This document shows positions 1 to 64,000 of a stretch of 64,000 nt of DNA, in pieces (the first letter of the stretch is position 1; each line of letters starts with the position of its first letter). This DNA comes from an uncultured Bacteroidales bacterium. GTDB taxonomy: Bacteria; Bacteroidota; Bacteroidia; Bacteroidales; Bacteroidaceae. The notes beneath the pieces were generated by a model, which saw only the letters and a program-made list of their open reading frames with translations, had not been told where the DNA came from and made no database searches. The translations under genes and the position numbers were made by a program. The DNA is taken from positions 62,001-126,000 of the forward strand of contig CACXKA010000003.1 of assembly GCA_902768125.1 (NCBI GenBank), given 5' to 3'.

Positions 1-2
1 AG

Positions 3-641
3 GTGTATCGGGGCATGGATATCGGCACAGGAAAGGACTTGGCTGATTATCATGTGAAAGACAAGGATATTCCTTACCATCTGATAGACATTGCAGAGGC
101 AGGTGAGCGATACAACGTGTACGAGTGGCAACGAGGCTTTCTGTCCGCTTACGAAGACATCACGAAGAGAGGCAAGACGCCGATTTTGTGTGGTGGAACG
201 GGGATGTACATCGAGAGCGTCATCAAAGGATATGAGTTTGATGGAAGGACGTTTCCCCCCTTCAACTCGTTGATTATCGGACTCAAGATAGATAGAGACC
301 TCCGACGGGCGAAAATCAGTCAACGCTTGCGGGCTCGCCTGGAAGAAGGAATGATAGATGAAGTGAAGGGGTTGATCGATAGGGGAGTGTCCACCGAACG
401 GCTGATTCGTTACGGGTTGGAATACAAGTACGTCACACTCTATCTGTTGGGGGAACTCAACTATGAGGAGATGGTGTCTTTGTTGGAGATTGCCATCCAC
501 CAGTTTGCCAAACGCCAGATGACTTGGTTTCGTGGAATGGAAGAACGGCGTGGCATTCAGATTCATTGGCTCAGTGTGGAAATGCCGATGGATGAACGTA
601 TTGAACAAGTGAAAGAATTATGGAAGGAACAAATCGCATAG
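3..641 (+). CDS. miaA: tRNA dimethylallyltransferase MiaA, 5'-truncated by the window edge, with an internal deletion
   Basis: MiaA transfers a dimethylallyl group to A37 of tRNAs that read UNN codons. The visible part begins in the SRQ-VYRGMD segment, so the P-loop lies outside the window and the first GTG is an internal Val codon, not a start. Recognisable family segments are GMDIGTGKDL, the CGGTGMY loop, the LEEGMIDEV segment, YGLEYKY and the C-terminal HQFAKRQMTWFRG. Compared with my recollection of Bacteroides MiaA proteins of this type, the segment between residue 76 (IKGY) and residue 86 (PFNSLIIG) is roughly 55-60 residues too short. It lacks the tRNA-contacting insertion domain with its DxxxxxRAIRAIE helix. 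The reading frame is intact across the gap. The stop codon lies inside the next gene, a 22-bp overlap that implies translational coupling. Family assignment is firm; activity of this shortened form is uncertain. Confidence 0.88.
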   Translation: MYRGMDIGTGKDLADYHVKDKDIPYHLIDIAEAGERYNVYEWQRGFLSAYEDITKRGKTPILCGGTGMYIESVIKGYEFDGRTFPPFNSLIIGLKIDRDLRRAKISQRLRARLEEGMIDEVKGLIDRGVSTERLIRYGLEYKYVTLYLLGELNYEEMVSLLEIAIHQFAKRQMTWFRGMEERRGIQIHWLSVEMPMDERIEQVKELWKEQIA

Positions 642-1564
642 GTGTAATCTACAATCCACATTCAGGCTTTGACAAGTCGCGAAAACGATGGGAGTTGATT
701 AAGCAGTACATGGAGAAGAAGGGTGTGCAGTATGACTTTCTGCAATCCGAAACTCCTGACTCTGTGGAGCGCTTGGCAAAGATGATGTGTGAGAACGGCT
801 ACAGCATCATTGTGGTGGTGGGTGGTGACGGCTCCCTCAATCGGGCAGTCAATGCCATCATGCAGTGTCGTGAGTCTTTGCCCGAAGATTTTGCCCTTGC
901 CAACATTCCCAATGGTATTGCCAACGATTTCTCCCGTTTCTGGGGTGTGTCGGTCGATGACTACAAACTGGCTATCGACGGCATTATTGCTCGTAATATG
1001 AGAAAGATTGATGTGGGTTGCTGCACCTATCAAGACGACAGCATTCCTCAGCGTAGATATTTCCTGAACTGCATCAATATCGGTTTGGGTGCCCGACTGA
1101 TCAAGACGATGAACGATGCCACCCATATCATTGGTTCCCGCAAACTCTCCGTCATCCCAGCCCTCATCAGTCGCATCTTCGAACGCAAGCAATACAGCTT
1201 TTCCTTTAAGATTGAGACCGAGGAAATAGAGGATAAGTATATGTCGGTGTGTGTGGGAAACTGTCACGGCTATGGGCAGACACCCAATTCCGTTCCATAC
1301 AACGGACTCTTGGATATCTCTTTGATTACTCGTCCCAAATGGTGGCAACTTTTCGAAGGTTTCTGGCTGTTGGGCAAGGGACGATTCTTGAACTACAAGA
1401 ATGTCCATCCTTATCGTGCACGCCAGCTGACCATCAAGAGTATAGATAAAGCGTTGGTATCCCTCGATGGCGTCATTTTGCAATCGAAGCATCCAGCCCC
1501 TCTGCGCATAGGAATAGAAAAAGAGGCGCTGAACTTTATTGTTCCGTTGATTCCTTCAGAGTGA
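620..1564 (+). CDS. Diacylglycerol/sphingosine-kinase-like lipid kinase (DAGK catalytic domain)
   Basis: The protein has 314 residues. The N-terminal DAGK/ATP-NAD-kinase-like fold shows YNPHSG near residues 11-16, the nucleotide-binding GGDGSLNRAVNAIM around residues 74-87, and IPNGIANDFSRFWG around residues 100-115. The second half is the beta-sandwich lid typical of YegS/DgkB-like kinases, ending near a characteristic SLDGV segment. Members phosphorylate lipid substrates such as diacylglycerol; the actual lipid here cannot be told from sequence. The start ATG lies inside the 3' end of miaA, so the two genes are probably co-transcribed and coupled. It converges on the Crp/Fnr gene with only 13 bp between the stop codons, and I see no clear terminator there. 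Confidence 0.85.
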   Translation: MEGTNRIGVIYNPHSGFDKSRKRWELIKQYMEKKGVQYDFLQSETPDSVERLAKMMCENGYSIIVVVGGDGSLNRAVNAIMQCRESLPEDFALANIPNGIANDFSRFWGVSVDDYKLAIDGIIARNMRKIDVGCCTYQDDSIPQRRYFLNCINIGLGARLIKTMNDATHIIGSRKLSVIPALISRIFERKQYSFSFKIETEEIEDKYMSVCVGNCHGYGQTPNSVPYNGLLDISLITRPKWWQLFEGFWLLGKGRFLNYKNVHPYRARQLTIKSIDKALVSLDGVILQSKHPAPLRIGIEKEALNFIVPLIPSE

Positions 1565-1577
1565 GGCAGAAGGAACC

Positions 1578-2282
1578 TTAACCAATCTTGTTGATTTTTT
1601 CGAGACTTTCTCCATCGATGATTTTGATTTTCTTTCCATCGATGGCGATAATCTTTTCTTGTGCAAATGCCGAAAGGGTTCGAATGGCATTTGAGGTGGT
1701 CATGTTCGACATATTGGCGAGGTCTTCGCGCGACAGATATATGGAAAGGGTGGCTCCATCCTCTTCTAATCCGTAGTTGTCGCGAAGGAAAATCAGCGAT
1801 TCTGCCAGACGTCCGCGAATATGCTTCTGAGTCAGGTTGACGGTGCGTTGGTCAGAGTTGCCTACTTCCACTGCCAGCTGTTTGATGAAGAAGAGTGCCA
1901 GTTTGTTGTTCTCCATGACCCAACGTTCCATCATCTCAACAGGGATGAGGCAGACAGTGCTGCTCTCGAAGGCAGCGGCAGAAGTCACATAGTTCTGGTT
2001 GGCGAAATGGGCGCGGTAGCCAAAATATTCCACAGGCTTGATCACCCTGACGATTTGCGTCCTTCCTCCGATGCCGTCCTTGTAGATTTTCACCTTGCCG
2101 TTGAGGAGGCAATGAAACATCTGAGGCACCTCACCTTCCTGGTACAGCGTCTCATTTTTCTTGAAATGTTGTATGGTCAGATTCTCTTTCAGCTCCTCCT
2201 GTTGTTCGGGCGAAAGCATCTCCATGATATCCTGAAGACTGTCGATGGCATCCACCATCACAGCCGAATCCTTTTTTCTCAT
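1578..2282 (-). CDS. Crp/Fnr-family transcriptional regulator
   Basis: I choose the ATG at 2282 (MRKKDSAVM), giving 234 residues. A longer reading from a non-ATG codon at 2336 would start inside the promoter at 2306-2337. The N-terminal half is a cyclic-nucleotide-binding-type beta-roll (LYQEGEVPQMFHCLLNGKVKI, residues about 58-80). The C-terminal third is a winged helix-turn-helix with LSREDLANMSNMTTSNAIRTLS as the recognition helix region. No cysteine cluster typical of an Fnr Fe-S sensor is seen, so the signal is unknown. It is monocistronic, divergent from the glycogen operon, and lies between two well-formed opposing promoters. It could autoregulate or control the glycogen genes, but that is inference from position only. 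Confidence 0.88.
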   Translation of the reverse strand: MRKKDSAVMVDAIDSLQDIMEMLSPEQQEELKENLTIQHFKKNETLYQEGEVPQMFHCLLNGKVKIYKDGIGGRTQIVRVIKPVEYFGYRAHFANQNYVTSAAAFESSTVCLIPVEMMERWVMENNKLALFFIKQLAVEVGNSDQRTVNLTQKHIRGRLAESLIFLRDNYGLEEDGATLSIYLSREDLANMSNMTTSNAIRTLSAFAQEKIIAIDGKKIKIIDGESLEKINKIG

Positions 2283-2305
2283 TACCTCAAAAACTTTTTG
2301 CAATG

Positions 2306-2337
2306 CAAAGTTACACACAAGTTGCAAATTAAACAAA
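2306..2337 (-). promoter_or_regulatory. Bacteroidota-type promoter of the Crp/Fnr gene
   Basis: Read on the minus strand: TTTG, a 20-bp spacer, then TAACTTTG. This matches the known Bacteroidota sigma-ABfr consensus (TTTG, 19-21 bp, TAnnTTTG). Transcription would begin about 15-20 bases upstream of the ATG at 2282, which decides the start of that gene. Confidence 0.8.
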
Positions 2338-2424
2338 CCTTTTCTTGATTTTTCTGCTTTTTAGCATGTTTTTGGCGATTTTTCCGCGTTTCCATGAATT
2401 TTTTTTGAAAAAAAACGAAGAAAG

Positions 2425-2456
2425 GTTGTGTACAAGAAAAAAAGTCCCTAAATTTG
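2425..2456 (+). promoter_or_regulatory. Promoter of the glycogen operon
   Basis: GTTG, a 20-bp spacer and TAAATTTG fit the Bacteroidota consensus with one change in the -33 box. A start near 2461-2463 gives an A-rich leader of about 50 bases before the debranching enzyme ATG at 2512. Confidence 0.75.
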
Positions 2457-2511
2457 GAAATCAAAACCTAACACTCAAATTCGTTAAACAACAATACCTT
2501 AAAATACAACT

Positions 2512-4455
2512 ATGAGTTATTTGCATTTTGATAAAGCTCAAATGACCAATCTGCAAGAGTCTCTGCCGAAGGAGATTTTGCGGACGAATAGGTCTGGTGC
2601 GTATTCTTGCTCCACTATTGTGGACTGCAATACGCGAAAGTATCATGGTTTGTTGGTTGTTCCTGTCAAAGAGCTGGATGGCGAGAATCACGTGCTGCTT
2701 TCGTCGCTCGATGAGACAGTCATTCAGCATGGTGCACAGTTCAATCTTGGACTTCACAAGTATTCGGGCAATGTGTTCAGTCCCAATGGGCATAAATACA
2801 TCCGTTCTTGCGAATGGGAGAAACTTCCGACAACCATATATCGTGTAGGTGGTGTGATCCTGAAGAAGGAGAAGGTCTTTCAACATTTTGAGAACCGCAT
2901 CCTGATTCGTTACACGCTGCTCGATGCCCATTCAGCCACCACGCTTCGTTTGCGTCCTTTCCTCGCTTTCCGTAGCGTGGAGGATTGCACGCATGAGAAT
3001 GGCGGTGCCAACAGAAAGTACGATGTGATCGACAACGGAATCAAGACCCGAATGTATGCCGGCTATCCAGAGTTGATGATGCAGCTCAACAAGAAGAATG
3101 AGTTTGTGTACGAACCCAACTGGTATCGTGGCATAGAGTATCCGAAGGAACAGGAATTGGGTTATGAATATCGGGAAGACCTGTATGTTCCTGGCTACTT
3201 CGAGTTCGACATCAAGAAGGGTGAGAGCGTGGTGTTCGCTGCAGGATTGAGTGAGTTGAAGACCAATCAGATGAAGAAAATCTTCGACCACGAATATGAC
3301 GTGCATGTGCCACGCACCAACTTCCAGTCTTGTCTGGTCAATGCCGCCCATCAGTTCCACTATGAACGTAATGGTGAAACCTACATCATTGCAGGCTATC
3401 CTTGGTTCAAGTGTCGTGCTCGCGATATGTTTGTTTCCTTGCCGGGTCTCACTCTTGCCATCGATGAGGTGGAGTATTATGAGAAGGCCATGAAGACCGC
3501 CATCAAGGCACTGAATGCTTTTATGGATGGAACGGAGTCCGACATCATGATGGCAGAGATGGACAAGCCCGACGTGCTTCTGTGGGCAGTATGGTGTATT
3601 CAGCAATATGCCCGATTGGTCAGCCAAGAGGCAACGATTGAGAAGTATGGCAAGCTCGTCAACAAGATTGTGGACTTCATTCGTCAGAGCAAGCACCCCA
3701 ATCTCCTGTTGCACGATAACGGATTGCTCTACACCAATGGACGTGAACACGCTGTCACTTGGATGAATTCCGAGTTGCACGGCTCGCCTGTCGTGCCTCG
3801 TTCGGGTTATGTGGTGGAGATTAACGCACTTTGGTACAACGCCTTGCTCTTCAATGCCGAGATGCTGATGGCAAAGGGACGTCATGCCGAAGCTGGTGTC
3901 TATACCCAGCAGGCAGACATCACCGGCAAGTCCTTCAAGGAAGTCTTCCTCAACGAGCACGGCTACTTGCTTGACTATGTGGATGAAGGCTATATCTCTT
4001 GGGAGGTTCGTCCGAATATGTTGATTGCTTCCTCATTGGAGAACAGTCCGCTCACCACACCAGAGCGTAAGAAGATATTTGATATTTGCACCAAGGAGTT
4101 GCTCACTCCAAAGGGTATGCGTTCCCTCTCACCGAAGTCGGGAGCCTACAACCCCATCTATGCAGGTGGACAGGCACAGCGCGATGCAGCCTATCATCAG
4201 GGCACCGTTTGGCCTTGGCTCTCAGGTTTCTATCTCGAGACCTGCCTGAAGATTTACAAGCGGAGTGGACTCTCATGGGTGGATCGCTGCTTCTTGGGTT
4301 TCGAAGAAGAGATGAACTACCACTGCATCGGCACGTTGCCAGAACTCTTCGACGGCAACCCACCGTTCAGCGGACGTGGAGCACTTTCCTTCGCCATGAA
4401 TGTGGCGGCAGTGTTGCGTGTGAACAAGGTGCTTTCTAAATTCTATAACTATTAA
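2512..4455 (+). CDS. Glycogen debranching enzyme (amylo-alpha-1,6-glucosidase, GH133 type)
   Basis: This 647-residue protein has the layout of bacterial/archaeal GH133-like debranching enzymes. An N-terminal beta-sandwich (NRSGAYSCSTIVDCNTRKYHGLLV near residues 27-50) is followed by an (alpha/alpha)6 barrel with GYPWFKCRARDMFVSLPGL near residues 295-315 and YHQGTVWPWLSGFYLE near the C-terminus. The enzyme hydrolyses the alpha-1,6-linked glucose left at glycogen branch points. No signal peptide is visible, so it is cytoplasmic. It is the first gene of a three-gene operon, 14 bp ahead of the glycosyltransferase. The same three-gene order is known from other Bacteroidales. Confidence 0.92.
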   Translation: MSYLHFDKAQMTNLQESLPKEILRTNRSGAYSCSTIVDCNTRKYHGLLVVPVKELDGENHVLLSSLDETVIQHGAQFNLGLHKYSGNVFSPNGHKYIRSCEWEKLPTTIYRVGGVILKKEKVFQHFENRILIRYTLLDAHSATTLRLRPFLAFRSVEDCTHENGGANRKYDVIDNGIKTRMYAGYPELMMQLNKKNEFVYEPNWYRGIEYPKEQELGYEYREDLYVPGYFEFDIKKGESVVFAAGLSELKTNQMKKIFDHEYDVHVPRTNFQSCLVNAAHQFHYERNGETYIIAGYPWFKCRARDMFVSLPGLTLAIDEVEYYEKAMKTAIKALNAFMDGTESDIMMAEMDKPDVLLWAVWCIQQYARLVSQEATIEKYGKLVNKIVDFIRQSKHPNLLLHDNGLLYTNGREHAVTWMNSELHGSPVVPRSGYVVEINALWYNALLFNAEMLMAKGRHAEAGVYTQQADITGKSFKEVFLNEHGYLLDYVDEGYISWEVRPNMLIASSLENSPLTTPERKKIFDICTKELLTPKGMRSLSPKSGAYNPIYAGGQAQRDAAYHQGTVWPWLSGFYLETCLKIYKRSGLSWVDRCFLGFEEEMNYHCIGTLPELFDGNPPFSGRGALSFAMNVAAVLRVNKVLSKFYNY

Positions 4456-4469
4456 CGGAGGACAGCGGT

Positions 4470-5747
4470 ATGAAAGTTTTAATGTTCGGATGGGAATTCC
4501 CTCCTAAGATTTATGGTGGATTGGCAGTCGCTTCCTATGGTATCACCAAAGGAATGGTTGAGGGTCAGCCCGATGCGGAAATCACCTTCTGCCTTCCCAA
4601 GCCTTGTGGCGAAGAAGAAAAGTTCCTTCGTATCATTGGCATGAACCAGGTGCCAATCGTCTATCGTGGACACGACTACAACTATGTGAAGAGTCGCATC
4701 CCCGACTATATGACGCCAGAGCAGTACTACAACTTCCGTGACCATATCTATGCTGACTTCTCCTATATGAACGTCAACGATATGGGTTGCATGGAATTTG
4801 CGGGTGGCTATCCTGGCAACCTCCACGACGAAATCAACAACTTCTCGATTATTGCTGGTGTCGTGGCACGTTCAGAACAGTTCGACATCATCCATGCCCA
4901 CGACTGGCTCACTTACCCAGCAGGCGTTCATGCCAAGATGGTGAGTGGCAAGCCATTGTGCATTCACGTGCATGCCACCGATTTCGACCGTTCTCGTGGT
5001 AAGGTGAATCCTACTGTGTATTCCATTGAGAAGAACGGAATGGATCATGCCGACTGCATCATGTGTGTGTCGGAGTTGACCCGTCAAACCGTCATTCGTG
5101 AATATCATCAAGACCCACGCAAGTGCTTTGCGATGCACAACGCCGTGTATCCATTGCCACAGGAATATCTGGACATTCCTCGTGTCGATAACGGTAAGGA
5201 GAAGGTGGTCACCTTCCTCGGACGCATCACCATGCAGAAAGGTCCTGAATACTTCATGGAGGCAGCCGACCTCGTGTGCAAGCGTTCCAAGAACATCCGC
5301 TTCTGCTTTGCAGGTTCAGGCGACAAGTATTGGGAGATGGTTGAACTCGCAGCAGCCAAGGGCATTGCCGACCGCGTGCACTTCCCTGGTTTCCAGCGAG
5401 GCAAGCAGGTGTACGAGTGCTACAAGGCGAGCGATGTGTTTGTGATGCCATCCGTTTCAGAACCATTCGGTATTGCGCCGCTTGAGGCGATGCAGTGTGG
5501 CACTCCTTCCATCATCTCCAAGCAGTCTGGTTGTGGCGAGATTCTCGACAAGGTCATCAAGGTGGACTATTGGGACATCAACGCAATGGCAGACGCCATC
5601 TATTCCCTCTGCACCAACGAGGGACTTCACACCTATCTGCGTGACGAAGGTCTGAAGGAAGTGGCGGAGATCACTTGGGTGAAAGTAGGGCATCGCATCC
5701 GCAAGCTCTACGATGAGTGTATCTACAACGGAGGATTTATTCATTAA
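4470..5747 (+). CDS. GT4-like glycosyltransferase of the glycogen cluster (glycogen-synthase-like)
   Basis: The 425-residue protein starts MKVLMFGWEFPPKIYGGL, the glycine-rich loop typical of glycogen synthase-like GT-B enzymes. HAHDWLTYPAGV lies near residues 141-152, and the donor-site ExxxxxxxE motif appears as EPFGIAPLE near residues 331-339. It probably adds glucose to an alpha-glucan from a nucleotide sugar, but donor (ADP- or UDP-glucose) and acceptor cannot be read from sequence. It sits between the debranching enzyme (14 bp upstream) and the GH57 amylase (28 bp downstream), which supports a role in intracellular glycogen turnover. It is distinct from the GT5-like protein at 51408. 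Confidence 0.88.
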   Translation: MKVLMFGWEFPPKIYGGLAVASYGITKGMVEGQPDAEITFCLPKPCGEEEKFLRIIGMNQVPIVYRGHDYNYVKSRIPDYMTPEQYYNFRDHIYADFSYMNVNDMGCMEFAGGYPGNLHDEINNFSIIAGVVARSEQFDIIHAHDWLTYPAGVHAKMVSGKPLCIHVHATDFDRSRGKVNPTVYSIEKNGMDHADCIMCVSELTRQTVIREYHQDPRKCFAMHNAVYPLPQEYLDIPRVDNGKEKVVTFLGRITMQKGPEYFMEAADLVCKRSKNIRFCFAGSGDKYWEMVELAAAKGIADRVHFPGFQRGKQVYECYKASDVFVMPSVSEPFGIAPLEAMQCGTPSIISKQSGCGEILDKVIKVDYWDINAMADAIYSLCTNEGLHTYLRDEGLKEVAEITWVKVGHRIRKLYDECIYNGGFIH

Positions 5748-5775
5748 AACAACGAACTAAACGAATTAATAGAAT

Positions 5776-7248
5776 ATGAAAAAGATTTGTCTTTATTTTG
5801 AGATTCATCAGATAATCCATCTCAAGCGTTACCGTTTCTTCGACATCGGTCGCGACCATTATTATTATGATGACTACGAGAATGAGCGTTCCATCAACTA
5901 TATAGCAGAACGTAGCTATGTGCCAGCGTTGCAGACACTTATCCAGATGTGCAAGGATCATCCTGAGTTCAAGGTGGCTTTTTCCCTTTCGGGTGTGGGT
6001 TTGGAGCAGTTGGAGTTCCATGCACCTCAGGTGGTTGACCTCTTGCAAGAGATTAACTCGACGGGTCAGGTGGAGTTCCTCTGTGAGCCTTACAGCCACG
6101 GTCTTGCCTCACTTGCCAACGAGGAGAGCTTCGCTGCCGAGGTGAAACGAATGAGTGACCGCATCAAGGAACTCTTTGGCAAGCGTCCAAAAGTGTTCCG
6201 TAACTCCTCTCTCATCTACAACGACGAGATTGGTGCTCAGGTGGCAGCGATGGGCTTCAAGGGAATCCTCACGGAGGGTGCCAAGCAGGTGCTCGGCTGG
6301 AAGTCTCCACATTATATATATCATTGTGCTTCCGACCCACGTCTCAAGCTGTTGCTTCGCGACATCAACCTCTCCGAGGACATCACAGAACGATTCACCT
6401 CTCATCCCATCATGGCTGACCAGTGGCTCGACTGGATTGCCTCCACACCAGAAGGCGAAGACATCATCAACATTTTTGGCGAACTCGTCACCTTCGGTAT
6501 CTTCCATCCACTCCAGAGCGGCATCCTCGAATTCCTCAAGGCAATTCCTGTTTTGGCAAAGGAACGTGGCATTGGTTTCGCCCTGCCATCCGAACTCTGT
6601 TCAGAGAAGAGCGTGGGTGCCATCGAAGTGCCATACAACATCTCATGGGTGGACGAGGAGCGCGACACCTCTTGCTGGTTGGGCAACGTGATGCAGCGTG
6701 AAGCTTTCAACAAGCTCTACAGCGTGGCAGACCGCGTGCGAGTGTGTGGAGACCGCCGCATTCAGATGGACTGGGATTCACTCCAGGCATCCAACAACTT
6801 CCGCTTCATGACCACCAAGCCAGGCTATCAGTATCGAGGCATCTACGACAGTCCTTACGATGCGTTCACCAACTACATGAACATCTTGGGCGATTTCATC
6901 TCTCGTGTCAACAACCTCTATGGTGGTGCTGACAACGAAGAGATTGACGGACTCATCACGATGATCAAGAATCAGGGTGACGAATTGGCAAACAAGGACA
7001 AGGAGATTGAGCGTCTGCGCAAGAAGCTGGAGAAGTACGAAGCACCAGCCGCAGCAGAGAAGCAGGCTCCTGCTCCTAAGGCACCAGCTAAGAAAGCTCC
7101 TGCCAAGAAAGCGCCAGCCAAGAAGGCTGCTCCTGCAGCAAAGGCAGCACCAGCACCTAAGGCTGCTGAGGTGAAGAAGGAACCCGCTAAGAAGGCTCCG
7201 GCTGCCAAGAAAGCACCAGCCAAGAAGGCGGCACCTAAGAAGAAGTAA
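5776..7248 (+). CDS. GH57-family alpha-amylase with a coiled coil and a lysine/alanine/proline-rich tail
   Basis: The first roughly 400 residues match intracellular GH57 amylases of Bacteroidales: CLYFEIHQ at the start, the nucleophile region GFKGILTEGA near residue 175, and a later MDWDSLQAS segment. Residues about 380-430 form a short coiled coil (DELANKDKEIERLRKKLEKYE). The last roughly 65 residues are low-complexity repeats of APAKKAPAK type, strongly basic and unrelated to the catalytic fold. Such tails occur on histone-H1-like and nucleoid proteins. Here the tail could bind a polyanion or help self-association, which is inference. It is the third gene of the glycogen operon, followed by a strong intrinsic terminator. 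Confidence 0.88.
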   Translation: MKKICLYFEIHQIIHLKRYRFFDIGRDHYYYDDYENERSINYIAERSYVPALQTLIQMCKDHPEFKVAFSLSGVGLEQLEFHAPQVVDLLQEINSTGQVEFLCEPYSHGLASLANEESFAAEVKRMSDRIKELFGKRPKVFRNSSLIYNDEIGAQVAAMGFKGILTEGAKQVLGWKSPHYIYHCASDPRLKLLLRDINLSEDITERFTSHPIMADQWLDWIASTPEGEDIINIFGELVTFGIFHPLQSGILEFLKAIPVLAKERGIGFALPSELCSEKSVGAIEVPYNISWVDEERDTSCWLGNVMQREAFNKLYSVADRVRVCGDRRIQMDWDSLQASNNFRFMTTKPGYQYRGIYDSPYDAFTNYMNILGDFISRVNNLYGGADNEEIDGLITMIKNQGDELANKDKEIERLRKKLEKYEAPAAAEKQAPAPKAPAKKAPAKKAPAKKAAPAAKAAPAPKAAEVKKEPAKKAPAAKKAPAKKAAPKKK

Positions 7249-7265
7249 CTTCGAGGACATAAAGC

Positions 7266-7310
7266 AAAGCGTCCAAGATGAAACATCAGGTTTCTCTTGG
7301 ACGCTTTTTT
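7266..7310 (+). terminator. Intrinsic terminator of the glycogen operon
   Basis: A perfect 13-bp stem (arms 7266-7278 and 7295-7307, left arm AAAGCGTCCAAGA) is followed by a T run. It lies 18 bp after the GH57 stop codon. Confidence 0.93.
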
Positions 7311-7347
7311 ATGGGTGTCAGAAACTTAAGAAGGGGTTTCTGTCAGT

Positions 7348-8226
7348 TTAGGTGTTTTGATGATAAGCCAACATACCTTCGAGGGGCGACTGCAGCACCG
7401 TGCCGACAGAGAAGCCATAACGGGCAGCGGCTTCGGAAAGCTCCTGCTTGTAGTAGAGGGCAATGCTGCCCACGAAGTGGATGGTGGTCGGTTTTGGGTT
7501 CAGCGTCGAAAGTTTCGGCTTGAGCGGAAGGATGTTGCGCTGGAAGAACTGGTCGAAGCAGTCGAGCAAGAACGCGTGGATGGCAGGATGCCCCCTGTGT
7601 CTTGAACAGAACGGACTGAACGAAGCCAGATAGCGGTTGGGCAGGGGAGTGCGATAGACACGCTGGATGATGTTTGCCTGCGTCTCATGCGTTTCTTCGA
7701 AGAAGAGTTTGCAGATGTCCTCAGGAAGTTGCTTCTTGAAGATGTCACCCACCAAGCGTTTGCCGATGTACGCACCACTGCCTTCATCACCGAGGATGTA
7801 GCCTAAGGCTGGAATGCCAGGATGCAGGTCGCGTCCGTCATAGTAGCAGGAGTTGCTGCCTGTGCCGAGAATGGCAACGATGCCCGGCTGACGACCACAC
7901 AATCCTCTTGCCGCTCCCAGCATGTCGCTCTCCACACGGATGATGCCTGAGGTGCCAATCACTTGTCGCAGGGTGCTGGCAACCATCGGCGACTTCTCTG
8001 GTGTGCATCCCGCTCCATAGAAGTAAACGGACAGCCAATGACAGTTGACGGTCGAGAGTTTGGGCATCAGTTCATGCTGGAGGATGGCACAGATATCTTC
8101 CTCGTTCTGCTGGTAAGGATTGATGCCTTGTGTGTAGATAATGTTTTGAGGGTTGCTGGTGAGACACCAGGCAGTTTTGGTAGAGCCACTGTCTGCGATG
8201 AGGGCTACATTTGCTGGATTAATCAT
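7348..8226 (-). CDS. BadF/BadG-type ATPase, N-acetylglucosamine-kinase-like
   Basis: The 292-residue ASKHA-fold protein has an N-terminal phosphate-1 motif ADSGSTKTAWCL (residues 11-22), an ATP-binding AILGTGSNS segment near residue 125 and the GDEGSGAYIGKRL segment near residues 148-160. These are typical of the N-acetylglucosamine kinase/BadF family. Bacterial relatives phosphorylate amino sugars recovered from the cell wall, but the substrate is not certain. Near its C-terminus is a KPKLSTLNPKPTT stretch resembling the short repeat-derived inserts seen elsewhere in this window. It is monocistronic, convergent with the glycogen operon, and divergent from the guanylyltransferase with 161 bp between the starts. 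Confidence 0.85.
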   Translation of the reverse strand: MINPANVALIADSGSTKTAWCLTSNPQNIIYTQGINPYQQNEEDICAILQHELMPKLSTVNCHWLSVYFYGAGCTPEKSPMVASTLRQVIGTSGIIRVESDMLGAARGLCGRQPGIVAILGTGSNSCYYDGRDLHPGIPALGYILGDEGSGAYIGKRLVGDIFKKQLPEDICKLFFEETHETQANIIQRVYRTPLPNRYLASFSPFCSRHRGHPAIHAFLLDCFDQFFQRNILPLKPKLSTLNPKPTTIHFVGSIALYYKQELSEAAARYGFSVGTVLQSPLEGMLAYHQNT

Positions 8227-8329
8227 TGCACAAATTGTTATTTTGTGGCAAAAGTAATGTTTTTTTATTGAAGAATGAAGTTTTTATAGGTTTTTTCACA
8301 TTTTCATGACACTTTTCATTTTTATTTTC

Positions 8330-8337
8330 TAACTTTG
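8330..8337 (+). promoter_or_regulatory. -7 element upstream of the guanylyltransferase gene
   Basis: TAACTTTG matches the Bacteroidota -7 box exactly, but I find no good TTTG at the expected spacing upstream. It lies 50 bp before the ATG at 8388. Confidence 0.5.
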
Positions 8338-8387
8338 CACTTTCTTTTTAAGGAATAAAGGTAAAAACAGAAAGGAACTTGACCATT

Positions 8388-9461
8388 ATGAGTAAAAGCA
8401 TGAACCTTAACAACAACCTCGTCATTATGGCTGGAGGTGTTGGTAGCCGTTTCTGGCCTATGAGCACCACGGAGTACCCCAAACAATTCATCGATGTGTT
8501 TGGGACAGGACGTACATTCATCCAGATGACTTACGATCGTTTCAAGGGCTTGATCGATCCTGAGAACGTGTGGGTGGTCACCTCACAGAAATATGCCGAT
8601 ATCGTTGCTGAGCAACTTCCAGATATTCCCAAGGGAAACATCCTCTTGGAACCCTGCCGTCGTAACACAGCTCCATGCATTGCCTACGTGAGCTGGCGCA
8701 TCAAGGCAAAGAATCCCAAAGCAAACCTCGTCATCACCCCTGCTGACCATCTCGTCACCGACGTGGTGGAGTTCCAGCGAGTGATCACTTCAGCCCTCAA
8801 CTTCACGGCTGAGACCGATGCCATCGTCACGTTGGGTATGACACCCACTCGTCCTGAGACGGGCTATGGCTACATCCAGGCAGACATGCAGGAACCTTCG
8901 TTGAGGAACAAGGAGATTTTCCGTGTGGATTCTTTCAAGGAGAAGCCCGACTACAAGACCGCCGTGCAGTACGTCAAGAAGCACGACTTCTTCTGGAACT
9001 CAGGCATCTTCATCTGGAACGTCAGCACCATCGTCAACTCGCTCCGCATCTATGAGCCAGAGATTTCCAAGATTTTCGAGGACTTGCTGCCTTACTACGG
9101 AACCGACAAGGAACAGGCAATGATTGACGAGCAGTTCCCCAAGTGTGAGAGCATTTCCATCGACTATGCCGTCATGGAGCGTGCCGACGAGATTTTCGTG
9201 TTCCCAGCCAACTTCGGATGGAGCGATGTGGGCACGTGGGGTTCACTCCACACCCTGGCACCCACCGACCAGCAAGGCAACAATGTGATTGGCGAGAACG
9301 TGAAGTTGTACGAGACCAAGAACTGCGTGGTGCATACCACCGAAGAGAAGCGCGTGGTGGTTCAGGGTTTGGAAGGCTACATCGTGGCAGAGAAGAACAA
9401 CACATTGCTCATTTGCAAACTGGAAGAAGAACAGCGCATCAAGGAGTTTTCCGCTGAATGA
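8388..9461 (+). CDS. manC: Mannose-1-phosphate guanylyltransferase
   Basis: The enzyme makes GDP-mannose from mannose-1-phosphate and GTP, feeding GDP-mannose/GDP-fucose glycan pathways. It starts with the nucleotidyltransferase motif VIMAGGVGSRFWPMS and YPKQF. LEPCRRNTAPCIAY and the FKEKPD segment (residues about 185-190) follow, all hallmarks of the family. The length (357 residues from this ATG) fits the short form without a phosphomannose-isomerase domain. I prefer the ATG at 8388 over a TTG three codons upstream. The next gene begins 13 bp after the stop, so both are likely co-transcribed. Confidence 0.93.
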   Translation: MSKSMNLNNNLVIMAGGVGSRFWPMSTTEYPKQFIDVFGTGRTFIQMTYDRFKGLIDPENVWVVTSQKYADIVAEQLPDIPKGNILLEPCRRNTAPCIAYVSWRIKAKNPKANLVITPADHLVTDVVEFQRVITSALNFTAETDAIVTLGMTPTRPETGYGYIQADMQEPSLRNKEIFRVDSFKEKPDYKTAVQYVKKHDFFWNSGIFIWNVSTIVNSLRIYEPEISKIFEDLLPYYGTDKEQAMIDEQFPKCESISIDYAVMERADEIFVFPANFGWSDVGTWGSLHTLAPTDQQGNNVIGENVKLYETKNCVVHTTEEKRVVVQGLEGYIVAEKNNTLLICKLEEEQRIKEFSAE

Positions 9462-9474
9462 CCGTAGTGACGCG

Positions 9475-10791
9475 ATGAAGGGACTGTTTCGTGGGCTCAT
9501 GCTGTTCGCATGCATATCAGTGTCTTTTGTATCGAGAGGTGCAGAAGGCACTGATGTTGTAATGACCGACTCCGTGCCCAAGTTCATCTATTCGATTGGT
9601 GGCGGTGCCGGCATGAACCACCTGTTCAACATCGAGATGCGTGGCGAGAAACTCGTCAAGCGAGGGTGGGGGGGAGCCTACGAACTCTTCATGACCTCAC
9701 AGGCAAATCCCCTCGACACCGCCATCAGCGTCTATGACCGCGTCTTTGGTTTCCCGACCCTCGAGGGCGGTGTGCAGTTGCTCGACTACAGCCACACCCG
9801 ACTCCATACGGGCGACACCCCCTATATGTCCACCGTCGGCTATGTGTGGACGGCATACATCGGCTTCCGTCGCGACATCTATCGCAACCGCAGATGGTCC
9901 TTCGGCTATGGCTTGGAGAACGGACTCTGCCTCTGCTCTGATCCCTACGAGAAAGCCAGCAACGTCGATAACGACATGATTGGTCAGCACCTCTCCATGT
10001 ACTTCGGATTGGGCGTCTTTGCCGGCTACCGACCCATGCCCCGCATGGAACTCAGCCTGGGCTTCGAGTACAAGCACGTTTCCAATGGTGCCACCGACCG
10101 ACCCAACAAAGGCTCCAACTCCTACGGATTGACCGTTCGCGGACGCTACGACCTCAACCGCCCCGACTCCGACAAGGGACTGACCTTCGAGCAGCGACTG
10201 GCACGCCTGCAAGCCTTCAAGCGCGAGTCCTTCGACCCCTTCTTCTATCTTGACGTCAACGCCTCCGTGGGTTTCCGCACCCTCTATGAGGAATGGCTCC
10301 TGCGTCGTGACTATCTGCCGCCCACCGACGACCGCTATCACGAAGGAGAAATCGGACTCCACACCACTTGGAGTACTGCCCTCGTTCCCATGTTCCGCTA
10401 CAACCAGGTGCACGCCTCAGGCATCGGCTTGGAATACACCTTCGCAGGCTATTCGGGGCGCATCCCCTACATCGAGCGTGAGTTAGGCATTGAAAGACAC
10501 TACAACCACAGCAAGCACGTCCTCAGCATCTCAGGTCACCACGAGGTCTATTACAAGAACCTCTCCCTCGCCATGTCCGTCGGCACCTACCTCTTCCGTC
10601 AGCACGGATGGGTGCAACGCAAATACGAGCCTTGGCTCATCGAGACCGTCGGTCTCCGCTACTATCCCCAATTCTTCAAGCCCTTCTACCTTGGCTACAA
10701 CCTCAAAGCCAACCTCGGCAAAGCCTACTCCATGGAAATCAAGGTCGGCATGCACGCTGGTCACTGGCAACTGAAGAAAAAGAACCGATAA
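9475..10791 (+). CDS. PagL-like acyloxyacyl hydrolase (lipid A 3-O-deacylase family), long form
   Basis: A signal peptide (about residues 1-22) is followed by an outer-membrane beta-barrel rich in alternating aromatic and polar residues. The family's catalytic signature appears as KHVSNGATDRPNKGSNSYGL, with His201, Ser203 and Asn204 in place of the HxSN of PagL. PagL enzymes remove the 3-O-acyl chain of lipid A and face the cell surface. At 438 residues it is far longer than the roughly 150-190 residues of proteobacterial PagL, and the C-terminal 200 residues look like additional barrel strands. Downstream of manC it suggests an envelope-modification unit. The stop codon is supplied by the first bases of an 80-bp repeat. 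Confidence 0.78.
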   Translation: MKGLFRGLMLFACISVSFVSRGAEGTDVVMTDSVPKFIYSIGGGAGMNHLFNIEMRGEKLVKRGWGGAYELFMTSQANPLDTAISVYDRVFGFPTLEGGVQLLDYSHTRLHTGDTPYMSTVGYVWTAYIGFRRDIYRNRRWSFGYGLENGLCLCSDPYEKASNVDNDMIGQHLSMYFGLGVFAGYRPMPRMELSLGFEYKHVSNGATDRPNKGSNSYGLTVRGRYDLNRPDSDKGLTFEQRLARLQAFKRESFDPFFYLDVNASVGFRTLYEEWLLRRDYLPPTDDRYHEGEIGLHTTWSTALVPMFRYNQVHASGIGLEYTFAGYSGRIPYIERELGIERHYNHSKHVLSISGHHEVYYKNLSLAMSVGTYLFRQHGWVQRKYEPWLIETVGLRYYPQFFKPFYLGYNLKANLGKAYSMEIKVGMHAGHWQLKKKNR

Positions 10792-10867
10792 CCTGCCTCT
10801 GCTGAATAATAAGCGTTCCTTATTGAGCAATAACCTGCCCTTATTTAGGAATAAGTGCCACTTATTG
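10788..10867 (+). repeat. 80-bp direct repeat, copy A
   Basis: This copy is identical at 78 of 80 positions to the copy at 12110-12189. It is built from small palindromes of the form AATAAG-nnnnn-CTTATT and can fold into consecutive hairpins. It overlaps the stop codon of the PagL-like gene. The first 12 bases of the same motif reappear at the very end of the window (63989-64000), again just after a stop codon, which suggests a family of 3'-end repeats. Confidence 0.9.
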
Positions 10868-10906
10868 GAAAAGAGAAGGTGTCGATTGAAAAAAGACAGA
10901 AAAGTT

Positions 10907-10937
10907 TTTGTGGTAACAAATAATCTTTGTACTTTTA
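10907..10937 (+). promoter_or_regulatory. Promoter of the antitoxin-like pair
   Basis: TTTG, a 19-bp spacer and TACTTTTA (7 of 8 matches to TAnnTTTG). The predicted start near 10944 favours the ATG at 10958 over that at 10949. Confidence 0.6.
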
Positions 10938-10957
10938 CAACCGAAAAGATGATTTGT

Positions 10958-11224
10958 ATGAAAGCAGAAGAACCTGTATTTGTATATAAGACAACGCCAT
11001 CAGTCGCAAATCTGCGTAAACTGATCATGAATCATGTGAAACACGAAGACAACGTGCGTGTTCTGCAGCACTTATATGTGATGATTGAGCAGATGAAAGA
11101 TAAAGAGAATGCTGCTACAAAGAGAAATCTGGCATCACTTCGTGGTATACTGAAGTCCGATAAGACCAACAAAAACTATAAGGAGATGAGAGACGAACAC
11201 ATGATGGAAAAATATGCGTTATGA
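10958..11224 (+). CDS. Small antitoxin-like protein (88 aa), function not proven
   Basis: This charged, helical small protein starts MKAEEPVFVYKTTPS. Its C-terminus (SLRGILKSDKTNKNYKEMRDE and EKYAL) resembles the ends of Bacteroidota antitoxins, which bind a toxin through a flexible C-terminal tail. It has its own promoter. Its stop overlaps by four bases (ATGA) the start of a 28-codon frame that looks like the remains of a PIN toxin. This arrangement is standard for toxin-antitoxin pairs, but no database match could be run. The pair lies inside the segment bounded by the two 80-bp repeats. Confidence 0.6.
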   Translation: MKAEEPVFVYKTTPSVANLRKLIMNHVKHEDNVRVLQHLYVMIEQMKDKENAATKRNLASLRGILKSDKTNKNYKEMRDEHMMEKYAL

Positions 11225-11307
11225 GAATCTTTCGTGATTCTGACACTACAGCCATAGAGATAGTTACACCCAAAGAATTTGTGAAAGCATTTCTATCAAA
11301 CAAATAG
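11221..11307 (+). pseudogene. 28-codon remnant, possibly an internally deleted PIN-domain toxin
   Basis: It begins MRIFRDSD, like the first strand of a PIN toxin (usually MRIFLDTN with the first catalytic Asp). It ends with EIVTPKEFVKAFL, like the last strand and helix of such toxins. The roughly 100 residues that would lie between are absent. The ATGA overlap with the upstream antitoxin-like gene is preserved. Alternatively it is an unrelated short peptide. A terminator follows 21 bp later. Confidence 0.45.
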
Positions 11308-11328
11308 ATTTAGCACATTCTGTGATTT

Positions 11329-11358
11329 AGGCACAAAGTTTCGACTTTGTGCCTTTTT
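11329..11358 (+). terminator. Intrinsic terminator with a TTCG tetraloop
   Basis: An 11-bp perfect stem (arms 11329-11339 and 11344-11354) closed by TTCG is followed by TTTTTG. It ends the transcript of the antitoxin-like pair. Confidence 0.92.
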
Positions 11359-11365
11359 GTTCCTT

Positions 11366-11539
11366 CACGAGAAAAAATTTGCGCCCCGTGAGGAAAATAT
11401 TTTTCTCTAACTAGGCAGCAAAAATTGCTTCCCCCCTAGGGGAAAATTTTGCAACCCTTAAGGGTGACAAAAAAATGCCCCTTAAAAATTGCCGTCGGGG
11501 GGCATTTAAGTGGACTCCTGAGGTTGCACGTGCAACCTC
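11366..11539. other. Cluster of perfect and near-perfect palindromes in non-coding DNA
   Basis: At least six self-complementary segments occur one after another: 11390-11407, 11417-11430, CCCCTAGGGG at 11433-11442, ACCCTTAAGGGT at 11454-11465, a hairpin with arms 11473-11481 and 11499-11507, and a perfect 20-bp palindrome at 11520-11539 centred on GCACGTGC. No convincing gene covers them. The rest of 11308-12109 (about 800 bases) holds this cluster, A/T-rich sequence and the inverted repeat listed next. I see no other gene there. Confidence 0.75.
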
Positions 11540-11898
11540 CTCGTAGTAACACTTGCAGGCTCGGGGAGGGTGCAAATTTGAATCTATTATTTTTTCCCTT
11601 TCAAAAAAAAGGACAATTATTCGCAATGAGCCTTCATTTTTTGTGTTGAGAGGAGTCATTTGAGTACAAATACCCCTCCAAATGAGATGTTGAGGCTGAT
11701 TTTTTGAAAAGCTTTTGTGTACAGAAAGTGGCAAAGATTTTATCAAAACGAAGGGTTTTTGCCTGTTTTTGACCCCCAAAAAGGTGGCTTTTTGAGTCAA
11801 TTTGTGCCTTTATAAGAAACTGATATCGTCATGTCTGAAATGAGTTTATATTATAACTTGCTAATTTACAAGAATATATCTATAAAAAATCTCATTTC

Positions 11899-12068
11899 CA
11901 GTCACAGTCACAGAGTCACAGTTGTTTTTTAAGGTACCCCCAATCTCCTTCTTATATATGTTATATATATCTATATATATGATTATTAATAAGTTATAAA
12001 TATAATAGAAGAGTCTTTCAATATAGAATGTACCTTTTTTTCTAACTGTGACTCTGTGACTGTGACTG
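11899..12068. repeat. 25-bp perfect inverted repeat around a 120-bp AT-rich core
   Basis: The arms at 11899-11923 (CAGTCACAGTCACAGAG...) and 12044-12068 are exact reverse complements. Each is internally repetitive (CAGT/CACAG units). Just inside lies a second inverted pair, AAGGTAC at 11931-11937 and GTACCTT at 12030-12036. The centre contains alternating TATATA tracts. It could be a transposon end pair, a protein-bound cruciform or an origin-like site; nothing decides between these. Confidence 0.9.
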
Positions 12069-12109
12069 TTTGTTGTTAATGATTTCTTCTCTAAAAGGCT
12101 TATATTTCA

Positions 12110-12189
12110 ATAACCAGCCTCTGCTGAATAATAAGCGTTCCTTATTGAGCAATAACCTGCCCTTATTCAGGAATAAGTGCCACTTATTG
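12110..12189 (+). repeat. 80-bp direct repeat, copy B
   Basis: This copy differs from copy A at two positions only (a T/A and a T/C change). It lies 12 bp from the 3' end of the minus-strand 455-aa gene, so like copy A it borders a stop codon. Together the copies bracket 1.24 kb with the antitoxin-like pair and the palindrome cluster. Confidence 0.9.
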
Positions 12190-12201
12190 CGATGAACTTG
12201 G

Positions 12202-13569
12202 TTAGACAGAAATAGAGTGGACTTTCTTGATGTTCAGTTGTGACATGATGTCTTCTGTGCTGACATCATAATAGAGGAGTTTGTCATCGAAGGCGAGATA
12301 GAGGGAGTTGGCATAAGTGATGATGCCTACATTGTCACCAAACTGAGTGTCCTCTAGCACAGGATTGAGCGATTTGGGCACTTGGTAAAATCCACCTTCA
12401 GGTGCTGTGATGTAAATGTTTTCTGCTGTGATGGCAGCTAGTGAGATGGCATAGTGATAGGCATACTCAGCATATGTGTCCTCTTTGGTGTAGCGTTCAT
12501 CGTCAAGCAGTTTCTGGAAATACTCAGCATGACAGCTCCTTTGCAAATGCCGAAGTTTGAACCATGCACTATCATCCATCAATGGAGAGAGTTCTATTTG
12601 CCCATCTTTCAATTCACAATTCAAAAAAGCGTGGCATCCATTGGGTACAGGTTTCCCTGAAAGGATGTACTGGATAATCTTGGGATGAGTCACCATCACC
12701 ATCACAGCATCTCCTTTGTCACAGAATCGGATTGTATAACTTTCATAGGTCAATTTTCTCTTTTCGCTATTCAAGGCATATCGGTACAAACTGAAGCCTT
12801 TCGCCATTTTCTCCATTATCCAGAACACCGTTGAGGTATCATTCTCCACCCAGATTCCTTCCACGTCAGGATAAAACAGCTCCTTCTGCATTTCTCGGTT
12901 TGTCAGGCTAAGGCTTTCAGGCGTTGACATACTTCCGTAGGCATTCAGAACCCTTTCCACCATGTAGATAAGGTGCAACCGACACATTACAGATGAATCT
13001 TTGTTCACCTTCTCTTCAAACTGGGACAAGACAGGCAATGACTGTGTCGGTATGTTCACAGTTGCCACTTGATGCAACCAGCCAAACACTTGTATATAGT
13101 CTTCTTTGATATCTCTCACATCGCCACTTTTTGCCGACAGTCGAGGTAAAACTCCTTGCAGCATCAACACCAATATTGGAGCCAGTCTTCGTTCCACTTT
13201 GCCAAACATCTCCACCAAATCTTCTGCCACTTCACCATCACCATAGAAATATCTCACTAACTGATTGCACACATCCTTTCCCTTCAGTCTTGAAGCATAC
13301 TTGTCCAGCAATGTATCCACCTCTCCATACGCATCCACCACCTTTTCTAAATCCATCCCTGTTTCCTCTGCAGCTAGAGATGCCAACTGCCTGAGGATTG
13401 CCTCTTTCATGAACAGCGAGTTGCCGCCCTTTCGAACCAATCCATTACCGCTTTTGATGGAAGATCCCACCAGTTCAGCCAGCCCCTCTTGTGTGTTGCA
13501 CAGCAATCGAGTCCGCTCAATCATGCGCAGACACTCACAAACTTGCTTCATTCTCTCGTTATGTTCCAT
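12202..13569 (-). CDS. Uncharacterised 455-aa protein paired with the AlbA_2 gene
   Basis: I do not recognise this family. The first 90 residues are helical. Residues about 27-80 (TQEGLAELVG, later LRQLASLAAEETGMDLEKVV) recall the spacing of an XRE-type helix-turn-helix, but the match is loose. The middle (residues 100-220) is helical, and the second half has mixed strands with aromatic residues and a GIITYANSLYLAFDDKLLYYD segment near the end. There is no signal peptide or membrane segment. It starts 30 bp downstream of the AlbA_2 gene on the same strand, so the two form an operon and may act together. The start chosen is the first ATG (MEHNERMKQ); a second Met follows at residue 7. Confidence 0.8.
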   Translation of the reverse strand: MEHNERMKQVCECLRMIERTRLLCNTQEGLAELVGSSIKSGNGLVRKGGNSLFMKEAILRQLASLAAEETGMDLEKVVDAYGEVDTLLDKYASRLKGKDVCNQLVRYFYGDGEVAEDLVEMFGKVERRLAPILVLMLQGVLPRLSAKSGDVRDIKEDYIQVFGWLHQVATVNIPTQSLPVLSQFEEKVNKDSSVMCRLHLIYMVERVLNAYGSMSTPESLSLTNREMQKELFYPDVEGIWVENDTSTVFWIMEKMAKGFSLYRYALNSEKRKLTYESYTIRFCDKGDAVMVMVTHPKIIQYILSGKPVPNGCHAFLNCELKDGQIELSPLMDDSAWFKLRHLQRSCHAEYFQKLLDDERYTKEDTYAEYAYHYAISLAAITAENIYITAPEGGFYQVPKSLNPVLEDTQFGDNVGIITYANSLYLAFDDKLLYYDVSTEDIMSQLNIKKVHSISV

Positions 13570-13599
13570 GATCCTTGGATGAATGCGTGTCCTTTTTTG

Positions 13600-15180
13600 C
13601 TATGCTTTTTGTACTTTACGATATTTCTGATTCTTACTATTAGGCTTATCAGGTTCAGTCATCTCTATATAGCCCATTTTCAACAGAGGCTTTATAAATC
13701 TTGTCAAATGATTGGGATGGTAGCGATAACCTATATGTTCCAAAATCTCTCTGGCACTTCGTGGAATACTACAGAATTGTATAATGTTCTTTTGTTTACC
13801 ATCTAATTTCTTATATGGGATGTAATCAGAAGCATCAATCTCTTCTCTATCATCAACTCTATCATTTGGATTTTTCTCATTATTTACATTCTTATTAATA
13901 TTCAATAAGTTATCCCTGTCATCTCTATCATTATCTCTATCATTTTCATTCACGTTTTCACGTTCGATTCTCACGACGAACTCGTTCAATGTCTCGTCAT
14001 TTATGAACTTGATTCCAGGTGTGAACCGCATGGCTCTGGTAATGCCGCTACCTGCCCCTGTATAAGGCAGCAGATGGATGCCATGATTAAAAAGTAATTT
14101 GTTACGAGGCATAGACACGCCATTCTTAATGCTTTCGGTGTTCACACCCTCTGGCAACAATCCAGGGCTGTGGATCTCAATCCGATTGTCAAAAATGAAA
14201 ACACGAAGAGGTGCCTCAATCACATAGGAACGGTGCAAGATAGAGTTGACCACAATCTCAGACAAAGTGGCAGAGGATATCTCCAACTCTCCCGGACTAT
14301 TAAACTCCTGTTCCACTTGCCTGCGTCGAAGATTTCTTGTCAAGAAAGACATGATGTATTTATAAAGGTGAACAGCATTGCCATCAGCATCGCCATCACT
14401 TTTATCACGAAATTCTGTCCCTCCTATACTGTTGCCCACGAAACTCACACAACGCACAGTAAATGCAGGAAGCCAGCGCTGTGGATACTTACCCATGAGC
14501 ATCAAAGCTGCCAGAGTTAATGTGCCATCAGGGAGTATCAAACCATAATTTTTCAAAAGACCCTCTGGGGTTTGTCCTATCAGGGAGGCAATGACCATAG
14601 GAGATTGATGTTGCAAATCATCAAGAGTCAGTTCCTGTCTCTCAAAATCATTACGGAAGCGCCTTATGAGATAATCTTTGATGGTATTCTCGTCAAGATC
14701 CTCAATACCAGTACCTTTCACAGGAGTACTGTCTGGATGGACTTGCCCGTTCTCTATCAGCATGGCTATCAGTTCTGAATTGTCAAAAACTTTTCGCTTG
14801 TCTGCACCTTGTTTCACCCAGATTATTCCCTTGTTGTCGCGATAGGGCTTGCTCTGACCTTGTTTGATAGTGGCCACCACAATGACGCCACCCTCCATTG
14901 CAACATTCTCGATGTCAATCAAAATGCCCGGAACTACGATATCGTCGGCAAGACTTCCAAGTGTGCTGGTCGTTTCCTGCACTTCTTGAAATGAAAGAGG
15001 ATTGATGCGTCCTGTTTTGTCATCTATCCCAACAATAATCTTCCCTCCGCGAGAATTGCTGAATGCAACCATTTCGCATCCCACATCATATCTGTTATCA
15101 CGGGTGACACGTTCCTTGAACTGCACTTGAGTTTGCTCTGCGGTATCTCGCAGTTTGAGTATATCTTCCGAAGTCATCAT
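13600..15180 (-). CDS. AlbA_2 (Schlafen-like) protein with RecG-type HATPase_c_4 region and winged-helix end
   Basis: From the ATG at 15180 (MMTSEDILKL) the protein has 526 residues. Residues about 17-130 carry the AlbA_2 divergent-AAA signature: VQFKERVT, then MVAFSNSRGGKIIVGIDD and a later IWVKQGADKR. Residues about 290-410 resemble the HATPase_c_4 domain of transcriptional regulator/helicase-like proteins (LSEIVVNSILHRSY, IEIHSPGLLPEGV). The C-terminus (SAREILEHIGYRYHPNHLTRF) looks like a winged helix. A low-complexity Asn/Asp/Arg linker lies between. Members occur in regulatory and phage-defence islands, but their biochemical roles vary. A matching promoter sits just upstream, excluding the longer reading frame that starts at 15285. 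Confidence 0.85.
   Translation of the reverse strand: MMTSEDILKLRDTAEQTQVQFKERVTRDNRYDVGCEMVAFSNSRGGKIIVGIDDKTGRINPLSFQEVQETTSTLGSLADDIVVPGILIDIENVAMEGGVIVVATIKQGQSKPYRDNKGIIWVKQGADKRKVFDNSELIAMLIENGQVHPDSTPVKGTGIEDLDENTIKDYLIRRFRNDFERQELTLDDLQHQSPMVIASLIGQTPEGLLKNYGLILPDGTLTLAALMLMGKYPQRWLPAFTVRCVSFVGNSIGGTEFRDKSDGDADGNAVHLYKYIMSFLTRNLRRRQVEQEFNSPGELEISSATLSEIVVNSILHRSYVIEAPLRVFIFDNRIEIHSPGLLPEGVNTESIKNGVSMPRNKLLFNHGIHLLPYTGAGSGITRAMRFTPGIKFINDETLNEFVVRIERENVNENDRDNDRDDRDNLLNINKNVNNEKNPNDRVDDREEIDASDYIPYKKLDGKQKNIIQFCSIPRSAREILEHIGYRYHPNHLTRFIKPLLKMGYIEMTEPDKPNSKNQKYRKVQKA
13846..13965 (-). repeat. In-frame low-complexity repeat tract within the AlbA_2 gene
   Basis: Imperfect 6-9-base units of ATCTCTATC and ATCATT type encode the ENVNENDRDNDRDDRDN-like linker between the ATPase-like region and the winged-helix end. 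Unit lengths that are multiples of three keep the frame. Length variation between strains would change the linker rather than disrupt the gene. Confidence 0.65.
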
Positions 15181-15196
15181 ATTATTAATTTGAGTA

Positions 15197-15227
15197 CAAA
15201 AGTACATCTTTCTCATCAACCGACAAA
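15197..15227 (-). promoter_or_regulatory. Promoter of the AlbA_2 operon
   Basis: On the minus strand TTTG, 19 bp and TACTTTTG match the consensus fully. It lies 17 bp upstream of the ATG at 15180. Confidence 0.8.
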
Positions 15228-15480
15228 AGAATCGGATGAAAATGTCGTGCGTAGGCGGTGGATTTACTTTTCTTCTTCCCCACATTCCGTATTATTCTAC
15301 GAAAAGCACCACTTTTTTCAATCTGCTTATGCCTTTTTCACTCAGAGTGCTTTTTTTGTCTATCCAACTTGCTTACTTTGCACCGACAAACAAAAAGTTT
15401 CACTTATAATAATAAGTATTATCGATCTTGTCAAAGTTGAAGAAGAGTTGTACAAAGTATTCCACATCATTCTTTCTCCG

Positions 15481-15561
15481 ATGGAGAAGTTAGGTCTCGA
15501 TTCAGTTCAAGATTACATCGACCACATCATCTGCAAGATGAGAGAAGGAGGAGTACTATAA
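15481..15561 (+). CDS. Possible 26-residue small ORF of unknown function
   Basis: MEKLGLDSVQDYIDHIICKMREGGVL is a helical frame ending 30 bp before the small membrane protein gene. The open frame continues upstream with plausible coding character (KVEEELYKVF) but has no ATG, GTG or well-placed TTG, so the true 5' end is unclear. It may be a decayed gene. The remaining 15228-15480 stretch is A/T-rich and holds nothing else I can support. Confidence 0.35.
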   Translation: MEKLGLDSVQDYIDHIICKMREGGVL

Positions 15562-15591
15562 TAAATTGTTTAATTTAAAAACTCAACAATT

Positions 15592-15900
15592 ATGGATATG
15601 GAAGATTATTTGCAAAAGGCTCTTCGCTTAAAGGAAAAGGAAGTCCTTCTTCGAGTGAAGAGGTCAAGAGACATCGCTATGCTAAAGGCAATCAGTAAAT
15701 GGGGTCGAATCATTGGATATGGTGCAGCCCTACCCAGTATTGTTGTCTTGATGCTTATGTGGTTGGCTCCAGAAATATTCACCACCTTGAATCTCCATAT
15801 AGATAGTTCGGGTGTTGTTCTTACACTCATTTTGGGATGTGTAGCCCTCCTTATATCCACAAGAAGTGAACACATTCCAAAAAGAATGCCCCCTTATTGA
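15592..15900 (+). CDS. Small membrane protein (102 aa), unknown function
   Basis: An N-terminal charged amphipathic region (DYLQKALRLKEKEVLLRVKRSRD, residues about 5-27) is followed by two hydrophobic segments at about residues 44-60 and 76-90, separated by a short polar loop. I do not recognise the family. It is the first plausible gene of the plus-strand accessory cluster. A second ATG two codons downstream is an equally possible start. Confidence 0.65.
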   Translation: MDMEDYLQKALRLKEKEVLLRVKRSRDIAMLKAISKWGRIIGYGAALPSIVVLMLMWLAPEIFTTLNLHIDSSGVVLTLILGCVALLISTRSEHIPKRMPPY

Positions 15901-15970
15901 AAAATGTGGAAAGTGAAATAGATTAATTCTCATAAAGTAGCCCGTGTATACAAAAAAAGACTGAAAAAAT

Positions 15971-16001
15971 TTTGTTATGTTCCGAAATCAATCTATATTT
16001 G
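15971..16001 (+). promoter_or_regulatory. Promoter driving the structured RNA / DUF6140 region
   Basis: TTTG, 19 bp and TATATTTG match the consensus fully. The nearest gene start is 287 bp downstream, so the transcript carries a long leader or is a separate RNA. Confidence 0.8.
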
Positions 16002-16007
16002 CAACCA

Positions 16008-16231
16008 GAACGATTAGTCGGGCGGCAAAAAACGTTCGTCTATTGTATGACAGACTGACAAGCTTTGACCTGATTAAATCTGGAAAATTTACTCGAGGAA
16101 GTCAAAATATGTTTAGTCAAGTCAGTTTCGTTCCCTTTGAGGGACACGGACTGCTTTTCTATCATTTGTGACTTCAGGTGTTTTCCAGAACCTAATCAGG
16201 CAAGTGAAGAAATAGTTAGGGCGTGCCCTTT
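16008..16231 (+). ncRNA. Candidate structured non-coding RNA or long structured 5' leader
   Basis: A consensus promoter ends at 16001, and no credible ORF follows until 16288. The segment can fold into nested helices: CCTGATTA at 16069-16076 with TAATCAGG at 16193-16200; CTGGAAAA at 16080-16087 with TTTTCCAG at 16181-16188; GAAGTCA at 16098-16104 with TGACTTC at 16169-16175. Inside lies a long stem from CAGT at 16123-16126 with ACTG at 16150-16153 up to TCCC/GGGA closing a five-base loop (16136-16140). AGGG-CGTG-CCCT followed by TTTT near 16215-16231 is a weak terminator candidate. So it may be a free RNA or an attenuator-like leader of the DUF6140 operon. Helices were found by eye; ends are approximate. 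Confidence 0.6.
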
Positions 16232-16287
16232 TTGTGTTGTATCTATTAACCGTATTAATTAACAATCTAATAAGCACTAACCAGCCT

Positions 16288-16509
16288 ATGCCACGATTTA
16301 AGATCACAACAAAGCAAAGAAAAATGAGTAACGGAGTCCTTATTGAACCAGGATTATCCGTTGAAGTCATCACTCCATCTTATTCCAACCCCATCACGAA
16401 CAACGGTGGTCAAGCCGTAGCAGATGCCTTTATGCGCATCTACGGCTTGGATATCAAGAAAGCAGGCGCACTAAGTACCGTGTGGCTGGATGTGAAACAA
16501 ATAGGATAA
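16288..16509 (+). CDS. DUF6140-like small protein (73 aa)
   Basis: MPRFKITTKQRKMSNGVLIEPG, then VEVITPSYSNPITNNGGQ, DAFMRIYGLDIKKAGAL and the end WLDVKQIG match the pattern I remember for DUF6140, a small Bacteroidales family of unknown function. The start at 16288 fits the family N-terminus; a longer frame from 16234 adds an unrelated hydrophobic stretch. It is 39 bp upstream of the zinc-ribbon/TPR gene, with which such genes seem to associate (from memory, not checked). A broken second copy of its last codons lies at 18184-18225. Confidence 0.7.
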   Translation: MPRFKITTKQRKMSNGVLIEPGLSVEVITPSYSNPITNNGGQAVADAFMRIYGLDIKKAGALSTVWLDVKQIG

Positions 16510-16548
16510 AAAAATGGAATGTTTAACTAACTAAAATAATTGTAAATT

Positions 16549-18162
16549 ATGATACAGAGATGTCCTAATTGCGGTCAATGGTGCGAAGCAGGGAAAGATG
16601 GTTTTCTCGCACGAGCAAATCGCGGATTTGAAAATGTACTCTTTTCTGGCTACAAAATAACAGACAAACTCTTTGGGAACACATTAGGTGTAAAGTCGAA
16701 AGCCGTGGTGGGTGGAGCCGCCTCAGGAGCAATGGGTTTACCATATCTCAACGCCATGAAAGAATCCTTTTTGGGAGATGCTTACAAGTTCCAATGTCCC
16801 GAATGTGGTTACGAATGGGGGTCAGACGATGAAGAGGAAGATCAAACTGCAGAATATGAATATGAACAACAGCACGAACAAGATGTTATAGATCTGCGTG
16901 AACAAAGTCTTCATCTCACGAATTACTCCGATGATGAAGTAAGCCGCTTTGAGGAGCATCTATGGTCTGTTATAACAGATGATGACACTGATGGCTATAA
17001 AGCTTCCGCATATGATTACTTGGCTTATGTAAAATATAGGAATGGTGACAAAAATGGTGCTTTAGATGCTATCAATAAATCCATTCAACTATATGATTCT
17101 CCTGATGCGCATGCAACAAAAGGGGTTATTATGGAAGAAGGACGTACAGCCTTTGACAAATACAAATCCCTTCAGGAACTTGTCAAATATAAGGAAGACG
17201 ATGGAATACCTTATTGGGCATCAGAACAACAGATGGATCGCATCATGGATGAACGTAGTGTTGCATACGCCGAGGATTTCCTGAAAATTCCATACAGACA
17301 GCGTAAGTTCATCATTATATCAGACAAGGATTTTGTAATGCTTCCAGACAACTTAAAGGTAGTGCCAGACAAATATCTACCATCAGAGATGTTGTTCCCT
17401 GAAGGGCATCCTGTTGTGGGGGAGGTATATATCTGCCATCCGTACAAAGAGAACTTTTATCTACCTCTTGAAACATATCAGATTGAATTATTCCGAGATG
17501 AGATGAGAGAGCTTAGAAGGATTTTGCAATGTTATTGGGCTAAAAGTATAGAGATTAAAGACAATAACAGTGTAGAGGAGAATGAAGCTGGCACAAGAAA
17601 TATGGCTGGTCACGTGAATGGTGAATATAAAAGTGTAGGAGGAAGTGTTGGTGGTTCTAATTCCAAAGAATACGAAAAATATCAAAAAGAAATAAATGAT
17701 TGCTTTGTGGGGCAAGAATTCAAACAAATGAAAGAAAGGCCTCATATACCAAATGATGTGGTATGGTATCCACATCGTGCTTCATGGCAAGATTTGATAA
17801 AGCAATTGGATAAAGGCAATCTCTCTTCACATAATATTACTGTAAACACGTCGGATAGTTCCCAAATATCTTCCAGAGAAGGTTCTTCCCTCGAAGTTGA
17901 GGTGAACGCATTAGTTGCAGCTGGAGGTGTCGGAGGCAATTATGATACTTCTACAATGTTTAAATCTGAGACCAACAAAAGTTGGACTTTGAAAGTGGAG
18001 TTTTATCCGTATGAAGAAGAAAGCCAAGTAGTACCTGCAGCTCCAACTCAGCTACTCAGTAATCAGCAAATGGGAACTCCCAACAAATTAAAGTACCTCA
18101 TCTATGGATTGATTGCCTTAGTTGTATTATTGGGAATCATCATTGCATTGTTAATAATTTGA
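16549..18162 (+). CDS. Tail-anchored split zinc-ribbon/TPR-like protein, unknown function
   Basis: This 537-residue protein has a split zinc ribbon: CPNCGQWC at residues 5-12 and CPECGYEW at 83-90, with a roughly 70-residue insert containing a glycine/alanine-rich segment (VVGGAASGAMGLP). An acidic stretch (DDEEEDQTAEYEYEQQ) follows, then a TPR-like pair (YDYLAYVKYRNGDKNGALDA). The middle is globular, residues about 450-490 are serine/glycine-rich, and a C-terminal membrane helix (residues about 515-537) has almost nothing after it, typical of tail-anchored proteins. The bulk would face the cytoplasm. I recall similar Bacteroidales proteins, always uncharacterised. It lies between the DUF6140-like gene and EcsC. 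Confidence 0.75.
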   Translation: MIQRCPNCGQWCEAGKDGFLARANRGFENVLFSGYKITDKLFGNTLGVKSKAVVGGAASGAMGLPYLNAMKESFLGDAYKFQCPECGYEWGSDDEEEDQTAEYEYEQQHEQDVIDLREQSLHLTNYSDDEVSRFEEHLWSVITDDDTDGYKASAYDYLAYVKYRNGDKNGALDAINKSIQLYDSPDAHATKGVIMEEGRTAFDKYKSLQELVKYKEDDGIPYWASEQQMDRIMDERSVAYAEDFLKIPYRQRKFIIISDKDFVMLPDNLKVVPDKYLPSEMLFPEGHPVVGEVYICHPYKENFYLPLETYQIELFRDEMRELRRILQCYWAKSIEIKDNNSVEENEAGTRNMAGHVNGEYKSVGGSVGGSNSKEYEKYQKEINDCFVGQEFKQMKERPHIPNDVVWYPHRASWQDLIKQLDKGNLSSHNITVNTSDSSQISSREGSSLEVEVNALVAAGGVGGNYDTSTMFKSETNKSWTLKVEFYPYEEESQVVPAAPTQLLSNQQMGTPNKLKYLIYGLIALVVLLGIIIALLII

Positions 18163-18183
18163 GTACCATATTTATAATAATAG

Positions 18184-18225
18184 GTTCACTATGCTATAGT
18201 GTGTTTGGATGTGAAACAAATATAA
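18184..18225 (+). pseudogene. 3' remnant of a second DUF6140-like gene
   Basis: The 17 bases TGGATGTGAAACAAATA are identical to the 3' end of the gene at 16288-16509, and the frame reads VCLDVKQI followed by a stop, against VWLDVKQIG. Nothing recognisable of the family remains upstream. A small hairpin (CACTAT-GCT-ATAGTG) lies inside the remnant. Confidence 0.6.
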
Positions 18226-18238
18226 AAAGACAAAAGTT

Positions 18239-18508
18239 ATGAAGTTTAAACACGAAAATATCAGAAACAAAATACAATTCTTTTTTTCTCAATTAAGAAA
18301 TAACGGATTCCCAATAACACATATTGATGAGTTTCAGTTTTGTCAAGTCATTTCCGACCAAAAAAAACATGGAAGATTCTCTTTCCACAAAAGTGGAACA
18401 ATTGTTCAAATTAGTGATACTAAAACAAATCAAATGTTAGAACTTGACAACAATGAGTTGACAAATATTGTATTAATAGGCTTTACTGATTTTATCAGCA
18501 AGCGATAA
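18239..18508 (+). CDS. Uncharacterised 89-aa protein
   Basis: A basic N-terminus (MKFKHENIRNKIQFFF) is followed by what looks like a small alpha+beta domain, including GRFSFHKSGTIVQISDT, LELDNNELTNIV and a hydrophobic C-terminal helix. I do not recognise the family. The start ATG follows the DUF6140 remnant by 13 bp. The A/T-rich composition matches the rest of the island. Confidence 0.6.
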   Translation: MKFKHENIRNKIQFFFSQLRNNGFPITHIDEFQFCQVISDQKKHGRFSFHKSGTIVQISDTKTNQMLELDNNELTNIVLIGFTDFISKR

Positions 18509-18540
18509 ATAACAGAACACTCTTAAATTAAGTTTCTTAT

Positions 18541-18708
18541 ATAGATTTTTCAAAGATAGGCTGTGCCGGTATTTTAATAATCGGTGACATTATAGGTATT
18601 TTATATGGATTCCTTGAAGGGGGATTAAGCCATAATTGGATTCCATGGATTATAATTTCTCGGATAATTGTATGGCCTTTGATTATATGGCGGTTTGGTC
18701 GAAAATGA
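18541..18708 (+). pseudogene. Start-less membrane-protein fragment (about 55 codons)
   Basis: The frame reads IDFSKIGCAGILIIGDIIG and continues with a hydrophobic, tryptophan-rich sequence ending in WPLIIWRFGRK and a stop. It is clearly membrane-like, but the frame is closed by a TAA just upstream without any ATG, GTG or TTG start. It is probably the 3' half of a small membrane protein whose 5' end was lost, or it uses a non-standard start. Confidence 0.4.
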
Positions 18709-18767
18709 TGACGCATTAAAAATAAATTACTCACTTTAATATAAAAATCTAAGACTGTTTTACAATT

Positions 18768-19598
18768 ATGACTAATAAAATGAACCCGTATGAAAAGAAT
18801 GAATATACGGAAATAATCAAATGGGAGAATGAACCTCCTAGTGTTGTTTCACAAACCATTAATTTTGTGATGAAACCTGTTACGTGGCTTGTTGGCAAGG
18901 TAATACCTCATAAAGCTATCCAAGGTGCATTGATAGCCTCAAACTATTTGGCGGAATTAGCTACAGATTCCAATGATATTAAACGTGATGGAGAAGTAAA
19001 CAAAATAGAAGATCTGCGCCATAAAGATCTCAAATTGTCCGACAAGTTAGCAAATGAAGTGCATAATTGGGCTAATTTGATTGCCTCTGTGGAAGGAGCA
19101 GCAACGGGATCTGCAGGATTAACAGGATTGATAATAGATGTCCCGTCATTAATAACTATGAGTTTAAGAGTTATACACAAAATTGGCCTGTGTTACGGTT
19201 ACGAGTGTCATACGGAAGAAGATAAGATGTTCGTTTATGGTATTATGTCGGCAGCTGGAGCAAATACTGTCGAAGAGAAAACCATATCAGTTGCGACACT
19301 TCAGACTATGAAAGTTTGTATTGCAAAGAACACGTGGAAGAAAATTACAGAAAAAGCCTCCACGAATAAATATGGAGTGGAAGTTGCTATACTTACAATT
19401 AAAAACTTGGCCAAACGACTCGGTATCAATATAACAAAAAGAAAGGCTCTGCAAGCTATACCTATAATAGGATCAGGTGTTGGAGCTGCAATGAATTTGG
19501 CATTTATCAATGATATTGCATGGGCTGCTCGTCGTTCCTATCAAAGGAGGTGGCTAGAAGATAATGATAAAATAGTAGTAAATTCAAAAGCAAATTGA
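18768..19598 (+). CDS. EcsC-family protein
   Basis: The 276-residue protein shows EcsC-family features: a helical N-terminal part, a glycine/alanine-rich hydrophobic centre (IASVEGAATGSAGLTGLIIDVPSL, about residues 104-127) and a C-terminal IPIIGSGVGAAMNLAFINDIAWAARRSYQRRW segment. EcsC was named after the third gene of the Bacillus ecs operon, but its activity is unknown. Related proteins often appear in accessory islands. The hydrophobic segments suggest membrane association. A second Met four codons in could also be the start. It is followed after 84 bp by the proteasome-like gene on the same strand. Confidence 0.82.
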   Translation: MTNKMNPYEKNEYTEIIKWENEPPSVVSQTINFVMKPVTWLVGKVIPHKAIQGALIASNYLAELATDSNDIKRDGEVNKIEDLRHKDLKLSDKLANEVHNWANLIASVEGAATGSAGLTGLIIDVPSLITMSLRVIHKIGLCYGYECHTEEDKMFVYGIMSAAGANTVEEKTISVATLQTMKVCIAKNTWKKITEKASTNKYGVEVAILTIKNLAKRLGINITKRKALQAIPIIGSGVGAAMNLAFINDIAWAARRSYQRRWLEDNDKIVVNSKAN

Positions 19599-19682
19599 AG
19601 ACAAGAAGGTCTTTCAAGAAAGCCATTTCAAGAATGCATCAAACAATGCTTAAGAGTAATTCAACTATACATTTGTAAAAAA

Positions 19683-20975
19683 ATGACAGCAATAGTAGGA
19701 ATATTAAATAAAAGAGCTGCTGTAATGGCTGCTGACAGTGCCGTAACTGTTACAAAAGGCGAAAAAACAAAAATCTATAATACGGCAACGAAGATTTTTC
19801 GTCTTTCTTTGAAGCATCCTATAGGGGTGATGATTTTCAGTTCTGTGGAATTTATGGGAACTCCTTGGGATGTCATATTTAAGCTTTATCGAGACCATAG
19901 AGGTGACCAAAGTTTCAACACATTGAAAGAATATGCACAAAACTTTGTGGACTTTCTTAATGCTGAGAACTATTTCAGTAGTGTGAACAGTCAAAAAGGA
20001 TATTTCATTAATGAATTATCTAATTTCTATTATACAATCAAAAATGACGTTCTAGAGCAATATCAGAAAGAAACTGAAGAAATGAGTGAGGAAGAAGCTG
20101 AGAATATAGATAGTGAAGAACGAATCCATTCTATATTGGAAGCATCGCTAAAGGGTGTAAAAGAGATGTATGAAGGTGAAAACATCAATCCTGAGTTCGA
20201 TGATTATTCATTAAATAATCTCCAATCTTATGGTCATCAGGAATTTGACGAACTTATGGCATTGTGTGAAGAAGAACAAATGCCAACTGATATGCGAGAG
20301 CTATGGGAAAGTAGTTTTCACGCATATATATGTTCAACACATTATTATGAAGGAACAGGTATTGTTTTTGTGGGGTATGGAAGTAAAGATATATACCCGT
20401 CTCTTATACCCATCTACATATCTGGTGCCTTTGACCATCGCTTACGATACCATTTCGATGAAGAGTCTGCTGATAGTATTACCAATGACAACCGTGCCTC
20501 TATCAATCCTTTTGCACAAACGGATGTGATGTTAACTTTGATGAGGGGTATTGCCCCCAATTTCTATGAAATGGAGATGGGAAGCCTTACACATTCACTA
20601 ATGACTGCTAAACAAAAGATGATGGATGCCATGAAGGAAGCAGGGGCGACTGAGGAGATGTTGAAGAAGATAGAGGAGGTGAATTTGGAAGACATACAGG
20701 AGCAACATGAGGAGGTGGTGAAGAAATACATTTCCGAGGAATATGTTGAGGGAATAATTGATGCTGTTGATTCTTTCAGCGTTGATGACATGGCTAATAT
20801 GGCTGAAAGCCTTATTTCCGTAACGAATCTACAACGACATCTTACATCATCAGATGAATCTGTGGGAGGTCCCATTGATGTGGCTGTTATTACCCGCTCA
20901 GAAGGTTTCATCTGGATAAAACACAAAGAATGGTTCAAACAAGAATTGAATCCTCATACACAAGTTTACGAATAA
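19683..20975 (+). CDS. Large proteasome-beta/HslV-like Ntn hydrolase (430 aa)
   Basis: The N-terminus MTAIVGILNKRAAVMAADSAVTV matches the start of self-activating proteasome-type Ntn hydrolases. Removal of Met would expose Thr1, the proteasomal Asp17 equivalent falls exactly at position 17 of the mature chain (AADS), and a Lys equivalent to Lys33 sits at 36 (TKIFRLS). HPIGVMIFSS then matches the next strand. An acidic helical insert of about 170 residues follows. Sheet-like sequence resumes with GTGIVFVGYGSKDIYPSLIPIYISG, and the chain ends with GGPIDVAVITRSEGFIWIK. Typical proteasome beta and HslV chains are 170-230 residues. No ATPase partner of HslU or ARC type is visible nearby. It could be a peptidase acting on island proteins. 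Fold assignment rests on motif reading alone. Confidence 0.75.
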   Translation: MTAIVGILNKRAAVMAADSAVTVTKGEKTKIYNTATKIFRLSLKHPIGVMIFSSVEFMGTPWDVIFKLYRDHRGDQSFNTLKEYAQNFVDFLNAENYFSSVNSQKGYFINELSNFYYTIKNDVLEQYQKETEEMSEEEAENIDSEERIHSILEASLKGVKEMYEGENINPEFDDYSLNNLQSYGHQEFDELMALCEEEQMPTDMRELWESSFHAYICSTHYYEGTGIVFVGYGSKDIYPSLIPIYISGAFDHRLRYHFDEESADSITNDNRASINPFAQTDVMLTLMRGIAPNFYEMEMGSLTHSLMTAKQKMMDAMKEAGATEEMLKKIEEVNLEDIQEQHEEVVKKYISEEYVEGIIDAVDSFSVDDMANMAESLISVTNLQRHLTSSDESVGGPIDVAVITRSEGFIWIKHKEWFKQELNPHTQVYE

Positions 20976-21004
20976 AGATTTACATATTTGGAGAATCACA
21001 ATTC

Positions 21005-21517
21005 ATGTTTACTTACATATCAAACTCCTCTCACTACAAAGAAGTGCTTTCACGCGTTTCTGGTGTGAAGCATTCTTTGTGGATTGGCACGGCTGACATC
21101 AAGGACTTATACATAGATGAAGGAGGGCAGAAGAAGCCTTTTCTAGCCTTGTTGGCAAAATTGATTCGGCAGGGTGTGGAAGTGAGGTTGATTCATGCAA
21201 AAGAACCTGGACAGAACTTTCGTGAGGATTTTGACAAATATCCTGTTCTGTACGATGGTTTGGAACGAGTTCTCTGTCCACGAGTCCATTTCAAGATGAT
21301 TGTCTTCGATTGCAAGGAAGTGTATATTGGTAGTGCCAACTTGACTGGTGCAGGTATCGGCATGAAAGCTGATGGGACACGAAACTTTGAGGCAGGCATC
21401 TTGACGGATGATCCCCAAATCGTGGAGCAAGCCATGAACCAATTCGACGATGTCTGGATAGGCAAACAATGCAAGAAATGCAAGCGAAGAGATTTCTGTA
21501 CGGACCCCATCGTATAA
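21005..21517 (+). CDS. PLD-like protein with a single HKD motif and C-terminal cysteines
   Basis: From the ATG at 21005 (MFTYISNSSHYKEV) the protein has 170 residues. The phospholipase-D motif HxKxxxxD is complete (His95, Lys97, Asp102), followed by the family's IGSANLTGAGIG (Ser110, Asn112) and Glu129. Single-HKD proteins act as dimers; members include nucleases (Nuc, BfiI, defence-associated PLDs) and phosphodiesterases. The C-terminal CKKCKRRDFC could bind zinc. The upstream gap from the proteasome-like gene is 29 bp, so they are very likely co-transcribed. A nucleic-acid substrate is plausible but unproven. Confidence 0.85.
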   Translation: MFTYISNSSHYKEVLSRVSGVKHSLWIGTADIKDLYIDEGGQKKPFLALLAKLIRQGVEVRLIHAKEPGQNFREDFDKYPVLYDGLERVLCPRVHFKMIVFDCKEVYIGSANLTGAGIGMKADGTRNFEAGILTDDPQIVEQAMNQFDDVWIGKQCKKCKRRDFCTDPIV

Positions 21518-21542
21518 CATGTAAACCTTAGGCAAGCACTAC

Positions 21543-21600
21543 CCAAGTATTACCCAAGCTCACCCAAGCTGTTTGACCTTGGCTAATGCTTGGGTAGGGT
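21543..21600. repeat. Short CCCAAG tandem and inverted repeat at the island's right edge
   Basis: ACCCAAG occurs three times at about 10-11-base spacing (TACCCAAGT, TACCCAAGC, CACCCAAGC) and once inverted as GCTTGGGTA. It lies between the PLD gene and the terminator at the boundary to conserved genes. An attachment or recombination site is possible; no duplicate was found at the left edge. Confidence 0.55.
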
Positions 21601-21637
21601 ATGGGAAGAGTGAGAGAAGGGTGAGGCTAAACAATAA

Positions 21638-21671
21638 GGAGAGGCTCCGAGTGGAAGCCTCTCCTTTTCTT
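21638..21671. terminator. Intrinsic terminator between the island and the GH51 gene
   Basis: GGAGAGGCT at 21638-21646 pairs perfectly with 21656-21664, followed on the plus strand by TTTTCTT. It serves the PLD transcript and probably also the convergent GH51 gene, whose stop is 4 bp away. Confidence 0.88.
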
Positions 21672-21674
21672 ATA

Positions 21675-24146
21675 TTATTTTTTGAGGTGGACGATATTGA
21701 GGGAATAGGGGGGAATGTCCAGGGGAACACAGTTGGAGTGGGGGGATAGCAGTTGTTCGATGGGGGAGATGTGAGTGGGGGATTGGAGGGTGTTCTCGTC
21801 CATGCCGTCGTTGGCTTGGAGACGGATGACACGGGCGCCTGTTGCCTCGAAATTCTTCAGGTTGATGTGGGCGGTGGTGCCTTCGTCACCATTGTTCACA
21901 ATCTTCACGATCATCTCGCCTGCCTGGTCGTCGATGGTGGCAGAGGAGAAGATGCCTTTGGTGTCGTCGAGCTTGAGCACGGTGTCGAACACCAGTTCCT
22001 GATCGAGCCAAGCTTTCACGCTATCACCTGCCACAGTCAGTTTCACATCGTACCAACGACCTTCTTCCACTCGTCCGCGTTTGGTGACGGTCTCGAGTTT
22101 GCCGCCGCTGGTGATTTGCTCGATGGCGTGCTGTGTGTTGCCCCAGCCACCGATGTTCAGCCAACAGTAGTTTTTCTCATCGACGTAGTTGAACACGATG
22201 ATGAAACCTTCGGGACCTCGGTCCTTGCGAGCACGGCACTGGATGGTGTAGTGGTCGGAGTCGATGATTTGGTTGCATATCGCCAGCGGACCTTCTTCGC
22301 GTGCCTTATGCTGCAAAATGCCATCGTTGACTTCCCAATGACCGCTGACAAACTCGGGCTTTCCAGCCTTGGGCAGAGGTTCGCAATGGGTGTAGCTGGC
22401 TTGTGTGCCCCAGGAGGAATAACCCACGCGGCTGTGGCTGGGCGTGATGGATTTGGGCATCTGTGCTTCGTAGGGGTTGTCTTGCTCCACTTTCACCACT
22501 TGCTTGCCCACGTTCTGAGCCATCAGCATTTGCACGTAGTAGGAGGGGGTGCCCATCACTCGGCTGGAGTTGAAGCGTATCATGTCGGGACGCCACTTGG
22601 CATCGTTCTCATTCACGAAGATGGGCGCATAGCTGTTGAGGGGAACGATGTCGCTGTTGTTCTCCATACCCATCATATAGACTGCCTCGCCCAATGCTGC
22701 GTTCTGGTTGCCTAAGTTGCCGAATCCGTTGGTCACGGCATACTCGCCTACATAGATTTTGGGAGCGGGCTTGCCGTTGGGCAGCGTTCTGGGATAGGTG
22801 TCGTATTTGTGGAAGTTGTCGGCAAACCAGTTCGGGGTGCGGTAGTAGTGCTCGTCGAGCAAATCCACTTCCAGGTTGCTGCGCCACTTCGGATTGTCGT
22901 CGCCCCATGCCACCACGTTTCCGATGAGCTTGACATTGGGATATTTGGCACGGATGGCTTTGCGGAACTGGTCATAGCGTTCGTAATAGTGGTCACTCTG
23001 CTGTCGTGGGTCGGGCTGGTTGTTCTCGTTGCCGATTTCGAGATATTCGATGTTGAAGGGTGCAGGATGCCCGTTCTTGGCACGCAGGGCTCCGTACTTC
23101 GTGGTCACATCACCATTGGCATATTCCAACGCATTCAGGCACTCATCAATCCAAGGTTGTATGGAATCCACAGGTGTCATACCTCCATGCCACAAACCCA
23201 CGTTCACCACATAGAGCGGCTTGGCACCCAAGTCTTCTGCCAGTTGCAGGTACTCGTGGAAACCCAGACCGTCGGTGGTGCGATAACCCCAGTTCACGTT
23301 CCAGTGTCCTTCACGTTCCTCGATGGGTCCGATGGTGCGTTCCCAACGGAAAGCATTGTCGGGCGAGTCCTGACCCTCCACGAAGCAGCCGCCGGGGAAG
23401 CGCATGAACTTGGGATGCATCTGCCACAGCATGTTGGCAAGGTCGGGACGCATGCCGTTCTCACGGTTCTTGAAGGTTGGCGGGAAGAGCGACACCACAT
23501 CGAGGTCAATCGTTCCCACACCGTCGAAAACCAAAGCGAACTGTGCCTTGGCGTCGTTACCTTCCGACTGGAGCACTGCCTCGTATTTCTTCCAGCCTTT
23601 TGCCTTGGGGTCAAGTGAGATTTCCACCTGAGCCAGTTTCTCGTCACCCGCTTCGTTGCGCAGCATTGCCTGCACCGTGCCTTGGTATTTCGGAGCCTTT
23701 GCCCAGAAAGAGAGACGGTAGGTGCGCCCTTGCACGGCATTGATGCCCCAGAAGCCCCTGTTCACCAGAAACACGGGGTCTTGCATCGTGGCTTTGATGG
23801 TCAACTCCAAAGCGTTGTGCTGCACGCTGTTCAGTAGGGGCGTGTTCTTGGAGGGCTGTATGAGCCGGGCCTTGATGATTCCTGCTTCGGTGGCCTCTGT
23901 GGTCCATCCTTGCATATCGGCAGGAGCACCGAACCTGGGTCCGTCCTCAAACGAACGGTTACGGATGAGTTCCGCATAGATGCCTCCATCGGCAGCATGG
24001 TTGATGTCCTCATAGAAGATGCCGTAGTGTGTCGGACTGATTGCTGGTCCTCGTTGCTGCGCATCGATGTTGATGTTGACCTGTGCATGGGTCCATGCAG
24101 CTCCCGCCATCATGGCGATAGTTAGTAAAATGGGTTTCATGTTCAT
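21675..24146 (-). CDS. Secreted alpha-L-arabinofuranosidase, GH51
   Basis: The enzyme releases terminal arabinofuranose from arabinoxylan or arabinan. A signal peptide (residues 1-21, cleaved near THA-QV) is followed by NINIDAQQRGPAISPTHYGIFYEDIN, the GH51 start. A carbohydrate-binding-like segment follows. The catalytic (beta/alpha)8 barrel has acid/base Glu in YLEIGNENNQ and nucleophile Glu in KIYVGEYAV, and a further glycan-binding-like module (KDRGPEGFIIVFNYVDEKNY) sits before the C-terminal beta domain. The length of 823 residues exceeds cytoplasmic GH51 (about 500) because of these modules. It is not linked to a SusC/D pair here. It is convergent with the accessory island. Confidence 0.93.
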   Translation of the reverse strand: MNMKPILLTIAMMAGAAWTHAQVNINIDAQQRGPAISPTHYGIFYEDINHAADGGIYAELIRNRSFEDGPRFGAPADMQGWTTEATEAGIIKARLIQPSKNTPLLNSVQHNALELTIKATMQDPVFLVNRGFWGINAVQGRTYRLSFWAKAPKYQGTVQAMLRNEAGDEKLAQVEISLDPKAKGWKKYEAVLQSEGNDAKAQFALVFDGVGTIDLDVVSLFPPTFKNRENGMRPDLANMLWQMHPKFMRFPGGCFVEGQDSPDNAFRWERTIGPIEEREGHWNVNWGYRTTDGLGFHEYLQLAEDLGAKPLYVVNVGLWHGGMTPVDSIQPWIDECLNALEYANGDVTTKYGALRAKNGHPAPFNIEYLEIGNENNQPDPRQQSDHYYERYDQFRKAIRAKYPNVKLIGNVVAWGDDNPKWRSNLEVDLLDEHYYRTPNWFADNFHKYDTYPRTLPNGKPAPKIYVGEYAVTNGFGNLGNQNAALGEAVYMMGMENNSDIVPLNSYAPIFVNENDAKWRPDMIRFNSSRVMGTPSYYVQMLMAQNVGKQVVKVEQDNPYEAQMPKSITPSHSRVGYSSWGTQASYTHCEPLPKAGKPEFVSGHWEVNDGILQHKAREEGPLAICNQIIDSDHYTIQCRARKDRGPEGFIIVFNYVDEKNYCWLNIGGWGNTQHAIEQITSGGKLETVTKRGRVEEGRWYDVKLTVAGDSVKAWLDQELVFDTVLKLDDTKGIFSSATIDDQAGEMIVKIVNNGDEGTTAHINLKNFEATGARVIRLQANDGMDENTLQSPTHISPIEQLLSPHSNCVPLDIPPYSLNIVHLKK

Positions 24147-24171
24147 TGTTTTGTTTGTTAGTTAGTTAAAG

Positions 24172-24199
24172 AGAGGGTGCGTCAACCGACACACCCTCT
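24172..24199 (-). terminator. Terminator of rpsP
   Basis: On the minus strand AGAGGGTG pairs with CACCCTCT, extended by GTC/GAC around a GGTT loop with one mismatch. A short T-containing tract CTTTAACT follows. Confidence 0.65.
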
Positions 24200-24231
24200 T
24201 AGGTAGATTTGTTACATAAGATGCTGGAAGA

Positions 24232-24792
24232 TTATGCTTCTGCAGGTGCTTCAGCAGCTTCTGCTGCGGGAGCCTCAACTTCTGCGGGAGCTTCTTCAAC
24301 TGGAGCCTCTGCCTCTGCCTGAGCGGCAAGAGCGGCAGCCTTCTTCTCAGCAATCTTAGCTGCGAGAGCCTCATTGGCTTTCTTCTCAGCAGCCAGACGT
24401 GCCTTCTTCTCGGCAGCCTTGTCAGCTGCGTCCTTGTCAGCAGCCTTCTGCTCCTTAGCTTCCTTCTCTTTCTTCCAAGCCTCGAACTTGGCTTCTGCAG
24501 CAGCCTCGTCGAAGGCACCCTTCTTCACACCACCGAGGAGGTGCTTCTTCAGGTAAACGCCTTCCTTAGAAAGGATGTTGCGAACGGTGTCAGTAGGCTG
24601 AGCACCAACGAGCACCCAATGAAGGGCACGCTCAAAGTTCAAATCAATTGTTGCAGGGTTGGTGTTTGGGTTGTAAGTACCAACCTTCTCGATGAAGCGA
24701 CCATCACGTGGTGCCTGTGCATTAGCAATCACGATGCTGTAGAAAGCGTAGTTCTTGCGACCGTGACGCTGCAAACGAATTCTTGTTGCCAT
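24232..24792 (-). CDS. rpsP: 30S ribosomal protein S16 with a long alanine/glutamate-rich tail
   Basis: The first about 80 residues are S16 ([52 protein letters not shown]). S16 is a core 30S assembly protein. The total of 186 residues is about twice the usual 80-90. Residues 95-186 form a charged, then acidic [15 protein letters not shown]-type tail, a known Bacteroidota feature. It is transcribed alone from a -7 box at 24878-24885, through a leader with two tandem hairpins. Confidence 0.96.
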
Positions 24793-24826
24793 TTTGCAAT
24801 AAAAATGTTTAATTATTAATGATTAT

Positions 24827-24873
24827 GTCGCCAACTCGTGACGACGTGAACTCTGTCACTAACTCGTAATGAC
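24827..24873 (-). promoter_or_regulatory. Tandem hairpins in the rpsP 5' leader, possible autoregulatory element
   Basis: Two 19-base units at 24855-24873 and 24827-24845 (minus strand GTCATTACGAGTTAGTGAC and GTCGTCACGAGTTGGCGAC) fold into seven-base-pair hairpins with the same CGAGT loop. The four differences between them are two compensatory pair changes (A-T to G-C and T-A to C-G), so pairing is conserved while sequence is not. They begin about where transcription from the -7 box should start. Binding by S16 or another r-protein is a natural hypothesis. Confidence 0.7.
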
Positions 24874-24877
24874 GGTG

Positions 24878-24885
24878 CAAAGTTA
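24878..24885 (-). promoter_or_regulatory. -7 element of rpsP
   Basis: TAACTTTG on the minus strand; the upstream TTTG lies 24 bp away, longer than optimal. The first hairpin starts five bases downstream. Confidence 0.6.
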
Positions 24886-25071
24886 CGGCTTTTTTCTTTC
24901 ATTTTCCGTCAAAAAGCAAAAACTTTTCACTTTTTCATGTGATTTTTGTGTTTTTCCTTTATTGGTAGGATTAAATTTAGTACTTTTGCCATGTTAAGTT
25001 GTAATCTCTACTTTGCATTTTGCTACTATATGTTGGCAAGTATCTGTCATAATTATAGTCATGCAGTTATT

Positions 25072-25506
25072 ATGAAAGAGACAATAGAGCATCAGGGAGT
25101 GATTGAATCAGTGGAAGGACGTCATGTGAGGGTGAACATTCTTCAGGTGGCGGCGTGTAGTGGCTGCAAGGCTCGTTCGCTGTGCTCGTCCAGCGAGAGC
25201 AAGGAGAAAATCATTGATGTGTATGAGGATGATGCTGCGATGACTTATCGAGTGGGGGAGCAAGTGAAGGTGTGTGGCGCCCTGAGCATGGGCAAGCTGG
25301 CAGTGCGACTGGCATTTGGTGTGCCAGTGGTGCTGATCGTGGTGTGGATGCTGGTGGCGATGGTGTGGCTGAAGTGGGGCGAACTGACGTCGGTGGGTGT
25401 GCTGGCGTTGATTCTGGCGGCTTACTTTTACATATTATATATTAATAGGGAAAGAATGGCAAGGGACTTTGCCTTCTGGATAGAGAAACAATCAAAAACA
25501 AACTAA
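25072..25506 (+). CDS. RseC/SoxR-reducing-system-like protein heading the Rnf operon
   Basis: From the ATG at 25072 (MKETIEHQGVIES) the protein has 144 residues. It has an N-terminal soluble part with the Cys motif AACSGCKARSLC and two transmembrane helices (about residues 77-100 and 105-124), the RseC layout. RseC-like genes often head rnf operons in Bacteroidota and may help deliver electrons or assemble the complex, though the molecular role is unknown. The next gene, rnfB, starts 10 bp downstream. A TACTTTTG -7 box at 24981-24988 is the likely promoter, with a weak -33 box. Confidence 0.88.
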   Translation: MKETIEHQGVIESVEGRHVRVNILQVAACSGCKARSLCSSSESKEKIIDVYEDDAAMTYRVGEQVKVCGALSMGKLAVRLAFGVPVVLIVVWMLVAMVWLKWGELTSVGVLALILAAYFYILYINRERMARDFAFWIEKQSKTN

Positions 25507-25516
25507 ATAACATTTT

Positions 25517-26650
25517 ATGGATATTCAAGTGATTCTAATTGCTGTGGCGGCTTTGGCAATCTTGGGCTTCGTGCTTGCATTGTTGCTGTTTGTGGTGTCA
25601 AAGCGGTTTGCAGTGAAGGAAGATCCCCGATTGGGTCAGGTGCTTGAAGCGTTGCCCGGTGCGAACTGTGGCGGATGTGGCTTTCCAGGTTGTGGCGGTA
25701 TGGCTGCTGCTTGTGTGAAGGCTGCCGATGAAGGTTCGCTGGAAGGACTGAACTGTCCTGTGGGTGGTGCTGACTGCATGGGACAGATTGCGGGTATCTT
25801 GGGCATGGAAGTGGCTGCGGCAACTCCCAAGCTGGCGATCGTGCGATGCAACGGTACGTGTGAGAAACGTCCTCATGTGCGTGAGTACGACGGCGTGATG
25901 AGTTGCCGTGTGGCAAACACCACTTGTATGGGTGAGACTCAGTGCTCTTACGGCTGTCTCGGTTGTGGCGACTGTGTGGCTGCCTGTCAGTTTGATGCAC
26001 TCCACATGAACAAGGAGACGGGTCTTCCTGAGGTGGATGCCGAAAAGTGTACTGCCTGTGGTGCTTGTCAGAAGGCTTGTCCTCGTGGCATCATGGAGGT
26101 GCGCAACGTGAGTGGTGAGAACAAGGATGCCTTTGTGGTGACTTGCATGAACATGGACAAGGGTGCTGAGGCGATGAAGATTTGTGCCAGCTCTTGTATT
26201 GCCTGCAAGAAGTGCCAGAACGCTTGTGGCAGCGATGCCGTGCATGTGGGCAACAACGTGGCTTACATCAATCCTGAGGCTTGTGTGCTTTGTGGTGCTT
26301 GCTTCGAGGCTTGTCCTCGTGGTGCCATCGCTTCTGTCAGCATCAAGGGTGTGGAACGCAGGGACACGCACAATGCGATTCCTGGTGCTGCCAAACCTGC
26401 TGCCAAGGCTGCCCTCGCTGGTGCGCCTGAGAAGCAGGCTGCTCCTGCTGCGCCTGCCAAGCCAGCCAAGGAGTGGAAACCTATCGAAATCAAGTATGAC
26501 GCTCCGCTCATGCCGAGTCAGCAGATTCTCCTTGCAGGTCCAAAGGACATCAGCAATCCTGCGCCTGCAGCCAAAGATGTTAAATTCGAAGATAAGCGCA
26601 CTGACGCTCCACTTCCACCAAGCCAGTTGATTCTGCTTGGCCTTAAATAG
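25517..26650 (+). CDS. rnfB: Rnf complex subunit B, polyferredoxin with extended tail
   Basis: RnfB passes electrons from ferredoxin into the membrane-bound Rnf complex. A membrane anchor (residues 4-26) is followed by the Fe-S motif ANCGGCGFPGC and four CxxCxxC-type ferredoxin clusters (CLGCGDCVAAC, CTACGACQKAC, CIACKKCQNAC, CVLCGACFEAC), ending near residue 275. The last 100 residues are an alanine/proline/lysine-rich linker with two copies of a motif, DAPLMPSQQILLAG and DAPLPPSQLILLG. Such motifs could dock a partner. rnfC begins 11 bp downstream. Confidence 0.95.
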   Translation: MDIQVILIAVAALAILGFVLALLLFVVSKRFAVKEDPRLGQVLEALPGANCGGCGFPGCGGMAAACVKAADEGSLEGLNCPVGGADCMGQIAGILGMEVAAATPKLAIVRCNGTCEKRPHVREYDGVMSCRVANTTCMGETQCSYGCLGCGDCVAACQFDALHMNKETGLPEVDAEKCTACGACQKACPRGIMEVRNVSGENKDAFVVTCMNMDKGAEAMKICASSCIACKKCQNACGSDAVHVGNNVAYINPEACVLCGACFEACPRGAIASVSIKGVERRDTHNAIPGAAKPAAKAALAGAPEKQAAPAAPAKPAKEWKPIEIKYDAPLMPSQQILLAGPKDISNPAPAAKDVKFEDKRTDAPLPPSQLILLGLK

Positions 26651-26661
26651 TAAATGAGCTT

Positions 26662-28020
26662 ATGAAAACATTTAGAATAGGTGGTGTTCATCCAGCGGAG
26701 AACAAACTCTCTGCTGCTGAACCAATCAAGGTGGCGGAATTGCCTCAGGTGGCTGTGTTCCCGATGGGACAGCACATTGGTGCTCCTGCGCTTCCTTGTG
26801 TGCAGAAAGGTGACAAGGTGAAGGTCGGAACGCAGATTGGAACGCCGATGGAGAAGGCGCTCTCCACGTCTATCTTCTCTTCTGTCAGCGGTACTGTATT
26901 GAAAGTTGACACAGTGGTGGATGCCAGCGGCTACAAGAAGCCTGCTGTGTACATCACGGTGGAGGGTGATGAATGGGAAGAGGGCATTGACCGCAGCGAT
27001 AAGCTGGTCACGTTGGCTGACAAGCCAGAACTGACGCCTGAAGCCATCATCGAGAAAGTGAAGAACGCGGGTATCGTTGGTATGGGTGGTGCTTGTTTCC
27101 CCACCCATGTGAAGTTGATGCCTCCTCCTCAGTTCAAGCCCGAATGGGTGATCATCAACGCAGTGGAGTGTGAGCCTTACCTCACTGCCGATCATCGTCT
27201 GATGCTCGAAAAGGCAGACGAGGTGCTGGTGGGTGTGGAACTGCTCATGAAGGCTGCCAAAGTGACGAAGGGCTTCATCGGCATCGAGGAGAACAAGCCT
27301 GATGCCATCAAGCTGATGACGGAGAAATGTGCTGCCCAGCATCCCAATATCGAGGTCGTTCCCCTGAAGACGAAATATCCACAGGGTGGTGAGAAACAGT
27401 TGATTGATGCCGTTGTGCGTCGTCAGGTTCCTGCTCCTCCTGCCTTGCCTGTATCCGTTGGAGCAATCATTCAGAACGTGGGTACTGCTTTTGCTGTGTA
27501 TGAGGCAGTTATGAAGAACAAACCACTCTTCGAACGTATCGTAACCGTGACGGGTAAAGGTCTCCAGAAGCCCAGCAACTTCCTCACTCGTATGGGTACG
27601 CCCATGAGCCAGTTGATTGAGGCTTGTGGCGGTCTGCCAGAGGGTGATGTGAAGGTGATTGGTGGTGGTCCGATGATGGGTAAGGCACTCGTGAATACAG
27701 AGGTGCCTATCTGCAAAGGCTCGTCGGGTGTGCTCATCATGAGTGGCGACGATGTGCGTCGTGGTGAACCAGAACCCTGTATCCGTTGTGGCAAGTGTGT
27801 GAGTGCCTGCCCAATGGGTCTTGAACCTTATCTCCTCGCCACTTGCTCAGGCAAGAAGATGTGGGACAAGGTGGAGGCAGAGGATGTCACCAGCTGTATC
27901 GAGTGTGGCTCGTGCCAGTTCACTTGTCCGTCGAAGCGTCCGCTGCTCGACCTCATCCGCATGGGTAAAACAACTGTAATGACTAATATTCGCGCCCGTC
28001 AGATGGCTGCAAAAAAATAG
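26662..28020 (+). CDS. rnfC: Rnf complex subunit C, NADH/Fe-S subunit
   Basis: RnfC contacts NAD(H) at the cytoplasmic face. KNAGIVGMGGACFPTHVKL (residues about 131-150) is the glycine-rich FMN/NADH-binding loop, and VECEPYLTADHRLM follows. Two 4Fe-4S motifs lie near the C-terminus (CIRCGKCVSACPMGLEP, then CIECGSCQFTCPSKRP). The length of 452 residues is usual for Bacteroidota. The stop is followed directly by the first 139-bp repeat. Confidence 0.96.
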   Translation: MKTFRIGGVHPAENKLSAAEPIKVAELPQVAVFPMGQHIGAPALPCVQKGDKVKVGTQIGTPMEKALSTSIFSSVSGTVLKVDTVVDASGYKKPAVYITVEGDEWEEGIDRSDKLVTLADKPELTPEAIIEKVKNAGIVGMGGACFPTHVKLMPPPQFKPEWVIINAVECEPYLTADHRLMLEKADEVLVGVELLMKAAKVTKGFIGIEENKPDAIKLMTEKCAAQHPNIEVVPLKTKYPQGGEKQLIDAVVRRQVPAPPALPVSVGAIIQNVGTAFAVYEAVMKNKPLFERIVTVTGKGLQKPSNFLTRMGTPMSQLIEACGGLPEGDVKVIGGGPMMGKALVNTEVPICKGSSGVLIMSGDDVRRGEPEPCIRCGKCVSACPMGLEPYLLATCSGKKMWDKVEAEDVTSCIECGSCQFTCPSKRPLLDLIRMGKTTVMTNIRARQMAAKK

Positions 28021-28023
28021 AAT

Positions 28024-28162
28024 AATTTACGATTTTACAATTTACGATTGACGATTGATTGGGTCATTTAGTGATTGAACTATTTGCCATTCGGATAGAA
28101 AAATGATTAAATTGCTCAAATCGAAAAATAAATAGTAAATAGTAAATCGACAAATAGTAAAT
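28024..28162 (+). repeat. 139-bp MITE-like repeat in the rnfC-rnfD spacer (copy 1)
   Basis: It starts with AATTTACGATTTTACAATTT and ends with an imperfect inverted version (about 25 of 32 terminal bases match). It fills nearly the whole spacer, and near-identical copies occupy two later rnf spacers in the same orientation. Confidence 0.92.
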
Positions 28163-28168
28163 ATTTAT

Positions 28169-29155
28169 ATGAGTAAATTAGTAGTATCACTTTCACCTCA
28201 CGTGCATAGCGGTGACTCCGTGCAGAATAACATGTACTGGGTGTGCATCGCTTTGGTGCCAGCACTCATCTGCTCGTTCATCAAATTTGGCGTGGGGGCA
28301 ATCATAACCACAGCCATTTCGGTGGTTTCGTGTGTGTTCTTCGAGTGGGCTATCAACAAGTTCATGCTGAAGAACCCCAAGTGTACCGTCTGTGACGGCT
28401 CTGCCATTCTCACGGGTATTCTCCTGGCATTCAACATGCCCAGCAACATTGCGCCTTGGATCATCATCGTGGGTGCGTTGTTCGCGATTGGCATCGTCAA
28501 GATGACCTTTGGCGGTTTGGGTTGCAACCTCTTCAATCCAGCCCTTGCAGGTCGTGCTTTCCTGCTCATTTCGTTCCCTGTTCAGATGACCACTTGGCCA
28601 GTTCCTGGACAGGGCTTCGGCACCTATCTCGATGCCACCACAGGCGCAACGCCTCTCTCCATCATGAAGGCTGCGTTCAAGAGTGGCAATCCAGAGATGC
28701 TGAAGGAACTTCCTTCTTTCTATGACATGCTCGTTGGCAACACGGGTGGTTGTCTCGGAGAGGTTTGTGCGGCAGCACTCATCCTTGGTTTCATCATCCT
28801 GTTGGTGAAGAAGGTCATCACCTGGCATATCCCTGTCAGCATCTTGGTGACGGTGGCTGTGTTCTCAGGACTTCTCAACCTCGCCAATCCTGTTTATGCC
28901 AATCCATTGGCTGAGTTGATGAGTGGTGGTCTCTTGTTGGGTGCCATCTTCATGGCCACCGACTATGTGACCTCTCCTATGAGCAAGAACGGACAGCTGA
29001 TCTATGGTGTTGCCATCGGTTTCCTGACCGTCATTATCCGTGCCTACGGCGCTTATCCTGAGGGTATGTCGTTTGCCATCCTCATCATGAACGCCTTTGT
29101 GCCCCTCATCAACAATAAGTTCAAACCAAAGCGCTTCGGTGAAGCCATAAAATAA
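28169..29155 (+). CDS. rnfD: Rnf complex subunit D, membrane flavoprotein
   Basis: This 328-residue protein has about ten membrane helices. The covalent FMN site is the Thr of TTGATPLS near residue 161, as in NqrB/RnfD. GLGCNLFNPALAGRAF and DYVTSPMS are conserved family segments. It helps couple electron flow to Na+ or H+ export. The final TAA overlaps the first base of repeat copy 2. Confidence 0.95.
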   Translation: MSKLVVSLSPHVHSGDSVQNNMYWVCIALVPALICSFIKFGVGAIITTAISVVSCVFFEWAINKFMLKNPKCTVCDGSAILTGILLAFNMPSNIAPWIIIVGALFAIGIVKMTFGGLGCNLFNPALAGRAFLLISFPVQMTTWPVPGQGFGTYLDATTGATPLSIMKAAFKSGNPEMLKELPSFYDMLVGNTGGCLGEVCAAALILGFIILLVKKVITWHIPVSILVTVAVFSGLLNLANPVYANPLAELMSGGLLLGAIFMATDYVTSPMSKNGQLIYGVAIGFLTVIIRAYGAYPEGMSFAILIMNAFVPLINNKFKPKRFGEAIK

Positions 29156-29292
29156 TTTACGATTTTATCATTTACGATTGACGATTGATTGGGTCATTTA
29201 GTGATTGAACTATTTGCCTTTCGGATAGAAAAATGATTAAATTGCTCAAATCGAAAAATAAATTGTAAATAGTAAATTGACAAATAGTAAAT
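29154..29292 (+). repeat. 139-bp MITE-like repeat in the rnfD-rnfG spacer (copy 2)
   Basis: It is the same length and orientation as copies 1 and 4, with only a handful of substitutions (for example TGCCTTTC for TGCCATTC). It supplies part of the rnfD stop codon. Confidence 0.92.
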
Positions 29293-29298
29293 AATAAG

Positions 29299-29913
29299 AT
29301 GAAAAAGTTAAAGTCTTCATTAACGAATATGTTGGCGGTGCTCACCATCATCGCCATCGTGGCAGCGGGCGTGCTGGCTTCAGTCAATGCGGTCACGGCT
29401 CCTCAGATAGAGAAAATCAATGCAGAGAACTTGGCTGCCGGCATCAAGGCTGTGATGGGCAGCGAGGATATCAAGGTGTCAGAACCTTGGGAAGTGGATG
29501 CTTTCACTGCCTATGACATCAACGACAAGCAGGGCAATCTGCTGGGTAAGGCAGTGGTCACTACAGAGAATGGTTTTGGCGGTCCACTCAAGGTGTTGGT
29601 TGGTTTCGATACAGAAGGAAAGATCCTCGGCTACACCGTGCTTGAGCATGCTGAGACTCCAGGTCTTGGTGCGAAAGCAGGAGAGTGGTTCCAGGATAAA
29701 ATCATTGGTATGAATCCTGGTGTCAACAACTTCACGGTCAGCAAGGACGGTGGCGAAGTGGATGCCATCACAGCTTCCACCATCACCAGTCGTGCTTTCC
29801 TCCGTGCCATCCAGAATGCCTACGACAAGATCATTGCAGGTCAGGATGTCACCTCTGGTGCCTCTCAGCAAGCATCTGCTGCAGATATGGGAACCCCCGA
29901 AGTCATTGAATAG
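29299..29913 (+). CDS. rnfG: Rnf complex subunit G, periplasmic flavoprotein
   Basis: An N-terminal membrane anchor (residues about 9-30) is followed by an FMN-binding domain (204 residues in all) with LEHAETPGLGAK and DAITASTITSRAF. The Thr in ASTIT is the expected phosphoester-linked FMN attachment residue. The short C-terminus ASQQASAADMG is low-complexity. It is followed by the longest of the operon's repeat-filled spacers. Confidence 0.94.
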   Translation: MKKLKSSLTNMLAVLTIIAIVAAGVLASVNAVTAPQIEKINAENLAAGIKAVMGSEDIKVSEPWEVDAFTAYDINDKQGNLLGKAVVTTENGFGGPLKVLVGFDTEGKILGYTVLEHAETPGLGAKAGEWFQDKIIGMNPGVNNFTVSKDGGEVDAITASTITSRAFLRAIQNAYDKIIAGQDVTSGASQQASAADMGTPEVIE

Positions 29914-29919
29914 ACGTGA

Positions 29920-30141
29920 AATTTACGATTTCACAATTTACGATTTACGATTGATTTTTCAATTTGATTATTTAGAGATTTGATGGATAAGACTGAATTG
30001 CAAGAGAGGATGACTTCCTTTGCGGTACGTATTGTAAAGATGGTCGATGCGATGCCTTCAACGGTGTCTGCAAGCTAATGAAATCGTAAAATCAACAAAA
30101 TCGTAAATAAATAGTAAATAGTAAATCGTCAAATAGTAAAT
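29920..30141 (+). repeat. 222-bp composite repeat in the rnfG-rnfE spacer (copy 3)
   Basis: Its ends match the 139-bp elements (AATTTACGATT... and ...AATAGTAAATCGTCAAATAG), but the centre contains a truncated ORF of the four-helix-bundle (23S rRNA intervening-sequence) type. This suggests the short copies are deletion derivatives of a longer cassette. Confidence 0.82.
29983..30078 (+). pseudogene. Truncated four-helix-bundle (S23/IVS-type) protein, 31 codons
   Basis: MDKTELQERMTSFAVRIVKM continues to MPSTVSAS and a stop. This matches the first helix of the four-helix-bundle family (LQERxxxFAVRIVKMVDxMP), whose full proteins are about 115-120 residues and were first found in 23S rRNA intervening sequences. 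Helices 2-4, including the RSGTSxGANY motif, are missing. It lies within the composite repeat. Confidence 0.75.
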
Positions 30142-30150
30142 TAAGTATAT

Positions 30151-30738
30151 ATGAATAATTTCAAAGTATTGATGAATGGTATCATCAAAGAGAATCCGAC
30201 ATTTGTCCTGCTTTTGGGTATGTGTCCAACGCTCGGTACCACTTCTTCCGCTATCAACGGTATGTCGATGGGACTCGCCACGATGTGCGTGCTCATCGTT
30301 TCCAACTTCATCATTGCCCTCATCAAGAAACTCATTCCTGATGCTGTGCGCATCCCTTCCTACATCGTGGTCATCGCCAGTCTTGTGACGGTGCTCCAGA
30401 TGGTCATCAAGGCGTATGCACCTGAGATTGACAAGAGCCTCGGACTCTTCATCCCACTGATCGTGGTGAACTGTATCATCCTCGGTCGTGCTGAGTCGTT
30501 CGCTGCCAAGAACGGAGCCATCGCTTCCATCTTCGATGGTATCGGCATCGGTCTCGGTTTCACCATCGCACTCACTTGTCTGGGTGCTGTCCGTGAATTG
30601 CTAGGCACAGGAGCCATCTTCGGCATCACCCTGTGGGGCGAGAACTACGGTATGCTCATGTTTGTGTTGGCACCTGGTGCCTTCCTTGCGCTTGGCTACC
30701 TGATTGTATTGTTTAACAAACTCACCAAGAAAGCTTAG
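30151..30738 (+). CDS. rnfE: Rnf complex subunit E, membrane protein
   Basis: The 195-residue protein has six membrane helices and is homologous to RnfA and NqrD. Conserved pieces are NPTFVLLLGMCPTLGTTSSA, FIPLIVVNCIILGRAE and the late GAVRELLGTG. With RnfA it forms the inverted-topology pair that carries a shared Fe-S centre and the ion path. It is flanked on both sides by repeat-filled spacers. Confidence 0.95.
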   Translation: MNNFKVLMNGIIKENPTFVLLLGMCPTLGTTSSAINGMSMGLATMCVLIVSNFIIALIKKLIPDAVRIPSYIVVIASLVTVLQMVIKAYAPEIDKSLGLFIPLIVVNCIILGRAESFAAKNGAIASIFDGIGIGLGFTIALTCLGAVRELLGTGAIFGITLWGENYGMLMFVLAPGAFLALGYLIVLFNKLTKKA

Positions 30739-30742
30739 TAAT

Positions 30743-30881
30743 AATTTACGATTTTACAATTTACGATTGACGATTGATTGGCTCATTTAGTGATTGAACT
30801 ATTTGCCATTCGGATAGAAAAATCATTAAATTGTTCAAATCGAAAAATAAATAGTAAATAGTAAATCGACAAATAGTAAAT
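30743..30881 (+). repeat. 139-bp MITE-like repeat in the rnfE-rnfA spacer (copy 4)
   Basis: It has the same length and polarity as copies 1 and 2 and differs at a few positions (for example GGCTC for GGGTC). It fills almost the entire spacer between rnfE and rnfA. Confidence 0.92.
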
Positions 30882-30888
30882 AATCTCT

Positions 30889-31500
30889 ATGGATTACGTA
30901 TTAAGTCTTGTTTTGATTATCATTGTTGCCATCTTCGTCAACAACGTCGTTTTGGCACAGTTCCTCGGCATCTGTCCTTTCTTGGGTGTGTCGAAGAAAG
31001 TGGATACCGCTTCAGGCATGGGTATGGCTGTGACTGCCGTCTTGGTGGTTGCCACCATCGTCACCTATCTCTTGCAGGTGTATGTGCTCAATGCCTTTGG
31101 TCTCGAATATCTCCAGACAATTGCTTTCATCCTCGTCATTGCTGCCTTGGTGCAGATGATTGAGATTATCCTCAAGAAGACCATGCCCGCCCTCTATCAG
31201 GCACTCGGCGTGTTCCTTCCCCTCATCACCACCAACTGCTGTATCTTGGGTGTTGCCATTCTGGTCATCCAGAAGGATTACGACCTGCTCGAAGGCATCG
31301 TGTATGCACTCTCCACAGGTATCGGCTTCCTCCTTGCGATGGTGCTCTTTGCGGGTCTCCGCGAGCAGCTCGACTTGGTGGATGTGCCAAAGGCTTTCCG
31401 TGGTGTGCCTATCGCGCTCGTCACCGCTTCTCTCCTTGCGATGGCCTTCATGGGCTTCTCAGGTGTCGATGGCGGTCTGAAAATACTCTTCGGATTGTAA
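30889..31500 (+). CDS. rnfA: Rnf complex subunit A, membrane protein
   Basis: This 203-residue protein has six membrane helices and the conserved NNVVLAQFLGICPFLGVSKK and FLPLITTNCCILGVAI segments with the Cys residues that bind the membrane Fe-S centre. It is the last gene of the rseC-rnfBCDGEA operon. The subunit order B, C, D, G, E, A agrees with Bacteroidota rnf loci. Confidence 0.96.
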   Translation: MDYVLSLVLIIIVAIFVNNVVLAQFLGICPFLGVSKKVDTASGMGMAVTAVLVVATIVTYLLQVYVLNAFGLEYLQTIAFILVIAALVQMIEIILKKTMPALYQALGVFLPLITTNCCILGVAILVIQKDYDLLEGIVYALSTGIGFLLAMVLFAGLREQLDLVDVPKAFRGVPIALVTASLLAMAFMGFSGVDGGLKILFGL

Positions 31501-31535
31501 AAGTGGATTAAACCTTTCTGTGTTTATTTGTGTCC

Positions 31536-31556
31536 AAAAGATTGTAAATCTTTTAT
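31536..31556 (+). terminator. A/T-rich hairpin after rnfA, weak terminator candidate
   Basis: AAAAGATT at 31536-31543 pairs with AATCTTTT at 31547-31554 around a three-base loop. With only A/T-rich pairs and a short T tract it is a weak call. Confidence 0.4.
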
Positions 31557-31597
31557 TCATTTACTAATTTAATCACTCTAATTCTAAAACAAAACTT

Positions 31598-32638
31598 ATG
31601 AAAAGTTATTTGAAGACATTGGCACTCGGTGCTTCACTTCTTAGCGCTACAGTCATGATGGCACAACCAGGTGGTGGTTTCCCAGGCGGAGGTTTCCCAG
31701 GTGGCGGCTTCCCCGGTGGAGGTGGTTTTGGTGGCGGCTTCGGAGGTTTCGGCGGCGACCAGAGCTCACAGGCAAAGGCTGAGTATTCTGAGAAATTCTC
31801 TGACATCAACTATGCTGGTGATGACGGTCAGGTTTACCACATGCTGGATATCTATCTTCCCAAGGAAGTGAAGGAGAAGTATCCTGTTGTGGTGCACATC
31901 TACGGAAGTGCGTGGGGTAGCAACAGCTCTAAGGGTGCTGCTGATATCAACACGATCTGTGCTGCGCTGCTCAAGGCAGGTTATGCAGTGGTGACTCCTA
32001 ACCACCGCTCTATCGGTGATGGTAAATGGCCTGCTCAGGTGAATGACATCAAGGCGGTTATCCGTTTCATCCGCGCCAATGCTGCCAAGTATAAATTTGA
32101 TACTTCTTTCATCGCTACATCTGGATTCTCTTCAGGTGGTCATTTGTCTGCTGTGACAGCACTTTCAAATGGTGTGAAGGTGGCTAAGCAGGGCAATGCA
32201 GAGTATGATGTGGAAGGTAGTGTAGGTCCTTACACCAAGGAGTCAAGCTACGTGAACGCATTCTGCGACTGGTCAGGTCCTACGGAATTGCTCCAGATGG
32301 AGTGTGGTAACGCAATGGTGTTTGGTGGCAAGGGCAACACCCCAGAGGAACAGCTCATCGGCGCTCCAAAGGAGGGTAATGAGAGCAAGTTCTTGTTGCT
32401 GAGTGCATCAGGCTATATCGACAAGAATGATGTTCCTGGTTACATCTTCCACGGCGACAAGGACTTCGTGGTGGCATCTTGTGTGAGCCAGTACCTCTAT
32501 GACCAGCTCCAGAAGGCTGGTGTGGAAAGCTACATCGTTCGTGAGCCAGAAGGTGGTCATGGCATGGGTATGTATTCAGAGGAAAACCTCAAGAAGATGG
32601 TGGACTTCCTGAACAAGGTTCGTGCAACGAAGAAGTAA
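31598..32638 (+). CDS. Secreted alpha/beta-hydrolase (esterase-like) with a glycine-rich N-terminal repeat
   Basis: A signal peptide (about residues 1-22) is followed by four GGGFP-like repeats (PGGGFPGGGFPGGGFPGGGG) and a GGFGGGFGGFGG stretch. The catalytic domain is of carboxylesterase/BD-FAE type: VVHIYGSAWGS (oxyanion strand), nucleophile Ser in TSGFSSGGHLS, Asp in HGDKDFVV and His in EGGHGMGM. These enzymes often remove acyl groups from polysaccharides or small esters; the substrate is unknown. The flexible glycine tract could serve as a surface linker. It is monocistronic, ended by a good terminator. Confidence 0.85.
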   Translation: MKSYLKTLALGASLLSATVMMAQPGGGFPGGGFPGGGFPGGGGFGGGFGGFGGDQSSQAKAEYSEKFSDINYAGDDGQVYHMLDIYLPKEVKEKYPVVVHIYGSAWGSNSSKGAADINTICAALLKAGYAVVTPNHRSIGDGKWPAQVNDIKAVIRFIRANAAKYKFDTSFIATSGFSSGGHLSAVTALSNGVKVAKQGNAEYDVEGSVGPYTKESSYVNAFCDWSGPTELLQMECGNAMVFGGKGNTPEEQLIGAPKEGNESKFLLLSASGYIDKNDVPGYIFHGDKDFVVASCVSQYLYDQLQKAGVESYIVREPEGGHGMGMYSEENLKKMVDFLNKVRATKK

Positions 32639-32666
32639 GAAACTTTCCCTTCAAAGAAACATAGTG

Positions 32667-32702
32667 AAGTCTCTCCACATTGCTTGTGGAGGGACTTTTT
32701 TT
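32667..32702 (+). terminator. Intrinsic terminator of the esterase gene
   Basis: A 13-bp stem (arms 32667-32679 and 32685-32697, one G-T pair) with a five-base loop is followed by a T run. Confidence 0.92.
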
Positions 32703-32741
32703 GTATGTGGTAGATTTGTGTTGAAAAAAGTATGAGAATGC

Positions 32742-32773
32742 TTTGGAGGTTTTTTCGAAAAAGTGTAACTTTG
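32742..32773 (+). promoter_or_regulatory. Promoter of the DUF4494-yggS-crp operon
   Basis: TTTG, 20 bp and TAACTTTG form a full consensus match, 62 bp upstream of the ATG at 32836. Confidence 0.85.
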
Positions 32774-32835
32774 TGGCGATTTTCCGAAGGGGAAATGACA
32801 AAACATTGATTATTAACGAAAAACATAGCAAGACA

Positions 32836-33297
32836 ATGGAAATAAATAGTTGGTATGAATGCAAAGTGAAGATGGACGTGATGAAAGATGATGGTACGAC
32901 GAGACCTGAAACTTTCACCTACTTGGTGGATGCGCTGAACTTCACGGAGGCTGAGTCGAGAATCATTGAGGAGGTGAAGCCCTATACAAGTGGCACCCTT
33001 GATGTGGCAAACATCAAGCGTGTGAAGTATGGCGAGATTTTCACCAGCGACAGCGATGTGGCTGACAAGTGGTACAAGGTGCGTTGCCTCTTCATTACTC
33101 TCGATGAGAAGACGCAGACAGAGAAGGAGATTGCCAACAACATGCTGGTGCAGGCTGGCACCTTCCATGAGGCGGTGGAACGCTTTGACAAGGGTATGAA
33201 GGGTTCGCTGATGGACTACCGCATTGCGACGGTGCAGGAAACGAAGATCATGGATGTGTTCCGCTATGTGGCACGTTCAAAGAAGGAAGAGGAATGA
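32836..33297 (+). CDS. DUF4494 protein
   Basis: From the ATG at 32836 (MEINSWYECKVKMDV) the protein has 153 residues and matches the Bacteroidota DUF4494 pattern: WYECKV, TEAESRIIEEV, DKWYKVRCLFITLDEKT and EKEIANNMLVQA. Its function is unknown. It usually sits beside a YggS-type gene, as here, where the stop and the yggS start overlap (ATGA). That constant pairing suggests shared regulation. Confidence 0.85.
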   Translation: MEINSWYECKVKMDVMKDDGTTRPETFTYLVDALNFTEAESRIIEEVKPYTSGTLDVANIKRVKYGEIFTSDSDVADKWYKVRCLFITLDEKTQTEKEIANNMLVQAGTFHEAVERFDKGMKGSLMDYRIATVQETKIMDVFRYVARSKKEEE

Positions 33298-33968
33298 TGA
33301 TCGCGGAGAACCTACAAAAGATCAGAGCGACGCTGAAACCTGATGTCCGACTGGTGGCAGTGTCGAAATATCATCCTGTGGAGGCTTTGCAGGAGGCCTA
33401 CGACACGGGGCAACGCATCTTTGGTGAGAACCATGTGCAGGAGCTGGTGGCGAAGGAGGAGGTTCTACCAAAAGATATCGAATGGCACTTCATCGGTCAC
33501 TTGCAGACGAACAAGGTGAAGTATATTGCCCGATTTGTCAGTCTCATCCATTCTGTGGATTCTGTCAAATTGCTCAAGGAAATCAATAAGCAGGCGGAGA
33601 AGTGTGGAAGGACGATTGACGTGCTGCTTCAAATCCATGTGGCGCAAGAGGAAACGAAGTTCGGCTTCACACCTGAAGAGGTGGTGCAGATGCTTGCAGA
33701 GGAGGAATGGAAGACTTGTTCCCATGTGCGCATTGTGGGTTTGATGGCAATGGCGACCAATACCGACAATGAGGTTCAGATTACGGACGAGTTTGAAACT
33801 GTTCGACAACTTTCTGACACATTGAAAGGGCGCTTCTTTGCCGACGAACCCTCCTTCAAGGAAATCTCGATGGGCATGAGTGGTGACTACCTGATTGCCC
33901 AGGAGCATGGAAGCACAATGGTGAGAATCGGAAGTCAAATATTCGGAGAACGTATCTATACTAAATAA
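33294..33968 (+). CDS. yggS: YggS/PLPBP-family pyridoxal-phosphate homeostasis protein
   Basis: The 224-residue single-domain PLP protein has the PLP-Lys in RLVAVSKYHPVEAL (Lys about 25), followed by FGENHVQELV, WHFIGHLQTNKVKYI and the phosphate-binding SMGMSGDYLIAQEHGSTMVRIG. It buffers free PLP and affects amino-acid pools and has no known catalytic activity. It overlaps DUF4494 by four bases and is followed after 2 bp by the Crp/Fnr gene, so the three genes form an operon. Confidence 0.94.
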   Translation: MMIAENLQKIRATLKPDVRLVAVSKYHPVEALQEAYDTGQRIFGENHVQELVAKEEVLPKDIEWHFIGHLQTNKVKYIARFVSLIHSVDSVKLLKEINKQAEKCGRTIDVLLQIHVAQEETKFGFTPEEVVQMLAEEEWKTCSHVRIVGLMAMATNTDNEVQITDEFETVRQLSDTLKGRFFADEPSFKEISMGMSGDYLIAQEHGSTMVRIGSQIFGERIYTK

Positions 33969-33970
33969 CC

Positions 33971-34585
33971 ATGCCAGCAATCAACCTGAATGACCGACGT
34001 CGCGATGTGGCAAGAGACATTTGTCGTGCCTACGATGTGACATTGAATGTGGAGGCACTGCATGCCTTCGCTAACATCCTCGTACCCATGAAAGTTTTGC
34101 GTGGACACCATCTGGTCAGCGAGGGTGATGTGTGTAACAGTATGTTCTATGTGGACAAGGGAATGGTGTTGCAACATTACAAGAAAAACAACGCCACCGT
34201 TACAGAACACATCAGTCATGAGGGTGATATGGTCATCTGCATTGAAAGCTATTTCTTGCGTGAACCTTCCAAGATTGTCGCATCCACCATCGAACCCAGT
34301 GTGGTTTATGGCATTCCTCGTGATGCGTTGGAGGCGATTGCCAGTCATTCGTTCGAGTTGTGCAAACTCATCTTTGCCATCTACCAGCGTTCCCTGATTA
34401 TTTCCCAGCAAAAAGCGGATGTCCTCCGTTTTGAGACTGCTAAGGAACGCTATGTCCGCACCATGCGGGAAAACCCTGAAATCATTCGTCGTGCTCCGCT
34501 CCACAATGTTGCGTCCTTCTTGCAGATGACGCCAGAAACCTTGAGCCGTGTGAGGGCACAAGTGACGGAAGAGGGAATCAAGTAA
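33971..34585 (+). CDS. Crp/Fnr-family regulator (second in window)
   Basis: The 204-residue protein has a cNMP-binding-type beta-roll (GHHLVSEGDVCNSMFYVDKGMV, about residues 45-66) and a C-terminal helix-turn-helix in which LHNVASFLQMTPETLSRVRAQ is the recognition unit. This is the short Bacteroidota form. The ligand is unknown. It is the third gene of the DUF4494-yggS operon and converges on queH with a 3-bp gap. Confidence 0.88.
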   Translation: MPAINLNDRRRDVARDICRAYDVTLNVEALHAFANILVPMKVLRGHHLVSEGDVCNSMFYVDKGMVLQHYKKNNATVTEHISHEGDMVICIESYFLREPSKIVASTIEPSVVYGIPRDALEAIASHSFELCKLIFAIYQRSLIISQQKADVLRFETAKERYVRTMRENPEIIRRAPLHNVASFLQMTPETLSRVRAQVTEEGIK

Positions 34586-34588
34586 GGG

Positions 34589-35227
34589 TTAATCTTCTTT
34601 TTTAATCGTGCATGCATGCATGCTGAATTCGCAACCGCAGTATTGTTGGTTGTAGAAGTTGTATTCGCGAAGGAGTTGGTTGCGACGATCCTGTAACCCA
34701 CCTTTGCGCCAGTTCTGTGCCCAGAAGAGAGGGGAGGTTTGAGGTTTGAGGTTTGAGGTTTGAGATTTGAGGTTTGATTTTACTGCTTCTTGGGCTTGAA
34801 GTCCTGCTTGGCTGATTTGTTCGAGGCTCTTCCAACGGGAAGAAGCTAAAGTGGTGGCAAAGTAGGTGATGCCGAGTTGCTGAGCTTGTAGGGCAGTGGC
34901 TGTGAGACGCATTCGGAAGCATTGGAGGCATCTGGAACCCCGTTCCGGTTCTGTTTCGAGACCTTTCACTTGTTGGAGCCACGCTTCGTGGTCGTAGTCA
35001 CCGTCTATCCATTGAATACCCAGACTTTCTGCATGACGCTTGCTCTCTTGCTTGCGGATTTCATACTCCTCAAGCGGGTAGATGTTGGGGTTGAAATAGA
35101 AGATGGTGGGACGGATGTCGTGCTGCAGCATCCACTCGACAATAGCGGAAGAGCAGGGGGCACAACAGGCGTGGAGGAGAACCTCGTGAAGACCTTCGGG
35201 GATGAGGATGTCGTTCTTTTTCTTCAT
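34589..35227 (-). CDS. queH: Epoxyqueuosine reductase QueH (DUF208) with an in-frame repeat insertion
   Basis: QueH performs the last step of queuosine synthesis in tRNA. Cys21, Cys22 and Cys25 in LLHACCAPC, a second pair in RCLQCF, and the C-terminal YCGCEF match the metal-binding cysteines of the family. Near the middle, after TTLASSRWKSLEQI, lies a segment KSNLKSQTSNLKPQTS that has no place in the family. It is encoded by a tandem GAGGTTTGA-type repeat (34736-34781). It retains the frame, so the protein may tolerate it in a loop. It is divergent from the BASS transporter. Confidence 0.92.
   Translation of the reverse strand: MKKKNDILIPEGLHEVLLHACCAPCSSAIVEWMLQHDIRPTIFYFNPNIYPLEEYEIRKQESKRHAESLGIQWIDGDYDHEAWLQQVKGLETEPERGSRCLQCFRMRLTATALQAQQLGITYFATTLASSRWKSLEQISQAGLQAQEAVKSNLKSQTSNLKPQTSPLFWAQNWRKGGLQDRRNQLLREYNFYNQQYCGCEFSMHACTIKKED
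34736..34781 (-). repeat. GAGGTTTGA-type tandem repeat inside queH
   Basis: Five imperfect copies of (G)AGGTTTGA/AGATTTGA in a row encode SNLKPQTS-like residues. The same unit appears in the GH31 gene (44942-44985) and before ygiQ (38185-38200). Confidence 0.85.
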
Positions 35228-35246
35228 GTGGGTGGGTTTCGTGTTG

Positions 35247-35284
35247 CAAAGTTACAACAATCTCATGAATAATGCGTAACTTTG
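35247..35284. promoter_or_regulatory. Divergent -7 elements of queH and the BASS transporter
   Basis: TAACTTTG occurs once on each strand: minus 35247-35254 (queH) and plus 35277-35284 (transporter). Neither has a clear TTTG at the right distance. Their closeness would make the two promoters compete. Confidence 0.55.
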
Positions 35285-35329
35285 CAGGGATTTTAAGAAG
35301 ATTGTAATCATTAGAATGACTGGAAGCTT

Positions 35330-36286
35330 ATGAGCGTGGTTGGATTTGTGAAGAATTGGATGTTGCCGATTGCGATGGCGGTCGGTGTGGCTTCTTATTA
35401 TATCTATGTGAACATCCCGCTTTTGGATGGAACGCATGAAGTGGTGAATCGTGCGATTGGGTATATTCAACCGACGTTGCTCTTCTGTATGTTGTTTGTG
35501 AGTTTCTGTCGGATGCGCATCAAGGAGTTGAAACCTCGTGCGTGGATGTTGGAACTCTTGGCGATTCAGGTGGTGAGTTTTGTGGCGATGGGTTTGCTTA
35601 TCGTGGGAATGCCTGAAATGGAAGGACGTGTGGTGATTGAGAGTGCGATGATTTGTATGATTTGTCCGACGGCAACAGCAGCTGCTGTGGTGACGACAAG
35701 GTTGCATGGGAATGCGAATGTGGTGGTGAGTTACACTTGTCTCATCAATATGGCGGTGTCGTTGGTGGTGCCTGCGATGGTGCCGTTTCTGCATGAGAGT
35801 GATCACGCAGGAATGAGTTTTGAAGTGTCGTTCTTGCTGATTCTGGCAAAGGTGTTTCCTTTGTTGATTATGCCGTTAGTGGTGGCGTGGTTCGTGCGTC
35901 ATTTGTTCCCTAAGTTTCATGCTTTCATCTTGCGTCAGAAGAATCTGGCATTCAACTTGTGGGCTGTGTCTCTATCGTTGGCCATTGGAGTGTCTGTGAA
36001 AGCGTTGGTACATAGTGAGGAAGGTTTCTGGACGATGGTGGGCATCGCTGTGGCTTCGTTGTTGTGCTGTCTGGTGCAGTTCGTCTGTGGACGCATCATC
36101 GGACGGAAACATGGGGAAGCGGTGGCTGGCACACAAAGTCTTGGACAGAAGAATACAGTGTTTGCCATTTGGATGGGATACACGTTTCTTGACCCCGTCA
36201 CAGCCTTGGCGGGTGGATTCTATTCGTTGTGGCACAATCTGGTGAACTCCTGGCAATTGTGGAGGGAGAGGAAGGTTACTGGGTAA
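35330..36286 (+). CDS. Bile-acid:sodium-symporter-like (BASS) membrane transporter
   Basis: The 318-residue protein has about ten hydrophobic helices. The segment MICMICPTATAAAVVTTRLHG and the late GQKNTVFAIWMGYTFLDPVTAL fit the two crossing helices of BASS/SBF transporters. Members carry organic anions with Na+; the substrate here is unknown. It is transcribed alone and convergent with ygiQ, the gap being filled with a GGTTAA-type repeat. Confidence 0.75.
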   Translation: MSVVGFVKNWMLPIAMAVGVASYYIYVNIPLLDGTHEVVNRAIGYIQPTLLFCMLFVSFCRMRIKELKPRAWMLELLAIQVVSFVAMGLLIVGMPEMEGRVVIESAMICMICPTATAAAVVTTRLHGNANVVVSYTCLINMAVSLVVPAMVPFLHESDHAGMSFEVSFLLILAKVFPLLIMPLVVAWFVRHLFPKFHAFILRQKNLAFNLWAVSLSLAIGVSVKALVHSEEGFWTMVGIAVASLLCCLVQFVCGRIIGRKHGEAVAGTQSLGQKNTVFAIWMGYTFLDPVTALAGGFYSLWHNLVNSWQLWRERKVTG

Positions 36287-36338
36287 CGGTTAACGGTTAT
36301 AGGTTAAAGGTTAAAGACAGTTAGGGTTAAGGTTATCG
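36287..36338. repeat. GGTTAACG-type tandem repeat between convergent genes
   Basis: Imperfect seven-base units (GGTTAAC, GGTTATA, GGTTAAA) fill the gap. TTAAGGTTATCGTTAA reappears at 62703-62719 ahead of the LolC/E gene. Confidence 0.75.
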
Positions 36339-38177
36339 TTAACGTTTTCCAAAGAGTTTTTGGATGAGGTCAGAGCGATTTATCTGTCGGAGCAGACGGA
36401 GGATGGCTTGACGTTCAGAGGGCTTGTACCAGAAGAAGAATTGACGCTGGGCAAGCTTTTCTTTTTGTGTCTTTGCTGACCAGACAGGTTGAAGGGTGTA
36501 GGGATGAATGCCTGTGTACCAAGTTTCTGTGGAGACCGTCATCGGGGTGGGCGTGAAGTCCTGCACCTGTTCGAGTTGGAAATTGAGGTCTTTGGTCAAC
36601 ACAGCCAACTCAGCCATATCCTCAGCAGTACATCCAGGATGGGAACTGATGAAGTAAGGAATGATTTGCTGACGCAGGTTCTTTCGACGGTTCAAATCGT
36701 CGAAGATGCGCTTGAAGTCATAGAAAAGTTGGAAGGAGGGTTTGCGCATGAGGGAGAGCACACGATCAGAAGTGTGTTCTGGAGCCACCTTGAGGCGACC
36801 ACTAACGTGTTTGGTAATCAGTTCCTCTGTGTATTTCCTGTTGATTTGATTGATGCGCTCATCCCCTGTATCATGAAGAAGGAGGTCGTAGCGGACACCC
36901 GAACCGATGAAACTCTTCTTGATGCCAGGTAAGGCATCCACAGCCCGATAAATGTCGAGCAGGGCAGAATGGTCGCTGTTGAGATTAGGACAAATCTTCG
37001 GATGGATGCACGATGGGCGTTTGCATTGATGACAAAGGTCGAGCTTCTTTCCATGCATCGCATACATATTGGCAGAAGGTCCTCCGAGGTCGCTCAAATA
37101 CCCTTTGAAGTCGGGCATTTGGGTGATGGCTTTCACTTCTTTAAGAATGCTCTCCTTGCTGCGTGAAGTGATGAACTTGCCCTGATGGGCAGAGATCGTG
37201 CAGAAAGCACAACCACCAAAACAACCACGATGCAGACAGACGGAGAACTTGATCATCTCATAAGCAGGAATCCGTTTTCCTTTGTATTTGGGATGAGGCA
37301 GTCGTGTGTAAGGAAGGTCGAAGGAGTGGTCCAGCTCGTCCTGTGTGAGAGGCTGATAGGGGGGATTGACCACAGCAAAGCGTCCATCCACTTCCTGAAG
37401 GATGCGTTGGGCGGAATACTTGTTCGATTCTTCCTCGATATGTCGGAAATTCTCAGCTTGTGCTTTTTTGTTGTGGAGACACTCTTCGTGACTGTGCAGG
37501 AGAATGTCGTCAGGACGGATACCCCCAGGGATTTCCTTCTGTTGCAATAGGGAAACAGTTTGCTTCTGTGGGAAGCGCGCCATAAGGTTGCGAAACATCT
37601 TCACATCAATCTCACAATCTTGTTCCATCAACAACTGTGCCAATGACGTCATAGGCTTTTCGCCCATTCCATAAATGAGGAGGTCTGCACCAGAGGGATG
37701 CAAGATGGTAGGCAGAAGCTTGTCTTGCCAATAGTCGTAATGCGTCAAACGACGAAGACTGGCTTCGATGCCACCAATCACCACGGGCACATCAGGATAG
37801 AGTTCCTTCAGGATGCGTGTATAGACGATGGTGGGGTATTCAGGTCGAAGGTCGTGCCGTCCATCGGGCGAGTAAGCATCTTCGGAACGGAGACGTTTGT
37901 TGGCTGTGTATTTGTTCACCATCGAATCCATCGCACCAGGAGCGATGCCAAAGAAGAGGCGAGGACGACCTAATTTTTTGAAATCTCGATAATCACCATG
38001 CCAGTCAGGTTGAGGCACAATGGCTACCCGCAGTCCTTCTGCTTCGAGGATACGACCAATCACCGCCGCTGCAAAGGAGGGGTGGTCAACGTAGGCATCG
38101 GCAGAGAAGAGGATGACATCGAGGGAATCCCAGCCGAGCCGTTCTAGTTCTTTCTTGGTGGTCGGTAGCCAGTTCAT
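36339..38177 (-). CDS. ygiQ: YgiQ-family radical SAM protein (UPF0313)
   Basis: The 612-residue protein has the N-terminal B12-binding-like fold (DVILFSADAYVDHPSFAAAVIGR, FFGIAPGAMDSMV) and a radical-SAM core with the CxxxCxxC motif in HRGCFGGCAFC near residue 330. The conserved LGGPSANMY, KVAPEHTSDRVL and QDFTPTPMTVSTE segments follow. The reaction is unknown, but the family is widespread and well conserved. It precedes the amidase-like gene on the same strand by 43 bp. Confidence 0.93.
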   Translation of the reverse strand: MNWLPTTKKELERLGWDSLDVILFSADAYVDHPSFAAAVIGRILEAEGLRVAIVPQPDWHGDYRDFKKLGRPRLFFGIAPGAMDSMVNKYTANKRLRSEDAYSPDGRHDLRPEYPTIVYTRILKELYPDVPVVIGGIEASLRRLTHYDYWQDKLLPTILHPSGADLLIYGMGEKPMTSLAQLLMEQDCEIDVKMFRNLMARFPQKQTVSLLQQKEIPGGIRPDDILLHSHEECLHNKKAQAENFRHIEEESNKYSAQRILQEVDGRFAVVNPPYQPLTQDELDHSFDLPYTRLPHPKYKGKRIPAYEMIKFSVCLHRGCFGGCAFCTISAHQGKFITSRSKESILKEVKAITQMPDFKGYLSDLGGPSANMYAMHGKKLDLCHQCKRPSCIHPKICPNLNSDHSALLDIYRAVDALPGIKKSFIGSGVRYDLLLHDTGDERINQINRKYTEELITKHVSGRLKVAPEHTSDRVLSLMRKPSFQLFYDFKRIFDDLNRRKNLRQQIIPYFISSHPGCTAEDMAELAVLTKDLNFQLEQVQDFTPTPMTVSTETWYTGIHPYTLQPVWSAKTQKEKLAQRQFFFWYKPSERQAILRLLRQINRSDLIQKLFGKR

Positions 38178-38220
38178 GGGTGATTTGAGGTTTGAGACCT
38201 GAATCTTGAATCTTTATGAG

Positions 38221-41037
38221 TTATTCAAGGAATGCGAGGAATGCCTTGGTGAGTGCGTTCATTTTCTTGCGGTCGGTGATGGATTCGAGTGGGAAACCCA
38301 AACGGACGAACCGCTGTTGTTGAGCAATCGCAGCACAGTTTCCATTGGAGTAGGTGAGGATGGCAACTGCCTGACCTGATGGGGAGAGAACGGAGGGTGA
38401 AGGCACACAATAGCTCTCTGGATTCATGCTGCGATAGATGTCGAACGTGAGTCCGCAACCAGTCAGTTGAGTGTTTGGGGTGGAGAGATTCGCCACAACG
38501 TTGCCTCCAATGGATGGACATCCACTATTGGCACTACTCATGAGCACTTTACCACCTTGATTGTAGTATTGCTCCACCAGGGAATTGGTACGACTGTTGA
38601 ATTGCTTCTGTGTGCCGTAGATAAGGTCAACGATAGGGTAGTCGGAGAGTGATATGTTCCCCTCCATGAGTGCCTTTTCGCTACATGAGGTGAAGGAGTG
38701 GTTGCCTGAAAGCATGATGGCACGACCATGAATGACGGGATAGTCGAAGGTGTTGCCCATGAAGAGTTGTCCCTCTAATTCCATTCCACTCATACCCAAT
38801 CCGTCAGAGGCTTCACTGCCAGCTTTCGAACGGTCGAAATAGCGTTGTCTGCCACAGAAACCCGTATAGGCACCATAAGGCACTCCTGGGTCGGCATCGA
38901 GGTCAAAACCGCATTCTGTCATGGTGTCAATCACCTTCGGACCTTCTAATCGTGTAAAGGCATTAACCACCAGCACAGTACCTTTATTTTGAGAGGAGAT
39001 GCCACAAGCCAACACTTCTGATGGGAAACTCTCTCCTCCCTCATTCAATGCTGCCACCTTGAAGGAATATACTTCATCGGGGTTCAATTCGATGGTGTGG
39101 CTGGTACCCTTGACGATGACACCATTGTCGAAACCTTGATAGCCTCGACGGGTATAAATGATGTACTCCTTGGATTTGGCTGTGGGTTCAAGCGGATCTT
39201 CCACAGGTGTCCAGGATAGGGTGGCAGTTTGCTTCTGCTCGTTTAACGTGATGGCGAAGTTCTCGACCGGTAACGGCTGAATGACATAGTCGCGCTGATA
39301 GAGCGTGGCGATATACTTCACGATGGTCTTATAGACAGAGCGGGAGAGGTCGAACTTGAAGTGTGGGTCGTATGCTTGGCGCATATCGGCAAAGTTCTGG
39401 TGAGAGAGCATCTCGAGGATGCAAGCAGGAGGCATCGGAGCACGTGCCTCTCCATAGTTACGATTCCAAAGTTGACGCACTTGCCAACGGTATTTCTTCA
39501 GGTCGGTGGTGAAGTTGGTGAGGAACATGCTGATGAGGTCACGCGATACGAACCTATCCATCCCTGCGCCCGTCTTTCCTTCATTAAAGTCAGTCATATA
39601 GACACCCAAGGAACCCACGAAAGCATCATCGGTTTTCACGCCTGCATCCGTATGGAATGCCACAGAGATATCGAGTGGCACTTTCAGTCCATCTTCCCGT
39701 TTCGGATTGTAGATGGAACCTCCTGAAAGATAATTGATGGAGGCAGAACGAGAGTTAATGTCATTGTTGTAGTCATTATCTGCAAATGGCTCAGTATGAA
39801 TCTTATATGGGAATCCAAACCACTGAACGCTGTACTTGGCAGCTTCTGCCCATCGTGGCAATCCCGAGGGACGAACTCTGCCGTTGTGTCCTTCTGGAAC
39901 AATGTTGCCCATACCCCCTCCAAAACGAACGGCATCCGCTGTGACGATGCCCTTGTGTTTGCTGTGGTTGGAGAGCGACACCATTCCATAATTGTGTTCT
40001 CCTTCGTCAAACTCGAAGGTACCAAGATACACCCAAGTGCCACCTCCCATCTGCTGGTTCACCTTGAACTCCGTCGTGCCTCCTTTGTGATGAACGGTAT
40101 AGGTGGCATCATCCACAGAGTTCTCGTAAGATTGGTACGTCACATAGACCGCATATTTGCCCTCCTTGGGAATATTGGGAATCCATTGTGCGATACCCTC
40201 ATCCTTGGGCGATGAAACAGCAGGAACATAACGAGCTGTGCCATCTGTGAAAGGCGAGTCGCATGACTCATAGATAGCCTTGGTTTGTGCGAATCCGTGT
40301 CGTTTTGTCGTTTGCCACTTGAGGCTCTTCTGTTTGCGTCGGAAAGATTCGAGGTAAGTTCCGCCTTTGTGGGGTTGGTCATTATCCACGATGACCTCAT
40401 GGGTTTGGTAATCCCGTTCTCTGGGTGTGAACACCACAGCACCCGCATTCTCCAGCATAGGGATGATGAACGGAATGACAAAGGTTTGCGAGAAAAGGTC
40501 CTCGGTGGTGCAGAACAGCCGGGGACGTTGCCAATACCAGTCATCCTTTTCCAGTCGGTAGTAGCGTCCGTGACTTTGCCATAGGGCGATATGATTGCCA
40601 GCCAATCCCTTGTCGGCAGAGTAGGGGCGAGAGACATTCCTGATCCAAGGTTCTCCATCGTACGTTTCAGCCAAGAGTCGCGTGGAGTCTTTCTTGCTTT
40701 TTCTAAAAAACATCGGCACCAAGTCCTCAATGGCACGCCCATCCGTCATGATGGTGAGGTCATAACCTTTTTGTGCGACAGGAACGAAAGAACCCACTTC
40801 CTTGTAGATTCTCTCCACCACCTCGGGTGTGAAATGTTGTTCCTGAAAACCGCCGCCCAGCACAATGCAAATGCTTTCTTCCTCGCTGTTGATGTTGCAC
40901 GACACCACTGTCGAAGGTTTGATGTTGGCGTCATAGCGCGTGTAGTTCTCTGCCCACGTCGTCAGTTGGCTTTGCAAGCTCTGCGAATTGCCGTAACAAG
41001 GCAGTGCCAGCAGGATGATCAGTAGTAATTCTCTCAT
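38221..41037 (-). CDS. Secreted N-acetylmuramoyl-alanine-amidase-like protein with golvesin/FnIII modules
   Basis: After a signal peptide (about residues 1-18) this 938-residue protein shows a split amidase_3-like region: NHIALWQSHGRYY in the first part and DISVAFHTDAGV with SRDLISMFLTNF later. It is interrupted by a golvesin-C-like beta domain (YAVYVTYQSYENSVDDATYTV). A fibronectin-III-like module (residues about 600-690) is followed by a C-terminal part with VLVVNAFTRLEGP. Relatives are labelled xanthan lyase or amidase in Bacteroidetes, but the substrate is not established. Its start overlaps the DUF5103 gene stop by four bases, indicating coupling. Confidence 0.75.
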   Translation of the reverse strand: MRELLLIILLALPCYGNSQSLQSQLTTWAENYTRYDANIKPSTVVSCNINSEEESICIVLGGGFQEQHFTPEVVERIYKEVGSFVPVAQKGYDLTIMTDGRAIEDLVPMFFRKSKKDSTRLLAETYDGEPWIRNVSRPYSADKGLAGNHIALWQSHGRYYRLEKDDWYWQRPRLFCTTEDLFSQTFVIPFIIPMLENAGAVVFTPRERDYQTHEVIVDNDQPHKGGTYLESFRRKQKSLKWQTTKRHGFAQTKAIYESCDSPFTDGTARYVPAVSSPKDEGIAQWIPNIPKEGKYAVYVTYQSYENSVDDATYTVHHKGGTTEFKVNQQMGGGTWVYLGTFEFDEGEHNYGMVSLSNHSKHKGIVTADAVRFGGGMGNIVPEGHNGRVRPSGLPRWAEAAKYSVQWFGFPYKIHTEPFADNDYNNDINSRSASINYLSGGSIYNPKREDGLKVPLDISVAFHTDAGVKTDDAFVGSLGVYMTDFNEGKTGAGMDRFVSRDLISMFLTNFTTDLKKYRWQVRQLWNRNYGEARAPMPPACILEMLSHQNFADMRQAYDPHFKFDLSRSVYKTIVKYIATLYQRDYVIQPLPVENFAITLNEQKQTATLSWTPVEDPLEPTAKSKEYIIYTRRGYQGFDNGVIVKGTSHTIELNPDEVYSFKVAALNEGGESFPSEVLACGISSQNKGTVLVVNAFTRLEGPKVIDTMTECGFDLDADPGVPYGAYTGFCGRQRYFDRSKAGSEASDGLGMSGMELEGQLFMGNTFDYPVIHGRAIMLSGNHSFTSCSEKALMEGNISLSDYPIVDLIYGTQKQFNSRTNSLVEQYYNQGGKVLMSSANSGCPSIGGNVVANLSTPNTQLTGCGLTFDIYRSMNPESYCVPSPSVLSPSGQAVAILTYSNGNCAAIAQQQRFVRLGFPLESITDRKKMNALTKAFLAFLE

Positions 41038-42281
41038 CGTTTATAATTCATTTTCTTGAATCCCACCAGTTTGTCATATCGAGACCCGAAAGGTCGATGA
41101 TACACATACACACAATATTCATTCTCTGTCTGATGGAAATTTCCCTCACAGGGGCGGGTCTCTCCCACATCCTCTCCATCTCTCTTGAACATATACATAT
41201 AATTGTAGGATCCTTGTTTCAACGGAGTCACCAATTCATACTGGTGGTCAATCAGGTTGTATTCCATCTTGTACATCTCCTCCATGCGGTTGTTGGTCAG
41301 GTCCCCAAACAGGTACACTTCGCCTCCAGCCACTTTGGGCATCTGGAGGGAGAAATGCGTGAAGATATAGTCGCTCTCCGTGTCGTTGTTGTAGTTGTCA
41401 TCGTTCCTGATCAAGAACCGTCCGTTTTGGTCTTCGTCGTAGAGGTAGATAATGCGTTGCTCGTCAGTGTAGAGGAGGGCGTGATAGTAGGTGTCGTCAA
41501 ACTCCATCCTATCCACATGCATCGTTGGTACATACTCGTTCAGAATCTCGAAACGTCGGTACTCATTGCCCGCAGGGAAGATAAGCGAACGGTTATGGTT
41601 GAAGATGAGCTTGTTCACTTGCATCAGCGAAGGACTTAACTCCTCCACGTGATTGTCCCATCGCCGATTCTGTACTACCAGGTATTTGAAATCGCTCACA
41701 GGATTGCTCACCTGATACCCGCTGTAGTTCACGGTGAAGTTCACCTGCTGATGTGCTGCATAGGTGTCAATGTCCGTGTTGGCAGTTACATCCACATCCA
41801 CGCCCACACGAGGTTCAATGATGGAGAAGGAAGCCTGTGCAATCGGTTCATCCTCTCCGTCTTCGAAGATGTTCACCCTGTAGTTGCCCGACACCAACAG
41901 CTTGGTATCCGCATTCGGTAAGTTCAGCCAATAGTGGTTGTACTTCACCTCCGTGCTCATGGCTGGCTCATAGTCATCAATGCGCTGTTCTGCAAATCCC
42001 GTCATGTAGTCGCTGGTCAGCAGGTCGCTTGGCGTCCAATCCGCATTGCAATGCGTGATGGTGTAGGTATATCGTTGATACTGCGCTTGCAGGTCATCAA
42101 AGCTTATCTCCACACGATGTCCGCCATTCAGCAACATCACCGTCGGCGCATCCCATTGTCCATCCACCTTCACCTGCAGCGTTTTGATGCGAGGCGAAAA
42201 ACAGATGTTTTCCTGGGCAAAGCCCCCCAGCCCCCAAAGGGGGAGGGCTAACGCGATGATATATCGGATGAATCTATGCAT
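41034..42281 (-). CDS. DUF5103 protein (type IX secretion plug-like)
   Basis: I start at the ATG at 42281 (MHRFIRYIIALALPLWG), which gives a normal signal peptide; a longer frame would need a TTG. The mature part is rich in beta strands with YTYTITHCNADWTPSDLL, NYRVNIFEDGEDEPIA and FSIIEPRVGVDVDV, matching DUF5103, a family recalled as the plug of the type IX secretion SprA channel. The signal-peptide DNA contains a palindromic CCCCCAGCCCCCAAAGGGGG, a recurrent Bacteroidota repeat. It is 34 bp downstream of GH3 on the same strand. Confidence 0.82.
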   Translation of the reverse strand: MHRFIRYIIALALPLWGLGGFAQENICFSPRIKTLQVKVDGQWDAPTVMLLNGGHRVEISFDDLQAQYQRYTYTITHCNADWTPSDLLTSDYMTGFAEQRIDDYEPAMSTEVKYNHYWLNLPNADTKLLVSGNYRVNIFEDGEDEPIAQASFSIIEPRVGVDVDVTANTDIDTYAAHQQVNFTVNYSGYQVSNPVSDFKYLVVQNRRWDNHVEELSPSLMQVNKLIFNHNRSLIFPAGNEYRRFEILNEYVPTMHVDRMEFDDTYYHALLYTDEQRIIYLYDEDQNGRFLIRNDDNYNNDTESDYIFTHFSLQMPKVAGGEVYLFGDLTNNRMEEMYKMEYNLIDHQYELVTPLKQGSYNYMYMFKRDGEDVGETRPCEGNFHQTENEYCVYVYHRPFGSRYDKLVGFKKMNYKR

Positions 42282-42315
42282 GATTTCAAATTTCAAATCT
42301 CTAAACCGTAAACCC

Positions 42316-44505
42316 TTACTTCACTTCCACCTCTACTTTTCCCTTGATGTCATTCACATTGGCGCCTACGTTGAAGGTGTAAGTGCCGTCGATGATGTCC
42401 CAGCCGCGTTCTTCCTCTTGATACACTGCAAGTTCATCCACAGGGATGGTCATGTTGAGTGTTTCGCTCTCGCCAGGTTCGAGAAGACGAGTTTTGGCAA
42501 ATGCCTTGAGCTCCTTGACAGGACGGGGCGTCGTTGTCTGTGGCATCGTCACATAGACTTGTGCCGTTTCCTTACCTGCCACCTTTCCTGTGTTGGTGAC
42601 CGTCACGCTGACGTTGATGTTGTTGCCCGTCTTCTGAGCGGTGGGCTTGTTATAAGCAAAAGTGGTGTAGCTCAAACCGTAGCCAAAGGGGAAGAGGGGC
42701 TTTACGTTGTTCGTGGAGAAATGACGATAGCCCACGAAGATGTCCTCCTTGTAGTGAACTTCTCTGTCCACACCTGGGTAGGCTTCCTTGCCATATTGCA
42801 CGTAAGGATAGTCCTCATACTTCTGGGCAAATGTCACAGGCAGTTTTCCACTTGGGCACACCGTTCCGTTCAGCACGTTCACGAGTGCCTTGCCAGACTC
42901 ACTACCCAGATACCAGCAGTGAACCAATCCTGCCACATCCTTCAGCCAAGGCATATTGTAGGGGTTACCACCGAAGGTCACCACCACGATGTTCTTCTGA
43001 ATCTTTGCCAACTCAGATATCAGTTCGTTCTGTCCATAGGGCAGGTCATAGCTTTCGCGGTCACCATTCTCGCAGTCCTGACGTGTGTTCTTGTTCAGAC
43101 CTCCGATGAAGATGATGAGGTCAGCACCCTTTGCCATCTCCAATGCTTCAGCCTTCAACGAATCCTGCTTGTGGGCATCCAGTCTGTCCACATGGTCATA
43201 CATCGCACGACCAGAGTAGTAGCCCTGGGCATACATGATCATCTGCTCATAATTCCTTTGCAGTTCCTCCAGTGGACTGATGTCGCGCAGGGTCTTCAGT
43301 TCAGAAGAACCACCGCCTTTCGTGAGGGAACGGGTGGCATTCTCACCCACCACCAGAATCTGGCTGTATTTCTTGTATTTCGCAGGATTCAAGGGAAGGA
43401 TGTTCCTGTCGTTCTTCAAGAGCACGATGCCCTCCTCACCAATCTGACGGCATACATCGTAGTGCGCCTCAGAGCATTGGTTGCCAATCACTTTCTTGGG
43501 ATTCATCGCTGTACGGAAGATGGTGCGCAGCACGCGGCTTGCCTTCTCGTCCAGCACTTCCATTGGCACCTTTCCTTCCTTCAGCAGTTGCTCGAACGGA
43601 TTGCCCAGGTGGTACATCTCATAGCCAAATTTGCTCTCCGTCGTCTTGCCGTCGGTGTAGGTGCCCATCTCAATGTCGAGACCTCCAGTGGCAGCTTCAT
43701 ACGTGTCAACGGCTCCGCCCCAGTCACTTACGAGGGCACCGTCCCACTTCCAGTCTCTCTTCAAGATGCCGTTGAGCAGTTCGTCGTTGTGGCAGCAATG
43801 CACACCCTTCCATTTGTTGTACGAACCCATGATAGTCCAGACGTGAGCCTTTTCAACGGCACGTCTGAAAGGTGCCAGATAAATCTCGTTCATGGCTCTC
43901 TCCGAAACATTCACGTTGATGCCGAAGCGGTCGGTTTCCTGGTCGTTCAGCACGAAATGCTTCAGACAGCAAGCCACAGCGTTTTCCTGTGCCGACTTGA
44001 TGTAAGGAACCACCATCTCGCCAGCCAAGAAGGGGTCTTCGCCCATATACTCAAACGCACGTCCGTTGAGAGGGGTGCGCTGGATGTTCACACCAGGACC
44101 CAGCATGATGTCCTTGCCTCTGAACGCAAACTCTTCACTCACCGCATTGCCGTAAGCCGATGAGAGTTCCGTGTTCCAAGTGGAAGCCAGACACGTCAGC
44201 GAGGGGAATGCCACGATATAGTCGTTCGTCCATTGGGCAGGATTCCATGTGTTCCATTCCAACTCCTCACGCACACCATGAGGACCGTCGTCCATGTTCA
44301 GCTGTCGGATACCCAGACGAGGGACACCGGCACTGGTGAACTTACTTTGTGCATGCAGGATTTGCACCTTCTCATGCGTGGTCATTCTACTCAGCGCATC
44401 TTTCACGCGCTCTTCGATGGGGGCGTTGGGGTCAAGATAGACCTGTGCTGTTGCTGTCATCGCTGTCAACGTGAAAAGCGATGCAAAGAAGAGGTTCTTC
44501 TTCAT
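42316..44505 (-). CDS. Secreted GH3 beta-glucosidase-like enzyme
   Basis: The 729-residue protein has a signal peptide (residues 1-20). The GH3 N-terminal barrel carries LNMDDGPHGVR, GRAFEYMGEDP and CLKHFVLNDQE, with the nucleophile Asp in GALVSDWGG. The second domain has GGGSSEL, and a C-terminal fibronectin-III-like domain follows (NTGKVAGKETAQVYV). These enzymes remove terminal beta-linked sugars, most often glucose or xylose. It is adjacent to and co-oriented with GH31 (34 bp), which suggests a joint role in degrading a plant polysaccharide such as xyloglucan; that link is inference. Confidence 0.92.
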   Translation of the reverse strand: MKKNLFFASLFTLTAMTATAQVYLDPNAPIEERVKDALSRMTTHEKVQILHAQSKFTSAGVPRLGIRQLNMDDGPHGVREELEWNTWNPAQWTNDYIVAFPSLTCLASTWNTELSSAYGNAVSEEFAFRGKDIMLGPGVNIQRTPLNGRAFEYMGEDPFLAGEMVVPYIKSAQENAVACCLKHFVLNDQETDRFGINVNVSERAMNEIYLAPFRRAVEKAHVWTIMGSYNKWKGVHCCHNDELLNGILKRDWKWDGALVSDWGGAVDTYEAATGGLDIEMGTYTDGKTTESKFGYEMYHLGNPFEQLLKEGKVPMEVLDEKASRVLRTIFRTAMNPKKVIGNQCSEAHYDVCRQIGEEGIVLLKNDRNILPLNPAKYKKYSQILVVGENATRSLTKGGGSSELKTLRDISPLEELQRNYEQMIMYAQGYYSGRAMYDHVDRLDAHKQDSLKAEALEMAKGADLIIFIGGLNKNTRQDCENGDRESYDLPYGQNELISELAKIQKNIVVVTFGGNPYNMPWLKDVAGLVHCWYLGSESGKALVNVLNGTVCPSGKLPVTFAQKYEDYPYVQYGKEAYPGVDREVHYKEDIFVGYRHFSTNNVKPLFPFGYGLSYTTFAYNKPTAQKTGNNINVSVTVTNTGKVAGKETAQVYVTMPQTTTPRPVKELKAFAKTRLLEPGESETLNMTIPVDELAVYQEEERGWDIIDGTYTFNVGANVNDIKGKVEVEVK

Positions 44506-44539
44506 ATAGTCTACTATTGTTTTATTTTGATATTGGTAT

Positions 44540-47539
44540 TTACAATCGGATGGTGATGGCCTTGCCGTTGTAAGTGACGGTCTTCCCCTTGGGGTTGTCG
44601 AGGTTCAACGGTTGGGCATTGGTGGGTGTGACATACACGATGTTGAATCGGCGTTCTTTCAGCATACCTTCGAACTTGCCGTTCCTTTTTCCGAGCGTGA
44701 GCGTCTTCTCCTGTTCATTATAACGAATGTCGATGGTGCTGTATTGTCCTTTCTCATAATTGTAGTTGGTGCCTTCGTCCTCGTAGAGTAGGAACTGGAC
44801 ATCACGACCTGCATAGACATACAGGTGGATGAGTTCGGCTGGCTTTTCGTCGCTCCATTCCATCGCAGGACCTATCGGCAGGATGGAACCCTCTGGTACG
44901 AAGATGGGGATTCGTTCGTAGGGAGCTTCTATCTCTATTTTACGGTTTGAGGTTTGAGGTTTGAGATTTGAGGTTTGAGATGCAACAATTTGCTTGCCGG
45001 TGTAGAGGTCGTACCAGCCACGTTGCTTGGGAAAATAGACAGTACGGGTTCGGGCCTTGTATTCGCTGACGGGACAAGCCATCAGGGAGGGACCGAACAT
45101 CCATTGGTCTTTCAGGTCATACACCTGCTCGTCGCCGTTGAAGTCCATCACGAGGGCGCGCATTATGGTGTAGTCCTTCAGGTGCACCCAACCAGCCATC
45201 GAGTAGAGGTAGGGCATCAGGTGATAGCGCAAACGGTGATACCACAAGATGCTCTCATAGGCGGGATGACCTGCTGGGGCAATGTTCCACACCTCACGCA
45301 GCGGCCATTGTCCGTGGGCACGGTACAGGGGGATAAAACAGCCGAACTGGTTCCAGCGTGTCTGCAACTCTCTCCATTCCTTCAGATCGTCATTCTCCTG
45401 TTGGGTCTGGTCGAAAAGTTGTTGTGCCCTTACATAACGGTTCTCCACACAGAAGCCACCTTGATCCATACCCCAGAAGGGGAGTCCCGACAGGCAGTAA
45501 TTCATGCCTGCCGTCATTTGTGCTCGCATGTCCTCCCAACGCGTGCCGATGTCGCCGCTCCATGTGGCGGTGGAGTATCGCTGTTCACCAGCAAAGCCGC
45601 TGCGAGTGAGGAGGAACACACGTTGGTTGGGGTTCACCGACCGCTGTCCGTTGTAGATGGCGTCGGCATTCACGATGCTGTAGGCGTTGAAGTATTCCGT
45701 CGAGGTGCCCAGGGCTGTGGAGCCACACAATGCTTTCCTGTACCACATCGGGGTGCAGTCTCTTACGTTGGGTTCAGAGGCATCCATCCACCAGGCATCG
45801 ATGAGGTTTGAGTTTGACGATTTACTATTTACAATTTTTCCTGAGAGACCAGTGTAGAGGTGGTCGTCGAGTTGTTGCCAGAAGAGTTTGCGGGCCCCCT
45901 CTGAATAGGCGTCGTAGAAGGAGCCGACGTAGCCGGGACCGACCCAGTCGCGGATGTCGTCCTTCACGGCTTGCTGATACATCCAACCCTTGCTGTCCAA
46001 TTCCTTGTAGTGGTCAGTGTTCACGTAGAACTTAGGCCACACGCTGATCATGAAGCGTCCATGCATCTCGTGTACCTTGTCCAGCATACCTTGTGGGTTG
46101 GGGTAGCGGGTTGCCTCAAACTCATGGCTGCCCCATTGGTCTTCCTTCCAGTAGTTCCAGTCCTGCACGATGTTGTCGATGGGGATGTGACGCTCTCGGA
46201 ACGTTGCCAAAGTGCTGGTCAGTTCTTCCTGCGTCTTATAGCGTTCGCGGCTCTGCCAGAAGCCCAGCACCCACTTCGGATATACGGGTGCCTTGCCGGT
46301 CAGAGTGCGGTAGCCGCTGATGACCTCGTCCATGTCGTTACCAGCAATGAAGTAATAATCCATATCGCGGCTCATCTCACTCCAGATGCTCAACTGTCCT
46401 TGTTCCTCTGTCGTGCGGGGAGCAGCCACACGCAAGCCGCAATAGCTCACGCTGCCGTCGGGTTGCCATTCGATGCGCAGGTCGTTCTTCTCGCCTTGCT
46501 TCAGGGGTATGGAGAACTTATAGGCGTTCGGGTTCCAAGCCGTGCGCCAACGTTCAGCTACCACTTCCTTGCCACCTATATATACCTTAATATAACCCGC
46601 ATAGTAGAGGATGAACTGATAGTTGCTCGTCGTGGGAGCCTCGATGGCACCTTCATACACTACTTTCGCCCCTTCCAGCCTGAAGCCTTGGGGAAGATTC
46701 TGGATGCCGCCCTTGTCCATCTTGCCGATTTCGGAGTGGTCGGGTAGGGCGTACTCGAAATAGAGCGAGTCCTCTGCCCTCACCAGCTGCTGACCTCTTC
46801 GGTCCGTGTAAGTGCCTGTCAGGTGTCCGGGCTTTCCTTCCTTGTCATAGAGGCGGAACGCGCGGTTCAGTTGCAAGTAGTCGTCGGGATTGCCGAAGCG
46901 GCAATAGGAATAACTATCCCACAGCAGACCATAGTTCTTGTTCGACACCACCATCGGCACCGACACCTTCGTATTGTATTGGAACAAATCCTCGTTCTTG
47001 CCCTTCATGTTCAGTTCTTCCGACTGGTGCTGCCCCAAGCCGTAGAAAGCCTCGTCGGCAGGGCTGTCGAAAAGCAGCCGCCAACTCAGTCCTTGCTTCT
47101 GTGCCTCCGTCGGATGTCCACTGCCCAACTCCCGTTCTGGCACGTGGAATTCCTTGAACGTCTTTCCCTGCATCGCTTCCTGCAACAGCACCTTTCCCTT
47201 TGCGTCGAGGAACGTCATCCTGCCGTTCGCTTTCGCCACCACAGCCGTCACCTTCTGGGTCTCCACCCGCACGTTCGTCTCGTCCTCTTTCACGCTGAAC
47301 TGCGGAGTCCGCTCCTGCTTCTCCCTCACCACGATGAGGCTTGCCTCTTTCTTGGGCAGCGTTTCCTCGCTCGTGGCGCTCACACGGATGATGCCGTCAT
47401 CCACCACTTGCAGACGCACCACGCGCGCTTCGCCGCCATCGGGGCGAATCGTCACCGACGTGCCTACTTGCTCCACCACCGAAGCGTGGCACCACAGACA
47501 CGACCAGCAGGTCACGATGCTTAACAGAAATTGTCTCAT
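44540..47539 (-). CDS. Secreted GH31 alpha-xylosidase-like enzyme with PA14 insert
   Basis: The 999-residue protein has a signal peptide (residues 1-19), an N-terminal beta-sandwich and a PA14-like insert (FRLEGAKVVYEGAIEAPTTS... near residues 285-375), as in xyloglucan alpha-xylosidases. The catalytic barrel has the nucleophile Asp in AWWMDASEPN and WSGDIGTRW. Two segments look foreign: LSGKIVNSKSSNSNLID just before the nucleophile strand, and TSNLKPQTSNRKIE in the C-terminal beta domain. Both are encoded by short repeats found elsewhere in the window. The frame is kept. Alpha-xylosidase versus alpha-glucosidase activity is not decided by sequence. Confidence 0.9.
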   Translation of the reverse strand: MRQFLLSIVTCWSCLWCHASVVEQVGTSVTIRPDGGEARVVRLQVVDDGIIRVSATSEETLPKKEASLIVVREKQERTPQFSVKEDETNVRVETQKVTAVVAKANGRMTFLDAKGKVLLQEAMQGKTFKEFHVPERELGSGHPTEAQKQGLSWRLLFDSPADEAFYGLGQHQSEELNMKGKNEDLFQYNTKVSVPMVVSNKNYGLLWDSYSYCRFGNPDDYLQLNRAFRLYDKEGKPGHLTGTYTDRRGQQLVRAEDSLYFEYALPDHSEIGKMDKGGIQNLPQGFRLEGAKVVYEGAIEAPTTSNYQFILYYAGYIKVYIGGKEVVAERWRTAWNPNAYKFSIPLKQGEKNDLRIEWQPDGSVSYCGLRVAAPRTTEEQGQLSIWSEMSRDMDYYFIAGNDMDEVISGYRTLTGKAPVYPKWVLGFWQSRERYKTQEELTSTLATFRERHIPIDNIVQDWNYWKEDQWGSHEFEATRYPNPQGMLDKVHEMHGRFMISVWPKFYVNTDHYKELDSKGWMYQQAVKDDIRDWVGPGYVGSFYDAYSEGARKLFWQQLDDHLYTGLSGKIVNSKSSNSNLIDAWWMDASEPNVRDCTPMWYRKALCGSTALGTSTEYFNAYSIVNADAIYNGQRSVNPNQRVFLLTRSGFAGEQRYSTATWSGDIGTRWEDMRAQMTAGMNYCLSGLPFWGMDQGGFCVENRYVRAQQLFDQTQQENDDLKEWRELQTRWNQFGCFIPLYRAHGQWPLREVWNIAPAGHPAYESILWYHRLRYHLMPYLYSMAGWVHLKDYTIMRALVMDFNGDEQVYDLKDQWMFGPSLMACPVSEYKARTRTVYFPKQRGWYDLYTGKQIVASQTSNLKPQTSNRKIEIEAPYERIPIFVPEGSILPIGPAMEWSDEKPAELIHLYVYAGRDVQFLLYEDEGTNYNYEKGQYSTIDIRYNEQEKTLTLGKRNGKFEGMLKERRFNIVYVTPTNAQPLNLDNPKGKTVTYNGKAITIRL
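44942..44985 (-). repeat. GAGGTTTGA-type repeat inside the GH31 gene
   Basis: Four copies of the unit seen in queH encode QTSNLKPQTSN here, in frame within the C-terminal domain. Confidence 0.82.
45802..45840 (-). repeat. ATTTAC-type repeat inside the GH31 gene
   Basis: The minus-strand text TTGTAAATAGTAAATCGTCA matches the end motif of the rnf-spacer elements. It encodes KIVNSKSSNSNL in frame, just before the catalytic nucleophile strand. Confidence 0.75.
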
Positions 47540-47660
47540 TCTTTCCTTTTCCTTTTGATGTTGCGAAGTTACGCATAATTTGGGAAACTATCGTGAAGAA
47601 TCTGAATTATTTTGTCCACGAATGAAAAAATGGAGAAAATGAACAAGATATTTTGGTCTA

Positions 47661-47718
47661 GAACCTTTAGCTCGGCGTATCCAATTTCGTTCCATTGGCT
47701 ACGCCGAGCTAAAGGTTC
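47661..47718. repeat. Long palindromic hairpin upstream of the ATP-binding-cassette gene
   Basis: Arms 47661-47679 and 47700-47718 (GAACCTTTAGCTCGGCGTA) are exact reverse complements. After one mismatch, CCAAT and ATTGG continue the stem to an eight-base loop. There is no following T run, so it is not a simple terminator. The sequence just downstream (ATCTGTGTTATCTGTGTG-like) also looks repetitive. Confidence 0.88.
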
Positions 47719-47790
47719 GTTTCATTTGCCTCGAAGGGGCGATGTTCAAAAAATCTGTGGTATCCGTGTTATCTGTGTGAAAAAAAATCG

Positions 47791-47798
47791 TAACTTTG
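47791..47798 (+). promoter_or_regulatory. -7 element of the ATP-binding-cassette gene
   Basis: TAACTTTG lies 20 bp before the ATG at 47819. It makes the longer reading frame from 47612 unlikely. Confidence 0.6.
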
Positions 47799-47818
47799 CA
47801 GACGAAAAGAAACAGGAT

Positions 47819-49405
47819 ATGCAGAAGATTATCGAGATAAAGGGTGGAGTGGCGCGACATCCGCAGTTTAGGATGAACGCACCCATCGACTTCGAGTTGC
47901 TGGCTGGCGAACAACTGGCGATTGTGGGTGACAATGGCAGCGGCAAGACGAGGCTGGTGGATGTGCTGACGGGTAAGTGTGCACTGATGCCGATGAACGG
48001 GGTGAAGTATGACTTTGCACCGAGCAAGGCAAAGCTGGTGAGCGACAATATGAAGTACTTGTCGTTCAGGGATTCGTATGGCACGAACGAGGGGGTGTAC
48101 TACTATCAGCAGCGATGGAACCAGAATGACATTGAGGAGACGCCGTTGGTGAGGGACTTGCTGGCGGAGTCGTTCCGTGTGGCTGAGGAGGGACTGACGA
48201 GGAAGACGGTGTTTGACAAGTTTGTGGTGAGGGATGAGACGCCTGAGCAGGAGGCCGAACGCTTGCGTCAGGAGGCGCAGGACAGGGAGGAGATGCACCG
48301 AGAACTGGAGAAGGTGAAGGAGCATCTGTATGAGATTTTCCATCTGGAGCATTTGCTCGACAAGCATATCATCCTCTTGAGCAGTGGCGAACTGAGGAAG
48401 TTCCAGCTGACAAAGACGCTGATGACGAATCCGAGGGTGCTCATCATGGACAATCCGTTCATCGGACTGGACGTGACGGCGCGTCAGCAGTTGGGCGAGT
48501 TCCTCACGTTGCTGACGAAGGAGACGAACGTATCGGTGGTGTTGGTGCTGTCGAAGACGGACGACATCCCCGACATCATCACGCATGTGGTGCCAGTGAA
48601 GAACCTGACGGTGGGCAGGAAGATGACGCTGCAAGAATATAAGGAGAGTAGGGAGCCAGTGTCTGCCCGAATGCTTTCGGAAGAGAAGGAAAGGGCCATT
48701 CTCTCGCTGCCCGATGCAACGGACTCGGATGCGGCAGAGTGTGATCAGGTGATAGACTTCCGCAAGGTGAACATCCGCTATGGGGAGCGCACCATCCTGA
48801 AGGAGCTGAGCTTCACGGTGAGGAGGGGCGAACACTGGGCACTGAACGGTGAGAACGGGGCTGGCAAATCGACGCTCCTGAGCATTGTGTGTGCCGACAA
48901 TCCGCAGAGCTACGCGAACGACATCGTGCTGTTCGGACATCAGCGCGGTAAGGGCGAGAGTATCTGGGACATCAAGAAGCACATCGGCTATATCTCGCCT
49001 GAGATGCACAGGGCTTTCATGAGGGACATTCCAGCGGTGGACATCGTGGCAAGCGGACTGAGCGACGTGTCGGGTCTCTACCGAAAGCCGAAACCTGAGC
49101 AACGGGCGGTGTGCGAGTTCTGGATGGATGTGTTTGGCATCAAACAGTATGCCGACACGACGTTTCTGAAACTGAGCAGCGGCGAACAGCGTCTGGTGCT
49201 GTTGGCAAGGGCATTCGTGAAGGACCCTTCGCTGCTGATTCTTGACGAGCCGTTGCACGGACTGGACTTGAAAAACCGCCGACTGGTGAAGGACGTGATT
49301 GAGGTGTTCTGCCAACGGAAGAACAAGACGATGCTGATGGTGACACACTATCGGGAGGAGTATCCGAAGAACATCGACCATGAGATATATTTGAAGAAGA
49401 ATTGA
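47819..49405 (+). CDS. Double ATP-binding-cassette protein (ModF-like)
   Basis: From the ATG at 47819 (MQKIIEIKGGVARHP) the protein has 528 residues and two ABC ATPase domains. The first has Walker A GDNGSGKT, signature LSSGELRKFQ and Walker B VLIMDNP. The second has Walker A GENGAGKST, signature LSSGEQRLVLLA and Walker B LLILDEP. No membrane segment is present. ModF-like proteins of this shape are poorly understood. The next gene follows after 5 bp. Confidence 0.88.
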   Translation: MQKIIEIKGGVARHPQFRMNAPIDFELLAGEQLAIVGDNGSGKTRLVDVLTGKCALMPMNGVKYDFAPSKAKLVSDNMKYLSFRDSYGTNEGVYYYQQRWNQNDIEETPLVRDLLAESFRVAEEGLTRKTVFDKFVVRDETPEQEAERLRQEAQDREEMHRELEKVKEHLYEIFHLEHLLDKHIILLSSGELRKFQLTKTLMTNPRVLIMDNPFIGLDVTARQQLGEFLTLLTKETNVSVVLVLSKTDDIPDIITHVVPVKNLTVGRKMTLQEYKESREPVSARMLSEEKERAILSLPDATDSDAAECDQVIDFRKVNIRYGERTILKELSFTVRRGEHWALNGENGAGKSTLLSIVCADNPQSYANDIVLFGHQRGKGESIWDIKKHIGYISPEMHRAFMRDIPAVDIVASGLSDVSGLYRKPKPEQRAVCEFWMDVFGIKQYADTTFLKLSSGEQRLVLLARAFVKDPSLLILDEPLHGLDLKNRRLVKDVIEVFCQRKNKTMLMVTHYREEYPKNIDHEIYLKKN

Positions 49406-49410
49406 AAGAT

Positions 49411-49998
49411 ATGAAGATTGTTTATTTTCACGGATTTGGTTCCTCGCATGCCAGTGGAACCGTAGAGACTTTTCGACGTGAGTTGCCAAACGATGAGGTG
49501 GTAGCTCCCGACATACCCGTTGACCCAGCGGAGGCGTTGCCTTATCTGAAGGAGTTCGTTGCCAAGGAGCAGCCCGACCTCATCATCGGCACAAGCATGG
49601 GAGGAATGTATGCCCAGCAGATGCGTGGTTTCCTCCGCATCTTGGTGAACCCTGCTTTCACGATGTCCACCAACTCGAAGGTGCTGAAGACGGGCGAATA
49701 TCATTTCTTTAACGGTCGCTATGATGGTGCCAAGACGTTCCGCATCACCAAGGACATCATCCAACACTTTAACCAGATGGAACGTCAGCAGTTCAAAGAT
49801 ATCACCCCTGAACAGAAAGAATCGTGCTGGTGTCTCGTGGGATTGCACGACACCACAATCACGAATGCGGAATCGCTTTTCAAGAAGAACTACCTTGCCG
49901 ACCACGTCATCCGTTTCGACGGTGAACACCAACTGACGGAGAAGGTGATCAAGAAGGCGGTGCTGCCGCTGGTGGAGAAGTTGAGAATGAAAGATTGA
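49411..49998 (+). CDS. YqiA/YcfP-like alpha/beta hydrolase
   Basis: The start is the ATG at 49411 (MKIVYFHGFGSSHASG), giving 195 residues; an upstream TTG frame is less likely. The nucleophile elbow is IIGTSMGGMYAQQM with Ser about 66, and a late GLHDTTI and GEHQL provide the expected Asp and His. The family contains small esterases of unknown substrate. It is co-transcribed with the ATP-binding-cassette gene and ends at a strong terminator. Confidence 0.82.
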   Translation: MKIVYFHGFGSSHASGTVETFRRELPNDEVVAPDIPVDPAEALPYLKEFVAKEQPDLIIGTSMGGMYAQQMRGFLRILVNPAFTMSTNSKVLKTGEYHFFNGRYDGAKTFRITKDIIQHFNQMERQQFKDITPEQKESCWCLVGLHDTTITNAESLFKKNYLADHVIRFDGEHQLTEKVIKKAVLPLVEKLRMKD

Positions 49999-50006
49999 AA
50001 AAAAGA

Positions 50007-50043
50007 AAGGAGTTATCGAGTGAACGATAACTCCTTATTTTTA
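50007..50043. terminator. Bidirectional intrinsic terminator
   Basis: A 12-bp perfect stem (arms 50007-50018 and 50025-50036, AAGGAGTTATCG) has T-rich tracts on both strands. It serves the hydrolase gene and the convergent DUF4270 gene. Confidence 0.93.
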
Positions 50044-51402
50044 TTTGAAGTTGGAATAAATGACTTCAAGCTTGATTTTATCTTTGCTTCCTCCCACGAG
50101 TCGGGCACTGCTCATGCTGAAGTCGTGGCTGAGCTTGACGATGTTGCCAGAGGAATCCTTGGTAGGCTCAACGGGAATGATGAGCACCTTGTTCCAGTTT
50201 TTGCTAGCCTTGCCCTCCTTCTTCTCCTTTGCCATACGGGTGAGGAGACGGGCGATGTTGCTAAACTGGTAGGAGTTAGTGTTGCTGTTGAAGGTGGCAA
50301 GATAGGACTCCTTGCCGTCGTTCACCTGATAGTTCTCGAAAAAGCCATTGAGATAGTCGTCAAGTCGCACCATCAGGACGGTCTTGGGGATGTTGAGTTT
50401 GAAAGGACTCTCCACCTGATCATTGTAACGAGTGAACGTGATCTTGGCTGAGTTGATGGTGTCCTGCACGTTGATTTGCTCAGCTGGCAAGGTCGCCAAT
50501 GTGAAGATGCCCGCAGGACTCTTCAGATAGGTGACATCCTTGTCATTCAGCAGCTTGTCAAGGTTGGCGTTCTCGAAGTGAGTGGCTTGCACGACGGCAT
50601 CGGTGGAGGCAAAGGATGCCATGCTGACGGTGTCGCGGTTGATGTAATCGTCGTGGTAGCGGAAGAAGATGTTGAGCTGTACGAGGTCGATGTATGCCAT
50701 CGCTCCATCGCCATTCTCCAGCTTGAAGTAGAGTCCCTTGCTGCAAGGATTGCCACTCTTCTGCCAGGTGGATGTATTTTCGAAGTGCTCAGGATGAGCT
50801 TGGAAGTCACGGATGATTTTTGTGCCTAACTCTGTAGGCAGGCTCACGAGGATGTTGTTGTTGTAAGTGGATGACCAACGCTCGGTGTCCTTGATAGTGC
50901 GGTCGCTGATAGTGAACCACTTCGTGGCGATAGGCTCCGCATTCTTGTCGTAGTATTTCTCTGGGTCGATGTTGGTGTAGTAGTCGGCGTTGGGGTCGAG
51001 TGACTCGTTCAGCTCATAGACGCTAAGCTTGAAGTTCTGGAGGGAGTCGCCTACAAAGTCGTCGATAATGAGTCGGAGGTCAAAGCGTGTACAGGCGTTA
51101 TTCTGCACGTTGGATGGAATGTCGAAGCCTTCGTCGATGTGGAACTGTGCCAGAAAGTCGCTCTTGACGGTGGTGTTGGTCTCTGGGTCGGTGAAACGTC
51201 CCAGATAGGACATCGTGGTGCGTGCCAACACAGAATCACCCACTGGATAGGATTCTGTGGTGACGTCGTAAGTCTGAAAGTTCTTGGAAACGAGGTCGGT
51301 CTTAGGCATCATGTCAATACCAAGGGTGGCGGTGTTGTCGTCGCATGCCACCAACAGGAGCAGTGCCGTGGCTCCCACAAGGAGATGTGATAGCTTGAAC
51401 AT
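50041..51402 (-). CDS. DUF4270 lipoprotein
   Basis: A lipoprotein signal (MFKLSHLLVGATALLLLVACDD, Cys about 20) leads a 453-residue beta-rich protein with the family segments DSVLARTTMSYLGRFTDPET and RFDLRLIIDDFVGDSLQNFKLSVYEL. DUF4270 proteins are Bacteroidota-specific and probably outer-membrane-attached; their function is unknown. The upstream glycogen-synthase-like gene ends 5 bp before this one starts, a conserved pairing I recall from other Bacteroidales. Confidence 0.88.
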   Translation of the reverse strand: MFKLSHLLVGATALLLLVACDDNTATLGIDMMPKTDLVSKNFQTYDVTTESYPVGDSVLARTTMSYLGRFTDPETNTTVKSDFLAQFHIDEGFDIPSNVQNNACTRFDLRLIIDDFVGDSLQNFKLSVYELNESLDPNADYYTNIDPEKYYDKNAEPIATKWFTISDRTIKDTERWSSTYNNNILVSLPTELGTKIIRDFQAHPEHFENTSTWQKSGNPCSKGLYFKLENGDGAMAYIDLVQLNIFFRYHDDYINRDTVSMASFASTDAVVQATHFENANLDKLLNDKDVTYLKSPAGIFTLATLPAEQINVQDTINSAKITFTRYNDQVESPFKLNIPKTVLMVRLDDYLNGFFENYQVNDGKESYLATFNSNTNSYQFSNIARLLTRMAKEKKEGKASKNWNKVLIIPVEPTKDSSGNIVKLSHDFSMSSARLVGGSKDKIKLEVIYSNFK

Positions 51403-51407
51403 GAAAA

Positions 51408-52232
51408 TCAGTTGTTTGACTCTTCGAATAATTGCTGATAGAATGCGTTGTATGCCTCGTTGAAGGAATCACCTTCAACAGGGTCTAAGATAGGACGTCC
51501 CAAGGACTTGGCGTATTCGATGATGGATGGGTCAACGTCTTTGTTCTCGATGATGACACCATCGGCAAACTTCACGCCAATCTTCTCCAGCTCGGTGTGT
51601 CCGTAGGCTTCACCACAAATGTCGGCGATGTCAGCATAATGTGCGTCTTTATATTCCACGAACTTGGCATTCTCCACACCAAGGTCTCTCTGGAACTCTT
51701 TGGGAGACACTTCCATCACTACCTTGCAGTCGCGGAAAGAAGGTTCCTCGTTGTATGCTTGCTTGATGTAGAAAGGAGCCAATGCTGCTGCCCATCCGTA
51801 GCAATGGATGAGGTCGGGACGCCAACCCAGTTTCTTGACGGTCTCCAACACACCACGCGCATAGAAGATGGCACGCTCTCCGTTGTCGGCATATTCCTTT
51901 CCCTCCTTGTCGGTGAGGATGCCACGCTTCATGAAATAGTCGTCGTTATCGATGAAGTAAATCTGCATCTTTGCTGAAGTCAGGGTCGCCACCTTGATAA
52001 TGAGCGGGTGGTCGGTGTCGTCGATGATGAGGTTCATACCCGACAGACGGATGACCTCGTGCAATTGGTTGCGACGCTCATTGATGCCGCCCCACTTAGG
52101 TGAGAACGTCCTTATTTCGTGTCCGAGTTCTTGGATGGATTGTGGCAGAATGTGACCTTTCAGGGAACAAGCGTTCTCTGGAACGAAAGGCTCGATTTCT
52201 GTAGTGATGAATAGTACTTTCTTTGCTTCCAT
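51408..52232 (-). CDS. GT5-type glycogen/starch-synthase-like protein (N-terminal domain only)
   Basis: MEAKKVLFITTEIEPFVPENA resembles the ADP-glucose synthase start. ELGHEIRTFSPKWGGINERRN and DLIHCYGWAAALAPFY are typical of the N-terminal Rossmann domain of GT5 synthases. At 274 residues the whole C-terminal donor-binding domain of the roughly 480-residue enzymes is absent. This short form is recurrent in Bacteroidota, so it is probably a family in its own right. Its activity is doubtful. A TACCTTTG -7 box lies at 52270-52277 on the minus strand. Confidence 0.8.
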   Translation of the reverse strand: MEAKKVLFITTEIEPFVPENACSLKGHILPQSIQELGHEIRTFSPKWGGINERRNQLHEVIRLSGMNLIIDDTDHPLIIKVATLTSAKMQIYFIDNDDYFMKRGILTDKEGKEYADNGERAIFYARGVLETVKKLGWRPDLIHCYGWAAALAPFYIKQAYNEEPSFRDCKVVMEVSPKEFQRDLGVENAKFVEYKDAHYADIADICGEAYGHTELEKIGVKFADGVIIENKDVDPSIIEYAKSLGRPILDPVEGDSFNEAYNAFYQQLFEESNN

Positions 52233-52374
52233 TTGTGTCGTTCCTTCCCGATGGATACGGAAAGTTATGCAAAGGTACGAATTTTTCTCGAATTATGGGG
52301 AGATTTTTGGGGAAATTAAGAAAAAATGGCGCTGTCGTTCCACGAAAAAAACGAAAAATGAATAAATTGGCAAG

Positions 52375-52411
52375 AAAAAAAGCTAAGATTAACGATGACG
52401 CCAACCTTAGC
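52375..52411 (-). terminator. Terminator of the aspS-YycJ operon
   Basis: On the minus strand GCTAAGGTT pairs with AATCTTAGC (one mismatch) across a 12-base loop and is followed by TTTTTTTC. Confidence 0.75.
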
Positions 52412-52450
52412 CTTTCTAACTCTAAATAGTAAACGGTAAACCGTAAACGC

Positions 52451-53263
52451 TCACCCCTCACTCAACATATACGGTCCCGTAGGAATCTTTCGACGCAACA
52501 CATCGAGTGTGAAATCCACGCCGGCAATGATGCCATAGCTGCGTAGTACCGACTCCATCGTCTTGCGTGCTAGTTCTGGGTGGTTGTTCTCCTCACTCAA
52601 GTGACAGAGCCAAACATTCTTGAGATTGGGGTGGAAGTTCTCTGCAAGGGCTGTGGCGGACTTCTTGTTCGACAAGTGTCCGTGTCCACTCACAATACGT
52701 TCCTTCAGAATCTCTGGATAACGTCCCTGTCGCAGCATCTCCTCGTCGTAGTTGGATTCGAGAATGAGGTGCGTACTTTTCAGGATGTATTCCTTCACAT
52801 TGTCAGTTACGTCGCCAACATCGGTCATCACCGTGAAGCGATAGTCGCCCACTTCGATGTAGTAGCCTACATTCTCTGAGGCATCGTGGGGTAGGGAGAA
52901 TGCCGTGATGCGGAATGGTCCAATCTCGAACGGCTCTTCCTTGTCGATGTGGTGACGGTTCTCCACAGGAACCTTCACAGAGTTCTGCCAGTTCCTGTCC
53001 ATTCCCTCATGGATGAGCGGTGTGGCATAGACGGGAATGGCATATTCTTTACTGAGTTTACCAGCAGACTTGATGTGATCGGAATGGTCGTGGGTGATGA
53101 GTAAAGCCCGCACCTTTCCAACTTTCATGCCGTACTCCAACATGTGTTTCTTGAAACGACGAATACCAATGCCACAATCAATGACGATGGCATCAGATTC
53201 AGTCGCAAGATAGTAGCAATTGCCGCAGCTGCCGCTCCCAAGGCTGAAAAATGTCAGTTGCAT
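52451..53263 (-). CDS. YycJ/WalJ-like metallo-beta-lactamase-fold hydrolase
   Basis: This 270-residue protein has the MBL metal motif LLITHDHSDHIKSA, followed by SLPHDASENVGYYI, the TDVGDVTDN segment and GHGHLSNKK. The N-terminal FFSLGSGSCGNCYYL is typical of YycJ proteins, which have been linked to cell-wall control and to nuclease activity. It lies 3 bp after aspS on the same strand. Confidence 0.9.
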   Translation of the reverse strand: MQLTFFSLGSGSCGNCYYLATESDAIVIDCGIGIRRFKKHMLEYGMKVGKVRALLITHDHSDHIKSAGKLSKEYAIPVYATPLIHEGMDRNWQNSVKVPVENRHHIDKEEPFEIGPFRITAFSLPHDASENVGYYIEVGDYRFTVMTDVGDVTDNVKEYILKSTHLILESNYDEEMLRQGRYPEILKERIVSGHGHLSNKKSATALAENFHPNLKNVWLCHLSEENNHPELARKTMESVLRSYGIIAGVDFTLDVLRRKIPTGPYMLSEG

Positions 53264-53266
53264 GTC

Positions 53267-55027
53267 TTATTCCTTGGGCAGATTGAGGGCAATGAAGTCT
53301 TCGTCTAATTGTTTTTGATCCACAAACGATGGTGCATCGAGCATCACGTCACGTCCGCTGTTGTTCTTTGGGAAGGCGATGCAGTCGCGGATAGAATCGA
53401 GGCCTGCAAAGATGCTCACCCAACGGTCGAGTCCGTATGCCAAGCCACCATGAGGAGGTGCACCATACTTGAAGGCGTTCATCAGGAAACCAAACTGTTC
53501 CTCTGCCTTCTCGGGTGTGAAGCCGAGAATCTCGAACATCTTTGCCTGCAGTTTGGGGTCGTGGATACGGATGGAACCACCACCCACTTCGATACCGTTG
53601 CACACCATGTCGTAGGCGTCAGCACGAACAGCGGCTGGGTCGGTGTCGAGCAAATGGATATCCTCGTCCATGGGGTGTGTGAACGGATGGTGCATTGCCA
53701 TCAGACGCTGCTCCTCGTCGCTCCACTCGAACATAGGGAACTCGGTCACCCACAGCAGGGCAAACTTGTTCTTGTCTCTCAAACCGAGACGTTCGCCCAT
53801 CTCCAGACGCAATTCGCAGAGCTGCTTCCGGGTCTTCATGGCATCAGCACCACTGAGGATGAGGATGAGGTCGCCTGGTTTGGCGTTCATCTTCTCCTTC
53901 AATGCTTGCAAATCCTCCTGCGTATAGAATTTATCTACCGATGATTTCACACTGCCATCTTCCTGCACACGGGCATAGACCATACCTTTGGCACCAATCT
54001 GTGGACGCTTCACCCATTCGGTCAGTTTGTCGATGTCTTTTCTGGTGTAGGAAGCACAACTTTCTGCACAGATACCGCCAATGTAAGCAGCCTCATCAAA
54101 TACGGCAAAGGTGCCCTTCTTCAACACATCGTCCAACTCCACGAACTCCATTCCAAAACGCATATCAGGCTTATCGGAACCGAAACGCTTCATACATTCA
54201 ATCCAAGGCAAACGGAGAAAATCACCTTCAATCTCCACACCTCTCAACTCCTTGAACAAGTGCTTTGCCATTCCCTCAAAAGTCTGGATGATGTCCTCCT
54301 GCGTCACAAACGACATCTCGCAGTCAATCTGGGTAAACTCAGGCTGACGGTCAGCACGCAAGTCCTCATCACGGAAGCACTTCACAATCTGGAAGTAGCG
54401 ATCGAAACCTGCCACCATCAGCAACTGCTTCAAAGTCTGAGGAGACTGTGGCAAGGCGTAGAACTGTCCTGGGTTCATGCGTGAAGGAACGATAAAGTCG
54501 CGAGCACCTTCCGGTGTCGAACCAATGAGCATAGGAGTTTCCACTTCCAGGAAACCGAGGTTGCTCAGGTAGTTTCTCACGGCGATGCAGAACTTGTGTC
54601 TCAACTCCAGATTCTTGCGGACAGGGTTGCGTCGCAAGTCGAGGTAGCGGTACTTCATGCGAAGGTCGTCACCACCATCAGAGTTGTCTTCAATTGTGAA
54701 TGGAGGAGTGACAGATTCGTTCAGCACATTCAACTCCGACACCTCAATCTCGATGTCACCCGTTGGGATGTTCTTGTTCTTGCTGTATCGCTCAGCCACA
54801 GTACCTGTCACCTGAATCACGAACTCGCGTCCCAACTTATTGGCGCGGTCGCAAAGGGGTGCGTTGGTTTCCTCGTTAAACACCAACTGCGTGATGCCAT
54901 ATCGGTCACGCAAATCAACAAAAGTCAGCGCACCCATTTTTCTCGTGCGCTGCACCCATCCAGCAAGCGTCACCTGCTTGCCAGCATCGGAGAGTCTCAA
55001 CTCCCCATTCGTATGTGTTCTATACAT
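53267..55027 (-). CDS. aspS: Aspartate--tRNA ligase
   Basis: The 586-residue class II synthetase has an N-terminal OB-fold anticodon domain ([25 protein letters not shown]). Motif 2 is [18 protein letters not shown], the bacterial GAD insert follows, and motif 3 is [10 protein letters not shown] near the C-terminus. It charges tRNA-Asp. A -7 TAACTTTG lies at 55058-55065 on the minus strand. It heads an operon with the YycJ-like gene. Confidence 0.97.
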
Positions 55028-55247
55028 ATTTATATATGTGTTACGTTATTTCTTTTGCAAAGTTATGACATTTTTTTGAATTATGGGGTATATATGGGTG
55101 TTTTGAGAGGCGAAAATGGGAAATTTTGGTGTTTTTTGAATTATTTTTTGAGAAAAATGTAATGTTTCAACAAATATTCATATATTTGCACTCAAGAAAT
55201 CAAAAGTTAATCTATAAAATTGTTATTCACATTAAAAACGGACGATT

Positions 55248-55967
55248 ATGAAGAAAATGAAGTTTAGTGTGGTCGTAATGGCAGCACTTATCATCCTCTC
55301 TGGATGTGGTATGAACAACACAGCCAAAGGTGGTCTTATTGGTGGTGGCGCTGGTGCCGGTATCGGTGCTATGGTCGGCAACCTGATTGGTAGAAACGCT
55401 GGTGGTACATTGGCAGGTGCTGCGATTGGTGCTGCTGTGGGTACTGGTGCAGGTGTCCTGATCGGTAGGAAGATGGATAAGATGAAGGCTGCTGCTCAGC
55501 AGGTTCAGAATGCACAGGTGGAAGGCGTGAAGGACAGCAATGGTCTTGACGCTGTGAAGGTTACTTTCGATTCTGGTATCCTCTTCACTTCAGGTAAGTC
55601 TGTTCTCAGCGCTACAGCAATGAACAACCTGAAGGATTTCACCAACAACGTGCTGAAGGCTTATCCTGACTGCGATGTGGCTATCCAGGGTTATACTGAC
55701 AATACAGGCTTCAAGGGTTCTTCTGCAGAGGAGAGCTTCCAGAAGAACATCAAACTGAGCCAGGATCGTGCTGACGCTGTGAAGTCTTATATGTTGGCTC
55801 AGGGTGCAGCTCCTACTCAGATCAAGAGCAGCACTGGTTTCGGTGAGAACAATCCTGTGGCTGACAACTCTACGAAGGAGGGTAAGGCTCAGAACCGTCG
55901 CGTGGAGATTTATCTCTATGCTTCAGAGGCAATGATTAACGCAGCTAACGCTGGTACTTTGCAGTAA
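55248..55967 (+). CDS. OmpA-family lipoprotein with a glycine zipper (YiaD-like)
   Basis: A lipoprotein signal (VVVMAALIILSGCG, Cys about 22) is followed by a glycine-zipper region (GGLIGGGAGAGIGAMVGNL, about residues 30-75). The OmpA C-terminal domain binds peptidoglycan: FDSGILFTSGKSVLS, IQGYTDNTG, LSQDRADAVKSYM and NRRVEIYL. It tethers the outer membrane to the wall. A TATATTTG -7 box lies at 55182-55189. A hairpin separates it from mtgA. Confidence 0.93.
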   Translation: MKKMKFSVVVMAALIILSGCGMNNTAKGGLIGGGAGAGIGAMVGNLIGRNAGGTLAGAAIGAAVGTGAGVLIGRKMDKMKAAAQQVQNAQVEGVKDSNGLDAVKVTFDSGILFTSGKSVLSATAMNNLKDFTNNVLKAYPDCDVAIQGYTDNTGFKGSSAEESFQKNIKLSQDRADAVKSYMLAQGAAPTQIKSSTGFGENNPVADNSTKEGKAQNRRVEIYLYASEAMINAANAGTLQ

Positions 55968-55979
55968 ACGCTTATGTGT

Positions 55980-56015
55980 CAGGTGCAGGACTGATGAAAG
56001 TCGGTCTTGCACCTG
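55980..56015 (+). other. Hairpin between the OmpA-like gene and mtgA
   Basis: CAGGTGCAGGAC pairs with GTCTTGCACCTG (12 bp, one G-T pair) across a 12-base loop, with no T run. It may act as a processing or stability element or a weak attenuator between the genes. Confidence 0.65.
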
Positions 56016-56039
56016 CAACACACAATAAGACGACAAGAA

Positions 56040-56780
56040 ATGGGGAAGTTCTTTTCCAAATTGGGAAACATAGTGAAGTGGATGTTCATCGTCTTATTGG
56101 CGGGAAGTGTCCTGCTTGTGTTGTTGTTCCGCTACCTCCCAGTTTACACCTCGCCTCTGATGTTCATTCGGGCATACGAGCAGGTGAGTAGGGGAGAGAC
56201 CATAAGATGGCACCATTCGTGGGTGCCGCTCGAGGAAATGTCACCAGACTTACCCCTTGCGGTGATGTCATGCGAAGACCAGAATTTCCTCAACCACAAT
56301 GGCTTCGATTGGGATGCCATTCAGAAAGTGATAGACGAACGTGCAGAAGGAGAGCGCTTCCGTGGTGGTTCAACCATCAGTCAACAGACCGCCAAGAACG
56401 TGTTTCTTTTCCCAACTGGCTCTACAGGCAAGTTGGCATGGTTCAGAAAGGGTGTAGAGGCTTATTTCACAGTTTTGATGGAGTTCATGTGGGACAAGCA
56501 GCGCATCATGGAAGTCTATCTGAACACCATAGAAATGGGTGACGGTATCTATGGTGCGCAGGCCGTTGCACAAGAGCATTTCGGCTGCGATGCCAAAAAC
56601 CTCACACGCAACCAATGTGCGATGATTGCTATCACCTTACCAAACCCCATCAGGATGAACTCGGCTTCACCCACCAATTACATGTATCGCCGCCAGTCGT
56701 GGTGCCTTCGTCAAATGAAATGGCTCGGACATTTCCCGACGCGGGAGGAGATGGAAAAGAAAGACGGCGATGGCAGTTGA
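56040..56780 (+). CDS. mtgA: Monofunctional peptidoglycan glycosyltransferase (GT51)
   Basis: From the ATG at 56040 (MGKFFSKLGN) the protein has 246 residues: an N-terminal membrane helix (about residues 10-32) and a GT51 domain with the catalytic Glu in VMSCEDQNFLNHNGFDW. FRGGSTISQQTAKNVFL, RIMEVYLNTIEMGDGIYG and ALTLP-like IAITLPNPIRM follow. It polymerises lipid II without a transpeptidase domain. It is on the same strand as the OmpA-like gene. Confidence 0.95.
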   Translation: MGKFFSKLGNIVKWMFIVLLAGSVLLVLLFRYLPVYTSPLMFIRAYEQVSRGETIRWHHSWVPLEEMSPDLPLAVMSCEDQNFLNHNGFDWDAIQKVIDERAEGERFRGGSTISQQTAKNVFLFPTGSTGKLAWFRKGVEAYFTVLMEFMWDKQRIMEVYLNTIEMGDGIYGAQAVAQEHFGCDAKNLTRNQCAMIAITLPNPIRMNSASPTNYMYRRQSWCLRQMKWLGHFPTREEMEKKDGDGS

Positions 56781-56854
56781 ATACTAAAAGTTGACAGTTG
56801 AATGGGTGAGAAACGAGTGTGACGTGGAAAACATAACGCATGAAAGAAGAATAA

Positions 56855-57814
56855 ATGGAAGATACAATGAGAAATCACAACAAGAAGATGTGGCTGTTCA
56901 GCATTCTGCTGTTCTGCTCTTGTGTGCTGAGAGCGGAAAAGTTTGTGTTCACCACCATTTGGACACCACAAGCAGAATTTGCTGGATATTATGTGGCGAA
57001 AGAGAAAGGCTTCTACAAGGAAGCTGGGCTTGATGTGGTGATTCAGTATCCTTCCTTGACCAGTTCTGTTCACCATCGAATTGAATCCGACGAATGTGAT
57101 GCTGGAATGTTTTCAATCATGTCTGCTATAGACATTATTGCCAGCGGAACTCCTTTGGTGAACATTTTCCAAACTTCAATGAACAGCAGTTACCTCATTG
57201 TGTCGCGATGGGGTAAGAACCCGCTCACACAGAAACGGGATCGTCTCGCTATCTATATGTCGGAACCTAATTATTTGTCTTTCATCATGGATAGACAGAT
57301 GAAGATGAATTTTGAATATGTATTTTTCACGGGAAACATCAATGTGTTTCTCTCTGGTGGTATCGATGCGATGACGGTGGTGAGTTTCAACGAGTATTTG
57401 CTCCTGAAGCAAGCAGGGTTTGAAATGTCGGAAGAAAGCATTTTCCGTTTCAAGGACAATGGTTACAACATTCAAGAGAATGGAGTATATGTGAAGCGTG
57501 AATACTATAACACACATCGTGACCAAGTGAGGCGTTTTGCCGAAGCCAGCAAGAAAGGCTGGGATTGGGCTTACAATCATCAGGAAGAAGCGTTGGACAT
57601 CGTGATGAAGTATGTTCGTGATGCGCATGTGCAGACTAACCGTGTCATTCAGAAGATGATGCTGGAAGAGATATTTCGTTTACAAGTTGATGCCGATTCC
57701 GGCAGACGTGAGTACCGTGTGCGTCCGGAAATGGTGCAGAAGGCAAGCCGTCTCATGAAGGAATTTGGCATGATTGAACGGGAAGTTACCTATGGTGAAT
57801 TGATGGGTAAGTGA
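56855..57814 (+). CDS. NMT1/THI5-like periplasmic binding protein
   Basis: The N-terminus carries a hydrophobic secretion segment (MWLFSILLFCSCVLRAEK). The start may be the ATG at 56855 or at 56867. The mature part begins FVFTTIWTPQAEFAGYYVAKEKGFYKEAGLDV, the NMT1/THI5 pattern for riboflavin/thiamine-precursor-like ligands. No permease or ATPase gene is near; instead the stop is 17 bp ahead of a Cache-domain sensor. It is therefore more likely a sensory binding protein than part of a transporter. The ligand is unknown. Confidence 0.85.
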   Translation: MEDTMRNHNKKMWLFSILLFCSCVLRAEKFVFTTIWTPQAEFAGYYVAKEKGFYKEAGLDVVIQYPSLTSSVHHRIESDECDAGMFSIMSAIDIIASGTPLVNIFQTSMNSSYLIVSRWGKNPLTQKRDRLAIYMSEPNYLSFIMDRQMKMNFEYVFFTGNINVFLSGGIDAMTVVSFNEYLLLKQAGFEMSEESIFRFKDNGYNIQENGVYVKREYYNTHRDQVRRFAEASKKGWDWAYNHQEEALDIVMKYVRDAHVQTNRVIQKMMLEEIFRLQVDADSGRREYRVRPEMVQKASRLMKEFGMIEREVTYGELMGK

Positions 57815-57831
57815 CGAATGAAACAAGAGCA

Positions 57832-59343
57832 ATGATAATAGTTTCCTACATACGACGTTCATTGGCTGCCCGACTCAGTTTTTATGTGGTGGGTGGTGTT
57901 GCGATTCTTCTCGTGACAGCCTTGGGTATTTTGTTCCACTATTCCCGTTTGGCTGTGAGACAAGAAGCAATGGATAAAGCCACCCAGGCATTGGAGAGCA
58001 CGTTGCTGCATACAGACAATGCGTTGCATGATGTGGAAGTGGCAGCCGACAACATGAAGTGGTTGGTGGAGCAACATCTTGACACACCCGATTCCATGTT
58101 CACGCTAAGTCGGAAGATATTGGAAAACTATCCCAACCTTTATGGCTGTTCCATCGCATTTGAGCCCTATTACTATATGGAGAAAGGGCAGTATTTTTCT
58201 GCTTATTCCTATAATGGAGGAGATTCCATCGAGACAGAGCAGGAGGGTAGTGAGGAGTATGAGTATTACTACATGGACTGGTATCTCATTCCCAAACTAC
58301 TCAACAGGCCTTGTTGGATAGAACCGTTCCATGATATGGAAGCTCCGGGCATTGTCGTGGAGGATTACCTCACTTCTTTCTGTCAACCCATTCGAGATAA
58401 AGATGACAGAATGGTGGGCATCCTTTCTGTTGACATGTCGCTGACCACCTTCTCTAGGATGGTGACGGCGGCAAAACCTTTCGCCCACTCTTATAATATG
58501 TTGATAGGCAAGGGAGGCACCTATTTGGTGCACCCTGACACCACGAAGCAATTCTTCGAGACGATATTCACTTCTACACTGGAACAGCCTGATTCTGATA
58601 AGACAGCGTTGGGTAAGGCGATGATTGCAGGGAAAAGTGGATACAAGGTCATGCGTGGTGACAAAGAGGATGAATATGTTTTTTACAAACCTCTTTCCCA
58701 CACGGACTGGAGCGTTGCTATTGTGTGTCCAGAGAGCGACATCTTCGACCCATATTACCGACTGCGGAAAAACCTGATTATCATCACCATTGTCGGACTC
58801 CTGTCTTTGCTTTTCTTCTGTGCCATCATCATTCGTGGCAGCTTGCGACCTCTTAAGAACTTGGGCAAGGCAGCGGAACGAATGTCAGAAGGGCATTTCG
58901 AAGTGGTCGTTCCAGATAGTAAACGACGTGATGAAATCGGACAGTTGCAGCGTAGTTTCTCCAAGATGCAGCATTCTTTGTCCGATTATATCAGCAGAAT
59001 ACACCGCTCCACAGAGATGCTAACTCAACGTAACGAAGAACTGCTCAAGGCCAGCGAACTGGCTAAGGAAGATAACCGCATGAAGACGGCAGTCCTCAAC
59101 AACATGACAGACCAGATGGTGCGTCCGGTTGACATCATAGCAGCGGAGAGTGACCTGATTCGTCAGGAATACAAGAACTATTCGGAGGAGGAGATGGCGA
59201 AACACGTTGACCGCATGCTTGCAAGTACTGAGGATGTCACCAGTCTGCTCAACCAGTTGCTGGATGCCTCTCAAAATACAGTGGATAAAATGACAAACGA
59301 AGCAGGAGTTGATACGTCCGCTGATACGCCCCCGACGGAATAA
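57832..59343 (+). CDS. Cache/HAMP membrane sensor with a degenerate kinase end (no His, no ATPase)
   Basis: I start at the ATG at 57832 (MIIVSYIRRSLAA), giving 503 residues; a GTG seven codons upstream overlaps the previous stop. The layout is TM1, a large periplasmic Cache-like domain (YGCSIAFEPYYYMEKGQYFSAYSY), TM2 near residues 312-332, a HAMP region and a coiled coil. The His-kinase acceptor region reads LNNMTDQMVRP, with Asp427 where the next gene has His427. The chain ends about 75 residues later without an ATPase domain. It cannot phosphorylate itself, so a regulatory partner of its neighbour is likely. Confidence 0.85.
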   Translation: MIIVSYIRRSLAARLSFYVVGGVAILLVTALGILFHYSRLAVRQEAMDKATQALESTLLHTDNALHDVEVAADNMKWLVEQHLDTPDSMFTLSRKILENYPNLYGCSIAFEPYYYMEKGQYFSAYSYNGGDSIETEQEGSEEYEYYYMDWYLIPKLLNRPCWIEPFHDMEAPGIVVEDYLTSFCQPIRDKDDRMVGILSVDMSLTTFSRMVTAAKPFAHSYNMLIGKGGTYLVHPDTTKQFFETIFTSTLEQPDSDKTALGKAMIAGKSGYKVMRGDKEDEYVFYKPLSHTDWSVAIVCPESDIFDPYYRLRKNLIIITIVGLLSLLFFCAIIIRGSLRPLKNLGKAAERMSEGHFEVVVPDSKRRDEIGQLQRSFSKMQHSLSDYISRIHRSTEMLTQRNEELLKASELAKEDNRMKTAVLNNMTDQMVRPVDIIAAESDLIRQEYKNYSEEEMAKHVDRMLASTEDVTSLLNQLLDASQNTVDKMTNEAGVDTSADTPPTE

Positions 59344-59373
59344 GCCTTGCTGAGAAAGAAAAGATAACGCCCA

Positions 59374-61290
59374 ATGAAAAATCCAATTAGACAAATACGG
59401 AATTCTCTGTCCTTGAGACTTGGTCTCTGGGTTCTGTTCTTTGCGGCCATTATCTTCGTCATTTCCATCGGAGTCCTTTATTTCAAATCGCGAGAATATG
59501 TCCGTCAGGATGCCATGCGTAGAGCTTCCCAGGAGTTGAATAACACGGTGTTGCGTGTCATGTCATATCTGAACGAGGTGGAGATTGCCACTATCAATGC
59601 AGAATGGCTTGTCCGCACCCATTTGCAGCCAGATTCGATTGAATCTTATTCTCACCGCGTGATAGCGCAGAACCCAAAGTTCAACGGTTGTTCCATTGCG
59701 TTCGAACCATATTACTTCCCAGAGAAAGGAAAGTACTTCTCTTCTTATTCTTTTCGTGAGGATGGTGTGGTGAAGACAGAACAGGAGGGTAGTGAGGAGT
59801 ATCGCTATTTCGATATGGATTGGTATGTGAGGCCCAAGATGGCGAACAAGCCTTGTTGGGTTGATCCCTTCTTCGATTACGATGTGGAGAATCCTACAGC
59901 AGAGGATATGATCACTTCCTATGGACGCCCTCTCCTGGATAATAACGGTCAGTGCATTGGTGTGATATCGACCGACCTCTCCATCAAGTGGCTTTCTCAG
60001 ACCATTATGGAGAAAATGCCTTCTGAACGTTCTTTCTGTATCATGATTGGTAGTCAAGGCAGTTACTTCATCCATCCTGACACGACCAAGCTGGTGTCAC
60101 AGACCATCTTTACGGATACTGACCCTGACCGCGATGCAGACATCATTGCATTGGGCGACGATATGGTGAAAGGAAAAGAGGGCGTGCGTCAAATAGATTA
60201 TAAGGGAGAGAACTGTTATGTCTTCTACCGTCAGTTGACGCAGACGGGATGGAGCCTGGCTCTCATCTATCCAGAGAGCGAAATCTTCCGAGGCTATAAC
60301 CGACTACTCTACGTCGTCCTTGCCATTGTCATCATTGGTCTTTTATTGCTGCTTTTCTTCTGTCACAAGATTGTCCACAATGCCATCGCTCCTGTGAATC
60401 ATCTGGCAGGTCAGGCACGACATATTGCATCAGGTCATTTCGATGACCGCATTCCACGCAGTAAACGCATTGACGCCGTGGGTCAGTTGCAAAACTCCTT
60501 TGGTGCCATGCAGGAGTCTATATCGGGCTATATCAATGACATTCAGCGAATGAACGCAGAGATAGAGCAGCGCAACCAGGAACTCACCGTTGCCAACCAA
60601 AAGGCACAAGAAGCGTTGGAGAAGAAGACTGCCTTCATGCAGGACTTGACACATCAGGTTCGTACACCATTGAACATCATCATTGGCTTCTCGCAGGTGC
60701 TTCGCATGGGACATCAGGAGATTCCAGATGAGGAGATGGAGACCATCATGGATGCCATGCAGGAGAACACCAAAAACATCAGGGGTATTATCGACAAACT
60801 CCTTGTCGCAGCCCTCTTTGAGAATAAAGAAAGTGTGAAAAGGGATAGCAATGTTCCCTGTAATGCGGTTTGCCGTCAAGTGTTGGGTGAAACCCGCAGC
60901 AAGAATCCTGGTGCAGTGACGCTTCATTTCACTACATCTGTTCCCGACGATTTCACTATCTTCTCTAACAAAAATGTCTTGGTCAAAGTGCTTCAGCAGA
61001 TGCTGGACAATGCAAACCAATTTACAAAGCAGGGCACCATCACCCTTGATTGCCGACCCTCTTCTCCTGAGACCGTTAGTTTCATTGTCACCGATACTGG
61101 TATCGGTATTGATGAGGCTGATGCGGAACGTGTGTTTGAACAATTTACGAAGTTAGATTATTATAGTGAGGGACTTGGGTTGGGCCTTACACTCTGCCGT
61201 TATAGTGCGGAAGGTATGGGTGGCACCTTCACGCTCGATACGACCTACAAAGAGGGTGCTCGGTTTGTCTTAACCTTGCCAATAGCGTAA
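59374..61290 (+). CDS. Cache/HAMP hybrid-free sensor histidine kinase
   Basis: The 638-residue protein is a paralog of the previous gene: the same Cache-like domain (NGCSIAFEPYYFPEKGKYFSSYSF), a second TM and HAMP. Here the kinase core is complete, with His427 in LTHQVRTPLN, an N box in LDNANQFT, and VTDTGIGIDEAD and GLGLGLTLCR in the ATPase domain. No response regulator is fused or adjacent, so the output is off-site. It begins 30 bp after the degenerate paralog, in one operon with the binding protein. Confidence 0.92.
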   Translation: MKNPIRQIRNSLSLRLGLWVLFFAAIIFVISIGVLYFKSREYVRQDAMRRASQELNNTVLRVMSYLNEVEIATINAEWLVRTHLQPDSIESYSHRVIAQNPKFNGCSIAFEPYYFPEKGKYFSSYSFREDGVVKTEQEGSEEYRYFDMDWYVRPKMANKPCWVDPFFDYDVENPTAEDMITSYGRPLLDNNGQCIGVISTDLSIKWLSQTIMEKMPSERSFCIMIGSQGSYFIHPDTTKLVSQTIFTDTDPDRDADIIALGDDMVKGKEGVRQIDYKGENCYVFYRQLTQTGWSLALIYPESEIFRGYNRLLYVVLAIVIIGLLLLLFFCHKIVHNAIAPVNHLAGQARHIASGHFDDRIPRSKRIDAVGQLQNSFGAMQESISGYINDIQRMNAEIEQRNQELTVANQKAQEALEKKTAFMQDLTHQVRTPLNIIIGFSQVLRMGHQEIPDEEMETIMDAMQENTKNIRGIIDKLLVAALFENKESVKRDSNVPCNAVCRQVLGETRSKNPGAVTLHFTTSVPDDFTIFSNKNVLVKVLQQMLDNANQFTKQGTITLDCRPSSPETVSFIVTDTGIGIDEADAERVFEQFTKLDYYSEGLGLGLTLCRYSAEGMGGTFTLDTTYKEGARFVLTLPIA

Positions 61291-61456
61291 CGTTGAGCCG
61301 CGTTCTATAGTACTTTCGTTCGGAAAAACTCAAATATATTTGTTTTTTCTCTCACTTAATCGTACGTTGAGCTGCGCTCTAAGGTACTCTCGTTCGACAA
61401 TAAAAGTAAAAACTTTTGTTTTTCCTTTGTATTGTGCTCACTTAATCGTACCTTTG
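61291..61456 (+). repeat. Duplicated promoter-bearing repeat upstream of the aminotransferase
   Basis: Two diverged direct copies begin CGTTGAGC at 61291 and 61365, and each ends CTCACTTAATCGTAC (61351-61365 and 61437-61451). The second carries a full -33/-7 pair. In the first the -7 reads TACGTTGA and is probably inactive. Confidence 0.8.
61426..61456 (+). promoter_or_regulatory. Promoter of the aminotransferase-LolC/E operon
   Basis: TTTG, 19 bp and TACCTTTG form a full consensus match, about 40 bp before the ATG at 61497. Confidence 0.85.
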
Positions 61457-61496
61457 CACTCGAAAAGGAACAAGAATTATTTTTATCTGATCAGAT

Positions 61497-62699
61497 ATGC
61501 CTAAAATTTCAATACGAGGAACGGAGATGCCAAGTTCGCCTATCCGCAAACTGGCACCTCTGGCTGAGGATGCTAAAAAGCGTGGCATCAAGGTCTATCA
61601 CTTGAACATCGGACAGCCTGACCTGCCCACGCCTCAGGTGGCTTTGGATGCCATCAGGAACATCGATCGCAAGATTCTGGAGTATAGCCCTTCACAGGGT
61701 TATCGCAGTTACCGCGAGAAGTTGGTCAACTACTATGCAAAGTACGACATCAACCTGACCGCGGATGACATCATTATCACGAGTGGTGGTAGTGAGGCGG
61801 TGCTGTTCTCATTCTTGGCTTGCCTCAATCCTGGAGATGAAATCATTGTGCCAGAACCAGCTTATGCCAACTATATGGCGTTCGCTATTTCGGCTGGTGC
61901 TGTGATTCGTACGATTGCGACGACGATTGACGAAGGTTTCTCGCTTCCCAAGGTGGAGAAGTTTGAGGAACTCATCAATGAGCGCACTCGTGCCATTCTT
62001 ATCTGCAACCCCAACAACCCAACGGGTTATCTCTATACGCGTCGTGAGATGAATCAAATCCGTGACCTCGTGAAGAAGTACGACCTTTATCTCTTCTCTG
62101 ATGAGGTGTATCGTGAGTTCATCTATACGGGTTCTCCATACATTTCCGCTTGCCACCTCGAAGGCATTGAGCAGAATGTGGTGCTGATCGACTCTGTGTC
62201 GAAGCGTTACAGCGAATGCGGTATCCGTATTGGTGCACTCATCACGAAGAACGAGGAAATCCGCAAGGCGGTGATGAAATTCTGTCAGGCACGTCTTAGT
62301 CCCCCACTCATCGGTCAGATTGCAGCAGAGGCAAGTCTCGATGCACCAGAGGAATACAGTCGTGACGTGTATGATGAATATGTGGAGCGACGCAAGTGTC
62401 TCATTGACGGTCTGAACCGCATTCCAGGCGTCTATTCGCCTATTCCGATGGGAGCCTTCTATACGGTGGCTCGTCTGCCTGTGGATGATTGCGAGAAGTT
62501 CTGCGCTTGGTGTCTTTCTGAGTTCAACTATGAGGGCGAGACCGTCATGATGGCTCCTGCAGCTGGTTTCTACACGACGCCTGGCGCTGGCAAGAATGAG
62601 GTGCGTATTGCCTACGTGCTGAAGAAGGAAGACCTCGTAAGGGCACTCTTCGTGCTGAGAAAGGCATTGGAGGCTTATCCAGGGAGAATAGAAAGTTGA
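61497..62699 (+). CDS. Class I/II PLP aminotransferase
   Basis: The 400-residue fold-type I enzyme has HLNIGQPDLPTP, ITSGGSEAVLFSF (PLP phosphate site), ICNPNNPTGYLYT, the Asp of LFSDEVYREF and the Schiff-base Lys in DSVSKRYSECGIRIG. The C-terminal EVRIAYVL contains the carboxylate-binding Arg. It resembles aspartate/aromatic aminotransferases; the exact amino donor is unclear. It shares an operon with the LolC/E-like gene 34 bp downstream. Confidence 0.92.
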   Translation: MPKISIRGTEMPSSPIRKLAPLAEDAKKRGIKVYHLNIGQPDLPTPQVALDAIRNIDRKILEYSPSQGYRSYREKLVNYYAKYDINLTADDIIITSGGSEAVLFSFLACLNPGDEIIVPEPAYANYMAFAISAGAVIRTIATTIDEGFSLPKVEKFEELINERTRAILICNPNNPTGYLYTRREMNQIRDLVKKYDLYLFSDEVYREFIYTGSPYISACHLEGIEQNVVLIDSVSKRYSECGIRIGALITKNEEIRKAVMKFCQARLSPPLIGQIAAEASLDAPEEYSRDVYDEYVERRKCLIDGLNRIPGVYSPIPMGAFYTVARLPVDDCEKFCAWCLSEFNYEGETVMMAPAAGFYTTPGAGKNEVRIAYVLKKEDLVRALFVLRKALEAYPGRIES

Positions 62700-62733
62700 C
62701 AATTAAGGTTATCGTTAAGGTTAACGTTTAACA

Positions 62734-63981
62734 TTGAGTTTCGAACTATTCATAGCAAAACGCATCTATGCGGACAAGGTAGAGGACGGGGAACGATTTT
62801 CCCGTCCTGCTATTCGTATAGCCATGTTGGGCGTGGCGATAGGCGTGGCTGTGATGATTCTGAGCCTTGCCGTCGTGTTGGGCTTCAAGCATGAAGTCTG
62901 TTCCAAAGTCATCGGTTTTGGCAGCCATATTCAGGTGGTGAGTCTGACGCAGAACCAGAACTATGAGATGATGCCCGTACTGACCAACGACACCCTTATC
63001 CGCAAGGTGAAAAAAGTGCGAGGCGTCAGTCACATTCAGAAGTTCGCCACGAAGATTGGTATCTTGAAGACAGAGGAAAACTTTCGAGGTCTGACTTTCA
63101 AGGGAGTGGGAGAGGACTATGACCTTTCTTTCTTCCGTAACTCGATGGTTGACGGTAAGATGCCTAAGTTTTCCTCTAAGGAAGCTTCCAATGAAATTCT
63201 TCTCTCAAAGAAGGTGGCAGGCGACTTGGGTGTGAAGACAGGCGACAAGATTTTTGCTTACTTCATGGGTGAGGAATCCATGCGAGCACGTCGTTTCAAA
63301 GTGGCGGGAATTTTTGCCACTAACATGAACGACTACGACAAGAATTATGTCATCACCGACCTCTATACAGTTCGCAAACTGAACGGCTGGGATGAAGAAA
63401 TGTCGTCAGGATTGGAAGTGACGGTGAACGACTTTGACCATGTGGAGGAATTGACGCAGAAACTTCAGTTCATCCATCAGGGAGTGGACAGGAACGGAGT
63501 GACCTATGGCGTGTTCAGCATCAAGGAAATGGCAGCACACACCTTTGCTTGGTTGTCTGTCTTGGACATGAATGTGGTGATGATTCTCGTGTTGATGATC
63601 CTCGTGAGTGCCTTCACCGTTGTCAGCGGATTGCTCATCATCATGCTCGAACGCATCAACATGATAGGCACCTTGAAAGTGTTGGGAGCAACCAATGTGT
63701 CTGTCAGGAGAATCTTCATCAATTTCAGCATTATGCTGGTCGGTCAGGGCTTGCTTTGGGGCAATGTGTTCGGCTTGCTCATTTGTTGGATTCAGCAACG
63801 ATTCCACCTCATTTCCCTCGATGCCTCCGTCTATTACATCGACTCTGTGCCCATCCAGTTCAATTGGTGGCTCATCTTTGCCATCAATGTCATCACGCTG
63901 CTCATCTCCACTCTTGTCATTTGGGGCAGCTCTCATCTCATCAGTATCGGCAAACCCTCCCAAACCATCCGTTACGAGTAA
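62734..63981 (+). CDS. LolC/E (FtsX-type) lipoprotein-release permease, TTG start
   Basis: The 415-residue protein has TM1 near residues 28-50 (IAMLGVAIGVAVMILSLAVVLGF), a large periplasmic domain and three C-terminal TMs with the FtsX pattern (ISAFTVVSGLLIIMLERINMIGTLKVLGA-like). The family N-terminus MSFELFIAKRIY begins exactly at the TTG codon at 62734. No ATG is available in frame before residue 31, so a TTG start is supported. It acts with an ATPase (LolD) to move lipoproteins to LolA. The partner is not in the window. Confidence 0.9.
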   Translation: MSFELFIAKRIYADKVEDGERFSRPAIRIAMLGVAIGVAVMILSLAVVLGFKHEVCSKVIGFGSHIQVVSLTQNQNYEMMPVLTNDTLIRKVKKVRGVSHIQKFATKIGILKTEENFRGLTFKGVGEDYDLSFFRNSMVDGKMPKFSSKEASNEILLSKKVAGDLGVKTGDKIFAYFMGEESMRARRFKVAGIFATNMNDYDKNYVITDLYTVRKLNGWDEEMSSGLEVTVNDFDHVEELTQKLQFIHQGVDRNGVTYGVFSIKEMAAHTFAWLSVLDMNVVMILVLMILVSAFTVVSGLLIIMLERINMIGTLKVLGATNVSVRRIFINFSIMLVGQGLLWGNVFGLLICWIQQRFHLISLDASVYYIDSVPIQFNWWLIFAINVITLLISTLVIWGSSHLISIGKPSQTIRYE

Positions 63982-63988
63982 TTTCCCA

Positions 63989-64000
63989 ATAACCTGCCTC
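63989..64000 (+). repeat. Start of a third copy of the 80-bp repeat, cut by the window edge
   Basis: ATAACCTGCCTC is identical to the first 12 bases of copy A (10788) and, like it, lies just after a stop codon (8 bp after). Only the continuation outside the window can confirm it. Confidence 0.5.

Follow-up and report, generated by a model that had tools for sequence, protein, structure and literature searches.

The gene analyzed here (hereafter P) lies on a 64,000-nucleotide stretch of DNA from an uncultured Bacteroidales bacterium (hereafter the window, to which coordinates refer unless another locus is named) and, judged by its sequence and its predicted structure, its product is an N-terminal-threonine Ntn hydrolase of the proteasome-like superfamily. 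We consider it somewhat probable that P and a tiny gene found close to its stop codon at most homologous loci (hereafter T) form a mobile two-gene anti-phage, or superinfection-exclusion, cassette built on a threonine enzyme that probably does not work as a ring, where both the defense role and the mechanism are what we infer. Under this proposal, P would be the enzyme of a compact mobile cassette with a tiny, mostly basic partner, carried as cargo by prophages, phage satellites, plasmids, and genomic islands, and most likely protecting the lysogen or host from competing phages. The enzyme would need no unfoldase, and a closed ring is improbable given the location of its two helical inserts, at places that serve in proteasome subunits for packing or for lining the pore; these divergent acidic inserts would recognize T and, directly or via T, a phage product, and upon infection P would cleave or covalently modify a specific target, which would stop phage production.

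The open reading frame of P spans 430 codons on the + strand (19683–20975) and starts with Met-Thr. Its landmarks and two neighboring genes are as follows.

19683–20975, + strand: proteasome-like Ntn hydrolase gene (P), 430 aa, PHROG 5990 and probable PMI-4 (phrog_5990, E = 2.5e-93; AlphaFold2; Foldseek)
19686–19688, + strand: Thr2 codon, predicted N-terminal nucleophile once Met is removed (Thr in 46/47 homologs, Ser in 1/47)
19734–19736, + strand: Asp18 codon, equal to proteasome Asp17 (47/47 aligned homologs)
19791–19793, + strand: Lys37 codon, equivalent of proteasome Lys33 (47/47; HMM alignment)
19965–20348, + strand: helical acidic insert 1, about residues 95–222, after H1/H2 (model helices, low conservation, charge)
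20550–20777, + strand: helical acidic insert 2, about residues 290–365, between H3 and H4 (model, low conservation, charge)
20856–20882, + strand: C-terminal core motif E-[ST]-V-G-G-P-x-D-V, residues 392–400 (matches proteasome beta SGGxIDVAVI; profile match to Thermoplasma beta, E = 2.4e-4)
18768–19598, + strand: EcsC-family protein, island neighbor (PF12787, E = 1.5e-44)
21005–21517, + strand: PLD-like protein, likeliest start at 21005 in a frame that opens at 20930 (PF13091, E = 4.1e-14 for the frame from 20930)

A proteasome-type Ntn fold had been proposed in a first-pass annotation made from the sequence alone, and structure prediction followed by a fold search upholds it. The AlphaFold2 model of the window protein, built on an alignment of 47 homologs (A2), reaches a mean pLDDT of 91.7 and a pTM of 0.87, and all 12 of its Foldseek matches in the PDB at E ≤ 0.001 are proteasome subunits (probability 1.00), the best 50 rows being proteasome or Anbu chains. 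TM-scores normalized to the target were 0.38–0.60 with high rmsd in these PDB rows, as is expected because the query carries two long insertions. In BFVD, the top match (E = 9.5e-7) is to a phage protein with the name proteasome beta type-2, and the model of a second-clade member (L060, predicted as a read-through chain with its T) likewise retrieves proteasomes. When the window protein was compared with PDB sequences by phmmer up to E = 10, only three archaeal proteasome beta sequences appeared (E = 0.75–0.81); with the A2 profile, these three score E = 2.4e-4 to 2.8e-4, in a match of two parts, one at the N-terminus around the catalytic Thr and Lys, the other at the C-terminal motif GGPxDVAVI.

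The fold assignment rests on these Foldseek matches together with the catalytic residues. Homologs in which Thr2 or Asp18 is not conserved had been named beforehand as evidence that would speak against an Ntn hydrolase; Thr2 is kept in 46 of 47 aligned homologs, the remaining one having Ser, and of 80 viral loci, 79 have Thr and one has Ser at residue 2. Asp18, at mature position 17 and in register after the Met-Thr start as had been claimed, is invariant (47/47), and so is the lysine noted at mature position 36 (Lys37, 47/47), whose column HMMER aligns with Lys33, in the sequence “KLF”, of the Thermoplasma beta subunit. In the 20S proteasome, Ser169 supports the active site. The corresponding column is Val in all 47 P homologs, and the Gly47 position, mapped by eye, is Gly in 29 of the 47 and Ser in the window protein; because Ser169 is replaced and Gly47 is not strictly Gly, peptidase activity is not assured, and we call P a predicted Thr-nucleophile Ntn hydrolase, not a proven peptidase. 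In this regard, the archaeal protein ligase connectase, a proteasome-fold enzyme with a helical insertion as is P, indicates that this fold can ligate instead of cleave and can work as a monomer, according to the accessible text of Fuchs, Alva and Lupas 2021 (PMC8665760).

Proteasome beta subunits and HslV thus share with P the fold, the N-terminal Thr, Asp17, Lys33, and a C-terminal SGGxIDVAVI-like motif, whereas P is about twice as long, carries two acidic helical inserts, has Val at the Ser169 column, has no HslU or ring partner seen nearby, and is horizontally mobile. The earlier remark that no unfoldase is adjacent agrees with what was found, as none is encoded by the six neighboring frames scanned; in the own genome (89.66% complete), no protein matched PF00227 and the HslU model remained below cut-off. 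PF00227 did not match the window protein either, which had no usable match in Pfam, NCBIfam, or PADLOC; eight of the 47 homologs match PF00227 at E ≤ 0.1 (best 8.6e-4). The family in question is not new, however, since P belongs to PHROG 5990 and fits a published orphan family, so that the claim of a new kind of proteasome relative has to be given up. Indeed, residues 1–425 of the window protein match positions 1–422 of the 427 of the phrog_5990 profile (E = 2.5e-93), and PHROG 5990, listed in PHROGs v4 with unknown function and with no partner given there, was the best family for all six P members scanned, near full length in five and over residues 1–311 in one. As far as its accessible text goes, PMC8665760 describes 22 orphan proteasome-like families, among which PMI-3 and PMI-4 (Proteasome homolog with Multiple Insertions 4, reference HDY66466.1) are the subfamilies named as carrying insertions at two places, after H1/H2 and between H3/H4; PMI-4 is listed there for Bacteroidetes, Firmicutes, Proteobacteria, and phages, and the listing of PMI-3 lacks Bacteroidetes, Firmicutes, and phages. 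P resembles PMI-4 as presented in that text in having both insertions, conserved catalytic residues, and no propeptide, its model placing helical residues at about 95–222 after H1/H2 and about 290–365 between H3/H4, and, on this architecture and distribution, P is probably PMI-4. The lack of an insertion between S3 and S4 sets P apart from PMI-5, PMI-6, and connectase: in the model, S3 (residues 21–25) and S4 (28–32) are joined by a short turn, while connectase, in the same text, has its insertion between S3 and S4 and is without H1/H2, which P possesses.

As to what fills the extra length of P, the annotation had described one acidic helical insert of about 170 residues; its acidic and helical character stands, its being single does not, the model giving two inserts of about 128 and 76 residues. 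Net charge is −23 in insert 1 and −11 in insert 2 of the window protein, and is negative in 47/47 and 44/47 homologs, respectively. Both inserts appear, from the A2 alignment, to diverge fast: the mean frequency of the top residue is 0.24 in insert 1 and 0.27 in insert 2, against 0.67 for residues 1–60 and 0.76 for residues 389–425. PMC8665760 notes that the assembly of rings or double rings could be impeded by a long insertion at either place, after H1/H2 or between H3/H4. One A2 homolog also matches the Pfam family NNH1 (NACHT N-terminal helical domain 1; E = 1.4e-5), a similarity that, given the helical inserts of the P family, could be either genuine or an artefact of helices.

P is sparsely and unevenly distributed. 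Counting the own genome each time, it was matched in 6 of the 251 own-family genomes and in 7 of the 395 phylum-set genomes, one phylum match (G449) covering a C-terminal stretch only, as well as in 10 of 72,556 plasmid records and 13 of 50,697 phage records; IMG/VR supplied 174 loci, of which 80 were kept, and, in E. coli, a DNA search sensitive down to about 65–70% identity only found 80% or more of the query in 9 of 5,426 genomes. Such figures bear on the idea that P is a housekeeping-type proteostasis peptidase (compare the suggestion of an uncapped 20S for BPH) that became mobile by chance. The proteasome fold with its triad and an own genome with neither HslV nor HslU above cut-off are what such a role would lead one to expect, but P is present in about 2% of sampled genomes and its copies decay, two of the six with a match in the own-family set having an internal stop and others (L002, L003) being remnants, and we regard this as very unlikely. 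In the two remnants (6001–6903 of L002 and L003), the first ~75 residues of P are left, followed by an unrelated 210-aa frame, making them N-terminal remnants from cargo replacement or decay. A different arrangement is seen in L007 (G083:C392, 796–2698), where a partial copy (query residues 226–414) lies directly upstream of a full copy, as tandem duplicates.

It is the surroundings of the P homologs that are informative, with T, cargo sites in prophages and satellites, and islands holding defense genes. As for T, an ATG frame of 34–95 codons whose start lies between −35 and +25 bases of the P stop is present at 52 of 58 dereplicated loci (48 viral ones, dereplicated at 85% P identity, and 10 hand-added from satellites, plasmids, and Bacteroidota, with the window, L001, and the short contig L007 left out), against 7.5 ± 2.2 loci, and at most 13, in 100 dinucleotide shuffles of the downstream DNA. 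The six loci without T by this rule are L035, L038, L046, L090, L119, and L121; a T frame is found in L038 and L090 under looser start rules, and by eye T-like frames lie somewhat further downstream in L119 and L121. Among 15 T pairs at identities of 0.55–0.97, Ka/Ks had a computable value in 12, two of these being the same sequence pair, and ranged from 0.06 to 0.31, which identifies T as a real gene under purifying selection. The proteins average 56 residues, 32 of 37 are net positive, and T is probably largely disordered. The AlphaFold2 read-through chain of P and T, modeled to dock T on P, left T largely unplaced, with a helix at a pLDDT of about 60 and most of its other residues under 40. 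No one motif was found to run through every T protein; the motif EM score exceeded those of four shuffled sets at both widths, driven by the clades with ELREWQKxFNP and xKDFF, and motifs such as these occur in clades only. T divergence tracks that of the P inserts (r = 0.80, reached by 0 of 999 permutations) and almost as closely that of the P core (r = 0.71), as shared ancestry would give.

A tiny, mostly basic partner that overlaps or closely follows a larger enzyme, diverges along with it, and shares its mobile distribution is also what one would see if P and T were an addiction module of the toxin–antitoxin type, with T restraining P or serving as a short-lived antidote and the pair stabilizing its element. 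Since T comes after P, and since the window copy has no T when a free toxin without its antidote is unexpected, we give this possibility little credence. As a matter of fact, neither the window nor L007 has a frame fitting the T rule 3′ of P (L001 passes it with a frame that we think spurious), and in the window the next start codon after P, where most homologs have T, belongs to the PLD gene (21005). The window copy, a complete enzyme with no T adjoining, might function by itself or with a partner encoded elsewhere, or might be degenerating.

From the perspective of the elements that carry it, P occupies varied positions. It lies directly after a gene annotated “putative transcription regulator” in the four Streptococcus satellite phages inspected, three of which have T alone after P, the fourth having further genes including a RelB/RelE pair; it is the last gene of Streptococcus prophage Javan85, after a peptidoglycan hydrolase; it is inverted beside lysis genes in a Stenotrophomonas phage, precedes the holin in a Providencia phage, and is found among head and neck genes in a Porphyromonas phage. 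Neighbors of this kind (lysis, packaging, or regulatory genes in phages and satellites, including the regulator gene just upstream in all four satellites) would suit a P that serves the life cycle of its element, by degrading or processing a phage, satellite, or host protein such as a repressor, a lysis factor, or a packaging factor so as to time induction or aid spread, with T as adaptor or inhibitor. However, P is also present on plasmids and in Bacteroidota islands, its position differs among phages, it matches only 13 of the 50,697 phage records, and the E. coli prophage copy inspected, between the antiterminator Q and a methylase/tRNA/holin region, is opposite to the late genes and has its own leader, all of which makes a life-cycle role unlikely in our view.

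The E. coli site is what best supports a defense-type role of the P–T pair, by guilt by association. Among 10 E. coli loci with common flanking DNA (L107, L108, L109, and L126–L132, hand-picked for variety), eight have in common a ~65-bp leader upstream of the cargo start codon, behind which seven types of cargo were found:

P plus T, in an E. coli prophage
a pair of 87/88-aa and 247-aa proteins, at two E. coli loci
a 237-aa protein, in an E. coli prophage
a pair of 313-aa and 149-aa proteins, in an E. coli prophage
a KAP NTPase (PADLOC PDC-S20, E = 9.4e-177)
a DUF6731 protein with a 147-aa protein, in an E. coli prophage
a TIR-TM protein (PADLOC, E = 1.7e-57)

The ninth locus has no intact cargo gene annotated at the site, and the tenth, from K-12, has a porin in the region. 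Five of the seven leader cargo types, P plus T included, had no strong PADLOC match (and the window protein matched none of the families of PADLOC-DB 2.0.0 at E ≤ 1), which together with the K-12 porin implies that this site is not only for defense. The other four cargo types without a strong match (313 + 149 aa, 87/88 + 247 aa, 237 aa, and DUF6731 + 147 aa) may be unrecognized defense cassettes. All seven cargo types, which are unrelated to one another, run opposite to the phage late genes. Among known prophage- or satellite-borne anti-phage systems, BstA and Tai resemble P in traveling as cargo of one or few genes, and are described as other proteins.

In Bacteroidota islands, the defense association of P is suggestive only, since eight control regions from the same contigs also hold defense-type genes (a CBASS SAVED-HNH, a type I methylase, and PDC-S04). 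The PADLOC scan covered 8 of 10 regions (L117–L123 and L125, with L124 and L007 left out) and gave strong neighbors of P at at least four of the eight loci: AbiEi, AbiEii, and a type IIG restriction enzyme in L117, PDC-S60-type proteins in L118 and L122, and type I restriction in L121. At E ≤ 1e-15, 167 PADLOC families were matched among 72 neighbors versus 45 among 90 control proteins; these being counts of models, with one strong group in the neighbor matches listed, GajB, representing a UvrD-type helicase, and with controls that are not defense-free, we set this enrichment aside as a test.

A different neighborhood is found on rhizobial plasmids, where multiubiquitin-domain and ThiF E1 genes are found a few genes away from P in three Rhizobium records and in a divergent Mesorhizobium locus (L022, L023, L026, and L133 altogether, P being interrupted in L026), the Rhizobium loci also having DUF6527-type and ClpP-like genes. 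On this ground, P could be pictured as supplying the peptidase or ligase activity for ubiquitin-like conjugation in bacteria, acting on multiubiquitin-tagged proteins in rhizobia and doing related work elsewhere. Yet the Rhizobium loci are of one synteny and the cases amount to about two independent ones, the Rhizobium operon has a ClpP-like gene of its own, and the stretches inspected from phages, satellites, Enterococcus, Pantoea, and Ruegeria have no annotated gene of this kind, so that such a function seems to us most improbable. A mobile anti-phage cassette remains our preferred reading, of which a fuller form, put forward tentatively and as a possibility, would make P and T an unrecognized anti-phage class on the proteasome fold, unfoldase-free and non-ring, in which a co-evolving basic micro-protein T would be a docking peptide, a trigger, or a conjugation substrate, spread by prophages, satellites, and plasmids and having a ubiquitin-like link in rhizobia.

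If the P family itself is already known, the partner T, the mobile, leader-associated cargo site, and the rhizobial multiubiquitin/E1 neighbors look new, being absent from the literature searched. According to PMC8665760, its authors found for their new proteasome homologs no genomic context or co-occurrence pattern pointing to function, and what its accessible text says of PMI-4 includes neither a partner such as T, nor a leader-sharing cargo site, nor a defense-type context. No proteasome homolog in anti-phage defense appeared among the literature matches listed, a set that includes the accessible parts of PMC13022661, PMC11364771, and PMC10367356 and has preprints and most subscription journals outside it. 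As far as that text shows, the 22 proteasome-like families came in 2021 with few functional clues (PMC8665760); T, a defense-type cargo site, and natural copies in E. coli, the easiest host, would give one of them an experimental handle. Were the defense role true, P and T would be, as far as the literature searched shows, the first immune system on a proteasome-fold enzyme, and one in which this enzyme works with a tiny partner in place of an AAA+ unfoldase.

Back in the window, the claim of an accessory island holds, P lying in a low-GC stretch (31.7–45.2% in the 1-kb blocks from 11000 to 21000, versus 46.7–56.6% in the other blocks of 8000–28000). The arrangement of P with EcsC and PLD genes, suggested earlier to be new, did not recur and is not supported as meaningful: as candidate partners of P, neither had a tblastn match (E ≤ 0.01) in any of 145 other loci, among them the control regions, and both are chance neighbors, outside the system as far as homologs indicate. 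Upstream in the same island, positions 16549–18162 encode a protein of 537 aa, rich in Cys at its N-terminus and with a hydrophobic segment at its C-terminal end, for which no confident family was found, only a weak TPR match. Elsewhere in Bacteroidota, P adjoins in two genomes a gene (L119, 6431–6904; L120, 6860–7330) that resembles smpB in its sequence and whose side may be a preferred insertion place for P. On the left side of the window island, the − strand frame at 13600–15285 encodes a protein with SLFN/AlbA_2, ATPase-like, and Fic-like C-terminal domains, a weak relative of which is found in L122 (E = 1e-8).
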